A stretch of 43,165 nucleotides of DNA from a virus, in IMG/VR virus record IMGVR_UViG_3300031774_001518, positions 1-43,165 of that record. One strand, 5' to 3'. Position 1 is the stretch's first letter; every line of letters starts with the position of its first letter. The position numbers and the translations under genes are program-made. This document shows positions 1 through 43,165 of the stretch, piece by piece. The notes below the pieces were generated by a model that was given only the letters and a program-made list of their open reading frames with translations, was not told where the DNA came from and did not search any database.

Positions 1-770
1 TACAATTAAAGTATATGGCTGAACTGCTAGGTGTAGATATAAAGATAGGTGGAATGTGGCATGCTGGTAGTTATGATCCTGCAGACTTCTTAGGCAGACT
101 TATAGGTGATAAACCTTGGGTTAGAAATGCTGAAAGAAGTATGTATGAATGTTTTGATCATAACTTCTTTGCAACACAATTCCATATAGATATGTTTGAA
201 GAAAACTTTCCATTTATAGATAAAAGCAAAATGTATAAAGTAGGATGGCCTATGGAATACATGGTTAATACTCTAAATGGATATTCAGGTGCTCAGGCAA
301 ACAAATATGATATGGTTTTATTTCCACATAGACTTGCTCCAGAAAAGCAAGTTGATATCTTTAAAGATCTATCGGACAGTATGGATGATGTAGAATTTGT
401 TATTGCTCAAGACAGGCAATTAAGCAAAGACGAATATCATTCCTTACTTGCTAACAGCAAAATTGTGTTTAGTGCTAATCAACAAGAGACACTAGGCATT
501 AGTTGTTACGAAGGAGCACTAGTTGGTGCTTCTCCCCTTGTTCCAGATAGATTGAGTTATACAGAAATGTATGACTCAGAATTTAAGTATCCAAGTGAAT
601 GGACGGAAAATTACGACACCTACTTGGAACACAAAGAAAAACTTATGGCAAAGATAAGGCAAATACTAGGCAAGAATGATGTATCACATAGTAGCAAGAG
701 TTTAGCAGACAATCTTGGTGCGAACTTTTTTAATGGTGATGCATTATATAAAATAATAGGAAATCAATAA
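1..770 (+). CDS. Glycosyltransferase, GT-B type, 5' end cut by window edge
   Basis: The reading frame is open to the first base, and residues before the first Met (base 15) still read like protein, so the true start lies outside the window. The visible part is about 255 residues. It carries a GT4-like C-terminal donor-binding signature: E158 and E166 (counted from the Met at 15) form an E-x7-E pair within ETLGISCYEGALVGASPLVP. The N-terminal part has a WHAGSYDP segment of the kind I associate with phage glycosyltransferases. The role would be transfer of a sugar from a nucleotide donor. The target (DNA base, virion protein or host glycan) is not shown. Its stop overlaps by one base the start of the epimerase gene, so the two are probably translated together and act on sugars. 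Family fairly sure; substrate unknown. Confidence 0.75.
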   Translation, partial: QLKYMAELLGVDIKIGGMWHAGSYDPADFLGRLIGDKPWVRNAERSMYECFDHNFFATQFHIDMFEENFPFIDKSKMYKVGWPMEYMVNTLNGYSGAQANKYDMVLFPHRLAPEKQVDIFKDLSDSMDDVEFVIAQDRQLSKDEYHSLLANSKIVFSANQQETLGISCYEGALVGASPLVPDRLSYTEMYDSEFKYPSEWTENYDTYLEHKEKLMAKIRQILGKNDVSHSSKSLADNLGANFFNGDALYKIIGNQ

Positions 771-1732
771 TGAGCGAACAGCAGAAAACAATTTTAGTTA
801 CAGGAGGCAGTGGATTTATAGGAAGTATTACTTGTAAATTTTTAGTAGATTCAGGGCACAATGTAATTAATATCGATAGAATAAAAAGACAACAGGAAGG
901 TGTGCATCAATATCCATTCGATATAGACAATCATCAACTTGAAGGTGTTATTGCACTTACAAAACCTGATGCCGTAATACATTTGGCCGCTGACCATAGT
1001 GTGCCGTTAAGTATTGGCAATCCAGCAGATACATACTACAACAACGTTGCAAATACAGTTGCATTGTTGAAGCATTGTATTAAGAATAATGTAAAACATT
1101 TTGTCTTTAGTAGTTCAAGTTCTGTATATGGCAATAGCGAGTTCGTTGTTAATACTGAAACAGACCCAACTAACCCTTTAACACCTTATGGTAGAAGTAA
1201 AGAAATGATTGAAACTGTTCTTAAGGACTTTTCAAATGCATATGATTTAACATTTGCAAGTTTAAGATACTTTAATGCCGCTGGTAGTTATGAAGGATTA
1301 GGTTACACATTAGAACCTAAAAGTCACTTAGTTCCAATTCTAGTAGATAAAGCACTTAATGGTGAAACATTTACTTTGAATGGTGAAGACTATGAGACTA
1401 AAGACGGAACATGTGAAAGAGATTACACCCATGTGGCCGATATAGCATCAGCACATATATCTGCACTAAACTATCTATTTGATGGTGGCAGTGGAGGTAT
1501 ATTTAATATAGGTGGTGGTTCTAGTAACAGTATTAAAGAAGTGATCGCAGAAGTAGAAAAGCAATTAGATTTAACAATAGATACTGAAGTAGGACCTAAA
1601 AGAGAAGGTGACCCTGCTGTAACATCAGCCAACGTTGCCAGAGCATGGGAAGAGTTTGGTTGGGAATCAAATTTTGATATTGAGGATATAGTTAAAGATG
1701 AAATTGCATTTCAGCAAAGCCAAAAGAAATAA
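770..1732 (+). CDS. galE: NAD-dependent epimerase, UDP-glucose 4-epimerase-like
   Basis: This is an extended short-chain dehydrogenase/reductase of 320 residues, close to the usual GalE length of about 330. Residues 11-19 (TGGSGFIGS) form the Rossmann glycine motif for NAD. The serine stretch near 114-118 and Y140/K144 (YGRSK) give the catalytic Ser-Tyr-Lys set, and LRYFNAAG follows as in GalE enzymes. The expected reaction is C4 inversion of a UDP-hexose. Other epimerases or dehydratases of the same superfamily are possible, so the exact sugar is inferred. The ATG overlaps the stop of the upstream glycosyltransferase by one base, implying coupled translation and a shared sugar pathway. The UDP-sugar dehydrogenase and NeuB-like genes far to the right could draw on the same precursors. 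Confidence 0.82.
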   Translation: MSEQQKTILVTGGSGFIGSITCKFLVDSGHNVINIDRIKRQQEGVHQYPFDIDNHQLEGVIALTKPDAVIHLAADHSVPLSIGNPADTYYNNVANTVALLKHCIKNNVKHFVFSSSSSVYGNSEFVVNTETDPTNPLTPYGRSKEMIETVLKDFSNAYDLTFASLRYFNAAGSYEGLGYTLEPKSHLVPILVDKALNGETFTLNGEDYETKDGTCERDYTHVADIASAHISALNYLFDGGSGGIFNIGGGSSNSIKEVIAEVEKQLDLTIDTEVGPKREGDPAVTSANVARAWEEFGWESNFDIEDIVKDEIAFQQSQKK

Positions 1733-1733
1733 C

Positions 1734-1762
1734 TTGACAAACACAGCAATCGGAGTTACTAT
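1734..1762 (+). promoter_or_regulatory. Putative sigma70-type promoter
   Basis: TTGACA (1734-1739) is followed after 17 bases by TACTAT (1757-1762). The -35 box overlaps the end of the epimerase region. Transcription would start at about base 1769, the A of the next ATG, so the mRNA could be nearly leaderless. It is weaker than the four TTGACA-16-TATWAT promoters elsewhere in the window. Confidence 0.45.
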
Positions 1763-1768
1763 ATAACT

Positions 1769-2248
1769 ATGGATAAACTATATTACTCGTATGATGACAT
1801 GGTATCTGACTGTAGGGTTATTGTTAGAGAAATGGCACATGATGGGTATATGCCCGATGTTATTATTGGACCTGGTAGAGGTGCATATCCTTTTGGTGTA
1901 ATGCTAAGTCATTATTTTGAAGTTCCTTTTGAAGCATTTAGATGGCAGACAAGAGACGGAGCAATCGAAGATTCGGAGACTCTAAGACATATTTTGTCTA
2001 AATACAATAGTAAAACAGTTCTAGTTGTTGATGATATCAACGACACAGGAACTACATTGATTGGTATTAATGATGTAATAGAAAGCCATGCAAAGATAGA
2101 TATGGAATCAGCACATCAAGACGTTACTTACTCTACACTTTTTGATAAAGAGTCTAGCCAGTTTAGTAATGTTGAATATACAGCAAATCGTGTATTACCT
2201 GATGAAGAAAGGTGGATAGTATTTCCGTATGAGGAATGGTGGAAGTGA
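1769..2248 (+). CDS. Purine-type phosphoribosyltransferase
   Basis: A protein of 159 residues with the PRPP-binding signature at residues 84-97 (VLVVDDINDTGTTL), the hallmark of type I phosphoribosyltransferases. An N-terminal PPi-loop-like segment, GPGRGAY, lies near residues 34-40. Length and motif order resemble bacterial hypoxanthine/xanthine-guanine phosphoribosyltransferases, which make a nucleotide from a free base and PRPP. The base used cannot be read from the sequence. In a phage it would serve nucleotide salvage. A possible -35/-10 pair lies just upstream and a GGAG sits 13 bases before the ATG, a long spacing. The 3' end overlaps the next small gene by 13 bases. Family assignment is firm; substrate is not. 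Confidence 0.8.
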   Translation: MDKLYYSYDDMVSDCRVIVREMAHDGYMPDVIIGPGRGAYPFGVMLSHYFEVPFEAFRWQTRDGAIEDSETLRHILSKYNSKTVLVVDDINDTGTTLIGINDVIESHAKIDMESAHQDVTYSTLFDKESSQFSNVEYTANRVLPDEERWIVFPYEEWWK

Positions 2249-2442
2249 GCAGTTTAGTAAGTTTACAGAATCATCTTAAAGTCTTAGAAGAAAGACACAG
2301 AGAGTTAGACAAAAAAATTGAAAACGACTATCAGCATCATATAGATGATACTGTATTAGCAAATGAGAAAGTTGAGAAACTTAATCTAAAGAGAGAAATA
2401 GAAGAATTAAAAAACAAAATTAAAGGACATCCACGTCCATAA
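2236..2442 (+). CDS. Small coiled-coil protein, YdcH/DUF465-like
   Basis: 68 residues, predicted almost wholly helical with heptad-like Leu spacing. The pattern (L-x2-H-x2-LDKKI near 17-28, then a charged stretch and EKLNLKREIEELKNKI at the end) resembles the DUF465/YdcH family of short cytoplasmic coiled-coil proteins of unknown role. The start overlaps the phosphoribosyltransferase by 13 bases. A GTG a few codons in is an alternative start. It sits between salvage and pterin genes with no visible link to either. Function unknown; the family match is from memory of the motif. Confidence 0.62.
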   Translation: MVEVSSLVSLQNHLKVLEERHRELDKKIENDYQHHIDDTVLANEKVEKLNLKREIEELKNKIKGHPRP

Positions 2443-2456
2443 CTCGGAGAAACAGA

Positions 2457-3146
2457 ATGGAAACTAGTAAGAAGATTAAAGAGAAACTGCAACAAGACGG
2501 TAAAAGGTTTTGGGCAGGTGATAACATTTCAGCATACTTGGATGAAGGAGATAAGCAAAAACTTATAGATGAGTTGGCTCCTAAGTTTGAGTCTGTATTA
2601 GAAGGACTTGTTATTGATATTGAGAACGACCCTAACAGTAATGACACAGGTAGACGTCTTGCTAAGATGTATATCAACGAACTAATGGCAGGTAGGTATG
2701 AGCCTATGCCTAAAGCAACTGCTTTCCCTAATGACAGTATAGATAGGTATGAAGGCATGTTAGTTGTGCGTAGTGAACTTACAAGTATGTGTTCACATCA
2801 CCACCAGATTGTTAGAGGTGTAGCATACATTGGTATTATTGCCAGTGAGAAACTAATAGGTTTAAGTAAATACACTAGAATAGCACAATGGTGTGCTATG
2901 CGTGGCACATTACAAGAAGAACTTGCTAATGACATTGCTAGAGAGATTCAGAAAGCCACAGGTGCAGAACACTTAGGCATTTATATACAAGCAACACATG
3001 GTTGCGTAGAGAACAGAGGTGTTAAAGCACATAGCAGTCTTACACAAACTACTGTTCTTAAAGGAGCATTTAAAGATGATCCTAGCACTAAGAAAGAGTT
3101 TATGGATAATGTGAAACTACAACAATCATATGCGTGTGATAGATAA
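2457..3146 (+). CDS. folE: GTP cyclohydrolase I
   Basis: 229 residues, about the length of bacterial FolE. The zinc and catalytic residues are present: C112, H114 and H115 in the SMCSHHHQ motif, and C183 in the later HGCVENRGV motif. The family phrase GLSKYTRI also occurs (usually GLSKxARI). The enzyme turns GTP into 7,8-dihydroneopterin triphosphate, the first step of folate and of the queuosine/7-deazaguanine route. A QueE gene follows two genes later, so the second route is the more likely purpose. Phages use 7-deazaguanines as DNA modifications or may feed host tRNA queuosine. No QueD, QueC or DNA-inserting transglycosylase is visible here. A CGGAG ribosome site lies about 8 bases before the ATG. 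The next gene begins at the last base of its stop. Confidence 0.88.
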   Translation: METSKKIKEKLQQDGKRFWAGDNISAYLDEGDKQKLIDELAPKFESVLEGLVIDIENDPNSNDTGRRLAKMYINELMAGRYEPMPKATAFPNDSIDRYEGMLVVRSELTSMCSHHHQIVRGVAYIGIIASEKLIGLSKYTRIAQWCAMRGTLQEELANDIAREIQKATGAEHLGIYIQATHGCVENRGVKAHSSLTQTTVLKGAFKDDPSTKKEFMDNVKLQQSYACDR

Positions 3147-3673
3147 TGATAGAAACTAGAAATGCAACTAATACACTAGTCCTTAGTAGGTCAGGTGTAA
3201 ACATTTGGAATATTGCTGATATGCTTTTACAAAAGAAATCATTTGAATTCCTAAGTAGCAGGTTTCCTATTAACAAAGATGAAATATTTGCAGTAATAGA
3301 TTGTGTTGCAGATATAAAATCTAAACATGTAGAAGGAGATATAGAGTTTAGAGATATTGGTGAGGAAGGTATAATTACTTTAGAAACAATCAGTATCAGC
3401 GAAGGTATGTATTTTAATATAATTAACTTTGCAAGAATTTGGTATCCTCATACAGACAATTTAAACTTTTTATATGAGAAGGGATTATCATACCTTCTAA
3501 TTGAAGTATTTACAGATATAAATAATAATGTAACTACATTTCATGATAGTGATATACATGATATAATTTACCATGCAGTCATTTTTGCAGTTGGTCCAAT
3601 TACAGATGCAAACTTTGTTTTAAACGGTTTGCCAGTAGAAGAATATAATGAATTAAAATATGAAGCAACCTAA
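3146..3673 (+). CDS. Hypothetical protein between folE and queE
   Basis: 175 residues, not recognised. The protein is acidic, looks mixed alpha/beta and has no signal peptide or clear membrane segment. It was checked for QueD (6-carboxytetrahydropterin synthase), which would fit the position, but the Cys/His zinc pattern of QueD is absent. It does contain scattered His residues (HTD, TTFHDSDIHD), not enough to name a fold. The ATG overlaps the folE stop and its end overlaps queE by 14 bases, so it is made with both and may act in the same pathway. That link is only positional. Confidence 0.65.
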   Translation: MIETRNATNTLVLSRSGVNIWNIADMLLQKKSFEFLSSRFPINKDEIFAVIDCVADIKSKHVEGDIEFRDIGEEGIITLETISISEGMYFNIINFARIWYPHTDNLNFLYEKGLSYLLIEVFTDINNNVTTFHDSDIHDIIYHAVIFAVGPITDANFVLNGLPVEEYNELKYEAT

Positions 3674-4556
3674 ATTAAGATACAGCGAAGCATTTTATAG
3701 TGTGCAAGGAGAAGGCAGATTTGTCGGTGTGCCTAGTGTATTTTTACGAACTTTTGGTTGCAACTTTGAATGTGCAGGCTTTGGACAAGAGCGAGGTAAC
3801 TTAATTGCAACAGATGAAATGCCTTATGTTACAGACCCTAAAGCAGACAAGAACCACCCAGATGCTTACAAAAGCATAGAAGATTTACCAGTCACTCCAA
3901 TAGGATGTGATTCCAGTGCCAGTTGGGCAATGAAGTATAAACATCTACAGATGACAAAAACTGTAGACGAAGTGGTTGATCACATCACTTCGCTTCTTCC
4001 AAAGGGCACCTTTACTGGCCGACACGGTGAAGACATACACTTGGTGATCACAGGTGGTGAACCGCTACTAGGGTGGCAACGTGTTTGGCCAGCACTTATT
4101 GATGTATTACATCATGATTATGGATTGCTAAATGTTACATTTGAAACTAATGGTAGTAAATCCTGTGATGATAATATGATTGAATACTTTAACAATGAAG
4201 GTAAGCATGTTCACGTAACTTGGTCAACCTCACCTAAACTATCAATTAGTGCTGAAACAAGAGAGGATACACTTATACCTGAATGTTTACTAAGCATGAA
4301 TAAAGTTACAAACAGTTTTTTATATAATAAGTTTGTTGTAAGAGATATGATAGACTTTGATGAAGTAGATGAATATGTTGATGCATACAAAAAAGCAGGA
4401 GTTATACTAGACTCAGTATTTTGTATGCCAGAAGGTGCAACGTTTGAGCAACAAGCACTAACAGAAAAAGATGTTGCTGAGGCTTGTATGCTTACAGGAT
4501 ACAAGTTTAGTCCAAGATTACACATTCAATTATTTGGTAATGCTTGGGGAACTTAA
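3660..4556 (+). CDS. queE: 7-carboxy-7-deazaguanine synthase, phage-type QueE
   Basis: 298 residues. The N-terminus has the QueE phrase YSVQGEGRFVGVPSVFLR at 13-30, followed by cysteines C34 and C38 (GCNFEC). The third 4Fe-4S ligand expected two residues later is missing; the next Cys is C83 in PIGCDSSASW. Radical SAM motifs continue with TGGEP near 130-134 for AdoMet binding. QueE contracts 6-carboxytetrahydropterin to CDG, the first deazapurine of the queuosine/archaeosine route. It sits in the same run as folE, though QueD is not seen. The protein is longer than cellular QueE (about 210-245 residues) because of the insert between C38 and C83. I recall similar GFG...GCDS inserts in marine phage homologues. 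Enzyme identity likely; activity depends on C83 completing the cluster. Confidence 0.82.
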   Translation: MKQPKLRYSEAFYSVQGEGRFVGVPSVFLRTFGCNFECAGFGQERGNLIATDEMPYVTDPKADKNHPDAYKSIEDLPVTPIGCDSSASWAMKYKHLQMTKTVDEVVDHITSLLPKGTFTGRHGEDIHLVITGGEPLLGWQRVWPALIDVLHHDYGLLNVTFETNGSKSCDDNMIEYFNNEGKHVHVTWSTSPKLSISAETREDTLIPECLLSMNKVTNSFLYNKFVVRDMIDFDEVDEYVDAYKKAGVILDSVFCMPEGATFEQQALTEKDVAEACMLTGYKFSPRLHIQLFGNAWGT

Positions 4557-4566
4557 GGAGAAAATT

Positions 4567-5193
4567 ATGAATAAAATTAAAATAGATTTTAAAAGTCCAT
4601 GGACAATGCTTTTTGCATTATGTATGGGTGTAGCACTTATGACTAGTTTAGCATTTGCTGACGAAGAACCTGTTGGTTATACGGAGGATGGACTTCCAGT
4701 TTACATGGAAGACTTGCCTGTTGAAGCACGACAGGAAATATTGGAAAAACATATGGCAGAGGCCGATGCACTTTTAGAAGAGGCAAAGCAAGAAAATGAA
4801 CTATCTCAAGAGTTGAGTGTAGATAGACTCTTAGAAATTGATATCAAAAATATTATGAAAGTAAATGTAAACGTTCTTAATATTAATACTGCAGAACTTT
4901 ATTTAGATGATAAAGTTTATACAGTAATAGTTGATTGTAAGTTAACCGAAATAGATAACTTTCAATGGCAAACAATGGGTGACGGCAAACTTAACATTGG
5001 AGACTTTGCAATAGTAAGACGTAACCCTTTTACATATTTTGATAATCCTAATTTAGAATTAACTAAAGAACAAATCGAAGCAAAGTTAAAAGATTGGGAT
5101 ATGGATCAAAGGGTCTGCTTTATTAAGGCATTACAAAAAGCAGGTAATATAGAAACTCCTGACGTAGTAGGAAAATTAAATATAAGAGGATAA
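4567..5193 (+). CDS. Secreted protein of unknown function
   Basis: 208 residues from the ATG at 4567, chosen because AAGGAG lies 7-8 bases upstream; a longer frame from inside queE has no such site. Residues 1-30 look like a Sec signal peptide: a basic start (MNKIKIDFK), a hydrophobic stretch (MLFALCMGVALMTSLAFA) and an Ala-x-Ala-type cleavage site before DEE. The mature part starts acidic and helical (a run of E/A/L residues near 45-85), then becomes mixed with a likely beta region. No family recognised. A phage protein sent to the periplasm could act on the envelope, for instance in superinfection control or lysis. That is a guess from the signal alone. Confidence 0.75.
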   Translation: MNKIKIDFKSPWTMLFALCMGVALMTSLAFADEEPVGYTEDGLPVYMEDLPVEARQEILEKHMAEADALLEEAKQENELSQELSVDRLLEIDIKNIMKVNVNVLNINTAELYLDDKVYTVIVDCKLTEIDNFQWQTMGDGKLNIGDFAIVRRNPFTYFDNPNLELTKEQIEAKLKDWDMDQRVCFIKALQKAGNIETPDVVGKLNIRG

Positions 5194-5194
5194 T

Positions 5195-5353
5195 ATGGCA
5201 CTATATAAAGCAAGAACATCTGCAATTACACCAACTAGAAAAGCATCTAGTATTGGTCAAGGTGGCAGAGGTAGAAGTGTAAAGATTGCAATGTCTACAA
5301 TGAACAAAGCAAAGAAAAGGTCTCATAAGAGATATAGAGGACAAGGCAGATGA
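5195..5353 (+). CDS. Small very basic protein, 52 residues
   Basis: A short frame starting one base after the previous stop and ending in a stop that overlaps the next ATG by four bases (ATGA), the coupling seen throughout this region. About a quarter of its residues are Lys or Arg, with Gly/Arg-rich stretches (GGRGRS, KKRSHKRYRGQGR) and almost no acidic residues. It is supported by coupled junctions on both sides and by an AAGAGGA ribosome site within the end of the upstream gene. Such a composition suits binding to nucleic acid or packing inside the head, but the role is not shown. Confidence 0.7.
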   Translation: MALYKARTSAITPTRKASSIGQGGRGRSVKIAMSTMNKAKKRSHKRYRGQGR

Positions 5354-5547
5354 TTCACAAGTTTGTTGAACGTGGCATTTTTGTTCATAAAGGACATGCT
5401 GTTAGATTTACAATACTTGAAGATGATACTGTTAGAGTTGAAGAAAAGTTTGGAGAAACACAGGCAATACCAAAAAGAATTGATATAGATGAAGCGATTG
5501 AATATCAAGATCAATTAAAGGAGATAGGATATGGCAAAGAAGACTAA
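5350..5547 (+). CDS. Hypothetical protein, 65 residues
   Basis: Not recognised. The N-terminal two thirds alternate hydrophobic and polar residues (GHAVRFTILEDDTVRVEE), suggesting a small beta sheet, and the C-terminus is an acidic helix (DIDEAIEYQDQLKEIGY). No Cys and no membrane segment. It overlaps the basic gene before it by 4 bases and the gene after it by 17 bases, which supports a real, coupled gene. Confidence 0.6.
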   Translation: MIHKFVERGIFVHKGHAVRFTILEDDTVRVEEKFGETQAIPKRIDIDEAIEYQDQLKEIGYGKED

Positions 5548-6046
5548 ATTACCATTCAGTATGATGCCTGCTAGTTGGGGACTTAAAGGTAAGTCTCGAG
5601 CAGTAGCAGAAGCAGAATACTATTATGATGGTGAAGAACTAGAAAAAGCACTTGCGGCCATTGATGCTAATACTGAAGAAGAGAAGTCAGTTGCAGAAAT
5701 AGAAATTGATGTAAAGAACGGCAAAATAAGTCAGTCAGAAGCAGATAAAAAAATAGCAGGTTTAAAACAGGAACCTTGGGTTAATGTAAATAAGATGGGT
5801 ATAGACCCAGAGAATGCAAAAGCAGGGTTTATAGAATTAGATTGGAATGATCATTTTGTTGCAATGCTACATGATAACGGTTACACAGGAACTGGTGACG
5901 AAGATGTAGTAAACAAATGGTTTAATGATGTGTGCAGAACTGTATTAATACAGGAACGTGCAGATTTAGATTATGGACTACAAGAAGGACAGAGAGAAGA
6001 TGTCGTCAGATCAAGTGAACTCGACAGAGACCAAGACGAAGATTAA
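5531..6046 (+). CDS. Conserved phage-type hypothetical protein, 171 residues
   Basis: Starts MAKKTKLPFSMMPASWGLKGKSR, a basic N-terminus with a phrase I associate with conserved unknown proteins of marine T4-like phages. The middle is acidic and helical (Glu/Ala-rich near 30-75). The C-terminus ends with a run of Asp/Glu residues. AGGAGATAG lies 6-12 bases before the ATG. No domain with a known activity is seen. The 3' end overlaps the next gene. Function unknown; the conservation claim rests on memory of sequence patterns. Confidence 0.68.
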   Translation: MAKKTKLPFSMMPASWGLKGKSRAVAEAEYYYDGEELEKALAAIDANTEEEKSVAEIEIDVKNGKISQSEADKKIAGLKQEPWVNVNKMGIDPENAKAGFIELDWNDHFVAMLHDNGYTGTGDEDVVNKWFNDVCRTVLIQERADLDYGLQEGQREDVVRSSELDRDQDED

Positions 6047-6248
6047 ACTAGCAGAAATATCTGCTAAGATAGATCAGTTAGTTGCAGATGAATGCAAAGA
6101 ATTAACGTTTGAAGAAATCAACCACATACTAGATAATTACGAAAAATATCTAACGTATGACCTCAAAAGAAATTTTACAGAATTACGTGAAAAGAACTTG
6201 AAAGAATCTCCTTTTGATGCTATAATAAATGATAACTTAGGAATATGA
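6000..6248 (+). CDS. Hypothetical protein, 82 residues
   Basis: The start at 6000 (MSSDQVNST) is preferred over an earlier in-frame ATG at 5973 because purine-rich AAGGACAGAGAG lies just upstream; the 5973 ATG has none. It overlaps the previous gene by 47 bases in another frame. The product is charged and helical (KLAEISAKIDQLVADE, FEEINHILDNYEKYL), likely coiled. It ends one base before the exonuclease gene, so it is probably co-translated with it. Not recognised. Confidence 0.6.
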   Translation: MSSDQVNSTETKTKIKLAEISAKIDQLVADECKELTFEEINHILDNYEKYLTYDLKRNFTELREKNLKESPFDAIINDNLGI

Positions 6249-6249
6249 T

Positions 6250-7242
6250 ATGGAAAAGAAAACTTTTATACTTGTAGACTCTCTTAATATGTTCTTCCGT
6301 GCGAAGCATGTAGGTGGAGGTAAAGATATTGATATGCGTGTTGGTATGGCTATGCACATTATGTTTAATAGTGTTAAGAAAGCATGGCGTGATTTTGATG
6401 GCTCACATGTGGTATTTTGTTTAGAAGGTAGAAGTTGGCGTAAAGACTTTTATGCTCCATATAAAGCAAATAGAAAAGTTACAAGAGACAAACGTAGTCC
6501 ACGTGAAATGGAAGATGATGAGTTGTTCTTCGAAGCATACAACGACTTTGTTGAATATTTGGATACTAAAACTAATTGTAGTGTTATACAACAGCCTAAT
6601 GCAGAAGCAGATGACTTAATTGCTACTTGGATACAAGAACATCCACAAGATGATCATATTATTATAAGCACAGACAGTGACTTCTATCAATTACTAGCAC
6701 CTAATGTAATACAGTTCAACGGCACTACTGATCAAATAGTTAGCCTAGAAGGCTTTAAGAGTGCTAAGACAGGTGAGTATGTAATAGATAAAAAGACAGG
6801 TGAACCTAAGAAAGCAATAGACCCAGAGTTTGTATTGTTTGAGAAGTGTGTTAGAGGTGACAGCAGTGACAATGTGTTTAGTGCTTACCCTGGTGCTAGA
6901 CTTAAAGGCAGTAAGAACAAAACTGGTATCACAGAAGCATTTAACGACCGTGTAACAGGCGGTTTTGATTATAATAACTTCATGTTACAACGTTGGGTTG
7001 ATCATGAAGAGCAAGAGCATAGAGTTGTAGATGACTTCGAACGTAATAGAATCCTTATAGACCTAACTGCTCAACCTGATGAAGTAAAAGCAGAATGTAA
7101 AGCAAGGATTAATGAAGCAGTAAGCAAAGAGCCTGTTTCACAAGTTGGTATACACTTTATGAAGTTTTGCTCTAAGTGGAACTTACAACGTATGAGTAAT
7201 ACACCAAATGATTATGCAGAGTTTTTGAATGGACAGATTTGA
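6250..7242 (+). CDS. 5'-3' exonuclease / RNase H, FEN-1 family
   Basis: 330 residues with the metal-binding acidic residues of the FEN/PIN-like nucleases in order: D10 (ILVDSLNMFFRA), E59 (CLEGRSWRKDFYAPYKANR, the arginine/lysine-rich helical arch region), E119, D121 and D122 (AEADDLIA), D142 and D144 (STDSDFYQL), and D204 and D207 (RGDSSDNV). The set matches T4 RNase H and the 5' nuclease domain of Pol I, which remove RNA primers and 5' flaps during lagging-strand synthesis. The DNA-binding H3TH part after D207 looks shorter than in Pol I, as in phage versions. It acts in the cytoplasm at the replication fork. Neighbouring small genes give no more detail. Family assignment is firm. Confidence 0.9.
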   Translation: MEKKTFILVDSLNMFFRAKHVGGGKDIDMRVGMAMHIMFNSVKKAWRDFDGSHVVFCLEGRSWRKDFYAPYKANRKVTRDKRSPREMEDDELFFEAYNDFVEYLDTKTNCSVIQQPNAEADDLIATWIQEHPQDDHIIISTDSDFYQLLAPNVIQFNGTTDQIVSLEGFKSAKTGEYVIDKKTGEPKKAIDPEFVLFEKCVRGDSSDNVFSAYPGARLKGSKNKTGITEAFNDRVTGGFDYNNFMLQRWVDHEEQEHRVVDDFERNRILIDLTAQPDEVKAECKARINEAVSKEPVSQVGIHFMKFCSKWNLQRMSNTPNDYAEFLNGQI

Positions 7243-7474
7243 TAAAGCCATCAAAAGAATTAAGGGGGAGTGGCCCAAAGACCCGATACCATGGATCTTT
7301 ACTACTCCAGATAATGGAAAGACAGTATTCAGAGCAATGAGAAGCGATATATGTCCAGAAGAGTTTAAAGACTCACATGGACAACCAATTAAGCAAATAT
7401 GCTCAGTAAACGGAGAACAAGTTGCTCGAGATGAGGACTATGGAACACAGGAGACACAATATGGCAAAGCCTAA
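7229..7474 (+). CDS. Hypothetical protein, 81 residues
   Basis: Overlaps the exonuclease end by 14 bases; AGAG within the upstream gene could serve as ribosome site. It reads as a compact soluble protein with a basic N-terminus (DRFDKAIKRIKGEWPKD) and aromatic and Pro residues (PIPWIFTT), plus two Cys. No family recognised and no metal-binding pattern beyond the two isolated Cys. Confidence 0.58.
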   Translation: MDRFDKAIKRIKGEWPKDPIPWIFTTPDNGKTVFRAMRSDICPEEFKDSHGQPIKQICSVNGEQVARDEDYGTQETQYGKA

Positions 7475-7985
7475 AAAACAAACTAAACTACAACAAATCA
7501 CAGAAGAAGCATGGTTAGTAACTAAAGGTGATAAGAAGATCGGAATACTAAATGAAGATGTTCAAGGTAGATACTTTTATATCACAGGAAAGTCAGTTAA
7601 ACTGTTTGATGACGAACAAGAGACTACTAAGTTCTTTGGTAACGTTAATTTGTTTACAGAAACAATTAATGAGCCCACAAGCAAAAAAGATGCTCTTTAT
7701 ATTAAAGGTCATTTAATTGAGTATGAAGAAGCAATACCAATTGAAGTAAATGACGACAGATACTGTGAACACATTCCTTTGTATTTAAAGACAGAAAGTA
7801 GTGATGTATTATATGCCGCAGGTTGGTATGCTATTAACTTTGATAAAGCATGGAAACATGGGCATGGTCCGAAACTACAAACACTAGAAACATATGGATT
7901 TAAAGGTCCATGGAAAACAGAAATGGAATGTAGGAAAGAACTTAAACGCCTTAATAAAGAGAAAAGACTAGATGAGCAAGTTTAA
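7461..7985 (+). CDS. Hypothetical protein, 174 residues
   Basis: Start chosen at 7461 (MAKPKKQTK) because GGAG lies 8 bases upstream; the frame could extend to 7422 but without a site. It overlaps the previous gene by 14 bases. The basic N-terminus leads to an apparent beta-rich middle (KKIGILNEDVQGRYFYITG) and a C-terminal helix rich in Lys/Arg. The phrase YAAGWYAINFDKAWKHGHGPKLQTLE resembles conserved unknown proteins of marine T4-like phages as I remember them. No activity can be assigned. Confidence 0.62.
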   Translation: MAKPKKQTKLQQITEEAWLVTKGDKKIGILNEDVQGRYFYITGKSVKLFDDEQETTKFFGNVNLFTETINEPTSKKDALYIKGHLIEYEEAIPIEVNDDRYCEHIPLYLKTESSDVLYAAGWYAINFDKAWKHGHGPKLQTLETYGFKGPWKTEMECRKELKRLNKEKRLDEQV

Positions 7986-8160
7986 TGAACTTGTTAGTCA
8001 CATAGCAAATCTTAAAAAATCTAACGTAAAACAAGCAACATTAGATGTTGAGTTTTTACACGAAGCACTAAGCGAAATAAGTCCACCATTAGATAGCAAA
8101 GACCATGTGATGGCCACTGCAAGGGTAGAGGTTGATGGTGGCAAATTTGGAAAAGAATGA
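7972..8160 (+). CDS. Hypothetical protein, 62 residues
   Basis: Overlaps the previous gene by 14 bases and the next by 4, the typical coupled spacing here. The first 35 residues look helical (MSKFNELVSHIANLKKSNVK) and the rest is polar. Not recognised; supported mainly by its fit in the chain of overlapping genes. Confidence 0.52.
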   Translation: MSKFNELVSHIANLKKSNVKQATLDVEFLHEALSEISPPLDSKDHVMATARVEVDGGKFGKE

Positions 8161-8420
8161 CATCAGAATACGAACTACCAGAGGACTGTGGTTACAATAA
8201 AGTTTACCATAACCAGTGGAGAACTGGACAATATGGTATTGGTATGGGAACCATTCAAAAAATTAGCAAAATAGCAAAAGGTAGGTGGGGTTGGTATTTT
8301 CAACCTAATGCAAATATGAACTATAATTCAGAGAAGTGGTTTGAGAACCAAGAGTGCATTATTACATTTGAAGATAAATGGGATTGTGCCCAAGTGGTAT
8401 TACAAGTTGAAGATGTATAA
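8157..8420 (+). CDS. Hypothetical protein, 87 residues
   Basis: ATGA overlap with the gene before it and 8-base overlap with the SGNH-like gene after it. The sequence is rich in Trp, Tyr and Gly (GRWGWYFQPNANMNY), as in small beta-sheet proteins, with three Cys. No signal peptide. Not recognised; a link with the SGNH gene is positional only. Confidence 0.55.
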   Translation: MTSEYELPEDCGYNKVYHNQWRTGQYGIGMGTIQKISKIAKGRWGWYFQPNANMNYNSEKWFENQECIITFEDKWDCAQVVLQVEDV

Positions 8421-9249
8421 AGCATTATTAACAGGCGGGTGTAGTTTTAGTGACGATAGTTATGCTCTACACACATGGAATACTTACCTTGAAGATATGT
8501 ATGATGATGTTTATCATACTGGAAAAGACGGTGCAGGTAATCAGTATATATTTAGACTTGTTACTAAGAAGTTACTTGATTTAAGAAAAGAGATCCCTTG
8601 GAATTGTCAAATAGATGTTGTAGTGCTATGGAGCGGCATTTCTAGAAAATGTATTGTTACTAACGATAGACAGCATCTTAATCAAAATATAATGATAGAC
8701 GAGGCAATTAAATTTACTGAGAATCTTAAAGAGGAGCAACCAGATGCTTATCAAGAAGCAAAAAGTATGGGAGATGTAGATATTGTTTTAGAATCAAATG
8801 GCGGGCAACATCATGATCTTGACGGTAATGTAATAGCACCAGAAAAGTATGCCTATTCATTCCTTGTGCCTAGTTTAAGAACCAAAGTAATAGAAGAATA
8901 TTATGCAAAATATACAAACATTATAGAGGATTGGGAAAGAACATCTGTTGATATACTTAACTTACAAGAAATATGCAAGGCCAATAATGCTGAATTTTAT
9001 TGGGGACACATACATGAACATTATAATGAAGTATATACAAAAAGAATAAAGAAAAAATACAACCATATTGCTTGGGCACATGATAAATTAGATCATTCAC
9101 AATGCTTTTGCCCACAAGGAATGAATGCTTGGGTTGATAAAAATTTTACAAAAGAAAAAGGATATATCGACGATTGGCATCCTAGTGAACGAGCACATAA
9201 GCATTTTACAAAGTCAATAATTAAACCATTTTTAAATAATAAATTATAA
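8413..9249 (+). CDS. SGNH/GDSL-like hydrolase paralogue 1
   Basis: Start at 8413, overlapping the previous stop by 8 bases; the longer in-frame version would run through that whole gene. The 278-residue product begins MYKALLTGGCSFSDD, a block-I-like nucleophile motif in which the usual GDS reads GCS. GAGNQYIF could give block II, VLWSGISR block III, and the C-terminus has DDWHPSERAHKHF, a good D-x-x-H catalytic block V. SGNH enzymes hydrolyse or transfer acyl esters, including on glycans. It is the only copy of this phage family in the rightward half; six more lie in the leftward block. Enzyme class moderately sure; substrate unknown. Confidence 0.68.
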   Translation: MYKALLTGGCSFSDDSYALHTWNTYLEDMYDDVYHTGKDGAGNQYIFRLVTKKLLDLRKEIPWNCQIDVVVLWSGISRKCIVTNDRQHLNQNIMIDEAIKFTENLKEEQPDAYQEAKSMGDVDIVLESNGGQHHDLDGNVIAPEKYAYSFLVPSLRTKVIEEYYAKYTNIIEDWERTSVDILNLQEICKANNAEFYWGHIHEHYNEVYTKRIKKKYNHIAWAHDKLDHSQCFCPQGMNAWVDKNFTKEKGYIDDWHPSERAHKHFTKSIIKPFLNNKL

Positions 9250-9257
9250 ATATAGTT

Positions 9258-9488
9258 ATGATAGTAGAAATATATAGCAAACCGGCATGTCCTTTTTGTG
9301 TTCAAGCAAAGAACCTTGCAGAACAAAAAGGTTATGAATATACTTACAAAATGTTAGATGAAGACTTCACAAGAGAAGAGTTGTTTGAAACTTTTCCAGG
9401 TGCTAGAACTTTCCCACAAATCATAGTAGATGGCGAAAAAATTGGCGGATTTACGGACTTCAAAGCAATGGTCGACTCACTGGATTAA
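9258..9488 (+). CDS. Glutaredoxin
   Basis: 76 residues, a normal size for phage and bacterial glutaredoxins. The active site is C11-P-F-C14, the cis-proline P53 lies in the TFPQI motif, and GG at 63-64 forms the glutathione-binding turn. It passes electrons from glutathione to disulfides. In T4-like phages the related NrdC serves the phage ribonucleotide reductase, but no reductase gene is in this window, so that partner is inferred. A sequence TATAAATA lies at 9245-9252, too close to the ATG to be a convincing promoter. Confidence 0.92.
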   Translation: MIVEIYSKPACPFCVQAKNLAEQKGYEYTYKMLDEDFTREELFETFPGARTFPQIIVDGEKIGGFTDFKAMVDSLD

Positions 9489-9499
9489 CAGATGTTTTA

Positions 9500-9522
9500 A
9501 TCACTGAAAAGTGATAAATATA
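9500..9522 (+). promoter_or_regulatory. Hairpin followed by T4-late-promoter-like motif
   Basis: A 6-bp hairpin ATCACT-GAAA-AGTGAT (9500-9515) overlaps GATAAATATA (9513-9522), which differs by one base from the T4 late -10 box TATAAATA in its first eight bases. The ribosome site GGAGA follows at 9531. The same ten bases recur on the other strand at 39078-39087 upstream of the UDP-sugar dehydrogenase. No U-tract follows the hairpin, so it is not a normal terminator. In AT-rich DNA chance matches are common. Confidence 0.3.
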
Positions 9523-9542
9523 TGTGTATAGGAGACATACAC

Positions 9543-9845
9543 ATGAGCAGACCAAAACCAAAGATACTACTAGAAGTAGTAAACAAAACAACATACAAGT
9601 CCGAACAAGTCTTAAGTGCGGACGCAATTTATAGTGTGTTTTTCGAAGGGAAACCTATAAACCTTAGAATTTTAAATACACTTGTAAGTTACCCAGGACC
9701 CAAATATAAGAAAGTTTCTTTTTCTAATCCTGGACATGCTTTTAACCTTGCTGAAAGACTAAATGATGTTTTTTCATCAGATGAATTTAAAGTTATTAAA
9801 TTAACACAAGGTGAAGAAGTAATAGAAGATGATCTCAAAGAATGA
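9543..9845 (+). CDS. Hypothetical protein, 100 residues
   Basis: Start at 9543 (MSRPKPKI) because GGAGA lies 8 bases upstream; an earlier ATG at 9522 sits before that site. Likely alpha/beta: IYSVFFEGKPINLRILN and KYKKVSFSNPGHAFNLAERLNDVF. The protein ends with acidic residues. Not recognised. It overlaps the next gene by 17 bases. Confidence 0.62.
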   Translation: MSRPKPKILLEVVNKTTYKSEQVLSADAIYSVFFEGKPINLRILNTLVSYPGPKYKKVSFSNPGHAFNLAERLNDVFSSDEFKVIKLTQGEEVIEDDLKE

Positions 9846-10209
9846 ACCTATACAATATCAAATTATCCAATGGTTAGACCAACGCCTAACTAAAAATATT
9901 AAAGACTATACGAATTGCAACATTGAAGATAAGTGTGCAAGATTATTTTCAAATTTTAGACTAGAACAAAATAAACCTACAGGTATAAAACTTACTAGGT
10001 TTGGTAACAGTTTATTAGGTCGACACTTTGACAAATACGATCACGAGAATGATTGTTTGTTAAGCGGTAAAGTGTTGCTCAAACTAGACGAAGCAATGGT
10101 ATGGCCATACTTTGTAAATAAGAAAAAAGTTGTGTTTTACAGTCAAGAAGATAGTGCATGGTTCAGATTAAATGGCTCTAAATTAGAAAGTTACATAGAT
10201 ATAATATAA
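9829..10209 (+). CDS. Conserved phage-type hypothetical protein, 126 residues
   Basis: A soluble protein with the phrases RFGNSLLGRHFDKYDHE and GKVLLKLDEAMVWPYFV, which I associate with a conserved unknown family of marine T4-like phages. AWFRLNGSKLESYIDII ends it. Two Cys near the N-terminus. Overlaps its neighbours by 17 bases and by 1 base. No activity can be read from it. Confidence 0.62.
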   Translation: MISKNEPIQYQIIQWLDQRLTKNIKDYTNCNIEDKCARLFSNFRLEQNKPTGIKLTRFGNSLLGRHFDKYDHENDCLLSGKVLLKLDEAMVWPYFVNKKKVVFYSQEDSAWFRLNGSKLESYIDII

Positions 10210-10790
10210 TGTTTGAGTATAAAGAAAACTTCTTAACACCAGAAATAATTGCCGAATTCGACAAGTATTGTGATTTAAGTGTGTCAGATATGTCATCTGA
10301 CGATGCTTGGAATCCTAGATTTACAAAGTATAATGATAATGTAGAATGCTTTACACAGAATCCAACAGATAATGAACTTTGGTTATTGAGAGATGATATC
10401 TATAACAATTTAAATAATCCGCTATATCAAAACAAACATGTAAGAAACATGTGTGTTGCAATACAAAAATATCCTCAAGGAGCAGTATTACAAGCACACA
10501 AAGATAGGAGTGTTGGTTCTGTTACTATATTTTTAAATAAAGAATGGGACATTAATGATGGCGGAATGTTTCACTGGATAGATGACGATGCAAAAGGTAA
10601 TGGTTATTGTGTATTACCTAAATACAATAGTGCTATTATAAAAATGCCAAACGATACTAATACTAATGAACTAGGACAAGACCATTGGGTTACAGAAATA
10701 CTAGGTGAGAAACCAAGATCAGTTATCCAAATGTTTATATGGGGACATGGTGATCCAAGCAATACTTTAGGGGAAGAACCTAATGATTAG
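10209..10790 (+). CDS. 2-oxoglutarate/Fe(II)-dependent oxygenase 1
   Basis: 193 residues with the prolyl-4-hydroxylase-like cupin signature: iron ligands H97 and D99 (QAHKDRS), the following strand SVTIFLNKEW and DGGMF, the distal ligand H159 (GQDHWV), and R170 (PRSVIQMF) for the 2-oxoglutarate carboxylate. Such enzymes couple 2-oxoglutarate oxidation to hydroxylation of a protein, nucleic acid or small molecule. Phages carry many with unknown targets. The ATG overlaps the previous stop by one base and the end overlaps a second oxygenase by 8 bases, so the two may work on one target. Confidence 0.82.
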   Translation: MFEYKENFLTPEIIAEFDKYCDLSVSDMSSDDAWNPRFTKYNDNVECFTQNPTDNELWLLRDDIYNNLNNPLYQNKHVRNMCVAIQKYPQGAVLQAHKDRSVGSVTIFLNKEWDINDGGMFHWIDDDAKGNGYCVLPKYNSAIIKMPNDTNTNELGQDHWVTEILGEKPRSVIQMFIWGHGDPSNTLGEEPND

Positions 10791-11289
10791 GGTGGTAGAG
10801 GGCGTCTTAGACGTCGTATATGCAACAGAACTTTACAATAAGTTAATTGACCTACCTGATCAAAGAACAAGTTTAGATACATGGAAGGACTATTTAACAC
10901 ATTCTAAAAAAGCACCTGCAATACTACTAAATGACTTAGATACCGTTGATCAAGATAAAGTATTAAGTGTTCTAAAAGAGCATTTTGGAGACTTTAACAA
11001 TGCTTACCTAACTGTCCAAAGATGGGAAAAAGGATGCTATATACCCTGGCATAACGATCAAAAGTATGACTTTAGTGCAACAATATATCTAAATCCTGAA
11101 TGGACATACGATGATGGAGGGCAGTTTGTATATACAGAAGGTGACGACTACTATGGTGTTAACCACTCATATACACCACAATTCAATTCAGCAGTTTTAC
11201 TAGAAGGAGGCCATTTTCATTGTGTTGCTCCTATAAGTTCCAATGATAAAACTCGCATCACAATACAATTTTTTGGCTACAAAGGTTGA
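10783..11289 (+). CDS. 2-oxoglutarate/Fe(II)-dependent oxygenase 2
   Basis: 168 residues with the same fold signature as its neighbour: H90 and D92 (PWHNDQ), the strand FSATIYLNPEW with DDGGQF, distal H146 (HFHCVAP; H144 is an alternative) and R158 (TRITIQF). The two proteins share the spacing and the LN-(K/P)-EW...DGG phrase, so they probably arose by duplication, but they are well diverged. Hydroxylation target unknown. The stop codon overlaps the -35 box of the next promoter, marking the end of this transcription unit or an internal start. Confidence 0.82.
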   Translation: MIRVVEGVLDVVYATELYNKLIDLPDQRTSLDTWKDYLTHSKKAPAILLNDLDTVDQDKVLSVLKEHFGDFNNAYLTVQRWEKGCYIPWHNDQKYDFSATIYLNPEWTYDDGGQFVYTEGDDYYGVNHSYTPQFNSAVLLEGGHFHCVAPISSNDKTRITIQFFGYKG

Positions 11290-11313
11290 CAAAATACTTT
11301 AAGATGCTATTAT
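11286..11313 (+). promoter_or_regulatory. Sigma70-type phage promoter
   Basis: TTGACA (11286-11291), 16-base spacer, TATTAT (11308-11313), followed by ATATA, TAATACGGAATTAGGAGTA and an ATG at 11344. One of four promoters of the same design in the window. The -35 box overlaps the stop of the upstream oxygenase gene. Host RNA polymerase would read it, probably early in infection. Confidence 0.78.
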
Positions 11314-11343
11314 ATATAAACTAATACGGAATTAGGAGTATAT

Positions 11344-11535
11344 ATGAGTGGTATAGTAAATAGTTCACAATTTCAATTTACTTGGAGTGACGATAATACA
11401 GTTAATCAAAACTTTACAGAATGGTATATTCTAAACTGTGAAGAAAGATCAGCATACAGCGAACCAATGCTAGAAAAAGACCAAGCAATCAAAATATTTG
11501 AAGATATGTATGATGTTTCGGTTGACAAATCCTAA
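11344..11535 (+). CDS. Small hypothetical protein from its own promoter
   Basis: 63 residues, acidic, with a C-terminal helix (DQAIKIFEDMYDVSVDKS) and an aromatic N-terminal half. A good promoter lies 30 bases upstream and TTAGGAG 6-8 bases before the ATG. The next promoter begins inside its last codons, so it forms a one-gene unit read through or followed by the MoxR unit. Not recognised. Small, strongly expressed early phage genes often redirect host functions, but nothing here proves it. Confidence 0.68.
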   Translation: MSGIVNSSQFQFTWSDDNTVNQNFTEWYILNCEERSAYSEPMLEKDQAIKIFEDMYDVSVDKS

Positions 11536-11549
11536 ATTGGTGCTATTAT
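11522..11549 (+). promoter_or_regulatory. Sigma70-type phage promoter for the MoxR gene
   Basis: TTGACA (11522-11527), 16-base spacer, TATTAT (11544-11549), then a leader containing TAGTTAGG and GTTAGGAGTA before the ATG at 11587. The -35 box lies within the last codons of the preceding gene. Confidence 0.78.
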
Positions 11550-11586
11550 ATATACATAGTTAGGTAAAAAGTTAGGAGTAACATTT

Positions 11587-12693
11587 ATGGAAACATTACA
11601 AATAAGACCAGCAGAAGTCAAACCAATCACTCTGCGTGCCATGAAGGCAAAAAGACCAATCTTTATCTGGGGAGCACCAGGTATTGGTAAGTCAGAATTG
11701 GTGCAAGGTATTGTAGACTCAGGAGAGTTAGGCAATGCTATTATGATAGACATGCGTTTAGCATTAATGGAGCCAACAGATTTACGTGGTTATCCTTTTA
11801 GAAATCCAGAAACAAATCAAATGGAGTGGGCACCAGCGGCAGATCTTCCTACACAGGAAATGGCTGATGCATATGACACTATTGTTTTGTTTTTAGACGA
11901 ATTGAATTCAGCACCACCAAGTGTGCAGGCCGCGGCTTACCAATTAGTTCTTAATAACAAAATTGGTCAGTATCAACTTCCTGACAATGTAAGAATTGTT
12001 GCGGCAGGTAATAGAGAGACTGATAGAGGTGTTACATTTAGAATGCCTAGTCCTTTAGCAAATAGATTTAGACACATTAACATGGATGTGAACTTTGAAG
12101 ATTGGCAACAATGGGCAATCAACAATGACGTTCACCCTGATGTTATTGGTTACCTGAGTTTTGCGAAGCAGGACTTGTTTAACTTCGATCCGAAGACAAG
12201 TTCACAAGCATTCGCAACTCCTAGGTCATGGACATTTACTTCAGACATTCTTAAAGTAGATGGCTTTGAAGGAGCATCGGCTAGAGAGCAAAAGGCAGAA
12301 ATTGCTGGTGCTATTGGTGAAGGCATGGCAATCAAGTTCATTGAACACAGAAAGATTGCTAGTAACTTACCTAACCCTTCAGACGTAATTGACGGCAAAG
12401 TTAAAACACTTGACAATAAGATATCAGAAGAGATATCTGCAAAATACAGTTTAGTTGTAAGTATTGCTTATGAACTCAATGACATCTACAAAGACACAGG
12501 TGTTGATGAGAAGTTTGCTAAAATGCTTAACAATACTGTAAGGTTTAGTTTTGATAACTTTGAGCCTGAAATGGTAGTGTTCTTGTTCAAGACTATAATG
12601 AAAGATTATAAGATTACATTCAATGTCAGAACTACACTTGATAAAGATCTCAAAGACACATTTTCAGAGAGGTATGTAAAGTATATCACCTAA
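11587..12693 (+). CDS. MoxR-like AAA+ ATPase
   Basis: 368 residues. Walker A is GAPGIGKS at 29-36, Walker B LFLDELN with D104 and E105, and AAGNRETD followed by LANRF gives the sensor 1 and arginine-finger region of the MoxR group. These AAA+ proteins act as chaperone-like remodellers and usually pair with a VWA-domain protein. A VWA/HExxH protein gene lies 1.1 kb downstream with its own matching promoter, so the two form the expected pair. Client and purpose in the phage are unknown. It has its own promoter and GTTAGGAG ribosome site, and a structured region with a strong terminator follows, so it is a separate transcription unit. Confidence 0.88.
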   Translation: METLQIRPAEVKPITLRAMKAKRPIFIWGAPGIGKSELVQGIVDSGELGNAIMIDMRLALMEPTDLRGYPFRNPETNQMEWAPAADLPTQEMADAYDTIVLFLDELNSAPPSVQAAAYQLVLNNKIGQYQLPDNVRIVAAGNRETDRGVTFRMPSPLANRFRHINMDVNFEDWQQWAINNDVHPDVIGYLSFAKQDLFNFDPKTSSQAFATPRSWTFTSDILKVDGFEGASAREQKAEIAGAIGEGMAIKFIEHRKIASNLPNPSDVIDGKVKTLDNKISEEISAKYSLVVSIAYELNDIYKDTGVDEKFAKMLNNTVRFSFDNFEPEMVVFLFKTIMKDYKITFNVRTTLDKDLKDTFSERYVKYIT

Positions 12694-12757
12694 GGGGGTT
12701 GGTTAACGGTTAAAATCCTTGTGCCCTACCTATGTTACTCCCTACCTAAGCACAAGG
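12693..12757 (+). ncRNA. Structured non-coding segment, possible H-type pseudoknot
   Basis: Between the MoxR stop and the terminator. AGGGGGT (12693-12699) can pair with ACTCCCT (12737-12743), 7 bp with one G-U. CCTTGTGC (12717-12724) can pair with GCACAAGG (12750-12757), 8 bp. The arms interleave, as in an H-type pseudoknot. CCCTACCTA occurs twice (12724-12732 and 12740-12748). GTGCCCT at 12721 repeats the 5' arm of the terminator, so competing folds are possible. It might be a leader that controls the terminator and the small gene/tRNA beyond, or a stable 3' end. No known RNA family recognised. Confidence 0.4.
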
Positions 12758-12760
12758 TGA

Positions 12761-12788
12761 GTGCCCTGGAAACAGGGCACTTTTTTTT
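12761..12788 (+). terminator. Strong intrinsic terminator
   Basis: Perfect 8-bp stem GTGCCCTG / CAGGGCAC (12761-12768, 12773-12780) with a GAAA loop and eight T residues (12781-12788). It should end the MoxR transcript. The gene and tRNA just beyond have no clear promoter of their own, so partial read-through or attenuation is possible. Confidence 0.92.
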
Positions 12789-12814
12789 AGTTTAATAAAA
12801 GAAGGAAACACAAA

Positions 12815-13003
12815 GTGGATTATCATGATTACACTTTAACAATAAACTCAAAAACAATTGAGTTAGATTCAGAAATTACAATTCAACAATTAAAACAACG
12901 TCATGGACTTTATCCTGGCGACGAGTTTGTTATGGTTGTTTTGAAGGGAAAGGTTTGTTTGGTTAAATCGGATAAACCACCCGGACCTGGTTGGTTCAAA
13001 TAA
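12815..13003 (+). CDS. Small hypothetical protein, GTG start
   Basis: 62 residues from a GTG at 12815, with AAGGAAA 8-12 bases upstream. The likely fold is small and beta-rich with one helix (SEITIQQLKQRHG); the middle reads GDEFVMVVLKGKVCLV and the end is Pro/Gly-rich (KPPGPGWF). It lies between the strong terminator and the tRNA, which starts 3 bases after its stop, so they are probably on one transcript. Not recognised. Confidence 0.6.
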   Translation: MDYHDYTLTINSKTIELDSEITIQQLKQRHGLYPGDEFVMVVLKGKVCLVKSDKPPGPGWFK

Positions 13004-13006
13004 TAT

Positions 13007-13083
13007 CTCCTCGTAGTTCAACTGGATAGAACATCGGCCTTCTAAGCCGAGGGTTGCAGGTTCGAGTCCTGCCGAGGAGGCCA
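13007..13083 (+). tRNA. tRNA-Arg (anticodon UCU)
   Basis: A full cloverleaf of 77 bases: acceptor CTCCTCG (13007-13013) pairs with CGAGGAG (13073-13079), the D stem is GTTC/GAAC, the anticodon stem TCGGC/GCCGA with loop CTTCTAA and anticodon TCT at 13041-13043, and the T arm GCAGG-TTCGAGT-CCTGC. A discriminator G and an encoded CCA (13081-13083) follow. It reads AGA, by eye the main arginine codon of these genes, so it would support phage translation in a host with fewer such tRNAs. Its 5' end is 3 bases past the stop of the upstream gene and would need RNase P processing. Confidence 0.96.
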
Positions 13084-13090
13084 ATAATAA

Positions 13091-13109
13091 TGCCCTCTTT
13101 GAGAGGGCA
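13091..13109. terminator. Probable bidirectional terminator hairpin
   Basis: TGCCCTCT (13091-13098), 3-base loop, AGAGGGCA (13102-13109). It lies between the tRNA and the end of the leftward gene, where two transcripts meet. On the minus strand it is followed by TTATTATT; on the plus strand the tail is A-rich. The stem shares the TGCCCT core with the terminator at 12761. Confidence 0.6.
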
Positions 13110-13114
13110 CTAAA

Positions 13115-13633
13115 TTAAACTTCTGGTTGATTAGGTTCTGCTGGTGCTTCTGCTTCTGCTTCTGCATGGGCCTCTTGTAGAGGACTCATGTTTTCTTCAA
13201 CTGCTGGTGCTTCTGCTGGTGCATCAATTGGTGTATCAACTGGAGCATCTACTGGTGCTTCAACTGGTGCTTCAACTGGTGCTTCTGCTGGTGCCTGATC
13301 TACTGGTGCTTCTTCATAATGAACTTCATCATGCTCTGGCATAGGTGCTGATTCTACATGTTCTACATGCATATCATCTGCTGGGTAGCAATTTGGATCT
13401 TCTTGAGCCATTGTGCATGGAACGTATGCCCATGTCATTGCTTCTTGTTCTGCCTTTGCTTCTGAGTGAGCCTGTAGTTCTAACATCATGTCTCTTGCAC
13501 TCTTTCTTTTATCGAGTTCAAGACCTAATGCACGACCTTCCAGTTCCATCATGTTCTTGACTTCTTTTTCCATAGAAGCCGCCTGATGTTGAAGATCTTC
13601 AACCATCTGGATCATTGATTCTGAATAATACAT
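13115..13633 (-). CDS. Pro/Ala/Glu-repeat protein with coiled-coil N-terminus
   Basis: 172 residues, the only leftward gene in the first 19.8 kb. Residues 1-65 form a Met/Glu/Lys-rich helix that looks like a coiled coil (VEDLQHQAASMEKEVKNMM). Residues from about 107 on are low-complexity, with units such as APVE, APVD, TPID and APAE. The middle holds two Cys (PCTM, NCYP). A GGAGATT ribosome site lies before the ATG. Repeats of this kind act as flexible linkers or surface extensions. No family recognised. A weak GATAAATAA on the minus strand near 13721-13730 might be its promoter, with a long leader. Confidence 0.7.
   Translation of the reverse strand: MYYSESMIQMVEDLQHQAASMEKEVKNMMELEGRALGLELDKRKSARDMMLELQAHSEAKAEQEAMTWAYVPCTMAQEDPNCYPADDMHVEHVESAPMPEHDEVHYEEAPVDQAPAEAPVEAPVEAPVDAPVDTPIDAPAEAPAVEENMSPLQEAHAEAEAEAPAEPNQPEV
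13200..13313 (-). repeat. Degenerate 12-base tandem repeat inside a gene
   Basis: Units close to ACTGGTGCTTCA on the plus strand are repeated about nine times, interrupted by GCTGGTGC and ATTGGTGT variants. They encode the Pro-Ala-Val-Glu/Asp units of the leftward gene. Such tracts change length by slippage. Confidence 0.75.
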
Positions 13634-13740
13634 AATAATCTCCTGTTTGATATGTATAAGTATTTGTTATAGTTGGGATTATTTTGTGTGATGTGAACCC
13701 ATTATCTGTGTTCTGTAGCATTATTTATCTTAAAATACGG

Positions 13741-13768
13741 TTGACACATACCCTTTAGATGCTATAAT
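13741..13768 (+). promoter_or_regulatory. Consensus sigma70-type promoter for the VWA gene
   Basis: TTGACA (13741-13746), 16-base spacer, TATAAT (13763-13768): both boxes are perfect consensus. ATATATATTAGTTAGGAAATTAGG follows before the ATG at 13800, matching the leader of the other promoters in its TAGTTAGG element. The 166 bases between the divergent genes hold only this promoter and leader sequence. Confidence 0.85.
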
Positions 13769-13799
13769 ATATATATTAGTTAGGAAATTAGGTAACAAT

Positions 13800-15128
13800 A
13801 TGTCAGATACTTTACAGGCAAGAAAAGAAACAGCACAAGATAGAGTTGCAAAACCTATCACAGAAATACCAGAAACGACTCTTACAAATCAACAGATTGA
13901 AGATCGTCTTATAAAAGCAAGAATTGAAATGCTTATGTCAGCACCTTTCTTTGGTAATCTTGCAACAAGACTTAAATTAAAAGATGCTACTGATTGGTGT
14001 CCAACTGCCGCAACTGATGGCAAATACTTTTATTACAATAGACATTTCGTTGCCGCACTAAGCGACGGTGAAGTTGTTTTCTTAATGGGGCATGAAATAT
14101 TACATTGTGTGTATGATCATTTTGATGTAGATCGTAGAGGTGATAGAGATCCTAGACTTTGGAATATAGCAAATGACTATGTTATTAATGCAGACTTAAT
14201 TGATGCTAACATAGGCGAGCAGATTAAGTTAGTTGAGATTTGCTTTGATTGGAAATACAGAGGTCAAGTATCAGAAGAGATATACGACGACTTATTTAAA
14301 CAGGCTGAAGAAGAAGGCCGTGTTATTAATGTTGAGCCTCTAGACATACACTTAGATAGAACAGAAGGGGATGATGAGGGTGCAGGTGAGAATGAAGGCG
14401 AGGGCAATACAGAAGGAGAGTCTGGTCCTGCAAAATATACTGCTGATGAAAAAGAAAAAATACAGAATGAGTTTCAGAATGCTGTAATGCAATCAGCCAA
14501 GGCGGCAGGTGCTGGTAACTTACCAGGTGGTGTTAAAAGAATGTTAGACAAACTTCTTAACCCTACACTAGACTGGCGTGAACTACTTGCTATGCAAATC
14601 CAAAGCACTATTAGAAGTGACTACACATATCAAACACCAAGTCGTAAAGGACAAGACAGTGGTTTCTACTTACCAGGTATGGACAGAGAAACAACTATTG
14701 ATATTGTTGCGGCACTTGATATGTCAGGTTCTATTATGGACGAAATGGCAATGGACTTCTTAAGTGAGTTCAAAGGCATTATGGACCAATACACAGACTT
14801 TAACATTCACCTTGTATGCTTTGATACAGAAATTCATAACCCACAAGTGTTCACACAGAACAATATGGAAGAGTTTATGGATTACGAACTAGGCGGAGGC
14901 GGAGGCACAGACTTTGATTGTGTTTACAACTGGATGAAAGAAGAAGGTATTCAACCTAAGAAGTTGGTTATGTTTACAGATGGTTACCCTTGGGATAGTT
15001 GGGGCGATGAGTCTTACTGTGATGCATTGTTTATTGTGCATGGTGGAGGCTACGGCGGACGTTCACCAGAAGCACCATTTGGCATAACTGTTCCTTATAC
15101 AAGGGAAGAGTCAGGCTTACAAGGATGA
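13800..15128 (+). CDS. VWA-domain protein with HExxH metallopeptidase-like N-terminus
   Basis: 442 residues in two parts. The N-terminal part has H98-E99-I-L-H102 in GHEILHCVYDH, the zinc signature of the putative metallopeptidase family found with MoxR ATPases (DUF2201-like). An acidic, Gly-rich linker follows near 180-210. The C-terminal part has D307-x-S-x-S311 (LDMSGS), the MIDAS of von Willebrand factor A domains, and later the GGTDF and TDGYPW phrases. The protein should be the partner of the MoxR ATPase at 11587 and carries a near-identical promoter. A chaperone-like or metal-dependent role is likely for the pair; whether it cleaves protein is unknown. The stop overlaps the next gene by 4 bases. 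Confidence 0.85.
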   Translation: MSDTLQARKETAQDRVAKPITEIPETTLTNQQIEDRLIKARIEMLMSAPFFGNLATRLKLKDATDWCPTAATDGKYFYYNRHFVAALSDGEVVFLMGHEILHCVYDHFDVDRRGDRDPRLWNIANDYVINADLIDANIGEQIKLVEICFDWKYRGQVSEEIYDDLFKQAEEEGRVINVEPLDIHLDRTEGDDEGAGENEGEGNTEGESGPAKYTADEKEKIQNEFQNAVMQSAKAAGAGNLPGGVKRMLDKLLNPTLDWRELLAMQIQSTIRSDYTYQTPSRKGQDSGFYLPGMDRETTIDIVAALDMSGSIMDEMAMDFLSEFKGIMDQYTDFNIHLVCFDTEIHNPQVFTQNNMEEFMDYELGGGGGTDFDCVYNWMKEEGIQPKKLVMFTDGYPWDSWGDESYCDALFIVHGGGYGGRSPEAPFGITVPYTREESGLQG

Positions 15129-15424
15129 TATCAATATCAACTAATAAGATCCTCACAAAAGATCAAATTAACTTAATGCATGGTAATGATACCTACATGA
15201 AGATGCTTAAGAATAAGATTACTGTAGATGATTTTAAGATAGAAGATAAACTAGTTGATCAGTTATACGAGCCGTTGTATCATACACAAGGCTTTGTGTA
15301 TTACGAAATGTCAAATACATTCGGACATGGAACATTAGAGATACTGTTTGAGAGTGCATTGGATATGGAAAACTATCGAATAAACTTAGAAGTTGAATTA
15401 GGTTTAGATCAAATAGCAAAATAA
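15125..15424 (+). CDS. Hypothetical protein, 99 residues
   Basis: ATGA-type overlap with the VWA gene, so made together with it. Mixed alpha/beta: KLVDQLYEPLYHTQGFVYYEM then FGHGTLEILFESALDMENYRI. No Cys, no membrane segment. Not recognised; it may assist the MoxR/VWA pair, on position alone. After its stop, about 70 bases without a gene hold a weak hairpin (AACACT 15441 / AGTGTT 15470) and the motif described next. Confidence 0.62.
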   Translation: MISISTNKILTKDQINLMHGNDTYMKMLKNKITVDDFKIEDKLVDQLYEPLYHTQGFVYYEMSNTFGHGTLEILFESALDMENYRINLEVELGLDQIAK

Positions 15425-15459
15425 TTAACCATTTTTTTACAACACTTATTAAAACATCT

Positions 15460-15473
15460 GTTAAATAGTAGTG
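15460..15473 (+). promoter_or_regulatory. Possible T4-late-like promoter
   Basis: GTTAAATAGTAGTG resembles the T4 late box TATAAATA in its TAAATA core and lies 23 bases before the AAGGAGG ribosome site of the next gene. The 13-base string GTTAAATAGTAGT occurs again at 20697-20709 directly before another start codon. Without mapping it stays a weak call. Confidence 0.3.
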
Positions 15474-15495
15474 TTAAATTTAAAAGGAGGCCAAA

Positions 15496-15786
15496 GTGGC
15501 AAAACAAGATAACGTAAAAGAAGAAGCAGTTGCTGAAGCACCTGCTGTAAACGAAGAGGCAATGAGTGGAGAAAACGTTCCTGAGAGTATCGGACTTAAT
15601 GAATTGGCCGTTCTAGCACAGGTTGTTGACCTCGCAACTCAAAGAGGTGCCTTTAGGGCAAATGAACTTACCCAAGTGGGCCAAGTTTATGATAAATTAA
15701 ATGCTTTTCTAACATTTATTAGAGAGCAACAAGAAGCGAATGCAGAATCTGAAGGCGAAGCAGAATCTGAATCAGCAGGAGAATAA
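15496..15786 (+). CDS. Acidic conserved phage-type protein, GTG start
   Basis: 96 residues from GTG with a very strong ribosome site (AAAAGGAGG). Both ends are Glu/Ala-rich; the middle (LNELAVLAQVVDLATQRGAFRANELTQVG) is a helical segment that I associate with a conserved unknown family in marine T4-like phages. The strong site suggests high expression, and the acidic tails would suit a scaffold-like or adaptor role, which is a guess. The next gene begins 1 base after its stop. Confidence 0.65.
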   Translation: MAKQDNVKEEAVAEAPAVNEEAMSGENVPESIGLNELAVLAQVVDLATQRGAFRANELTQVGQVYDKLNAFLTFIREQQEANAESEGEAESESAGE

Positions 15787-15787
15787 G

Positions 15788-16411
15788 ATGGCAGATGTAA
15801 TGAAACATGTCGGCAAAGTAGGTGAGAAGCCAGTTGTCGTAGTATATAGAGAAGTTCCTAATGAACCAGAAAATGCTTTAGTAGTTGAGACTGGGTCACT
15901 AGATCCAGAACAGCATGACGCATTAATGAATGTTGTGCAAAGTGCTGAAGCACAAGAAAGCAATAACATTAGTGAAGTATTACATAGAAGAACTTTCCCA
16001 GATGGTTCTAACATGTTAACCGCTATGCATTATGCAAAGAAAATTAACAAAGTTGCAACTAACTTAGTATCACTAACACCTACACCACAACAAAGTGTAT
16101 CGTTAGATGAAGTTAATGCAGAGATTAGAAAAATTGAAGCAGGCAGTAATCCACCTCTAAACACAGAAGTAGATCCAAATGCTGTATCAGTTGAATCAGA
16201 TCCAATGTTAGCAGAGGCTGGACAAACAGAAGTAGCAAGTAGTGATGACCCTACGGAAGTAGCAAAAGGTATATTGCAACAGGCTCAGATTATGGAAGAT
16301 GATGTTAAGGCTATGCAGGCAGATATCGATCAAAAGAAAGCAGAAGCATACGCATTGGCACCAGAACTTACACCTAAGAAAGGTCCAGGCAGACCAAAAA
16401 AAGTAGTCTAA
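15788..16411 (+). CDS. Conserved phage-type protein with C-terminal AT-hook-like motif
   Basis: 207 residues; start at 15788 chosen for its position directly after the previous stop and the CAGGAG site upstream, although the frame opens earlier. The N-terminal region (KPVVVVYREVPNEPENALVVE, then HDALMNVVQSAEAQ and RRTFPDGSNML) resembles a conserved marine T4-like family. A helical, acidic middle follows. The C-terminus ends KKGPGRPKKVV, whose GRP core with flanking Lys is the AT-hook pattern that binds the minor groove of AT-rich DNA. Function unknown; DNA contact is a reasonable inference from the tail. Confidence 0.68.
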   Translation: MADVMKHVGKVGEKPVVVVYREVPNEPENALVVETGSLDPEQHDALMNVVQSAEAQESNNISEVLHRRTFPDGSNMLTAMHYAKKINKVATNLVSLTPTPQQSVSLDEVNAEIRKIEAGSNPPLNTEVDPNAVSVESDPMLAEAGQTEVASSDDPTEVAKGILQQAQIMEDDVKAMQADIDQKKAEAYALAPELTPKKGPGRPKKVV

Positions 16412-16424
16412 GTAAAGGACCAGT

Positions 16425-16763
16425 ATGTCCAACAAAGAAACCAAGATAGTAGTCTTGGGAAAGTCCACTGGTGTGGCTAAGGACTCCAAAAGAAGAGAGA
16501 TCCTTAGGGACATGAATGCCTCAGACGTTCCAGTAGAATTCATAGAGATAATTAAAGTATATACTTCCGATGGAAAAATTATACCATTTGAGGTTACTGA
16601 CTTAATAGATGCATTTTCACTAGACGACCTTAGAGACTTTTTACAAGAACGCAAGATTAATGATAGGGTAGATTTAGTTGAGATCTACCTTAATTTAGAT
16701 TTAGTGTTTACTAATTTAGAGTCTACAACCAACACAATATTCAAAAAACATTTCAAAGATTAG
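16425..16763 (+). CDS. Hypothetical protein, 112 residues
   Basis: Begins after a 13-base gap with a GTAAAGGAC site. The N-terminus is basic (KSTGVAKDSKRREILRDM), the rest acidic and helical (VTDLIDAFSLDDLRDFLQERK). There is no known motif. It ends just before the next promoter and so closes the unit that starts with the VWA gene or the 15496 gene. Confidence 0.6.
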   Translation: MSNKETKIVVLGKSTGVAKDSKRREILRDMNASDVPVEFIEIIKVYTSDGKIIPFEVTDLIDAFSLDDLRDFLQERKINDRVDLVEIYLNLDLVFTNLESTTNTIFKKHFKD

Positions 16764-16775
16764 CCTAAATACTGG

Positions 16776-16803
16776 TTGACAACTCTCCCTTTGATGCTAT
16801 ACT
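16776..16803 (+). promoter_or_regulatory. Sigma70-type phage promoter
   Basis: TTGACA (16776-16781), 16-base spacer, TATACT (16798-16803), leader with AAAAGGTAGGAGAG before the ATG at 16839. Fourth member of the TTGACA-16-TATWMT set. Confidence 0.78.
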
Positions 16804-16838
16804 ATATGTATAGTTTAAATAAAAAGGTAGGAGAGTTT

Positions 16839-17099
16839 ATGAATAACATTAACGAAATTAAAAGTGCAATCCAAAGGGGTGCTTTTTCTCATGATGAACT
16901 TAGTTCATTAATTGCATTTACTAGAAGCACAATGACTCAACAGGCTAAGGCTTCTATTAATGTTGGTGATCATGTATATGTGATCCAAAAGACTAAAAGA
17001 ACTTTAGGCAAAGTTGTTAAAGTCAACATCAAGAAGGCTATCGTTAATTTACCGCAAGGTCGTTATAGTGTTCCTCTTTCGATGTTAGAGGTTGCTTAA
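16839..17099 (+). CDS. Small KOW-like hypothetical protein
   Basis: 86 residues. The start at 16839 is set by GGTAGGAG and by the promoter, whose transcript would begin after an earlier in-frame start at 16776. An N-terminal helix (NNINEIKSAIQRGAF) is followed by a basic beta barrel-like segment (INVGDHVYVIQKTKRTLGKVVKVNIKKAIV), reminiscent of KOW or SH3-like folds that bind RNA or proteins. I recall similar conserved small proteins in cyanophages. The next start overlaps its stop by one base. Confidence 0.62.
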   Translation: MNNINEIKSAIQRGAFSHDELSSLIAFTRSTMTQQAKASINVGDHVYVIQKTKRTLGKVVKVNIKKAIVNLPQGRYSVPLSMLEVA

Positions 17100-17428
17100 T
17101 GATTGACATTCTGCAAGAAGTTACAGACTGGGGGAAATACAAGGTAAACAATGGAGTTTACCATGTAAGTTCCTCAGGTAAACTTGTAGGATATCAGGTT
17201 AATAAGGATGCAGAACTGCAAGTCCTTAAAGTGCCTAGCACACAATTCAGTAAAGCAAGACGTAAGTTTGTTAAAATTGGCGAAAGAGCAGAAGAACTAG
17301 GAAGTCATATTAAAAAGATTATGGGTTCTAAAGGTAATGTGTATCTATTAGATACAGAAAAAATGACCTGCACTTGTCCAGGATATACTTTTAGGGGAAC
17401 CTGTAAACATGTTAAAGAAATTATTTGA
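17099..17428 (+). CDS. SWIM zinc-finger protein
   Basis: 109 residues with the SWIM pattern C91-x-C93-x8-C102-x-H104 at the C-terminus (CTCPGYTFRGTCKH). SWIM fingers bind DNA or protein partners and often sit at the ends of larger proteins; here one stands in a very small protein. The N-terminal part looks beta-rich (GVYHVSSSGKLVGYQV) with a basic middle (KARRKFVKIG). A regulatory or nucleic-acid-binding role is likely. Its end overlaps the lipoprotein gene by 20 bases. Confidence 0.78.
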   Translation: MIDILQEVTDWGKYKVNNGVYHVSSSGKLVGYQVNKDAELQVLKVPSTQFSKARRKFVKIGERAEELGSHIKKIMGSKGNVYLLDTEKMTCTCPGYTFRGTCKHVKEII

Positions 17429-19826
17429 TTTACTTTTTATTCTTTTAATTATATTAGGCCTATCAGGTTTAGTTGGTTGTGCTAGTGGAGGAGGTAGTGC
17501 TGGACTAGTTCAAACTACAAATACAACACCAACACCCACACCCACAACAACACAACCTTATCAAACAATAGATGCATTTGGATACACATATGATACTATG
17601 CATGGAGATATAACAGTAACTTATAGTAGCGGTAGTTATCTAGATGATAGTAACTTCCCAAAAACAGACAAATACAAGATTGCTGACTATGGCTTCTTTC
17701 AAATTACCACCCAAGGTAGGCATGACGGAATGAGTAGAAATCCGCAGGAAACACAAGACGCAGGCCCTTTTTCAAATGCTGGCGTTGTTCACAGAGCGGA
17801 CCTCAACGGAGATGGCCACCAGGACTTTTACTATGAAGGGTTTTTTGAAGGCGACAGAGATGATATGCCTCGTTCATATTTACATGCATTTTTAAATGAT
17901 GGCAATGGGCACTTTGTTTATAGTCCAGAACTGTTTGCAGGAGGCACATCACCTTGTATTAATTATGATGACTTAGATTATAAAACAGACCCTAGTCATG
18001 AATGTGGGTATGTAAGACACTTACAGAGAAGCCTAGTTGCAGACTTTAATGGCGATGGTATAGATGACTTCTTTAAGTCTAGTATATTGCATTTAAGCAA
18101 TAACGGTATATTAGAAAACAAAGGCCAAAGCAATTTGCCAGACTGGATGTTTGCTATAGACAATGATCCTAACAGTCAAAACGGTGCATACTCACATGAT
18201 ATTGTTGCAGGTGATATAGACAACGACGGTGACTTAGATGTATTTGGAAATTGGCATCATAATGATGATAATACTCCTGTTGGTATGGGTGTTATACTAA
18301 ATGATGGTTCAGGTAACTTTAGCAATACTAATTGGAACTTTTATAAAATGCCTGCACCTTATGAAGTAGGTGCTTCAGAAATGCTTTGGAATACAACTGC
18401 CGCTATTGGTGACTTTGATAATGATGGTTATGTTGATGTTTCAGTCGGTTGGTTCAACCCTGGACAAGCAAAAGCATATGGTTTTGCTGAAACATTTGAG
18501 AATAGTGCTGGTGCAGTATTTTGGAATGACGGAAACATGGACTGGTCTAAAGTATGGACTGAACTACCTAGCAATTACTTTGGTGCAAATGGTAATGCTA
18601 ACGATATGGAAACTTTAGATATCAACAATGATGGGTATCTAGACATTGTGCTGGCATCAACTAAGCATGAGCCATACTATAATGGTAGAGTTATACAACT
18701 GTTTCTTAATAACGGTGATGGCACATTTACAGATGTATCAGAACAATATGGTTCCATAACAAAATATGTGGATGGCTCAGGTGATTGGTGGAACGGAGAA
18801 GGCTCGTTACATATATTAGACTTTGATGCTGATGGCGACTTAGATATAGTTGATAGTGTTAATGGAACTTATGTTTTAATTAACAATGGTGGTTCTTTTG
18901 AACTATACGATAACTTTCCTGACCAAGGAGAGTGTGGTGGTTGTAGATACTATCCTATAGAGATAGACGGTAAATGGCAGTATGACTTCATTGGATACAC
19001 ACAAGAAAGCACATATGATACACATACTTCAACGTTCTTTCAAGTATTAGACCCACCTATGGTAGAAATGATGCATGATATCACAACAAAACCTTTAGGA
19101 TATGCAGACAGTATTTTTAGAAGCACAATGCTACTTAACGATTTGAGAAATCAAACTAAAGGTAATAATCTTTTTGGTAAAATAGTAGATGATACTAATA
19201 TGATAGGTTACAGTCATAGTGGCCAAAGAGGAATAGGTATATTTGTTGCTGACTTTTCTGGAACTAATGAAGGTATTGTATTAGGCTTAGATTGGGAAAT
19301 GTTTAATTCTCATGTAGGAATAAGTTACAGCACAAATAATTTTGTTGGATACAACAAGACTAAATGGTATGGCACTGGTAAAGCAGACTTAGAAACAGAA
19401 TCCTTTAATCTGTTTGGAGAATTTACACATAAGTTTACAGATACATTGTTTGCTAAAGTAGGTGCTACAGTAAGCATAAGTGATGTTAAAGCATTTACAG
19501 AACAGGATAGTGCGTTTAACGTGCATGTAAATGAATTTGATATGACTGTGGGCAGTTTGTTTGCAGATATAAGTAAAGGATTCTCAACAAGCATAGGAAC
19601 TACATTTTTAACATTAGGTGCTGAATACTATGAAACTAGAGAAGTTGATATACTTTTTTCAAACAATCCTAATCTCAATAATAGTGATTTAAATTATACC
19701 CACAAAGAAGATTTATATGTAGGTAAATTTAGTTTTTATCACACATTTAATCATTTATACTTCAGTGCAGAATTAGATACTGAAGGAAGAGAAATATATC
19801 AATTAGGTTTTAGACTAAACCTTTAA
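17409..19826 (+). CDS. FG-GAP/VCBS-repeat lipoprotein with C-terminal beta domain
   Basis: 805 residues. Residues 1-24 look like a lipoprotein signal (KK, long hydrophobic run, lipobox LVGC24) and 35-50 are a Thr/Pro linker. The body holds six Ca-binding DxDxDG loops at about 131, 212, 269, 336, 404 and 472 (for example DLNGDG, DFNGDG, DIDNDGD, DFDADGD), the hallmark of FG-GAP/VCBS beta-propellers. From about 580 to the end the sequence alternates hydrophobic and polar residues and ends GFRLNL, like an outer-membrane beta-barrel or autotransporter domain. It would be exported and anchored in the outer membrane or face the outside. A phage-coded protein of this kind may change the host surface or serve adhesion. 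It overlaps a leftward SGNH gene by 17 bases at its end. Host-derived origin is possible. Confidence 0.8.
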   Translation: MLKKLFDLLFILLIILGLSGLVGCASGGGSAGLVQTTNTTPTPTPTTTQPYQTIDAFGYTYDTMHGDITVTYSSGSYLDDSNFPKTDKYKIADYGFFQITTQGRHDGMSRNPQETQDAGPFSNAGVVHRADLNGDGHQDFYYEGFFEGDRDDMPRSYLHAFLNDGNGHFVYSPELFAGGTSPCINYDDLDYKTDPSHECGYVRHLQRSLVADFNGDGIDDFFKSSILHLSNNGILENKGQSNLPDWMFAIDNDPNSQNGAYSHDIVAGDIDNDGDLDVFGNWHHNDDNTPVGMGVILNDGSGNFSNTNWNFYKMPAPYEVGASEMLWNTTAAIGDFDNDGYVDVSVGWFNPGQAKAYGFAETFENSAGAVFWNDGNMDWSKVWTELPSNYFGANGNANDMETLDINNDGYLDIVLASTKHEPYYNGRVIQLFLNNGDGTFTDVSEQYGSITKYVDGSGDWWNGEGSLHILDFDADGDLDIVDSVNGTYVLINNGGSFELYDNFPDQGECGGCRYYPIEIDGKWQYDFIGYTQESTYDTHTSTFFQVLDPPMVEMMHDITTKPLGYADSIFRSTMLLNDLRNQTKGNNLFGKIVDDTNMIGYSHSGQRGIGIFVADFSGTNEGIVLGLDWEMFNSHVGISYSTNNFVGYNKTKWYGTGKADLETESFNLFGEFTHKFTDTLFAKVGATVSISDVKAFTEQDSAFNVHVNEFDMTVGSLFADISKGFSTSIGTTFLTLGAEYYETREVDILFSNNPNLNNSDLNYTHKEDLYVGKFSFYHTFNHLYFSAELDTEGREIYQLGFRLNL

Positions 19827-20685
19827 ATTTTGGAATAGCAACTTCAGTTGCCCATTTTTCCTGTGCCCAACCACTTAGATGATGACAGTTATCGTGGTCT
19901 GGTTGGTCTGCAGAATTACTGCCAAGTCTTTCATTATCCCATTGTAAAGCAAAAGCAATACCTGGGTTCAATAGATTTGCTTCCGGAACAAAAGACCAAT
20001 CATTGTATAACTCGTCAAATACATTACGTTCATGCTTTTCATGTTCCCACTCTTCATCATTAGATATTTGAACACTTTGCATATAATTAAATGTGTTAGG
20101 TGCAAATAAGAACTTTACATTATGTCTTTGCATTTTACTTACGGCACTCTCCATTAGAAAATATTGTTTATGTGCTTCTAAGTCATCATCGTATAAATTT
20201 AAGTAATATTGTCTGAATGCGTAGAACTGCTCTTTGTTCATATGCCAATGTAGTTCAGGCCATTCTTCATTTGCTTCTTCATATGTTGACATAAGATTGC
20301 CAAATGTAACAAGACCTGTAATACTTTGTGCAATAATTGTAGGGTCAAAGTCAGGATCGTCTTTAGCAGGGTGGCAACGATCATTATCAAAAAACTTATC
20401 TACTGAATAATCTAATTGCTTTAATCCTAATGTAGGACTATATTTTTTACCTTTGTGATTCCAAACTACTCTACAAGCAGTAGTCCAATTAACAAGTATG
20501 TAGTCTGCTTTAAGCACGTCTATAGCATAATCTATCTGTAATCTTATACCAAAGTTGTCACAACCTACTCTCGCAATGTTATGATATTCCCAACCAAAGT
20601 GTTCTGCTATAAAATGCCCGTGTTCTGTTTTAGGAAAACTAGGGTCTCTACTGCTCCAACTACAACCACATACAACTAATCTCAT
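19810..20685 (-). CDS. SGNH/GDSL-like hydrolase paralogue 2
   Basis: 291 residues. Starts MRLVVCGCSWSSRDPSFP, with GCS in the place of GDS at residues 7-9. RVGCDNFGIRLQIDYAID is the next conserved block and VNWTTACRVVW the third. Near the end DNCHHLSGWAQEKW supplies D-x-x-H. The nearest relative in the window is the 279-residue paralogue at 21630 (same CGCSWSSRD start and NWTT block). A glycan or lipid ester is the likely substrate, by family only. No ribosome site is evident before the ATG. It is convergent with the lipoprotein gene (17-base overlap) and divergent from the GT10-like gene. Confidence 0.65.
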   Translation of the reverse strand: MRLVVCGCSWSSRDPSFPKTEHGHFIAEHFGWEYHNIARVGCDNFGIRLQIDYAIDVLKADYILVNWTTACRVVWNHKGKKYSPTLGLKQLDYSVDKFFDNDRCHPAKDDPDFDPTIIAQSITGLVTFGNLMSTYEEANEEWPELHWHMNKEQFYAFRQYYLNLYDDDLEAHKQYFLMESAVSKMQRHNVKFLFAPNTFNYMQSVQISNDEEWEHEKHERNVFDELYNDWSFVPEANLLNPGIAFALQWDNERLGSNSADQPDHDNCHHLSGWAQEKWATEVAIPKFKGLV

Positions 20686-20690
20686 ACAAA

Positions 20691-20709
20691 TATTTAGTTA
20701 AATAGTAGT
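20691..20709. promoter_or_regulatory. Divergent intergenic motif
   Basis: The short gap between two divergent genes holds TATTTA-GT-TAAATA (20691-20704), an inverted repeat giving a TAAATA core on both strands, and GTTAAATAGTAGT shared with 15460-15472. It may be a two-way late promoter, but the start codons are so near that leaders would be almost absent. Confidence 0.25.
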
Positions 20710-21672
20710 ATGGAAAAAGTGTTTATAGGAGACAACTATTATGCTATCGTAGAGTTACCATGGAATAAATCTCCAAATTTAGATCATATAAAAAACGATC
20801 TTAAAAGCGGAAAGGCAATGTTAGCAATATGGTTCTCAACTGAATCTATGTTTTATAAGCAAAAAGATTTTGTTTTGAACACAGAATACGACACATATGA
20901 AACTAATCCATTATATAGATCAGAACATGAGATGATTGCAAATCTGTTATTTAAATATAACTTAGATGAATATGTATTAATAGATAATAATCCATATAAT
21001 GAAATCCGTTTTTCTAATAATTGTATTTATGTTCCGAACTATGCTCGTAAAAATTGGGAAGAATGTGATGCTAAGGAATCACGTGATGCTGTCTTTAGTA
21101 GTTTTAACAGAAGGCCTAGTAGGTCAAGACTTACAATAGTAGATCACATACATACAAAAGACTCTGTTTGGAGTTGTGGAGAGTTAGATGAATATCAAAA
21201 ACATCAACTGCCCCAATTTAATCATTTAGATTTACCTAAAGTAGTCGACAAAGAGTTTACTCCGTTAGGCACTGGTATGGTTACACCTTATTGGCTATAT
21301 CAAACAGCATACTTTCATATCATCAACGAAACTGACACATGGTATGATCCTAACTATCTATTTGTTACTGAAAAAACATATAATTGTATTAACAGTAGAA
21401 CACCTTTTTTAATGGCAGGGCAACCTTACACACTTAGACATTTAAAAGAATTAGGCTTTAAAACTTTTTCTGATTACTGGGACGAAAGTTATGATGAAGA
21501 GTTATATACAACTAAACGTATAGATATGATTTGTAATTTAATAGATACAATAGAAAAAGATTATATGTCTCTATTTAATGAGGTGAAAGATATTTGTGAA
21601 TACAATTACAACCATTTAAGAACTTTTGATTATAGTCTTGAAAGTAAACTATCTACTTTTGGCTTCAAGTAA
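20710..21672 (+). CDS. GT10 fucosyltransferase-like protein
   Basis: 320 residues, the only rightward gene in the right half. The C-terminal half has FVTEKTYNCINSRTPFLMAG followed by LRHLKELGFKTF, DYWDESYDEE and an arginine/isoleucine helix. This is the pattern of GT10-type alpha-fucosyltransferases and related GT-B enzymes (a TEK nucleotide-sugar motif, then G-F-x-T-F and D-E-S-Y-D). The N-terminal half is not recognised. It would add a sugar to a glycan. Its end overlaps the convergent SGNH gene by 43 bases, and the SGNH gene on its left is divergent, so it sits as an inserted island among decoration genes. Family moderately sure, sugar unknown. Confidence 0.55.
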   Translation: MEKVFIGDNYYAIVELPWNKSPNLDHIKNDLKSGKAMLAIWFSTESMFYKQKDFVLNTEYDTYETNPLYRSEHEMIANLLFKYNLDEYVLIDNNPYNEIRFSNNCIYVPNYARKNWEECDAKESRDAVFSSFNRRPSRSRLTIVDHIHTKDSVWSCGELDEYQKHQLPQFNHLDLPKVVDKEFTPLGTGMVTPYWLYQTAYFHIINETDTWYDPNYLFVTEKTYNCINSRTPFLMAGQPYTLRHLKELGFKTFSDYWDESYDEELYTTKRIDMICNLIDTIEKDYMSLFNEVKDICEYNYNHLRTFDYSLESKLSTFGFK

Positions 21673-22469
21673 GTATTAAAGTAATACTTTTGTGCCATGG
21701 GCGAGATGTGATAATTTAGACTAGCACCAGGATTTTTAGAATAATCAGTCCAGCCTTTAATTTCTTCGTCATGCTCTCTTAACATACTAGCAACACCTTG
21801 AACCCTGTTTACTCCCGGTATAAAGTCAAAAAGCCTTTCCCAATAGTGTGCGTTCTCTCCTTTGTCCTGTAAAAACAGTAATGTGTTTGGACTCATTAAG
21901 AATGGTATATTGTTTGTTTTAAGATCTAATACAGCACTTTTTAGATAATGTAACTGCTTGCCTAGTTCTAGTTTACTATCATACCAATACAGATAATACT
22001 TTTTAAAACTCTCAAACATTTCTTGTGTAATAGGTAAACCTTGCACATACATATCTGATGTTGAGAAGTCCTCCCAATTTAATTCGTCTAACATTGTTGT
22101 AATACTGTTAAATGCTAATGGAGGATTACAATCAACTACATGTTTTCTATTTACTATTTTGGTTGGATTTATAGTGTAGTCAAAATTTTCTATACTGAGT
22201 GTTGGATTGTATGAATTAGTTTTGTTGTGTTGCCATTCTATTCTAGTAGGAGTAGTCCAATTTATAATTACTAAATCAGCCTCCATGTTTATAGCAAAGT
22301 CTACTTGATTTCGTATTACAAAGTTACTCGCACCAACTGTTGCTAAGTTTAAATAAAATGATTCCTCATATTCTCTGGTAAGATACTCAGTAGTCATAGC
22401 ACCAAACTCAGTGCCGGGCAGAGTATCGTCTCTACTGCTCCAACTACACCCGCATACTGCAACTTTCAA
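21630..22469 (-). CDS. SGNH/GDSL-like hydrolase paralogue 3
   Basis: 279 residues from a TTG start with GGAGAGAG 3-10 bases upstream. The opening MKVAVCGCSWSSRDDTLPG is nearly that of paralogue 2. Further blocks are VGASNFVIRNQVD, VIINWTTPTRIEW and a C-terminal NYHISPMAQKYY, where His is kept but the preceding Asp is not clear. Its last 43 bases lie opposite the end of the GT10-like gene. The pair with paralogue 2 probably comes from duplication, split later by the GT10-like gene. Acyl-ester chemistry is inferred from the family. Confidence 0.63.
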   Translation of the reverse strand: MKVAVCGCSWSSRDDTLPGTEFGAMTTEYLTREYEESFYLNLATVGASNFVIRNQVDFAINMEADLVIINWTTPTRIEWQHNKTNSYNPTLSIENFDYTINPTKIVNRKHVVDCNPPLAFNSITTMLDELNWEDFSTSDMYVQGLPITQEMFESFKKYYLYWYDSKLELGKQLHYLKSAVLDLKTNNIPFLMSPNTLLFLQDKGENAHYWERLFDFIPGVNRVQGVASMLREHDEEIKGWTDYSKNPGASLNYHISPMAQKYYFNTYLKPKVDSLLSRL

Positions 22470-22614
22470 CTGCTCTCTCCAACATTAGTCTTTTAAGTTT
22501 ATCTTTACAGCCTAGACAATTACAAAGGCCTACTGTATTAACTAATTTTTCTATAGTATTCTTTTCTAGAATTCCTTTCACGTCATAATCTGACATACTT
22601 TCAACACATATCAT
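22444..22614 (-). CDS. Small cysteine-motif protein, 56 residues
   Basis: A short frame filling the gap between the kinase and an SGNH gene. Its ATG overlaps the kinase stop (ATGA), and AGGAAGAGG precedes it. Its end overlaps the next gene start by 26 bases. It contains CNCLGC (C-x-C-x2-C) within a Lys/Leu-rich helix, plus two further Cys (residues 3 and 53). Such a cluster can hold zinc, but four ligands in one compact motif are not evident. An inner start at residue 7 is possible. Not recognised; the coupled junctions are the main support. Confidence 0.5.
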   Translation of the reverse strand: MICVESMSDYDVKGILEKNTIEKLVNTVGLCNCLGCKDKLKRLMLERAVESCSMRV

Positions 22615-23162
22615 GGTAACCACCTCTTCCTTGCCTTTTTAGTCATGTAGTCAAATGCTACATCTATTGCTGTTTCCCCTTCCGGTAAAAAGTAGAAAGG
22701 TATTTTTAAATCTGCAAATTGTTTTTCTATTGCTTCGTCTATGTCTAAACTTCCTTTTTCATCTTGTGCTCTACCATTTTGTATAAACACATCAGGTCGT
22801 CTAAGCATAAAGTTTATATTAACATATTTATTATAGCACTCTAAAGCAAGTTGATCAATAAGGTCACTATATAATGCTCCGTCATACAGTTCTCGGTATA
22901 TGCCACTAAGCAATACAGGTGAGTCTGTAACTACATAGTCGACTTTGTCTACAAGTCTTAGTATCTTTCTATGCTGGTGTGCTAACATATATAATTGATC
23001 TTTTAGCATAGGAACATTGTCTTCCCATACGCATTCTTTTGCAAACTCGTTTACTAATTCAACACTATAACCTGCCATGTTCATTTTGTAATATAATCCT
23101 GCGGCCTTAGTGCTCTTACCAGAGCCTGGTCCTCCATAAAAATTTATTACCGTAGTCTTCAT
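22611..23162 (-). CDS. P-loop kinase/ATPase, NadR-like AAA_28
   Basis: 183 residues. Walker A is GGPGSGKST at 10-18. VDYVVTDSPVLLSG gives the Walker B-like acidic residue and the LID-like region (MLRRPDVFIQNGRAQDEKGS) follows, then a C-terminal DVAFDYM helix. The pattern fits the AAA_28/NadR kinase group, which phosphorylates ribosides or similar small substrates and is common in phages. Phosphate acceptor unknown. Stop and next start overlap by four bases; the methyltransferase gene ends one base upstream of its start. Confidence 0.75.
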   Translation of the reverse strand: MKTTVINFYGGPGSGKSTKAAGLYYKMNMAGYSVELVNEFAKECVWEDNVPMLKDQLYMLAHQHRKILRLVDKVDYVVTDSPVLLSGIYRELYDGALYSDLIDQLALECYNKYVNINFMLRRPDVFIQNGRAQDEKGSLDIDEAIEKQFADLKIPFYFLPEGETAIDVAFDYMTKKARKRWLP

Positions 23163-23834
23163 CTATTTAAATCCTATTTGCATATATCTTGTGTAAGCAG
23201 GTGTTTCCAATGTTCCAATATAAAGAATCTTAGTTAGAGGATATTTCTCCTGCATCTCTTTAACAGTATAGCATACATTTATGTGGCCGTCAAACTCTTC
23301 TTTGTTATTTGTTTGCATAACTATAAGTTGATCACTACCTGCTGTATCAAACCAATTTGTATCCATATGTTCGCAACTAGTATTAATTACCATACCTGGT
23401 GATACTGCAATCAGTTCGCCACCTGTTTCAAATTCCATATGGTTAGTGTCTAATAAACTTGCATCTGCAACAACTCCTTTAAACTTCCAATCGTTTGCAA
23501 CATGTTTTTGATTAAACTTTTCTGCTAGTTCAATACTATTAGCATCTATATCAATACCATATATACGTTCTATTGGAATACTTTTTAATAAAGGTTCAAC
23601 TATACTTCCTATCCAGCAACCAAGTAATACTGCTGTTGGATTTGTTCTTGCTGTATAGTGATACAGTTTATCTAATAACCAACTCTTACTTGCTAGTTGC
23701 CCTTTACTAAAAGCATCACGTGGATAGTTACTATTCATTATTGCTCTTTCAAAGTAACTAGGAGGGATTTGCATAAACCCATTGTCTATGTAATTTTCTA
23801 CATCATTCCAAGTATCTAATTTAATGTTTTCCAT
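23163..23834 (-). CDS. SAM-dependent methyltransferase
   Basis: 223 residues. AVLLGCWIGSIVEPLL (about 68-83) is motif I of class I methyltransferases, YGIDIDANSIELAEKF places the acidic residue that binds the ribose at the end of strand 2, and VINTSCEHMDTNWF looks like motif IV. The fold assignment is good; the acceptor is unknown. It overlaps the SGNH paralogue before it by 14 bases and stands in the decoration block, so O-methylation of a sugar is a reasonable guess, alongside small-molecule or DNA targets. Confidence 0.78.
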   Translation of the reverse strand: MENIKLDTWNDVENYIDNGFMQIPPSYFERAIMNSNYPRDAFSKGQLASKSWLLDKLYHYTARTNPTAVLLGCWIGSIVEPLLKSIPIERIYGIDIDANSIELAEKFNQKHVANDWKFKGVVADASLLDTNHMEFETGGELIAVSPGMVINTSCEHMDTNWFDTAGSDQLIVMQTNNKEEFDGHINVCYTVKEMQEKYPLTKILYIGTLETPAYTRYMQIGFK

Positions 23835-24618
23835 AATTTTCTATAAAAGGTATAATTGCTTTAAAGGTATAATGTTCGTGCCCTAGGCTATCAGGGTGTA
23901 AACCATCATCGCCTATACAATGTGGATATCTTTGTGATACCCATTCATACATTCCTTGCTTTGTAATTCTGTTATCAGTTTCGTAAACTAACTTATACAA
24001 ATGACTAGTAGTCCAATGATTTAATGTTTGCTCCTCACCGTATTTGTTTGGCTTGTCTACATCATTTTGCATTGTTGTCCAAAAATAATTGATATTATTT
24101 ACAGCACAAAAGTTCTTAACATTTAACATATTCCATAATGTTTCTTCAACCATTCCTAGTAAACTTTTGTTAATATATAAATGATTTGCACATTGTAATT
24201 CTGTCCAATGATTTATAAAGTTCCAACCATAAATTGGTATTTGACGGTTCTCATTAAGTTCGTAATCTTTAAATTGTTCTGTATGATGTAAATGCCTAGG
24301 GTTATTATACTTGCGTTTTATTTCTTGTCGCATCATACTGCTATCTTCACTTAAAACTGCAAATCTATTAGGACCACTGTATTCAACAATACATGTAATG
24401 TCTTTGCCATCATATGTTTCTAGCATTTTGTTGCACCAGTAAATTGCTTTTCTACTAATTAGATCGTTTCCACAACTACCTATACCTGCATGGTGAGATA
24501 CTTCAGGATTATATTTTTCCTCTATATGTATTGGCCATGTTTTTAGCGAGTTAGGTTGTCCAGGTTGGTAACTGCTAATCTCACTAAAACTGCAACCGCT
24601 AGTTACTAATGCTTTCAT
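23821..24618 (-). CDS. SGNH/GDSL-like hydrolase paralogue 4
   Basis: 265 residues. MKALVTSGCSFSEISS starts it, then GIGSCGNDLISRKAI, VEYSGPNRFAV and a textbook C-terminal DDGLHPDSLGHEHY with D-x-x-H. By motif it is closest to paralogue 1 at 8413 (SGCSFS / GGCSFS start, HP-S block). It overlaps the giant repeat gene by 20 bases and the methyltransferase by 14, so all three are co-translated. Confidence 0.7.
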   Translation of the reverse strand: MKALVTSGCSFSEISSYQPGQPNSLKTWPIHIEEKYNPEVSHHAGIGSCGNDLISRKAIYWCNKMLETYDGKDITCIVEYSGPNRFAVLSEDSSMMRQEIKRKYNNPRHLHHTEQFKDYELNENRQIPIYGWNFINHWTELQCANHLYINKSLLGMVEETLWNMLNVKNFCAVNNINYFWTTMQNDVDKPNKYGEEQTLNHWTTSHLYKLVYETDNRITKQGMYEWVSQRYPHCIGDDGLHPDSLGHEHYTFKAIIPFIENYGKH

Positions 24619-27600
24619 ATTTCACTCCTAACCAGGTATAGTCATTAATTTTACTTAACTGTTCTAAATTATCTTTGTTTGCAAGTGCAAACTGATTCCC
24701 CTCTAGTGCTCCTCTTACTGCTTCTGCAGTAAAGTCCTCATCGCCCCTAGTGTTTAGCCAAGTTTTTAATCTTTCTTGACTTTCTGCATCTCCATTAAGT
24801 GTGAGTTTCACACACTCTCTGAATGCACTCCTCCAAGTGCTATATGCATCTGTGTTAAATTTAGTAACACAACTGACCTCTGGCATAGACTTAAATCTAT
24901 TACTAAGACCAGTTGTGAAATCAATCCCCCAAGTGTTTGCGTCTTTAACCATTTCTGTTGGAAACAGTTTGACTCCTCCATAACCGTATTCCAATCCATT
25001 GATTGGATTACTACTTGCCCATACATGGACAACTTCTTCATCATATACATCTGGTATATAATCAAAATTAAAACTTTCTGTAACTTCTGCATCTGCATCT
25101 ACTACCCAAAACATTTTAGTATCGCATTGTTCAGCACATGCCTTATGTGCCTCAAAAATACCTTCTACTCCTCTTACATGTTTTACTATTAAATCTTTTT
25201 GTTCTAGTATGCTTATATGCTCTTCAACTCGTTGTAAATCTTCTTTGTAACTTAATACGAAGATTTCATTAAGTATAGACTCTGAGCCTATTTGTTTAAT
25301 ATATTTGAGATTTCTAAATTTGTTTTGTCTAAGTGTATCTGATGTAACGTCTGAATAGTCTGCATCTGTTGGCCAAAGTCTAAGTCCACCATAAGCATGA
25401 ACTTTGTTTGTTCTTGGATTTTCTTTTTGCCAAGTGTGTATCTTGTTTACATCTAATATATCAGGCATAAAGCCTTTATCAAGCACCTCTTGATTCACTT
25501 TAATATCTGGGTCTATAGTCCAAACAAAGGGTGTTTCTATATCCTTTATTGCGTTTATAAACTCATTACGTTCTAAACTTTGCAAATGAATAACGGGCCA
25601 TTTAGGCCTTAGGCTTGCTATAGTATTTATTTGTTTTAAATTTTCAAAACTGTTGTTTGCTATTTCTTTATCTGTGTATTCTTTGTTTAGTGCAGATTTT
25701 GGTATTAATCTAATGTTTTTAAACTCGCCATCTTCGTCTGCGAACACATGAACATTCTTTTGATCCCATTGTGTAGGGTAATAATCAAACTTAAAATCCT
25801 CATGTATTTGTGTATATGCATCAACAATCCACAGCATATCGGTGCTAGATTGCCCTGCTAGACGCACATAGACGTCGTTTAAGCCGTGTTTGTAATCCTC
25901 AGGCTGTAAGTGATACACCGGATATTCTATTTGCTTACATGCAGGCTCGCGTATGTATTTAGGTCTTCCTGTTGTCTGTGCTACTTTAGGACACAATTGA
26001 ATACCAGCATAATCGTATTGTCTACCAGTAATTGGATGCAATTTTTGCCATACATGGGTCTTTCCATGATCCCATATCTTAGGAACAAATGTAAAGTCAA
26101 AGGTATCTAATACCTCTACTTCAGGGGAAACTACCCAAAACCATGATGCTGTTGTTTCTTGTCTACCCTTCTCTTCTGAATCAAATATAGGAAATACTAA
26201 TTGCTCTCCAAATGGTGTAGTATCGTGGATATTAAATCCTGCATCTTTATTATTAGATGGAACCCAATATATGCCTCCCATCTCTTTTGGATACTTATGT
26301 TCTAATTGTGCTCTTACTTGATATACATGAACTTGGTCTTTTTCATTGTTGTTCTGCCAAGGCACAAAGTCAAAGTCACTATCATCTAATATGTATTCTT
26401 CATCTACTAGCCAGCAATCTTCTGTTACTGCACTAAAGTCACTAGGATTAGTTACTCTATGTATAGGATATGTTTTAGCATTTAAAACTAATGGATCTTT
26501 GTGAATGACTTTTTCTTCTGTTGATTGTTGAGGATACCAATACAGTCCTCCCATTTCTTCTGGATACTTGTTTGTTAATTGATTATGTATGTGGAATACA
26601 TGTATTTTATCTGTGTCAAAAGAATCTGGTGCCCACTTTATACTTTCGTCTATTCTATATGAACTATCTGCTACCCAACAACTGTGATCCTTATTAGGAT
26701 TTACTGAAGAATCATCTTGGTAGTATATTGGATACTCTGGTATAGCATTTAGCATTTCACTATGTATAACTATATCACCATTCCAATCTACTGGCACCCA
26801 TCTTAAACCACCCATGCTTTCTGGATACTTATGTCTCAGTTGATCTCCAATATGGAATGTGTGAATGCAGTTCTGTTGAAACAACGGTGGTGTCCATTCT
26901 ATCTTTTGATTTAATTCGTATTCGCTATCTACTATCCAACAGTCTTGGAACACTTCTGTATATTCATCAACATTGTCTACTTTTACAACTGGGTAACTTC
27001 TATCGCTTGTTGGATTAGTTGCAACGTATTTAATTGTGTCTTTATTAAAGTTCTTAGGCACCAATTTAACACCGCCACATCTATTGTCACTTACGTTAGT
27101 TATACCTCTAGGATACTTATGTTCTAATTGATTAGGTATCTTAAATATCTGTATTGTTTTTTGATCGTGTCTACCAGGAACAAATTTAAATACATCGTTA
27201 AGTTCATGTTCGCTATCAACTAACCAAAACATTTTAGTTCTACTTTTTCTAGCAGGTGCTTCATAGTCATTAATATTGTCTGTATAAAATACGTCGTATC
27301 TAACAGGCACAACATCATCTTGATATTTGTGTTTTGTAATATCAAAGTCTTTATGTATTAGTCTTATGCCACCACAACGTATATCCCATGCATCTGTGTA
27401 TTCAGGTGGATATCTTTCTTCTAAATGCCCTTGCAGTTTAAATACATGTATAAAATCTTTTTCATGCTCTGCAGGCACATATAAAAGTTTACCGTTAAAA
27501 TCAAACTCTCTGTCTACAATCCAAAACCAATCTGTCTTACTACGTTCTGCATACTCAGTATATGTTTCTACTGTAAACTCATCGTCATCAATGTAGAACA

Positions 27601-28450
27601 CATCATAACTCTCATCCTCGATAGGACATGCTGGATGTATTTTAGTTTCTGCTTCTTTCCATTTCTTAGGAACTAATCGAATACCTCCCATTGCCATAGG
27701 ATATTTTTCTGTAAGTTGATAAGGCATTCTAAACACATGTAGCATATCTTGTTCAAAAGGATTAGGTATCCAATCAAATGTTTTTATATTTGTTCTGTGT
27801 TCCTGATCAATTAACCAAACATACTCGTCTGGTAGTATGTCTCTTTGTTGCATATCATTTACATCTTTAACATATAGTATAGGATATGTAACATTTGCGT
27901 CTAAGAACTTGTGAAACTTCGTATAAGCAGTTTTCCAATCTTTTGGATACAGTTTTATGCCGCCTTCCTCAGCAGGGTATCTGTGTTCTAGTTGTCCACG
28001 TAAATGAAATGAGTGTATAAAGTTAGGTTCAAAGTTATCTGGTGCCCAATTTATATCTGCGTTTAGTTTGTATTCTTTATCTACACACCATACATGACTA
28101 GCATACGGATTTTTATCAAAATACTTGCCTGGTGTTTTAGTGTGTAGTATATCAAATGACTTTTTACAAACGATTTTGTTTATCTGTTTAATACCATCGT
28201 TTGCTCTTTTTGGTATTAATCTTATTCCCCCGTAGTTGTTCGAATCCCACTTCCATACATGTTCGTATTTTGTATCATACATCTCAGGTCTATAACTAAA
28301 AACATCATAGTCTATAATTTCTATATTAGGTTCTATAACCCAATACATTTTAGTTTTAGGTGAGACATCTTCAGCAGACTGTATTTGCTTTGCAAATGGT
28401 AATATCTCTGTTAGGCTATTATTACTGCCAATGTAAAATACATCAAACAT
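24599..28450 (-). CDS. 1283-residue protein of twelve tandem GT-A-like domains
   Basis: The largest gene of the window. A unit of 87-137 residues occurs twelve times. Each unit has a W-(V/I/L)-(V/I)-D/E strand (residues 37, 121, 212, 310, 409, 505, 591, 680, 772, 874, 977, 1115), an (I/V)H(V/T)(F/W) strand, often QLxxKYP, and a GG(I/V/L)-x-(L/W)-x-P element (74, 163, 255, 360, 459, 547, 634, 725, 816, 912, 1021, 1158). The last unit is the best kept: FVLSYKEDLQRVEEH, then GVEGIFEAHKACAEQC, FWVVDADAEV with a D-x-D, and YGYGGVKLFP. This recalls the donor site of GT-A glycosyltransferases, and the eleventh keeps D-P-D. The other ten lack D-x-D and may be binding modules. Residues 1170-1283 form a separate helical domain (TWRSAFRECVKL, INDYTWLGV). 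No signal peptide. A transferase with sugar-binding or scaffold repeats is inferred. Confidence 0.72.
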   Translation of the reverse strand: MFDVFYIGSNNSLTEILPFAKQIQSAEDVSPKTKMYWVIEPNIEIIDYDVFSYRPEMYDTKYEHVWKWDSNNYGGIRLIPKRANDGIKQINKIVCKKSFDILHTKTPGKYFDKNPYASHVWCVDKEYKLNADINWAPDNFEPNFIHSFHLRGQLEHRYPAEEGGIKLYPKDWKTAYTKFHKFLDANVTYPILYVKDVNDMQQRDILPDEYVWLIDQEHRTNIKTFDWIPNPFEQDMLHVFRMPYQLTEKYPMAMGGIRLVPKKWKEAETKIHPACPIEDESYDVFYIDDDEFTVETYTEYAERSKTDWFWIVDREFDFNGKLLYVPAEHEKDFIHVFKLQGHLEERYPPEYTDAWDIRCGGIRLIHKDFDITKHKYQDDVVPVRYDVFYTDNINDYEAPARKSRTKMFWLVDSEHELNDVFKFVPGRHDQKTIQIFKIPNQLEHKYPRGITNVSDNRCGGVKLVPKNFNKDTIKYVATNPTSDRSYPVVKVDNVDEYTEVFQDCWIVDSEYELNQKIEWTPPLFQQNCIHTFHIGDQLRHKYPESMGGLRWVPVDWNGDIVIHSEMLNAIPEYPIYYQDDSSVNPNKDHSCWVADSSYRIDESIKWAPDSFDTDKIHVFHIHNQLTNKYPEEMGGLYWYPQQSTEEKVIHKDPLVLNAKTYPIHRVTNPSDFSAVTEDCWLVDEEYILDDSDFDFVPWQNNNEKDQVHVYQVRAQLEHKYPKEMGGIYWVPSNNKDAGFNIHDTTPFGEQLVFPIFDSEEKGRQETTASWFWVVSPEVEVLDTFDFTFVPKIWDHGKTHVWQKLHPITGRQYDYAGIQLCPKVAQTTGRPKYIREPACKQIEYPVYHLQPEDYKHGLNDVYVRLAGQSSTDMLWIVDAYTQIHEDFKFDYYPTQWDQKNVHVFADEDGEFKNIRLIPKSALNKEYTDKEIANNSFENLKQINTIASLRPKWPVIHLQSLERNEFINAIKDIETPFVWTIDPDIKVNQEVLDKGFMPDILDVNKIHTWQKENPRTNKVHAYGGLRLWPTDADYSDVTSDTLRQNKFRNLKYIKQIGSESILNEIFVLSYKEDLQRVEEHISILEQKDLIVKHVRGVEGIFEAHKACAEQCDTKMFWVVDADAEVTESFNFDYIPDVYDEEVVHVWASSNPINGLEYGYGGVKLFPTEMVKDANTWGIDFTTGLSNRFKSMPEVSCVTKFNTDAYSTWRSAFRECVKLTLNGDAESQERLKTWLNTRGDEDFTAEAVRGALEGNQFALANKDNLEQLSKINDYTWLGVKYESISN
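24956..28450 (-). repeat. Twelve-fold protein domain repeat
   Basis: Coding repeat of about 260-410 bases per unit, recognisable at protein level and only weakly at DNA level. This points to old duplication and later drift. Units 2-8 are the most alike (QL..KYP..GG), unit 12 the most divergent and the only one with D-A-D. Confidence 0.75.
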
Positions 28451-28454
28451 ATAC

Positions 28455-29975
28455 TTAATCGTTTGTGTGAACTTTTACGCCGTAATGCTTCTCGAATGCT
28501 TTTGCGTCTTCTATATCATTGACTATTGGTTGGCCTTTGATATTTAGACTTGTGTTTACTAGCATGGGACAGCCACTTACTTTGTTGTATTCACTGAGCA
28601 ACTTATACAGTTTAGGATGTTGTTTATGATTAACTGTTTGAACTCTACTGGTTCCATCCTCATGTATAATTGCAGGAAACTCCTCTGGTTTTTTGCACTT
28701 TGCAACGAATTGCATATATGGTGCATTGGTTATTCCTCCCGGCATGTCAAAATATTCATGGACATGCTTCTCTAGTATCATTGGTGCAAATGGTCTAAAC
28801 TTTTGACGTTTCTTAATTACATTCATCGCGTCTTTGACTTTTGGTCCTCTTGGATCAGAACATAGGGTTCTATTACCTAATGCTCTAGGACCAAACTCTG
28901 CTCTGCCATTTGCTATACCAAATATTTCCCCTTTCTTTAAACTTGCTAATGCTTTCTTAATAGGATATGGACCTTCTATGTTGTGGCCTAAGTAAGGCCC
29001 ATTCCAATTAATCTTCTTGCCTGTAGTATTATATTGATGTAGTGCCGCGGCACCTAAACTACTTCCAGCATCACCTGGATTGGGCATTATGTGTATATTC
29101 TTATATCCTAAATCAAATAGTCTACTATTTGCAACACAGTTTAATGCAACACCACCCATAAATACTAAATTCTCACTTCCAGTTACATCTCTGGCATATT
29201 CGGCATATGACATTACTCTTTTTTCTACTTGATTTTGTGCCGCATAGGCTATTGTGAAATCATCATATTCACTATACATGTCGCTTTTAAGTCCACGTTG
29301 TAAGTTACCACTGCCTCTTAAACTTTGTTTATTTGATATCCATGCATGGTGAAAAAAGAAATGATCCTTGCCCATTTGTCTACTAAGTCTTTTACCCTCT
29401 ATTGGATCACCATAAGCGGCCATACCCATTAAGATGTATTCATCTTCCATAGGCTTTAGTCCTACTCTGTGAGTCATAGCACTATAAAATAAACCTAAAC
29501 TACTAGGAAACCATACACTATGCAACTGCCTTAATTGTCCTTTTTTCCAGTGCCAGATGGTTGCTGTATCAAATTCTCCTATTGCGTCTATTACCATTAC
29601 AGCACATTCATCGAACTCGCTAGTTAATACACCAGCGGCCGCATGTGTCTCATGGTGCCAATATTCTTTGGTAGGTATTCCTTTAAGTTGAGGATAAAAG
29701 TTTTTTACCCATTTTCTTTGAGATGGTTCTCTCAATGCTCTCCAATTTCTACCATAAACATTTCTAAGGCGTTTACACCAATCCTTCTCATGAAATACAA
29801 TTTGGTCTGGTGTGCCATGCTCAAGGGCGGCATTTATTAATTTATTATTTAAAAATGGATCGTTCTTTTCTTTGCTGTATCTTTCTGAATGACTTGCAAA
29901 TAATATGTCTTCGCCATCTATAAGAGTTACTGCCGCGTCATGGAATCCTGAACTTATACCTAAAATCTTACTCAT
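28455..29975 (-). CDS. Carbamoyltransferase, NodU/CmcH family
   Basis: 506 residues, somewhat shorter than the 550-600 usual for the family. It has the N-terminal ILGISSGFHDAAVTLID (H12, D13), the metal-binding HHETHAA at 107-113, LVFMGGVALNCVANS, PNPGDAGSSLGAA and the C-terminal YrdC-like part with NGRAEFGPRALGNRT and FRPFAPMILE. NodU enzymes place a carbamoyl group on a sugar hydroxyl, CmcH on a cephem, via carbamoyl-adenylate. Here a sugar acceptor fits the context. It lies four bases from the repeat protein and overlaps the next small gene by four. Confidence 0.9.
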   Translation of the reverse strand: MSKILGISSGFHDAAVTLIDGEDILFASHSERYSKEKNDPFLNNKLINAALEHGTPDQIVFHEKDWCKRLRNVYGRNWRALREPSQRKWVKNFYPQLKGIPTKEYWHHETHAAAGVLTSEFDECAVMVIDAIGEFDTATIWHWKKGQLRQLHSVWFPSSLGLFYSAMTHRVGLKPMEDEYILMGMAAYGDPIEGKRLSRQMGKDHFFFHHAWISNKQSLRGSGNLQRGLKSDMYSEYDDFTIAYAAQNQVEKRVMSYAEYARDVTGSENLVFMGGVALNCVANSRLFDLGYKNIHIMPNPGDAGSSLGAAALHQYNTTGKKINWNGPYLGHNIEGPYPIKKALASLKKGEIFGIANGRAEFGPRALGNRTLCSDPRGPKVKDAMNVIKKRQKFRPFAPMILEKHVHEYFDMPGGITNAPYMQFVAKCKKPEEFPAIIHEDGTSRVQTVNHKQHPKLYKLLSEYNKVSGCPMLVNTSLNIKGQPIVNDIEDAKAFEKHYGVKVHTND

Positions 29976-30154
29976 CTATATATAAAAGGATCTCTTTTTC
30001 TCAATTCTTTAATTTTTTCTTTTAACTTCTCTTCTTCTTCTTTAGATAGGCTTAGGTCTTCACCTTCTCTGCCTCTTTCTTCATTGCCGTCAGCATTAAG
30101 TTCTGTTAATTCTTTTTGCTTCTTCTTAAAGTCTTTGTCTGTGTCTTTAGACAT
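29972..30154 (-). CDS. Small highly charged helical protein
   Basis: 60 residues, more than half Lys, Glu, Asp or Arg, predicted as one long helix (KDFKKKQKELTELN, KEEEEKLKEKIKELRKRD). ATGA overlap with the carbamoyltransferase and 8-base overlap with the SGNH gene before it. Could be a coiled-coil adaptor. Not recognised. Confidence 0.58.
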   Translation of the reverse strand: MSKDTDKDFKKKQKELTELNADGNEERGREGEDLSLSKEEEEKLKEKIKELRKRDPFIYR

Positions 30155-30764
30155 AGTTGCTCCTATAATACTCTAATAACTTATCAGTCATGGACTGATG
30201 AATTTTGGGGTCTACTGCGTGTTTAGTATTGCTCCAACCTTCTGTAAATTCATCCATTGCATCTTCGATTAAAGATGTGTTGCTTGTTAAATACTTATCT
30301 TTGTTAATCTGTTTCCATAATACAGACTGGTTTTCAGGGTTTATAGAATTATACATATTACAATACAAATAATCTATCCGTTTGCTTTCTAAATATAACT
30401 GTAACAAATATTGGTTAAGAATAGTATTTTGCTCTCCTATCTCCCAATCTGCTAAATGTAAATCTGCATATCTATAAAACTTTTGTAAATCTGTATTCTC
30501 ACTTTGCTTGTCTAATGTATAATTACGTCTTTCCCCATCAAAACTAAATTCAAATCTTTCATGTGTTGTCCAACCTATTAATACAAAATCAGGCTTTTCA
30601 TTTTGTTCTATATATTCTATTGTAGATCTAAGTATTCTTTGATTGCCACCGCCTGGCTCTGCTATGTTTACAAGATCATGTCCTAATTCTTTTGCAAATA
30701 AAATACCTACATTTGTATTAGCCTCTGAACCTGCTATATGACTACAACCATTTACTAAGAGCAT
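30147..30764 (-). CDS. SGNH/GDSL-like hydrolase paralogue 5, short
   Basis: 205 residues, the shortest of the seven. MLLVNGCSHIAGSEAN has the GCS motif; AEPGGGNQRILRSTIEYI, IGWTTHERFEF and the C-terminal VDPKIHQSMTDKLLEYY follow, where D-x-x-x-H rather than D-x-x-H is read, so the triad is less certain. It overlaps its neighbours by 8 and 10 bases and is followed upstream by the only GDS-type copy. Confidence 0.62.
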   Translation of the reverse strand: MLLVNGCSHIAGSEANTNVGILFAKELGHDLVNIAEPGGGNQRILRSTIEYIEQNEKPDFVLIGWTTHERFEFSFDGERRNYTLDKQSENTDLQKFYRYADLHLADWEIGEQNTILNQYLLQLYLESKRIDYLYCNMYNSINPENQSVLWKQINKDKYLTSNTSLIEDAMDEFTEGWSNTKHAVDPKIHQSMTDKLLEYYRSNYV

Positions 30765-31504
30765 TCTAAATACCTCCTGCTTAAAATCTCTGCCAGATTG
30801 TATTGCCCTTTAGGAGAAAAATGATTGTAATGATCGTCTCCCTCTCCTTGAACATAATCATCATGGCCATGAGCAAATTGTTGTAAGCAATTATAATTTT
30901 TGCCCTCCCATTCAAAGTTTAAAAAGTTGTCTTCATGTTTAGCAGTATGATAGAAACAATGATACTGTTGATAAGAAGTTATATTATATTGCTGTATTTT
31001 GTATTTCCATGCATCTCTACATGAATCTAACATTCTATAATATTCCTGAGGCGAACGTAAATACAACCACCATAATTCTATTGCTTGTTTTACTCTTGGG
31101 TCAAAACGTTTAGGGTCAGTTATATAAGGTGTGTCAGGACCTGGTAATGAACGTTCACCAGGATGCTTTTCATCCTCATGTTGGTTACCTCTGTCTTTGA
31201 GATCTCCACTATTACGCATTATTGTTCTGCTTTGGTCACTCCAAAGAAAAACAAAATGTGTTTGATTTATTTCTTCTTGTCTTTTACTTTTGAGCCATTC
31301 ACGGAATTCATGCAACATCCAAGTAGGACCATGTGCAGGTGTGCCTCTGTGAATTATTTCTAAGTTATGCTTTTGTGAAAATAAATCTAAGTATGTAGGT
31401 GTTGGTGGATACCATGCCCAATCTTTTCCTTTATGATGCTTCCGTCGTATTGTATCAAAACAATAACTATCACCAAAGAATGCTACTTTATCTATTTGAG
31501 GCAT
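30755..31504 (-). CDS. SGNH/GDSL-like hydrolase paralogue 6, true GDS motif
   Basis: 249 residues. MPQIDKVAFFGDSYCFD carries a genuine GDS block I, unlike the GCS of the other six. RGTPAHGPTWMLHEF, FLWSDQSRTIM and a C-terminal HYNHFSPKGQYNLAEIL (His in HFSP) complete the set. It anchors the family assignment for the others because the block order is the same. It overlaps the radical SAM gene before it by 17 bases, the direct junction of the two expanded families. Confidence 0.7.
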   Translation of the reverse strand: MPQIDKVAFFGDSYCFDTIRRKHHKGKDWAWYPPTPTYLDLFSQKHNLEIIHRGTPAHGPTWMLHEFREWLKSKRQEEINQTHFVFLWSDQSRTIMRNSGDLKDRGNQHEDEKHPGERSLPGPDTPYITDPKRFDPRVKQAIELWWLYLRSPQEYYRMLDSCRDAWKYKIQQYNITSYQQYHCFYHTAKHEDNFLNFEWEGKNYNCLQQFAHGHDDYVQGEGDDHYNHFSPKGQYNLAEILSRRYLECS

Positions 31505-32792
31505 ACATCAAATTCCATAGTTCAGGCAATGCTTCTCGCATTGACTCTTTACGTTGTTTATCTAACATCTCAGTATATTTCTTAAATGTAACTAATTCGT
31601 TTTCCCAATTATCTTTTCTATTCTCTTTTAGTGCTTTTATTGTTGCTTCTATACTTTGTTTGTTCTCTGGTCGATTAGCAAGTATTTTACTACGTTTAAG
31701 CCATTCCTCTAATCTACCTGCGGCAACTTCTCGCACTTGATCTGGGCAGTTTCTAAAATCTAAACTAGTAGGATAGTCGCAAATTAAAAATGTTAAGAAT
31801 ATTTTTCTACCGTATTCTTCTTCTAGTTCTTCAGCAAAGTCTAATAGTTTTGTAATTGTTAATACGTTGTAAATTTGTATTACAGGACTAAACAATACTG
31901 TTCCTACAACATTACTAGAACAATATGTTCTTAAGTTTTTCTCAACTTTGCTCCAGTGACTTGCTCCTCTGATGTATTCATTTTCATGTCCATAAGCATC
32001 TACACTTATACACATCAATACATTTTTAAATTGCTCTATTAGATCTGTAAAACGTTTTTGTATATTAGTCATATTGCTGTTAAACACTAATTCAATGTTT
32101 TTAGCAATACCCATTTCAACACACTTCTCCATTATCCAATAAACACGTTCTATGATTGTGGGTTCCCCTCCAGTGAAATATAATTTATTAACTCCTGGTA
32201 GCCACTCTTCAACTTGACGTAAAAATTCTGGATCATCTTCCCAATTTGTTATATTTTCAGCAAAATGACCCCATGTAAAGTTATCTCTTATAAACTGTCC
32301 TGCTTCAGGATCAGCATTTTCCATCTTTACATATTCTTTGTTTATTTGTGAACTGTTTTGAGGCTGGCACATTCTACACTTCAGGTTACACATGTTGCCC
32401 AGCCTAAAATCTAAATACATAGGTGGCTCTTCTACTCGATGTCCATTGCGTTTGCTTTGTTCAATCCTTTCAACAATTTCGTCACCTCTGTCACTGTATT
32501 CAAACCAGTCTCTGATGTAGTTAGTTCTATAACTCGGAAATCCCATATCTTCTAAATCATAACAATGTTCGCAACCTTTTACCACTTCGCCATCTAACAT
32601 TTGCTTACGGATTTTACGCATATGATCGTTATTCCAAACAGTTTCTATACGATCTCCTTTATTGAGGTCGAACATACTACCATCATCGTTTTTAAAATTG
32701 TCCCGTGCGACACAACACCAACTAACAGTTCCTGTCGGCTGTGTCATTACATGTATCCAAGGATACGGACAAAATGTCTTACTGTATTCCAT
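31488..32792 (-). CDS. Radical SAM enzyme with N-terminal SPASM-like motif, paralogue 1
   Basis: 434 residues. The N-terminus has C8-PYPW, C26-C27, the phrase IETVWNNDHMRKIRKQM and C74-x2-C77: the order of a SPASM/twitch cluster motif, which usually lies after the AdoMet domain. Then comes the radical SAM motif C135-x3-C139-x2-C142 (CNLKCRMC), TGGEP near 207-211 for AdoMet, and SVDAYGHENEYIRG. The end carries REALPELW, seen in the paralogues too. Such enzymes make a 5'-deoxyadenosyl radical and usually modify peptides or sugars. Substrate unknown. Overlaps of 14 and 17 bases join it to its neighbours. Confidence 0.82.
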   Translation of the reverse strand: MEYSKTFCPYPWIHVMTQPTGTVSWCCVARDNFKNDDGSMFDLNKGDRIETVWNNDHMRKIRKQMLDGEVVKGCEHCYDLEDMGFPSYRTNYIRDWFEYSDRGDEIVERIEQSKRNGHRVEEPPMYLDFRLGNMCNLKCRMCQPQNSSQINKEYVKMENADPEAGQFIRDNFTWGHFAENITNWEDDPEFLRQVEEWLPGVNKLYFTGGEPTIIERVYWIMEKCVEMGIAKNIELVFNSNMTNIQKRFTDLIEQFKNVLMCISVDAYGHENEYIRGASHWSKVEKNLRTYCSSNVVGTVLFSPVIQIYNVLTITKLLDFAEELEEEYGRKIFLTFLICDYPTSLDFRNCPDQVREVAAGRLEEWLKRSKILANRPENKQSIEATIKALKENRKDNWENELVTFKKYTEMLDKQRKESMREALPELWNLMYASNR

Positions 32793-33942
32793 TCCAATAC
32801 TCTTCTATAAATTTATATAGTGTAGGAAAAGTTTCTACAAAGTTTTCCTTCCTATATGTATCTCCAAATTTAGTTGTTCTTATGAATTGATAAAATTTAT
32901 CCATATCATATTGTTCATTATTAATAAAATCTAAAGTCCTAGTCACATACTCTGGTTGCTCACCACTATAATAATTTGTTATCTTTTTCTTAACTTCTTT
33001 AGGTAAGTTTTTTGCAGACATGTGCTTAGGTTCAAACACCATATTATAATGAATATGCATAGGTATATTTTGTTTAACATATTCAGTTAATTCTTTCAAG
33101 TTACATATATTTAGTATTCCTATAGTTTGAAACAATGCAAACTCTATATTTCCTTCTAATTGCGTGAACTTATGTATATTTTCAAATACTTCATCAAACT
33201 TCCCAGGGTGTCTAATATAATTAAAACGTTCTCCTACATCATCTATACTGAAAAATAATTGCACTTTTCTAAAGTGTTTCCATAAATGAACTTTGTCTTC
33301 TGGAAATACACTACCATTTGTATTATATGATAAATGTATATTTTTCGCAAAACCTTTTTCTATACATCTTTCTAGTATATCAAAATGTCTTTCTATCAAT
33401 AACGGTTCACCTCCAAAGAATTCAAATTTTACTATGCCACTTAACATAGTATCTAACTCTTCCCAAAAGTTTTCATTACGTTTAGGCCACATACCATTAT
33501 GATTAAATTTTAGTATTTCAGATTTTTTACTAGGGTCTATTAATATTTCTTCTTTGGCCCATTGACTACTTGCAAAAGTTGTGCATATTCTACATTTACT
33601 ATTACAAATATTTCCTAGTTTTAAATCTAATGAAGCCGGTTGTTCTGTTGCTTTAGGCTCATCAAAATCAAACATAAATCCATACCATATGTTTTCTCTT
33701 TGTCGTTTACTTTGTATTCCTGCTTCTTCTTCAAACCAACAGTTATTACATGCCTCTGGTTTCTCACCATTTAAAAATGCTTGTCTATAATTATCAAGCC
33801 ATTCACCTTCCCAAACTTCTTTTAATGATCCTCCATCTGCTAAACTAACACCTGCATCGTCTTGCATAATACAGCAAGGGGCAATAGTGCCGTTAGTTCT
33901 TGCCTCTAAATTTACAAACGGTAATACACAGAAGTTCTTCAT
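32779..33942 (-). CDS. Radical SAM enzyme with N-terminal SPASM-like motif, paralogue 2
   Basis: 387 residues, the smallest of the six. C5-VLPF, C23-C24, LKEVWEGEWLDNYRQAFL and C65-x2-C68 form the N-terminal motif. C113-x3-C117-x2-C120 (CNSKCRIC) is the AdoMet cluster, FGGEP lies at 176-180, and SIDDVGERFNYIRHPG follows. It ends with RKENFVETFPTLYKF, the shared tail. Its start overlaps paralogue 3 by four bases (ATGA) and its end overlaps paralogue 1 by 14. Function unknown. Confidence 0.82.
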   Translation of the reverse strand: MKNFCVLPFVNLEARTNGTIAPCCIMQDDAGVSLADGGSLKEVWEGEWLDNYRQAFLNGEKPEACNNCWFEEEAGIQSKRQRENIWYGFMFDFDEPKATEQPASLDLKLGNICNSKCRICTTFASSQWAKEEILIDPSKKSEILKFNHNGMWPKRNENFWEELDTMLSGIVKFEFFGGEPLLIERHFDILERCIEKGFAKNIHLSYNTNGSVFPEDKVHLWKHFRKVQLFFSIDDVGERFNYIRHPGKFDEVFENIHKFTQLEGNIEFALFQTIGILNICNLKELTEYVKQNIPMHIHYNMVFEPKHMSAKNLPKEVKKKITNYYSGEQPEYVTRTLDFINNEQYDMDKFYQFIRTTKFGDTYRKENFVETFPTLYKFIEEYWNGIQ

Positions 33943-35162
33943 AATTCTGCTAACTCCGGATATACTTCTGCAAAATTTTCTTCACGTAAATAATCAAACT
34001 CTATATTAAATCTTCTAAACTCATCAAATAGTTCTGTGTGATCATCATCTAAAAATTGTAGTGAACTTTTATAACCTTCTGTTGCTCTGCCTATATGATC
34101 TTTAGGTTCAAGCCATGCTAAATGTTTTTCCCATTTATATTTTATTTCTTCTTTGAACTCTGCAGGTAAAACACTCATTCTAAAACGTGGGTTGTTTAAT
34201 AAAACATTCATATACCAATCACCTGGTTTGATATATCCTTTGTCTACCCAACTCCTATGAAAGTCTGTTATATGCCAGGCGTTGTAGGCACTTACTGTTG
34301 CACTTACATAGAAATCAATCTCTGGTGATTCTTTTCTTAACCTCTCTATGTTGTTTTCAACATCTGCCCAAATAGTTCCTTTACGTTGATATTCTCCTCT
34401 GGCTCCTTCGGCATCTAAACTTGCACCTATACTTATATGGCTAAAGTTTTTCCATAAATCTAATACATCAAACTTTTTGTATTTTAATGTTGTAAAGTTT
34501 GTATTATAAAATATTCTTATATCAGTCTTACCCATTTCAACAAGTTTATTCATTACTCCCCAATGCTCGTCCATCATAATAGGCTCGCCGCCTGCCCAGT
34601 ATATTTGCTCTATATGTTCTAACATGGGTTCAAACTCTTCCATAAAGCCATCTACGTCTTTACGAATTTGTATAATTTTTTCTGTAGGAGTAATATTAAA
34701 ACTACTTTTAACTGCATCTTTAAACCAATTACTACTAAGTTCTGGTCCACAGTATCTGCAACGTAAATTACATACATTACTAAACCTAAAGTCTAAGTAA
34801 ACAATAGTTAAGTCGTCTAAACTGCCATCTGCATTTGTTTTCTCAACTTTATCCCAATGTGGTTCTAACCAATCTCTATTACTTCTTACTCTTAAACTGT
34901 CATGTCCTTTTGCTTCTTTTTCATAACATCTTACACACTCTTTACATTTCTTACCTTGCAACATGTTAAGACGAACTTGTTTCATTCTTTCACTGTTCCA
35001 AACTTCTTCTAAACTATTTTCTCGTAGGTCACCTATATTATTTTCCCACGGTGAATCACAACAAAGCATTGTTTTGCCATTAGGCCACGGGTGCATATGA
35101 ATCCATGGTAGGATACACATTACATCATCTTCGTGATCTTCAATATTTGTGCTGAATTCCAT
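33939..35162 (-). CDS. Radical SAM enzyme with N-terminal SPASM-like motif, paralogue 3
   Basis: 407 residues. C16-ILPW, C34-C35, GDLRENSLEEVWNSERMKQVR and C73/C76-x2-C79 at the front; this front part matches a normal SPASM domain best of the six. C131-x3-C135-x2-C138 (CNLRCRYC), AGGEP at 190-194 and SLDAEGARGEYQRKG follow, with REENFAEVYPELAEL at the end. The extra Cys (73) could add a ligand. A 23-base overlap with paralogue 4 and 4-base overlap with paralogue 2. Confidence 0.84.
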   Translation of the reverse strand: MEFSTNIEDHEDDVMCILPWIHMHPWPNGKTMLCCDSPWENNIGDLRENSLEEVWNSERMKQVRLNMLQGKKCKECVRCYEKEAKGHDSLRVRSNRDWLEPHWDKVEKTNADGSLDDLTIVYLDFRFSNVCNLRCRYCGPELSSNWFKDAVKSSFNITPTEKIIQIRKDVDGFMEEFEPMLEHIEQIYWAGGEPIMMDEHWGVMNKLVEMGKTDIRIFYNTNFTTLKYKKFDVLDLWKNFSHISIGASLDAEGARGEYQRKGTIWADVENNIERLRKESPEIDFYVSATVSAYNAWHITDFHRSWVDKGYIKPGDWYMNVLLNNPRFRMSVLPAEFKEEIKYKWEKHLAWLEPKDHIGRATEGYKSSLQFLDDDHTELFDEFRRFNIEFDYLREENFAEVYPELAEL

Positions 35163-36387
35163 GTTCTTCCAATAGTTCTATTAATTCTGGGAATACTTCC
35201 CTCCAACCTTCTTCATGTCCTCTAATTTTATCTAACTCGTCATTATACCTACAAAAGTGTTCCCACTTTGTTTCGTCCCATTCATCATTATTGAACATAC
35301 TTAATAATGTTCCGAGCTCATGTCTGTTACCCATCGTTTTTCTAAACTTATCATGTGCATGGCGTCTAACGACGGGAGGCAGGATTGCTGGTGATAGGTA
35401 ATCAGGGTCATATACAAAGTTCATATCTACAGGCACTGGTGCCCAATCTAAAAATTCATCTAGGTAGATATAACTATATGCACTAACTGTTTGTGTAATT
35501 CTTACTGTAAGTTCTGGCACTTGCATTATTTTTTCTAAATTTTTCTCTACGTCTGACCACTCCGTAGGATATCTTATAAATTTGTTTCTGTGATCAAAGT
35601 CGTCTATACTTGGACATACTCTTGCTTCTTTAAATTCTTTCCATAGTGGAATTGCTTTGTCAGGCACTTGCGTCATATTAATATTATACCACAGTATAAT
35701 ATTTTTACTACGTCCACTTTCTACAAGCATATCTAAAAATTTCCAATGTGCTTTTATAAGTGTAGGCTCTCCACCATTTATATAAAGCACTTCTAAATTA
35801 GGTGCACAATTAAATAAGTCCTCATAAAAGTTTTTGTCTTCAGGCCATTGGAAATCATGTTTGTGATCTAACCAACTGTATCCGTCATTTACGAACTCCA
35901 AAGAGTCGACAATTTTTTTATAATCCGCGACCCACCTTGAACTACTTGCTGGATTACAAGTCCTACAACGGACATTGCATACGTTACCAAGACGAAGTTC
36001 AACAAAACGAAGATCCATAGGTATGCTACCATCCTCACTTGTAAGTCTGGATGCGTAATTGGGGTTAAAGTCCTTATAAACCTTGGACTCGTGGACACGT
36101 TTGCTCTCAATTCCTTTTCTTTCTTCATCGTAGCATCTTTTACATGCTTCAGGCTCCACATCATTTAACATCTCCTTTCTAATTTGTTTAAAATAATCAC
36201 TATTCATATGTGTTTTTATATCGTGATCATTTAAGTTGAAAAATACATCTCCGTTATCTTTAAAGTTTCTGGCTCTATTTTTACCAGCAGTCATATCAGA
36301 TATACAGCAAGGAGTAACACCGCCATGAGGATGTGTTCCTAAGTGTAGCCAGGGCAAAGGACAAAATGTATCGTCTTTAATGCTCAT
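35140..36387 (-). CDS. Radical SAM enzyme with N-terminal SPASM-like motif, paralogue 4
   Basis: 415 residues. C9-PLPW, C27-C28, HMNSDYFKQIRKEML and C82-x2-C85, then C137-x3-C141-x2-C144 (CNVRCRTC), NGGEP at 204-208, SIDDFDHRNKFIRYP, and the tail WREVFPELIELL. A longer insert with charged residues lies between the CC pair and the C-x2-C pair. Overlaps of 4 and 23 bases with paralogues 5 and 3. No substrate peptide is evident beside it. Confidence 0.82.
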   Translation of the reverse strand: MSIKDDTFCPLPWLHLGTHPHGGVTPCCISDMTAGKNRARNFKDNGDVFFNLNDHDIKTHMNSDYFKQIRKEMLNDVEPEACKRCYDEERKGIESKRVHESKVYKDFNPNYASRLTSEDGSIPMDLRFVELRLGNVCNVRCRTCNPASSSRWVADYKKIVDSLEFVNDGYSWLDHKHDFQWPEDKNFYEDLFNCAPNLEVLYINGGEPTLIKAHWKFLDMLVESGRSKNIILWYNINMTQVPDKAIPLWKEFKEARVCPSIDDFDHRNKFIRYPTEWSDVEKNLEKIMQVPELTVRITQTVSAYSYIYLDEFLDWAPVPVDMNFVYDPDYLSPAILPPVVRRHAHDKFRKTMGNRHELGTLLSMFNNDEWDETKWEHFCRYNDELDKIRGHEEGWREVFPELIELLEEHGIQHKY

Positions 36388-37706
36388 ATAACTTTACCTT
36401 TTTCCATAGAACCGTATGTCATTGGATTGTCTGATGCTTTAATCATTTCCTTATTATAAAAGAAATCATGTTTCACAATTTCCCATAGTTCGCTAAATGC
36501 CTCTCTAAAGTTTTCTTTTCTATACAAGTCACCACTAACTATTTGTTGTCTAAACAGATTCCATCTATGTATTATTTCATTTTCAACTGTATCCGTAGGT
36601 AAATTACCATACGGTTTTACTGTTTCTACTCGAGGAGTTAAAACAAATTTTATTATACCATCTAACTCTTTACGCAAACTATCTTCAACTTCTGCATCTT
36701 GCAAAGGCTTTACTATACTAGGTTTCATTTCCTCAGGAAATACACTTGGGTTAAACCAAGTAGGAAACCTTGCTATATTATGGTAGATTATAAATGTAGG
36801 CCAACGTTCTCTAAATATTTTATGAAACTCTGCAAGATACATTACATTAAATGCTGTAATAGTATGACTAATACCTATACTTGCTTGTCTAGTTTCATTT
36901 AAAGTATGGAAGTAATCTAAGTTCTCACTTACTTCATCCCAATTTGCACCATGTCTAAGATATTCAAATCTCTCTTTAGTGGCTCCGTCTATGCTTACAT
37001 TAAACCCTACACTTGCAAAATTATCAGTTAATACTTTTAAAAACTTTTTGTTTGCAAATGTTCCGTTTGTGCAAGTGTTTAGATGTATGTTTTTTGCAAC
37101 ACCTTTGTCTACTAGTGTTGTTACAAATTTTCTAAACTCCTTCATATAAAATGGTTCTCCTCCCATTACTTCTAATTGTGTTATAGCAGGTAACCATTCA
37201 TCCATAGTAGTCCAAAACTTTGAACTTTCAAAGTCTAACAAAGGAATATCAACAACCTCTTCGTTGTAAGGCATGCCTCTGTCTTTTGCTTCTTTTACCC
37301 ACTTACTACTATTGTGTGGGTTACAACTCCTGCATTTAAGATTACAAGTGTTGCTCAAAGTTAATTGTATGTCTGCAGGCATGTCTGGTTCTAATTGATA
37401 ATTTATAGAACCATAACGTGCTTTTGCATATTCATTATACTGTTCTCTTTTACTCTTGTTGCCATTTTCTTCATCTGTCCAACAAGGAGAACAGTTATCA
37501 GGCAAGTTACCATCTCTGATTTCTTGCCTAATATTCTTGTAATATTCACTGTGGAATATTTCTTTTATAGAGTGCGAACCTAGTGTAACTTCTTTACCAT
37601 CTTCGTCATACACACGATCACGTGCTATACAACACGTTCTTACATGACCCAATGGTTCATTACTGATGTGTTTCCACAACAGGCTACAATATCTAGGTTC
37701 ACTCAT
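36384..37706 (-). CDS. Radical SAM enzyme with N-terminal SPASM-like motif, paralogue 5
   Basis: 440 residues. C7-SLLW replaces the usual C-x-PW, followed by C25-C26, IKEIFHSEYYKNIRQEI and C72-x2-C75. C121-x3-C125-x2-C128 (CNLKCRSC), MGGEP at 181-185, and SIDGATKERFEYLRHG follow, with RKENFREAFSELWE before a C-terminal extension of about 30 residues. First gene of the five-gene radical SAM run in transcription order, nine bases after the UDP-sugar dehydrogenase, which suggests the sugar enzymes and this array are co-expressed. Confidence 0.82.
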   Translation of the reverse strand: MSEPRYCSLLWKHISNEPLGHVRTCCIARDRVYDEDGKEVTLGSHSIKEIFHSEYYKNIRQEIRDGNLPDNCSPCWTDEENGNKSKREQYNEYAKARYGSINYQLEPDMPADIQLTLSNTCNLKCRSCNPHNSSKWVKEAKDRGMPYNEEVVDIPLLDFESSKFWTTMDEWLPAITQLEVMGGEPFYMKEFRKFVTTLVDKGVAKNIHLNTCTNGTFANKKFLKVLTDNFASVGFNVSIDGATKERFEYLRHGANWDEVSENLDYFHTLNETRQASIGISHTITAFNVMYLAEFHKIFRERWPTFIIYHNIARFPTWFNPSVFPEEMKPSIVKPLQDAEVEDSLRKELDGIIKFVLTPRVETVKPYGNLPTDTVENEIIHRWNLFRQQIVSGDLYRKENFREAFSELWEIVKHDFFYNKEMIKASDNPMTYGSMEKGKVI

Positions 37707-37715
37707 TCTCTATCT

Positions 37716-39041
37716 CTAAGCCATATGTCGAGTGTTGCCGTAATGAATTACTTCAACACCTTCTATTGGCGGAATTTTTCTCCAAGGATCAACAACTATA
37801 CTTCCTTCTGCAAATTTAAGTTCAGTTCCGTTAGCAGTAGCAACTGTAAGAGCCTCATCTGCTCCTGTTACTCTATGCTCGTCATACCAACCTTTTACAA
37901 AGTCTAATTGCTCACCATATGTTATCTCTGGATTGTGTGCTAACAAATAGACTGCTGGATTATTTAGTATTTCCTGTGAAGGTATTTCTTGCATTACTTC
38001 ATCATAATAACATAATTTAAATCCTGCTTCTTCAATATAGTGTCCTACTAACATACTCGGTGATCCTGCATCATAAGGCACTAACGGTTTGTATGCTTTA
38101 CCTACAATTACAATTGGTAATTCTGATATCATTGTTTTCGTTGTAGGATACAAAGTTCCTGCTAGTTCCATTAATCTTTTAGCCATATTTTTGGCTTGGA
38201 CTTCACGTGATAGCATTACTGCATCAAATAAGTCGTATCCTAAGTCAAGTTCTTCAGCCATCCAACGTAGGGCAATATTATCACGAGGGTGACATGCACC
38301 TCCGTCGCCCATACCTGGCTTCATATAACCTGGTCCCATTATACGTCTATCCGATGTTGCTAAAGCATCACATACTATTTCTGCATTTATGTTGCCTTGC
38401 TTTTCCGCGACGTCTTGTATCATATTTACTAAAGATACCTTCGCAGATATAAACGTATTATAAAACACTTTGATACATTCGCATTCGTCCCACGTTCCTA
38501 TTACATAACGTGGTTCGTTTTGCATAATTGTTTTATAAAAGTCAACAAGTTCTTTTGCGTCTCCTGTTTCACTTCCATTCTCAGTTCCTATCATAACCAT
38601 TTCTGGGTTTACCATATCCCACTTTACTGTGCCCATAGCAATTAAGTATGGATTATACACAAATCGAGTGTTGGTCATTATAGGGACAAATTCCCTTCTT
38701 GTTGTGCCTGGTAGCACAGTCGATATAAGGACTATTAGTTGTTCCTGAGTAGCAACCGCATTTACTTCTGAAAGAACTTGCTTGACTAACGTATAGTCGA
38801 AGTCTTTGTTCGGTAAATGGCTGGTTGGTGCTTTTCCATCATATTGAGGATCATGTGGAGTTTGAACTGCAACAAAAACAATATCTTGTCCTATTACAGC
38901 ATCTACCAAGTTATCAACCATACTAAAATTTTCTGGTTCTCTTGGCTCTACATCATATCCTACAACATCATGGACCTCAGCAACCATCTCGGCGCAGGCT
39001 TGTCCTAACTTGCCTACCCCAATGAATCCGATTGAGGCCAT
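37716..39041 (-). CDS. UDP-glucose/GDP-mannose-type sugar dehydrogenase
   Basis: 441 residues, the normal length. IGFIGVGKLGQACA (4-17) is the NAD-binding Rossmann motif with G8, G10 and G13. The catalytic Cys is C250 in MGDGGACHPRDNIAL, where the usual CFPKD reads CHPRD. A C-terminal UDP-binding region with IVIVGKAYKP follows. The enzyme oxidises the C6 of a nucleotide sugar to the uronic acid, for example UDP-glucose to UDP-glucuronate; UDP-HexNAc or GDP-mannose are alternatives. An AGGAGAG site precedes the ATG, and a T4-late-like box lies about 35 bases upstream, so a transcript may begin here and run into the radical SAM genes. Confidence 0.85.
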   Translation of the reverse strand: MASIGFIGVGKLGQACAEMVAEVHDVVGYDVEPREPENFSMVDNLVDAVIGQDIVFVAVQTPHDPQYDGKAPTSHLPNKDFDYTLVKQVLSEVNAVATQEQLIVLISTVLPGTTRREFVPIMTNTRFVYNPYLIAMGTVKWDMVNPEMVMIGTENGSETGDAKELVDFYKTIMQNEPRYVIGTWDECECIKVFYNTFISAKVSLVNMIQDVAEKQGNINAEIVCDALATSDRRIMGPGYMKPGMGDGGACHPRDNIALRWMAEELDLGYDLFDAVMLSREVQAKNMAKRLMELAGTLYPTTKTMISELPIVIVGKAYKPLVPYDAGSPSMLVGHYIEEAGFKLCYYDEVMQEIPSQEILNNPAVYLLAHNPEITYGEQLDFVKGWYDEHRVTGADEALTVATANGTELKFAEGSIVVDPWRKIPPIEGVEVIHYGNTRHMA

Positions 39042-39077
39042 TTTTCTCTCCTATTGAGTTGTTGTATTAAATACAGT

Positions 39078-39087
39078 TATATTTATC
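39078..39087 (-). promoter_or_regulatory. T4-late-promoter-like motif on minus strand
   Basis: On the minus strand it reads GATAAATATA, identical to 9513-9522. A start of transcription about 8 bases on would leave a leader of some 30 bases with AGGAGAG before the dehydrogenase ATG. The 50 bases between the SGNH gene and the dehydrogenase are otherwise unremarkable. Confidence 0.35.
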
Positions 39088-39091
39088 GGGT

Positions 39092-39952
39092 TTATTTAGT
39101 TGCTGTTAGCAGTCTAGGTAGCAGATATTTGTGAGTAAATATTTCTTGTGCAGATGCACTAGGATGGTCTCCGTCATCATATGACCCTGATCTTCCTTTA
39201 AAATCTTCCATTGCTACCTCAAAAACAGTTCTACCTTCTGCTCCTGCCCAGCACCATTTAGAGAAATCTAAGTAGTTGTTTGCATATTGTTGTAGTTTTT
39301 TGAAGTCGCATACATAAGGACTACCGCCTGAATTGTAACTAAAGTCATCTTTTATATCTACATTAAGTTTATTTTTTAACATATCTGCACTTTGTTTATT
39401 CCAATAGTTTTGATAACTTGTAAAAACAAATGGTATATTTCTTTCTATTAGATACTGTTGTAAATCAATCATGTTATTAATAGAAGATAAAATACGTTCT
39501 AAAGGTGCTTCGTGTATTCTATAACCGGGCAAGTATTTTAAAAATAAATCTACTATAATCTTGTTGTCCGGAAATAGTTCTGACAAAGGACGGTCTTCTC
39601 TACACCATACGCCTCCTGTGAAAAACCAATTTCTATTATTTTGTTTTTTGTAACCCACATATCTAGTTTTAGGATTAGTTTGCATATTACATAATTCAAA
39701 TTCTTCGTTACTAATATTAACGTCTACTCTTCCTAACCCTGACCACATTACTACTACAGCATCTACATCATTATGCTCTAAGTATTCTATTGTGGTTTCT
39801 TTTATATAACGATTGCCTGCGGCATTTGAACCAAAGTTAATTATTTCTGCATTTGGTAATTCTTTTTCTAAAAACATAGGCCATGTATGTCTTTCTGTTC
39901 TGTGTGGACTTGTCTTAGCAGTATAACTGCAACCATTACATAATATTTTCAT
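39092..39952 (-). CDS. SGNH/GDSL-like hydrolase paralogue 7
   Basis: 286 residues. MKILCNGCSYTAKTSPH, GSNAAGNRYIKETTIEYL, VMWSGLGRVDV and the C-terminal DDGDHPSASAQEIF give the four blocks with a good D-x-x-H. Together with paralogues 1 and 4 it has the clearest catalytic His. It overlaps the sulfotransferase by 17 bases, so acyl and sulfo chemistry are translated together. Confidence 0.7.
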   Translation of the reverse strand: MKILCNGCSYTAKTSPHRTERHTWPMFLEKELPNAEIINFGSNAAGNRYIKETTIEYLEHNDVDAVVVMWSGLGRVDVNISNEEFELCNMQTNPKTRYVGYKKQNNRNWFFTGGVWCREDRPLSELFPDNKIIVDLFLKYLPGYRIHEAPLERILSSINNMIDLQQYLIERNIPFVFTSYQNYWNKQSADMLKNKLNVDIKDDFSYNSGGSPYVCDFKKLQQYANNYLDFSKWCWAGAEGRTVFEVAMEDFKGRSGSYDDGDHPSASAQEIFTHKYLLPRLLTATK

Positions 39953-40628
39953 ATCGTGTTATCTCTGGTTTTAGATACTTGTCTATTAGATAATAGTGTT
40001 TACAGTTAAGTAGAGCGTCTCTAACACTATCTATGTCTCTAGGCTTGCTTGTATTCATTCTTACGCCTGGTTCTAACTCTAATACTTCTTTTATAAACCA
40101 ATCTAAATTACTGCTATCTATATACGATATGTTTTTAAATTGCTCACAAAAGTCAATAAAATTGCATGTATGATAATTGGTATGTAACGTAAATGCTCTG
40201 CCCCAACTATGTTTTAATTCTTGCTCTCCATCACAAATAAATTGTGTTAAGTAAAATAGTCGGTCTATGTATTCAACTAGCCTATCACGATCATAAACAA
40301 TTTTTTCCCATAAAGGCAAAAATTCATCTCCTGGTGCAATACCACTTATATAATCTTGTAATATTTCTTTGAACCCACTTACATATCTTTTCCAAGGATT
40401 TCTTATTACAAAAAATATTTCATAGTCTTGTTTATGCAAGTGTTCCACTATATCTTCTTGTCTACTCATACCAGCAAAGTGTTCTGGTCCTATGCCATAC
40501 CAATCAACTTCTGCTTCGCCAACAGTTTTCCAATCTGCTTTGTTTTCTAAAAGATTTTGTAAACTAGTTGTTCCAGTTTTACCTTTACTAAATATACAAA
40601 TCTTTTTATTGTCGTTTATTGCTAACAT
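39936..40628 (-). CDS. Sulfotransferase
   Basis: 230 residues. SKGKTGTTS at 14-22 is the 5'-phosphosulfate-binding loop for PAPS, and FVIRNPWKRYVSGF (73-86) the 3'-phosphate-binding motif with R76 and S84. These are the two signatures of PAPS-dependent sulfotransferases that act on carbohydrates or small molecules. The acceptor is likely a glycan given the neighbours. No signal peptide or membrane anchor, so it acts in the cytoplasm. Its start overlaps the radical SAM paralogue 6 stop by one base. Confidence 0.82.
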   Translation of the reverse strand: MLAINDNKKICIFSKGKTGTTSLQNLLENKADWKTVGEAEVDWYGIGPEHFAGMSRQEDIVEHLHKQDYEIFFVIRNPWKRYVSGFKEILQDYISGIAPGDEFLPLWEKIVYDRDRLVEYIDRLFYLTQFICDGEQELKHSWGRAFTLHTNYHTCNFIDFCEQFKNISYIDSSNLDWFIKEVLELEPGVRMNTSKPRDIDSVRDALLNCKHYYLIDKYLKPEITRYENIM

Positions 40629-42031
40629 TATCTGTAATTGTGTTTCCTGTCAGTTCTCATCCACCAGTCAAATAATTCTGGGTCTCTTGCATAGATATCT
40701 TGTATTCTCAATTTTTCTTTTGGTCTTATCTCTGCAATTTTATCTTGCCAACCTCTACCATTAAAGAAACTGTCTTCGTGTTGATCAGGAAACTGCTCTT
40801 CAAAGTTTGGTGTTACTTTCATGTTTTCTAATTCGTTTATTAATGTTTGTTGTTTTTGTGTTGCTCTGGGTTTTATGTATGCTAAATTTTCATCTATAAT
40901 TCTATTAAGTATGTGTCTAGGCCATGCCATAGCACTCATAACAATATCAGGATGGAAAGCGAACATGCGTTTTGTTTCTATCTTAACATCTAGTTCTAAT
41001 GCATAATCAAAAAAGTTTTTAAGGTCAAACATGCCTGGGCCTGTAAGAGTTAAGTCCATTAACATTTTATCATTGCCGCCAGGTAATGCTACTCCTTCTC
41101 TAAAGTTTTTATCCCATTGTTCCCAATTTAGTCCTGTCCTTATGTATTCACCTATTTCTCCTGTGCCGTCTATACTTGCACACATGGTCCAATCTTTTGC
41201 TTGTGGCAACCAGTCATATAAGTAATGCTTACCAAATCGCACTCTGCTAAGATTACTATTATAACGTAAGTGAACTTTATTTAGATTTCCGTCTTGGGAG
41301 AGTCTATCCATAGACTTCCAATGTATATCATACATCAGTGGTTCTCCACCAACCCAATATATTTCCTCAACTGTTCCTGATTTAATATATTCCCAAAACT
41401 CTTCTTCTACAACTTCTTTCTGAAACGTCTCGATGACCTCCTTGTTCTCAGGAACCATAAACGGCTGTTGTTCCGGAGTCCAAAGGTCATGCTTTCTTTT
41501 TTCTGCTTCCCATGCCGAACTGAGAGGTTCGCCACACATACGACACTTAAAATTACACAGGTTACTGACCCGGTAATCAAAAGAAATTGGTTCCATAGTA
41601 GTATATCCATCTTCGTCTGTCTCCTCAAAACATTGATCGATTTTATTTTCAAACAAAAAGCCTGTAAACCACTGACGGTATGTGCTTTGACTTAATATAC
41701 TATCATTACAGACTGCACATTGTGGTATCTCCTCTCCAGACATAAGTTTCTTTCTTATATCCATCATGTAAGGAGAATTCCAATGTTCTTTCAAACTTAT
41801 AGGTTGGTAGTCTTCTATTGTTCCTACTTCTTTGTATTTGCCTGTGCTTTTATCATTACTGGCATCAATATACTGACGTTGCATCATGTGTTCTTCTCTA
41901 CTAGCACAACACATACGTCTTTCTGACTGTGGACTTATATATGTATGAGTCCATGGTGCCGTGCAGAAAACCTTATTAAGTGAGTCAGGACTCTGTTGTC
42001 CTCTCTCCCATTTAGGTTTTATTTTAGCCAT
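40628..42031 (-). CDS. Radical SAM enzyme with N-terminal SPASM-like motif, paralogue 6
   Basis: 467 residues from ATG at 42031; a TTG two codons earlier is possible. It is the longest and stands apart from the other five. C23-TAPW, C41-C42, SLKEHWNSPYMMDIRKKLM and C105-x2-C108 form the front motif. C159-x3-C163-x2-C166 (CNFKCRMC), VGGEP at 227-231 and SIDGTGEIGEYIRTG follow. The C-terminus (IQDIYARDPELFDWW) keeps the PEL element. Between sulfotransferase and NeuB-like genes, with 1- and 8-base overlaps, so it is tied to the sugar genes rather than to the five-gene run. Confidence 0.82.
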   Translation of the reverse strand: MAKIKPKWERGQQSPDSLNKVFCTAPWTHTYISPQSERRMCCASREEHMMQRQYIDASNDKSTGKYKEVGTIEDYQPISLKEHWNSPYMMDIRKKLMSGEEIPQCAVCNDSILSQSTYRQWFTGFLFENKIDQCFEETDEDGYTTMEPISFDYRVSNLCNFKCRMCGEPLSSAWEAEKRKHDLWTPEQQPFMVPENKEVIETFQKEVVEEEFWEYIKSGTVEEIYWVGGEPLMYDIHWKSMDRLSQDGNLNKVHLRYNSNLSRVRFGKHYLYDWLPQAKDWTMCASIDGTGEIGEYIRTGLNWEQWDKNFREGVALPGGNDKMLMDLTLTGPGMFDLKNFFDYALELDVKIETKRMFAFHPDIVMSAMAWPRHILNRIIDENLAYIKPRATQKQQTLINELENMKVTPNFEEQFPDQHEDSFFNGRGWQDKIAEIRPKEKLRIQDIYARDPELFDWWMRTDRKHNYR

Positions 42032-42782
42032 TTGCAATCTCTAATTGATTCATATTTACAAAAAAGTCATAGAATTTCTTAGGTGATAAGGTTGCTCCTA
42101 TGGAGTCATCATCTCCTAAAAACTTTTCTATAAAGTCTACATTTTTAAACACTACCGCACAGTCGGGGAATATATCCTCACATCTTCCTTCATACCCAAC
42201 GCCGACATGTGGTCTACTCTTGTATTTTTCTAAAACTTCCAAATTCAATTCTTCTATTTGAGGTGGAAATTTAGTTGTAGAATGATAAAGTTTCACTCTC
42301 TTTTTAAATTTAGGTTTCTGTAGTTTATCTAGTAATAAATCTATAAGTCTATCATTACCTCCGTATGTAATCCATTTAAAGTGATCAGCAACAAACATAA
42401 CAAGTCCTTCATCATCTCTTGAATCATAATGAACTTTTATTTCTTCTGTGCCTGTATTTCTTTTTACCCATTCTGCAGATGCTACATCAGTAACACTCCA
42501 TTTGAGCGGTATTCCAATATTGTCTATTAATTTAAGAATCTTTTCACAAGTAAATTCATCTACTTCACTACGGTTTGCTACTTCTATATAAGGAAGTGTT
42601 CCCCATTTAGAATCTATTTGTAAATATTGCTTGTTAGGTTGTATTGCTAAGTGAGGTGTCGACTTAGATAGAACAACGGCATCAGCATTACATTGTGCGG
42701 CACTGATTATTCTTTTCTCTAATACACTATAATCATTCTCGTGACCTATACTGATGTTTGCATGTAATTCTATATCTCTCAA
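42024..42782 (-). CDS. NeuB-like TIM-barrel protein
   Basis: 252 residues, shorter than sialic acid synthases (about 340, which carry a C-terminal SAF domain missing here). The N-terminus HANISIGHENDYSVLEKRIISAAQCNADAVVLSKSTP follows the NeuB pattern (E-I-x-x-N-H/G..., then A-A...G/A-D-A-V), and VGVGYEGRCEDIFPDCAVVFKNVDFIEKFLGDDDSIGATLSP resembles the NeuB end of the barrel. NeuB joins phosphoenolpyruvate to an N-acetyl-hexosamine to make nonulosonic acids. Several catalytic positions are not clearly met, so a related pyruvate-sugar reaction or a non-enzymatic role is possible. Confidence 0.55.
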   Translation of the reverse strand: MRDIELHANISIGHENDYSVLEKRIISAAQCNADAVVLSKSTPHLAIQPNKQYLQIDSKWGTLPYIEVANRSEVDEFTCEKILKLIDNIGIPLKWSVTDVASAEWVKRNTGTEEIKVHYDSRDDEGLVMFVADHFKWITYGGNDRLIDLLLDKLQKPKFKKRVKLYHSTTKFPPQIEELNLEVLEKYKSRPHVGVGYEGRCEDIFPDCAVVFKNVDFIEKFLGDDDSIGATLSPKKFYDFFVNMNQLEIANG

Positions 42783-43165
42783 CTTATATCTCCGTATTGT
42801 GGAACAAGTTCTTGCTCGTCTCCTTTGTTCCTTATAATGTTTCCGCCTACTGGTGCATCTATAATATATATTCCTAAACTTCTAAAAATCTCAGACCATA
42901 TAATAGGACTTTGTAAAGTAAACTCTGATTTTATTTTTAAGTCCATTGCAAATTTCATTGTTTCATCTATGTCTAATTCACTAATCTTATCAAATGCTTG
43001 CCTATTCATTATCCAACTAAAATCATCAAACATCACAGCACCATTAGGAGTTACTAGTCTTATAGGTGATAGTATAATAGGCTTTATATCCATTACTCTA
43101 TTATCTAGTGTTTCTGTATTCTCTAACAAGTGTCTTACTTGTAGATGAGGTGTTAATGTTCTCCA
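42779..43165 (-). CDS. Unknown protein, 5' end cut by window edge
   Basis: The frame is open to the last base of the window, with 12 codons before the first TTG, so the N-terminus lies outside. The visible 128 residues include FDDFSWIMNRQAFDKISELDID, a phrase found in some glycan-modifying proteins where an acidic residue pair precedes a helix, and LQSPIIWSEIFRSLGIYII. No family can be named. Stop overlaps the NeuB-like start by four bases, so it belongs to the same unit. Confidence 0.6.
   Translation of the reverse strand, partial: WRTLTPHLQVRHLLENTETLDNRVMDIKPIILSPIRLVTPNGAVMFDDFSWIMNRQAFDKISELDIDETMKFAMDLKIKSEFTLQSPIIWSEIFRSLGIYIIDAPVGGNIIRNKGDEQELVPQYGDIS

Follow-up and report, generated by a model that had tools for sequence, protein, structure and literature searches.

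Radical SAM genes are already on record in numbers from marine phages, as far as the accessible text of two earlier reports goes. The T4-like marine virus TARA_ERS488813_N000010 was described as carrying 12 radical SAM genes and an Fe-S carrier (PMC5332604), and the hypervariable host recognition cluster of pelagimyophages was described as containing tail fibres, glycosyltransferases and radical-SAM gene cassettes, with a UDP-glucose 6-dehydrogenase among the LPS-related genes (PMC7029224). On the enzyme side, the full SPASM domain, which binds two auxiliary clusters, is defined by the motif CX9-15GX4C-gap-CX2CX5CX3C-gap-C, and the SPASM/twitch fold is described as a hairpin followed by a helix (PMC6231123). 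The twitch is a kind of domain that binds one auxiliary cluster, and BtrN, an enzyme of this type, oxidises a cyclitol (PMC9012708). In BtrN, MoaA, SkfB, anSME and CteB, an AdoMet barrel is combined with such a half or full SPASM domain, and the cluster domain follows the barrel. The reverse order defines a family curated in NCBIfam, NF033640 (N_Twi_rSAM), with the description 'twitch domain-containing radical SAM protein'. A literature search gave no study describing this family in its title or abstract, and no description of a conserved array was found in the literature searched for radical SAM and cassette genes. To our knowledge, no substrate is known for any N_Twi enzyme.

The window, i.e. 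the whole stretch of DNA that was analysed, is a virus record of 43,165 bases (IMG/VR). The original prediction, made from the sequence of the window, had claimed six radical SAM paralogues with a shared motif order and a SPASM-like cluster domain in front of the AdoMet barrel. Both the paralogues and the domain order were confirmed, the six genes being minus-strand ORFs (Table 1). Neighbouring genes from rSAM-A to rSAM-E overlap by 4-23 bases and thus look translationally coupled. The ORF of rSAM-F starts with TTG at 42037 and contains an in-frame ATG at 42031. The other five paralogues are about 23-32% identical to copy C in alignments, with values of 26-32% when the six are aligned together. 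Between 43 kb and about 21.6 kb, almost all long ORFs lie on the minus strand, and both skews, AT and GC, reverse at about 20-22 kb. Scans of the window for promoters and terminators gave a signal no higher than that of shuffled sequence.

Table 1 Coordinates of the six radical SAM genes and of the other genes of the block in the window.
Feature	Coordinates	Strand	Evidence and remarks
Methyltransferase-like protein	23163..23834	-	conserved block end; weak Methyltransf matches, 8.5e-4; synteny
1283-aa repeat protein with C-terminal GT-A-like glycosyltransferase domain (24599-25291)	24599..28450	-	motif, AF2, Foldseek
NodU-type carbamoyltransferase (CarbT)	28455..29975	-	PF02543 3.8e-39, PF16861 2.1e-51
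60-aa ORF	29972..30154	-	conserved C-terminus LRKRDPF[IV]YR; adjoins array
DUF6071 / SGNH-like protein 3	30147..30764	-	PF19547 5.8e-8; synteny; usually present
SGNH-like protein 2	30755..31504	-	position varies; found in a few relatives
rSAM-A	31488..32792	-	434 aa; NF033640 363 bits; SPASM 3.6e-7, Radical_SAM 2e-10
rSAM-B	32779..33942	-	387 aa; NF033640 351 bits; one of two fast-evolving members
rSAM-C	33939..35162	-	407 aa; NF033640 398 bits; structure modelled
rSAM-D	35140..36387	-	415 aa; NF033640 361 bits; SPASM 4.1e-7
rSAM-E	36384..37706	-	440 aa; NF033640 303 bits; second fast-evolving member
UGDH (UDP-glucose/GDP-mannose dehydrogenase-like)	37716..39041	-	PF00984 3.5e-18, PF03721 2.9e-13; synteny
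DUF6071 / SGNH-like protein	39092..39952	-	PF19547 7.5e-8
Sulfotransferase-like protein (weak)	39936..40628	-	PF03567 5e-4, under gathering score
rSAM-F	40628..42037	-	469 aa; NF033640 306 bits; SPASM 4.7e-5; upstream of UGDH gene
NeuB-like (nonulosonate synthase family) protein	42024..42782	-	PF03102 1.4e-11; 46-85% in relatives

All six proteins matched NF033640 with 303-398 bits, about twice the curated cut-off of 170 bits, over profile positions 1/3 to 386/397 of 398, and are thus full-length members of an already curated family. In each of them, the SPASM profile (PF13186) lies N-terminal to the Radical_SAM profile (PF04055); the former scored over its gathering threshold in all six, which relates the front domain to SPASM, and the latter in five, rSAM-D giving 23.2 bits against a threshold of 29.5 bits. 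The motif order C-x12-G-x4-CC, C-x2-C, CX3CX2C, GGEP is common to the six proteins, with S in place of G in rSAM-F, so that the twitch motif in front of CX3CX2C reads CX12[GS]X4C...CX2C. A chance origin of this motif and domain pattern in six genes is excluded. The second half of the seven-cysteine SPASM motif, CX5CX3C after CX2C, was absent from all 77 family members tested, and CX9-15GX4C occurred after the barrel motif in none of the 77. Because the second motif half is absent, the front domain is a one-cluster twitch, or half-SPASM; the label 'SPASM-like' therefore holds as a profile relationship and not for a full SPASM domain. In the same way, the order was correctly seen as reversed compared to BtrN, MoaA, SkfB and anSME, but it is the defining trait of N_Twi_rSAM and hence not new. 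An ENF..PEL tail, described for most of the copies, was clean in B, C and E only. Profiles from NCBIfam and Pfam detected no RRE-like domain in front of the barrel in the six proteins, in which they differ, besides the domain order, from the five enzymes named above.

The structure of copy C was modelled with AF2 on an alignment of 77 relatives, and the model was confident over the full length (pLDDT 94, pTM 0.89). It starts with a short hairpin (22-25, 30-32), which is followed by helices and then by the barrel. The front cysteines of this copy are C16, C34, C76 and C79. In a fold search of the PDB, the barrel agreed with AdoMet radical barrels: the matches, among them anSME, viperin, MoaA and BlsE, span mostly about 240-260 columns, which is roughly the barrel, with CteB giving the lowest E-value and CteB and anSME being the nearest folds. 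Against predicted viral proteins, phage proteins that are unnamed or generically named matched over about 400 columns with query TM values mostly of 0.65-0.93; the two-domain arrangement is thus common in phages.

A scan of viral contigs with copy C yielded 29 contigs, and a scan with copy A yielded 36 loci, largely on the same contigs. The order F-UGDH-E-D-C-B-A-carbamoyltransferase-glycosyltransferase repeat-methyltransferase is fixed in the 29 contigs, and reads more fully (NeuB-like)-F-UGDH-E-D-(variable gene)-C-B-(variable gene)-A-(SGNH)-60-aa ORF-CarbT-GT repeat protein-methyltransferase. A more distant contig (L064) carries F-D-C-B-A in the same order, adjoining three further N_Twi genes. 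Orthologues of rSAM-A are 53-94% identical across the 29 contigs. In the close clade, the median identity is 82-86% for A, C, D and F compared to 61% for E and B, and rSAM-B is also present as alleles whose identity falls to 41% where A, C, D and F hold near 82-86%. The catalytic and auxiliary cysteines are retained in nearly all complete copies; the twitch motif is found in all B, all C, 30 of 30 A, 28 of 29 D and 28 of 28 E, the counts for F including fragments. Near-identity searches against isolate phages and a plasmid search with rSAM-A gave no match. Among isolate phages, the search with copy C gave relatives only in the Vibrio phages K566 and K567, whose radical SAM genes show about 25% identity and have different neighbours; K566 has five N_Twi matches, two of them over the cut-off.

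In a tree, each of A-F formed its own clade across viruses, and a seventh group comprised longer, diverged members. The six genes are one-to-one orthologue clades, and this conserved anatomy of the array is the new content of the present analysis. When bacterial members were included, monophyly of the viral set was rejected (AU p = 8.5e-6, with long branches as a caveat); the array thus goes back to lineages that were distinct before, and not to a single burst of duplication inside phages. A recent duplication within the phage was considered and ruled out by the paralogue identity of about 23-32%, the separate clades and the rejected monophyly. The paralogues are deep and separately conserved, which is consistent with different steps or substrates and in line with the multi-substrate pathway that had been proposed for them.

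In those relatives whose stretch extends that far, the UGDH gene was found upstream of E; L064 has none between F and D. The repeat protein has no match in Pfam or PHROGs, and its C-terminal third has none in isolate phages. Its last 230 residues contain an invariant D-x-D and YGxGG, and the model of this C-terminal domain (AF2, pLDDT 90) was matched by Foldseek to GtrB, HddC, RmlT, PcManGT and ArnC; the GT-A placement comes from this fold search only. SGNH-like protein 2 has no Pfam match, and several proteins of the block are named by weak matches only.

It had also been stated that no short precursor peptide lies beside the radical SAM genes. This overlooked the 60-aa ORF, which has no Pfam match. 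All 31 array loci have this ORF, whose front varies and whose tail is near-invariant. In further viral contigs, the ORF was found at 55 loci, about 48 of which have a carbamoyltransferase within the 4-kb flanks, usually adjacent, and most of which have no N_Twi gene in the stretch examined. The ORF thus tracks the carbamoyltransferase and is not an rSAM precursor; it is most simply explained as a carbamoyltransferase partner. Its C-terminal I/V-Y had suggested a mycofactocin-like precursor; this idea was dropped, as the ORF occurs beside carbamoyltransferases in viruses that show no N_Twi gene in the vicinity. A second shared small ORF of 65 aa, containing CxxC, was found in 23 loci, and apart from these two no small ORF family was common to nearly all arrays.

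The window ends before the flank in which tail genes are found in larger relatives, and the adjacency to tail genes is therefore known from three of these. PHROG matches to tail-fibre and virion-structural proteins lie a few genes upstream of the block on the same strand in two of them, G011 (L100) and the MED657 contig (L095). In the third, G015 (L098), N_Twi members have short-tail-fibre and virion-structural matches no more than a few genes away. An AdoMet synthetase gene is present in G018, in G020 and, within the block, in G011, and an A-type Fe-S carrier is present in G010 and G015. A profile-alignment search of genome contigs found no relative; bacterial members were found by a degenerate DNA pattern search. 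Bacterial N_Twi clusters occur chiefly in Bdellovibrionota, with one Bdellovibrionia genome having 25 N_Twi matches, more than a dozen of them within about 30 kb, so that clustering is a habit of the family and not peculiar to this phage. Apart from other rSAM genes, the bacterial genes most commonly have GDSL/SGNH proteins as neighbours; further neighbours are Asp/Asn beta-hydroxylases and, in one case, a carbamoyltransferase. Beside the Bdellovibrionia island lie genes for Asp/Asn beta-hydroxylases and a 2OG oxygenase.

The location of the block beside tail-fibre genes in related phages suggests that it is probably a multi-step machine decorating a surface glycan or the tail fibre. The explanation that we prefer, with about even confidence for and against, is that the six N_Twi enzymes perform successive radical tailoring steps on the sugars of one phage-encoded glycoconjugate. 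Its supports, namely family, motifs, fold, gene order, orthology, neighbours and tail-gene adjacency in relatives, are observations, from which we infer activity, substrate and use of the product. In this pathway, the six genes would encode six working twitch-type enzymes, each cleaving AdoMet at the CX3CX2C cluster to give a 5'-deoxyadenosyl radical, while the single auxiliary Fe-S cluster in the N-terminal half-SPASM would take up or relay an electron, or hold the substrate. The enzymes would catalyse different tailoring steps such as oxidation, epimerisation or deoxygenation. The UGDH would supply an activated uronic acid, the NeuB-like protein would be a nonulosonate-type synthase, the GT-A repeat protein and CarbT would perform glycosyl transfer and carbamoylation, and methylation and SGNH-type acyl exchange would be added. 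The product may modify the phage tail fibres or the host surface polysaccharide. B and E vary much faster than A, C, D and F, as would be the case if their steps determined a surface structure that varies. The GDSL/SGNH neighbours, the make-up of the pelagimyophage host recognition cluster (PMC7029224), the cyclitol oxidation by BtrN and the AdoMet synthetase and Fe-S carrier genes in relatives speak for a glycoconjugate; against it speak the peptide maturases CteB and anSME among the PDB barrel neighbours besides MoaA and BlsE, the hydroxylase and 2OG oxygenase context in Bdellovibrionia, which fits peptide or lipid substrates equally, the weakly named block proteins, and the fact that the tail-gene adjacency comes from relatives.

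The main rival is a modification of peptides or proteins, either of a RiPP-like precursor or of side chains of the tail-fibre proteins encoded nearby, which we consider rather unlikely. SPASM/twitch enzymes are often peptide maturases, as are the best PDB folds, and the tail-fibre genes adjacent in relatives, the Asp/Asn hydroxylases beside bacterial N_Twi genes and the conserved short ORF in the block would all suit such a substrate. However, this ORF accompanies the carbamoyltransferase in viruses that show no neighbouring N_Twi gene, the only other candidate small ORF is the 65-aa one, and the neighbours are sugar enzymes; of what marks a RiPP locus, an RRE or RRE protein with its cognate precursor, no RRE match was found, and the sole short ORF of every array is the one tracking the carbamoyltransferase. 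If the substrate is a glycan, the chemistry could be aimed at the host surface only, a change of LPS or O-antigen blocking co-infection, with no role in the virion. This variant, whose probability is part of that given to the glycoconjugate, appears unlikely: the same was proposed for glycosyltransferases in the accessible text on pelagimyophages (PMC7029224), and the NeuB-like and UGDH genes fit a surface polysaccharide, but the block has no recognisable gene for a polymerase, flippase or ligase, and a position beside tail genes does not distinguish between the two targets.

Two further alternatives start from other genes or matches. A QueE-like radical SAM gene and FolE/QueD-like ORFs at 2457-4556 could link the array to DNA base hypermodification; since these genes lie on the other strand at a distance of 27 kb, the block has no recognisable base-modifying partner, and same-family arrays in bacteria adjoin GDSL proteins and hydroxylases, we consider this very improbable. 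Even harder to credit are viperin-like antiviral or counter-defence nucleotide enzymes. Five of the six proteins gave weak viperin_w_prok matches (4e-4 to 2e-8) and viperin is among the fold matches, but these 20-34 bits compare to a cut-off of 180 for NF038283 and to 303-398 bits for N_Twi_rSAM, the match is limited to the barrel, and viperin has no N-terminal twitch.

Compared to described systems, the block shares domain order and full length with NF033640, and differs in having six members in one fixed phage array. By description, TARA_ERS488813_N000010, like the phage of the window, is a marine phage with many radical SAM genes, and it has an Fe-S carrier (PMC5332604, accessible text); the block of the larger relatives resembles the pelagimyophage cluster in having radical SAM cassettes and glycosyltransferases by tail fibres, whereas the accessible text on the latter describes no conserved six-member array or its orthology (PMC7029224). 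The original prediction was therefore a correct observation of a catalogued, poorly understood enzyme family in a conserved, unusually dense array. Going further with the glycoconjugate, it is conceivable, albeit doubtful, that the phage lineage keeps an obligatory radical pathway of six non-interchangeable twitch-first enzymes, with B and E as two exchangeable steps, that builds a heavily remodelled, variable sugar of the virion or host surface. If true, this would amount to a natural-product-like pathway in a virus, without a described product. The set of six members with one-to-one orthologues, fixed neighbours and full motifs is a testable pathway toward the first N_Twi_rSAM substrate, and the radical-SAM load of the host-recognition region could plausibly explain the presence of Fe-S and AdoMet genes in marine phages.

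The long glycosyltransferase (GT) repeat protein consists of degenerate repeats (W-[IV]-x-D-x-E ... GG[IL]xxxPK) preceding a single complete GT-A domain. Since its length varies from virus to virus, the number of repeats is probably variable among viruses as well. The small phage protein family, which carries no annotation, has a free N-terminus and a near-invariant C-terminus, [EK]LRKRDPF[IV]Y[RK], and in almost every case its gene adjoins that of a NodU-type carbamoyltransferase. DUF5989, a bacterial carbamoyltransferase partner, has a similar motif, APFIY, at its end. Between carbamoyltransferase and GT repeat protein, related loci encode a short ORF with the motif CxxCGG.LP.H.GVC, possibly a zinc-binding protein; none was seen in the window. 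Additional SGNH-like 'GCSxS' proteins are dispersed over the window at four positions, most of them without a Pfam match.

Features of the window and of related loci.
Feature	Position	Strand	Remarks
FolE-, QueD- and QueE-like ORFs	2457-4556	(+)	consecutive
SGNH-like protein	8341-9249		
SGNH-like protein	19810-20685		
SGNH-like protein	21630-22469		
SGNH-like protein	23821-24618		
GT repeat protein	24599-28450	(-)	
Small phage protein	29972-30154	(-)	also in L007-L035, L064, L103-L157
CxxC ORF, 65-80 aa	L008:16485-16682		22 other loci
AdoMet synthetase	L100:9822-10922		phage-encoded, within rSAM block

N-terminal twitch radical SAM (N_Twi) genes also occur outside the window. One Bdellovibrionia genome (L093-L094; G003:C1:745513-774880) has 25 matches, more than 12 of them packed into one island of about 30 kb; a 2OG oxygenase gene and genes for Asp/Asn beta-hydroxylases lie in this island too. 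Contig C6 of G006 (L095-L096), filed under the Rickettsiales MAG MED657, looks like a phage fragment, in which tail-fibre-like genes are followed by N_Twi, GT, SGNH and UGDH genes. Besides L100, the AdoMet synthetase family has members in the related genomes G018 and G020. In the window itself, the row of FolE-, QueD- and QueE-like ORFs, of which the profile scan covered the QueE-like one only, suggests 7-deazaguanine DNA modification.
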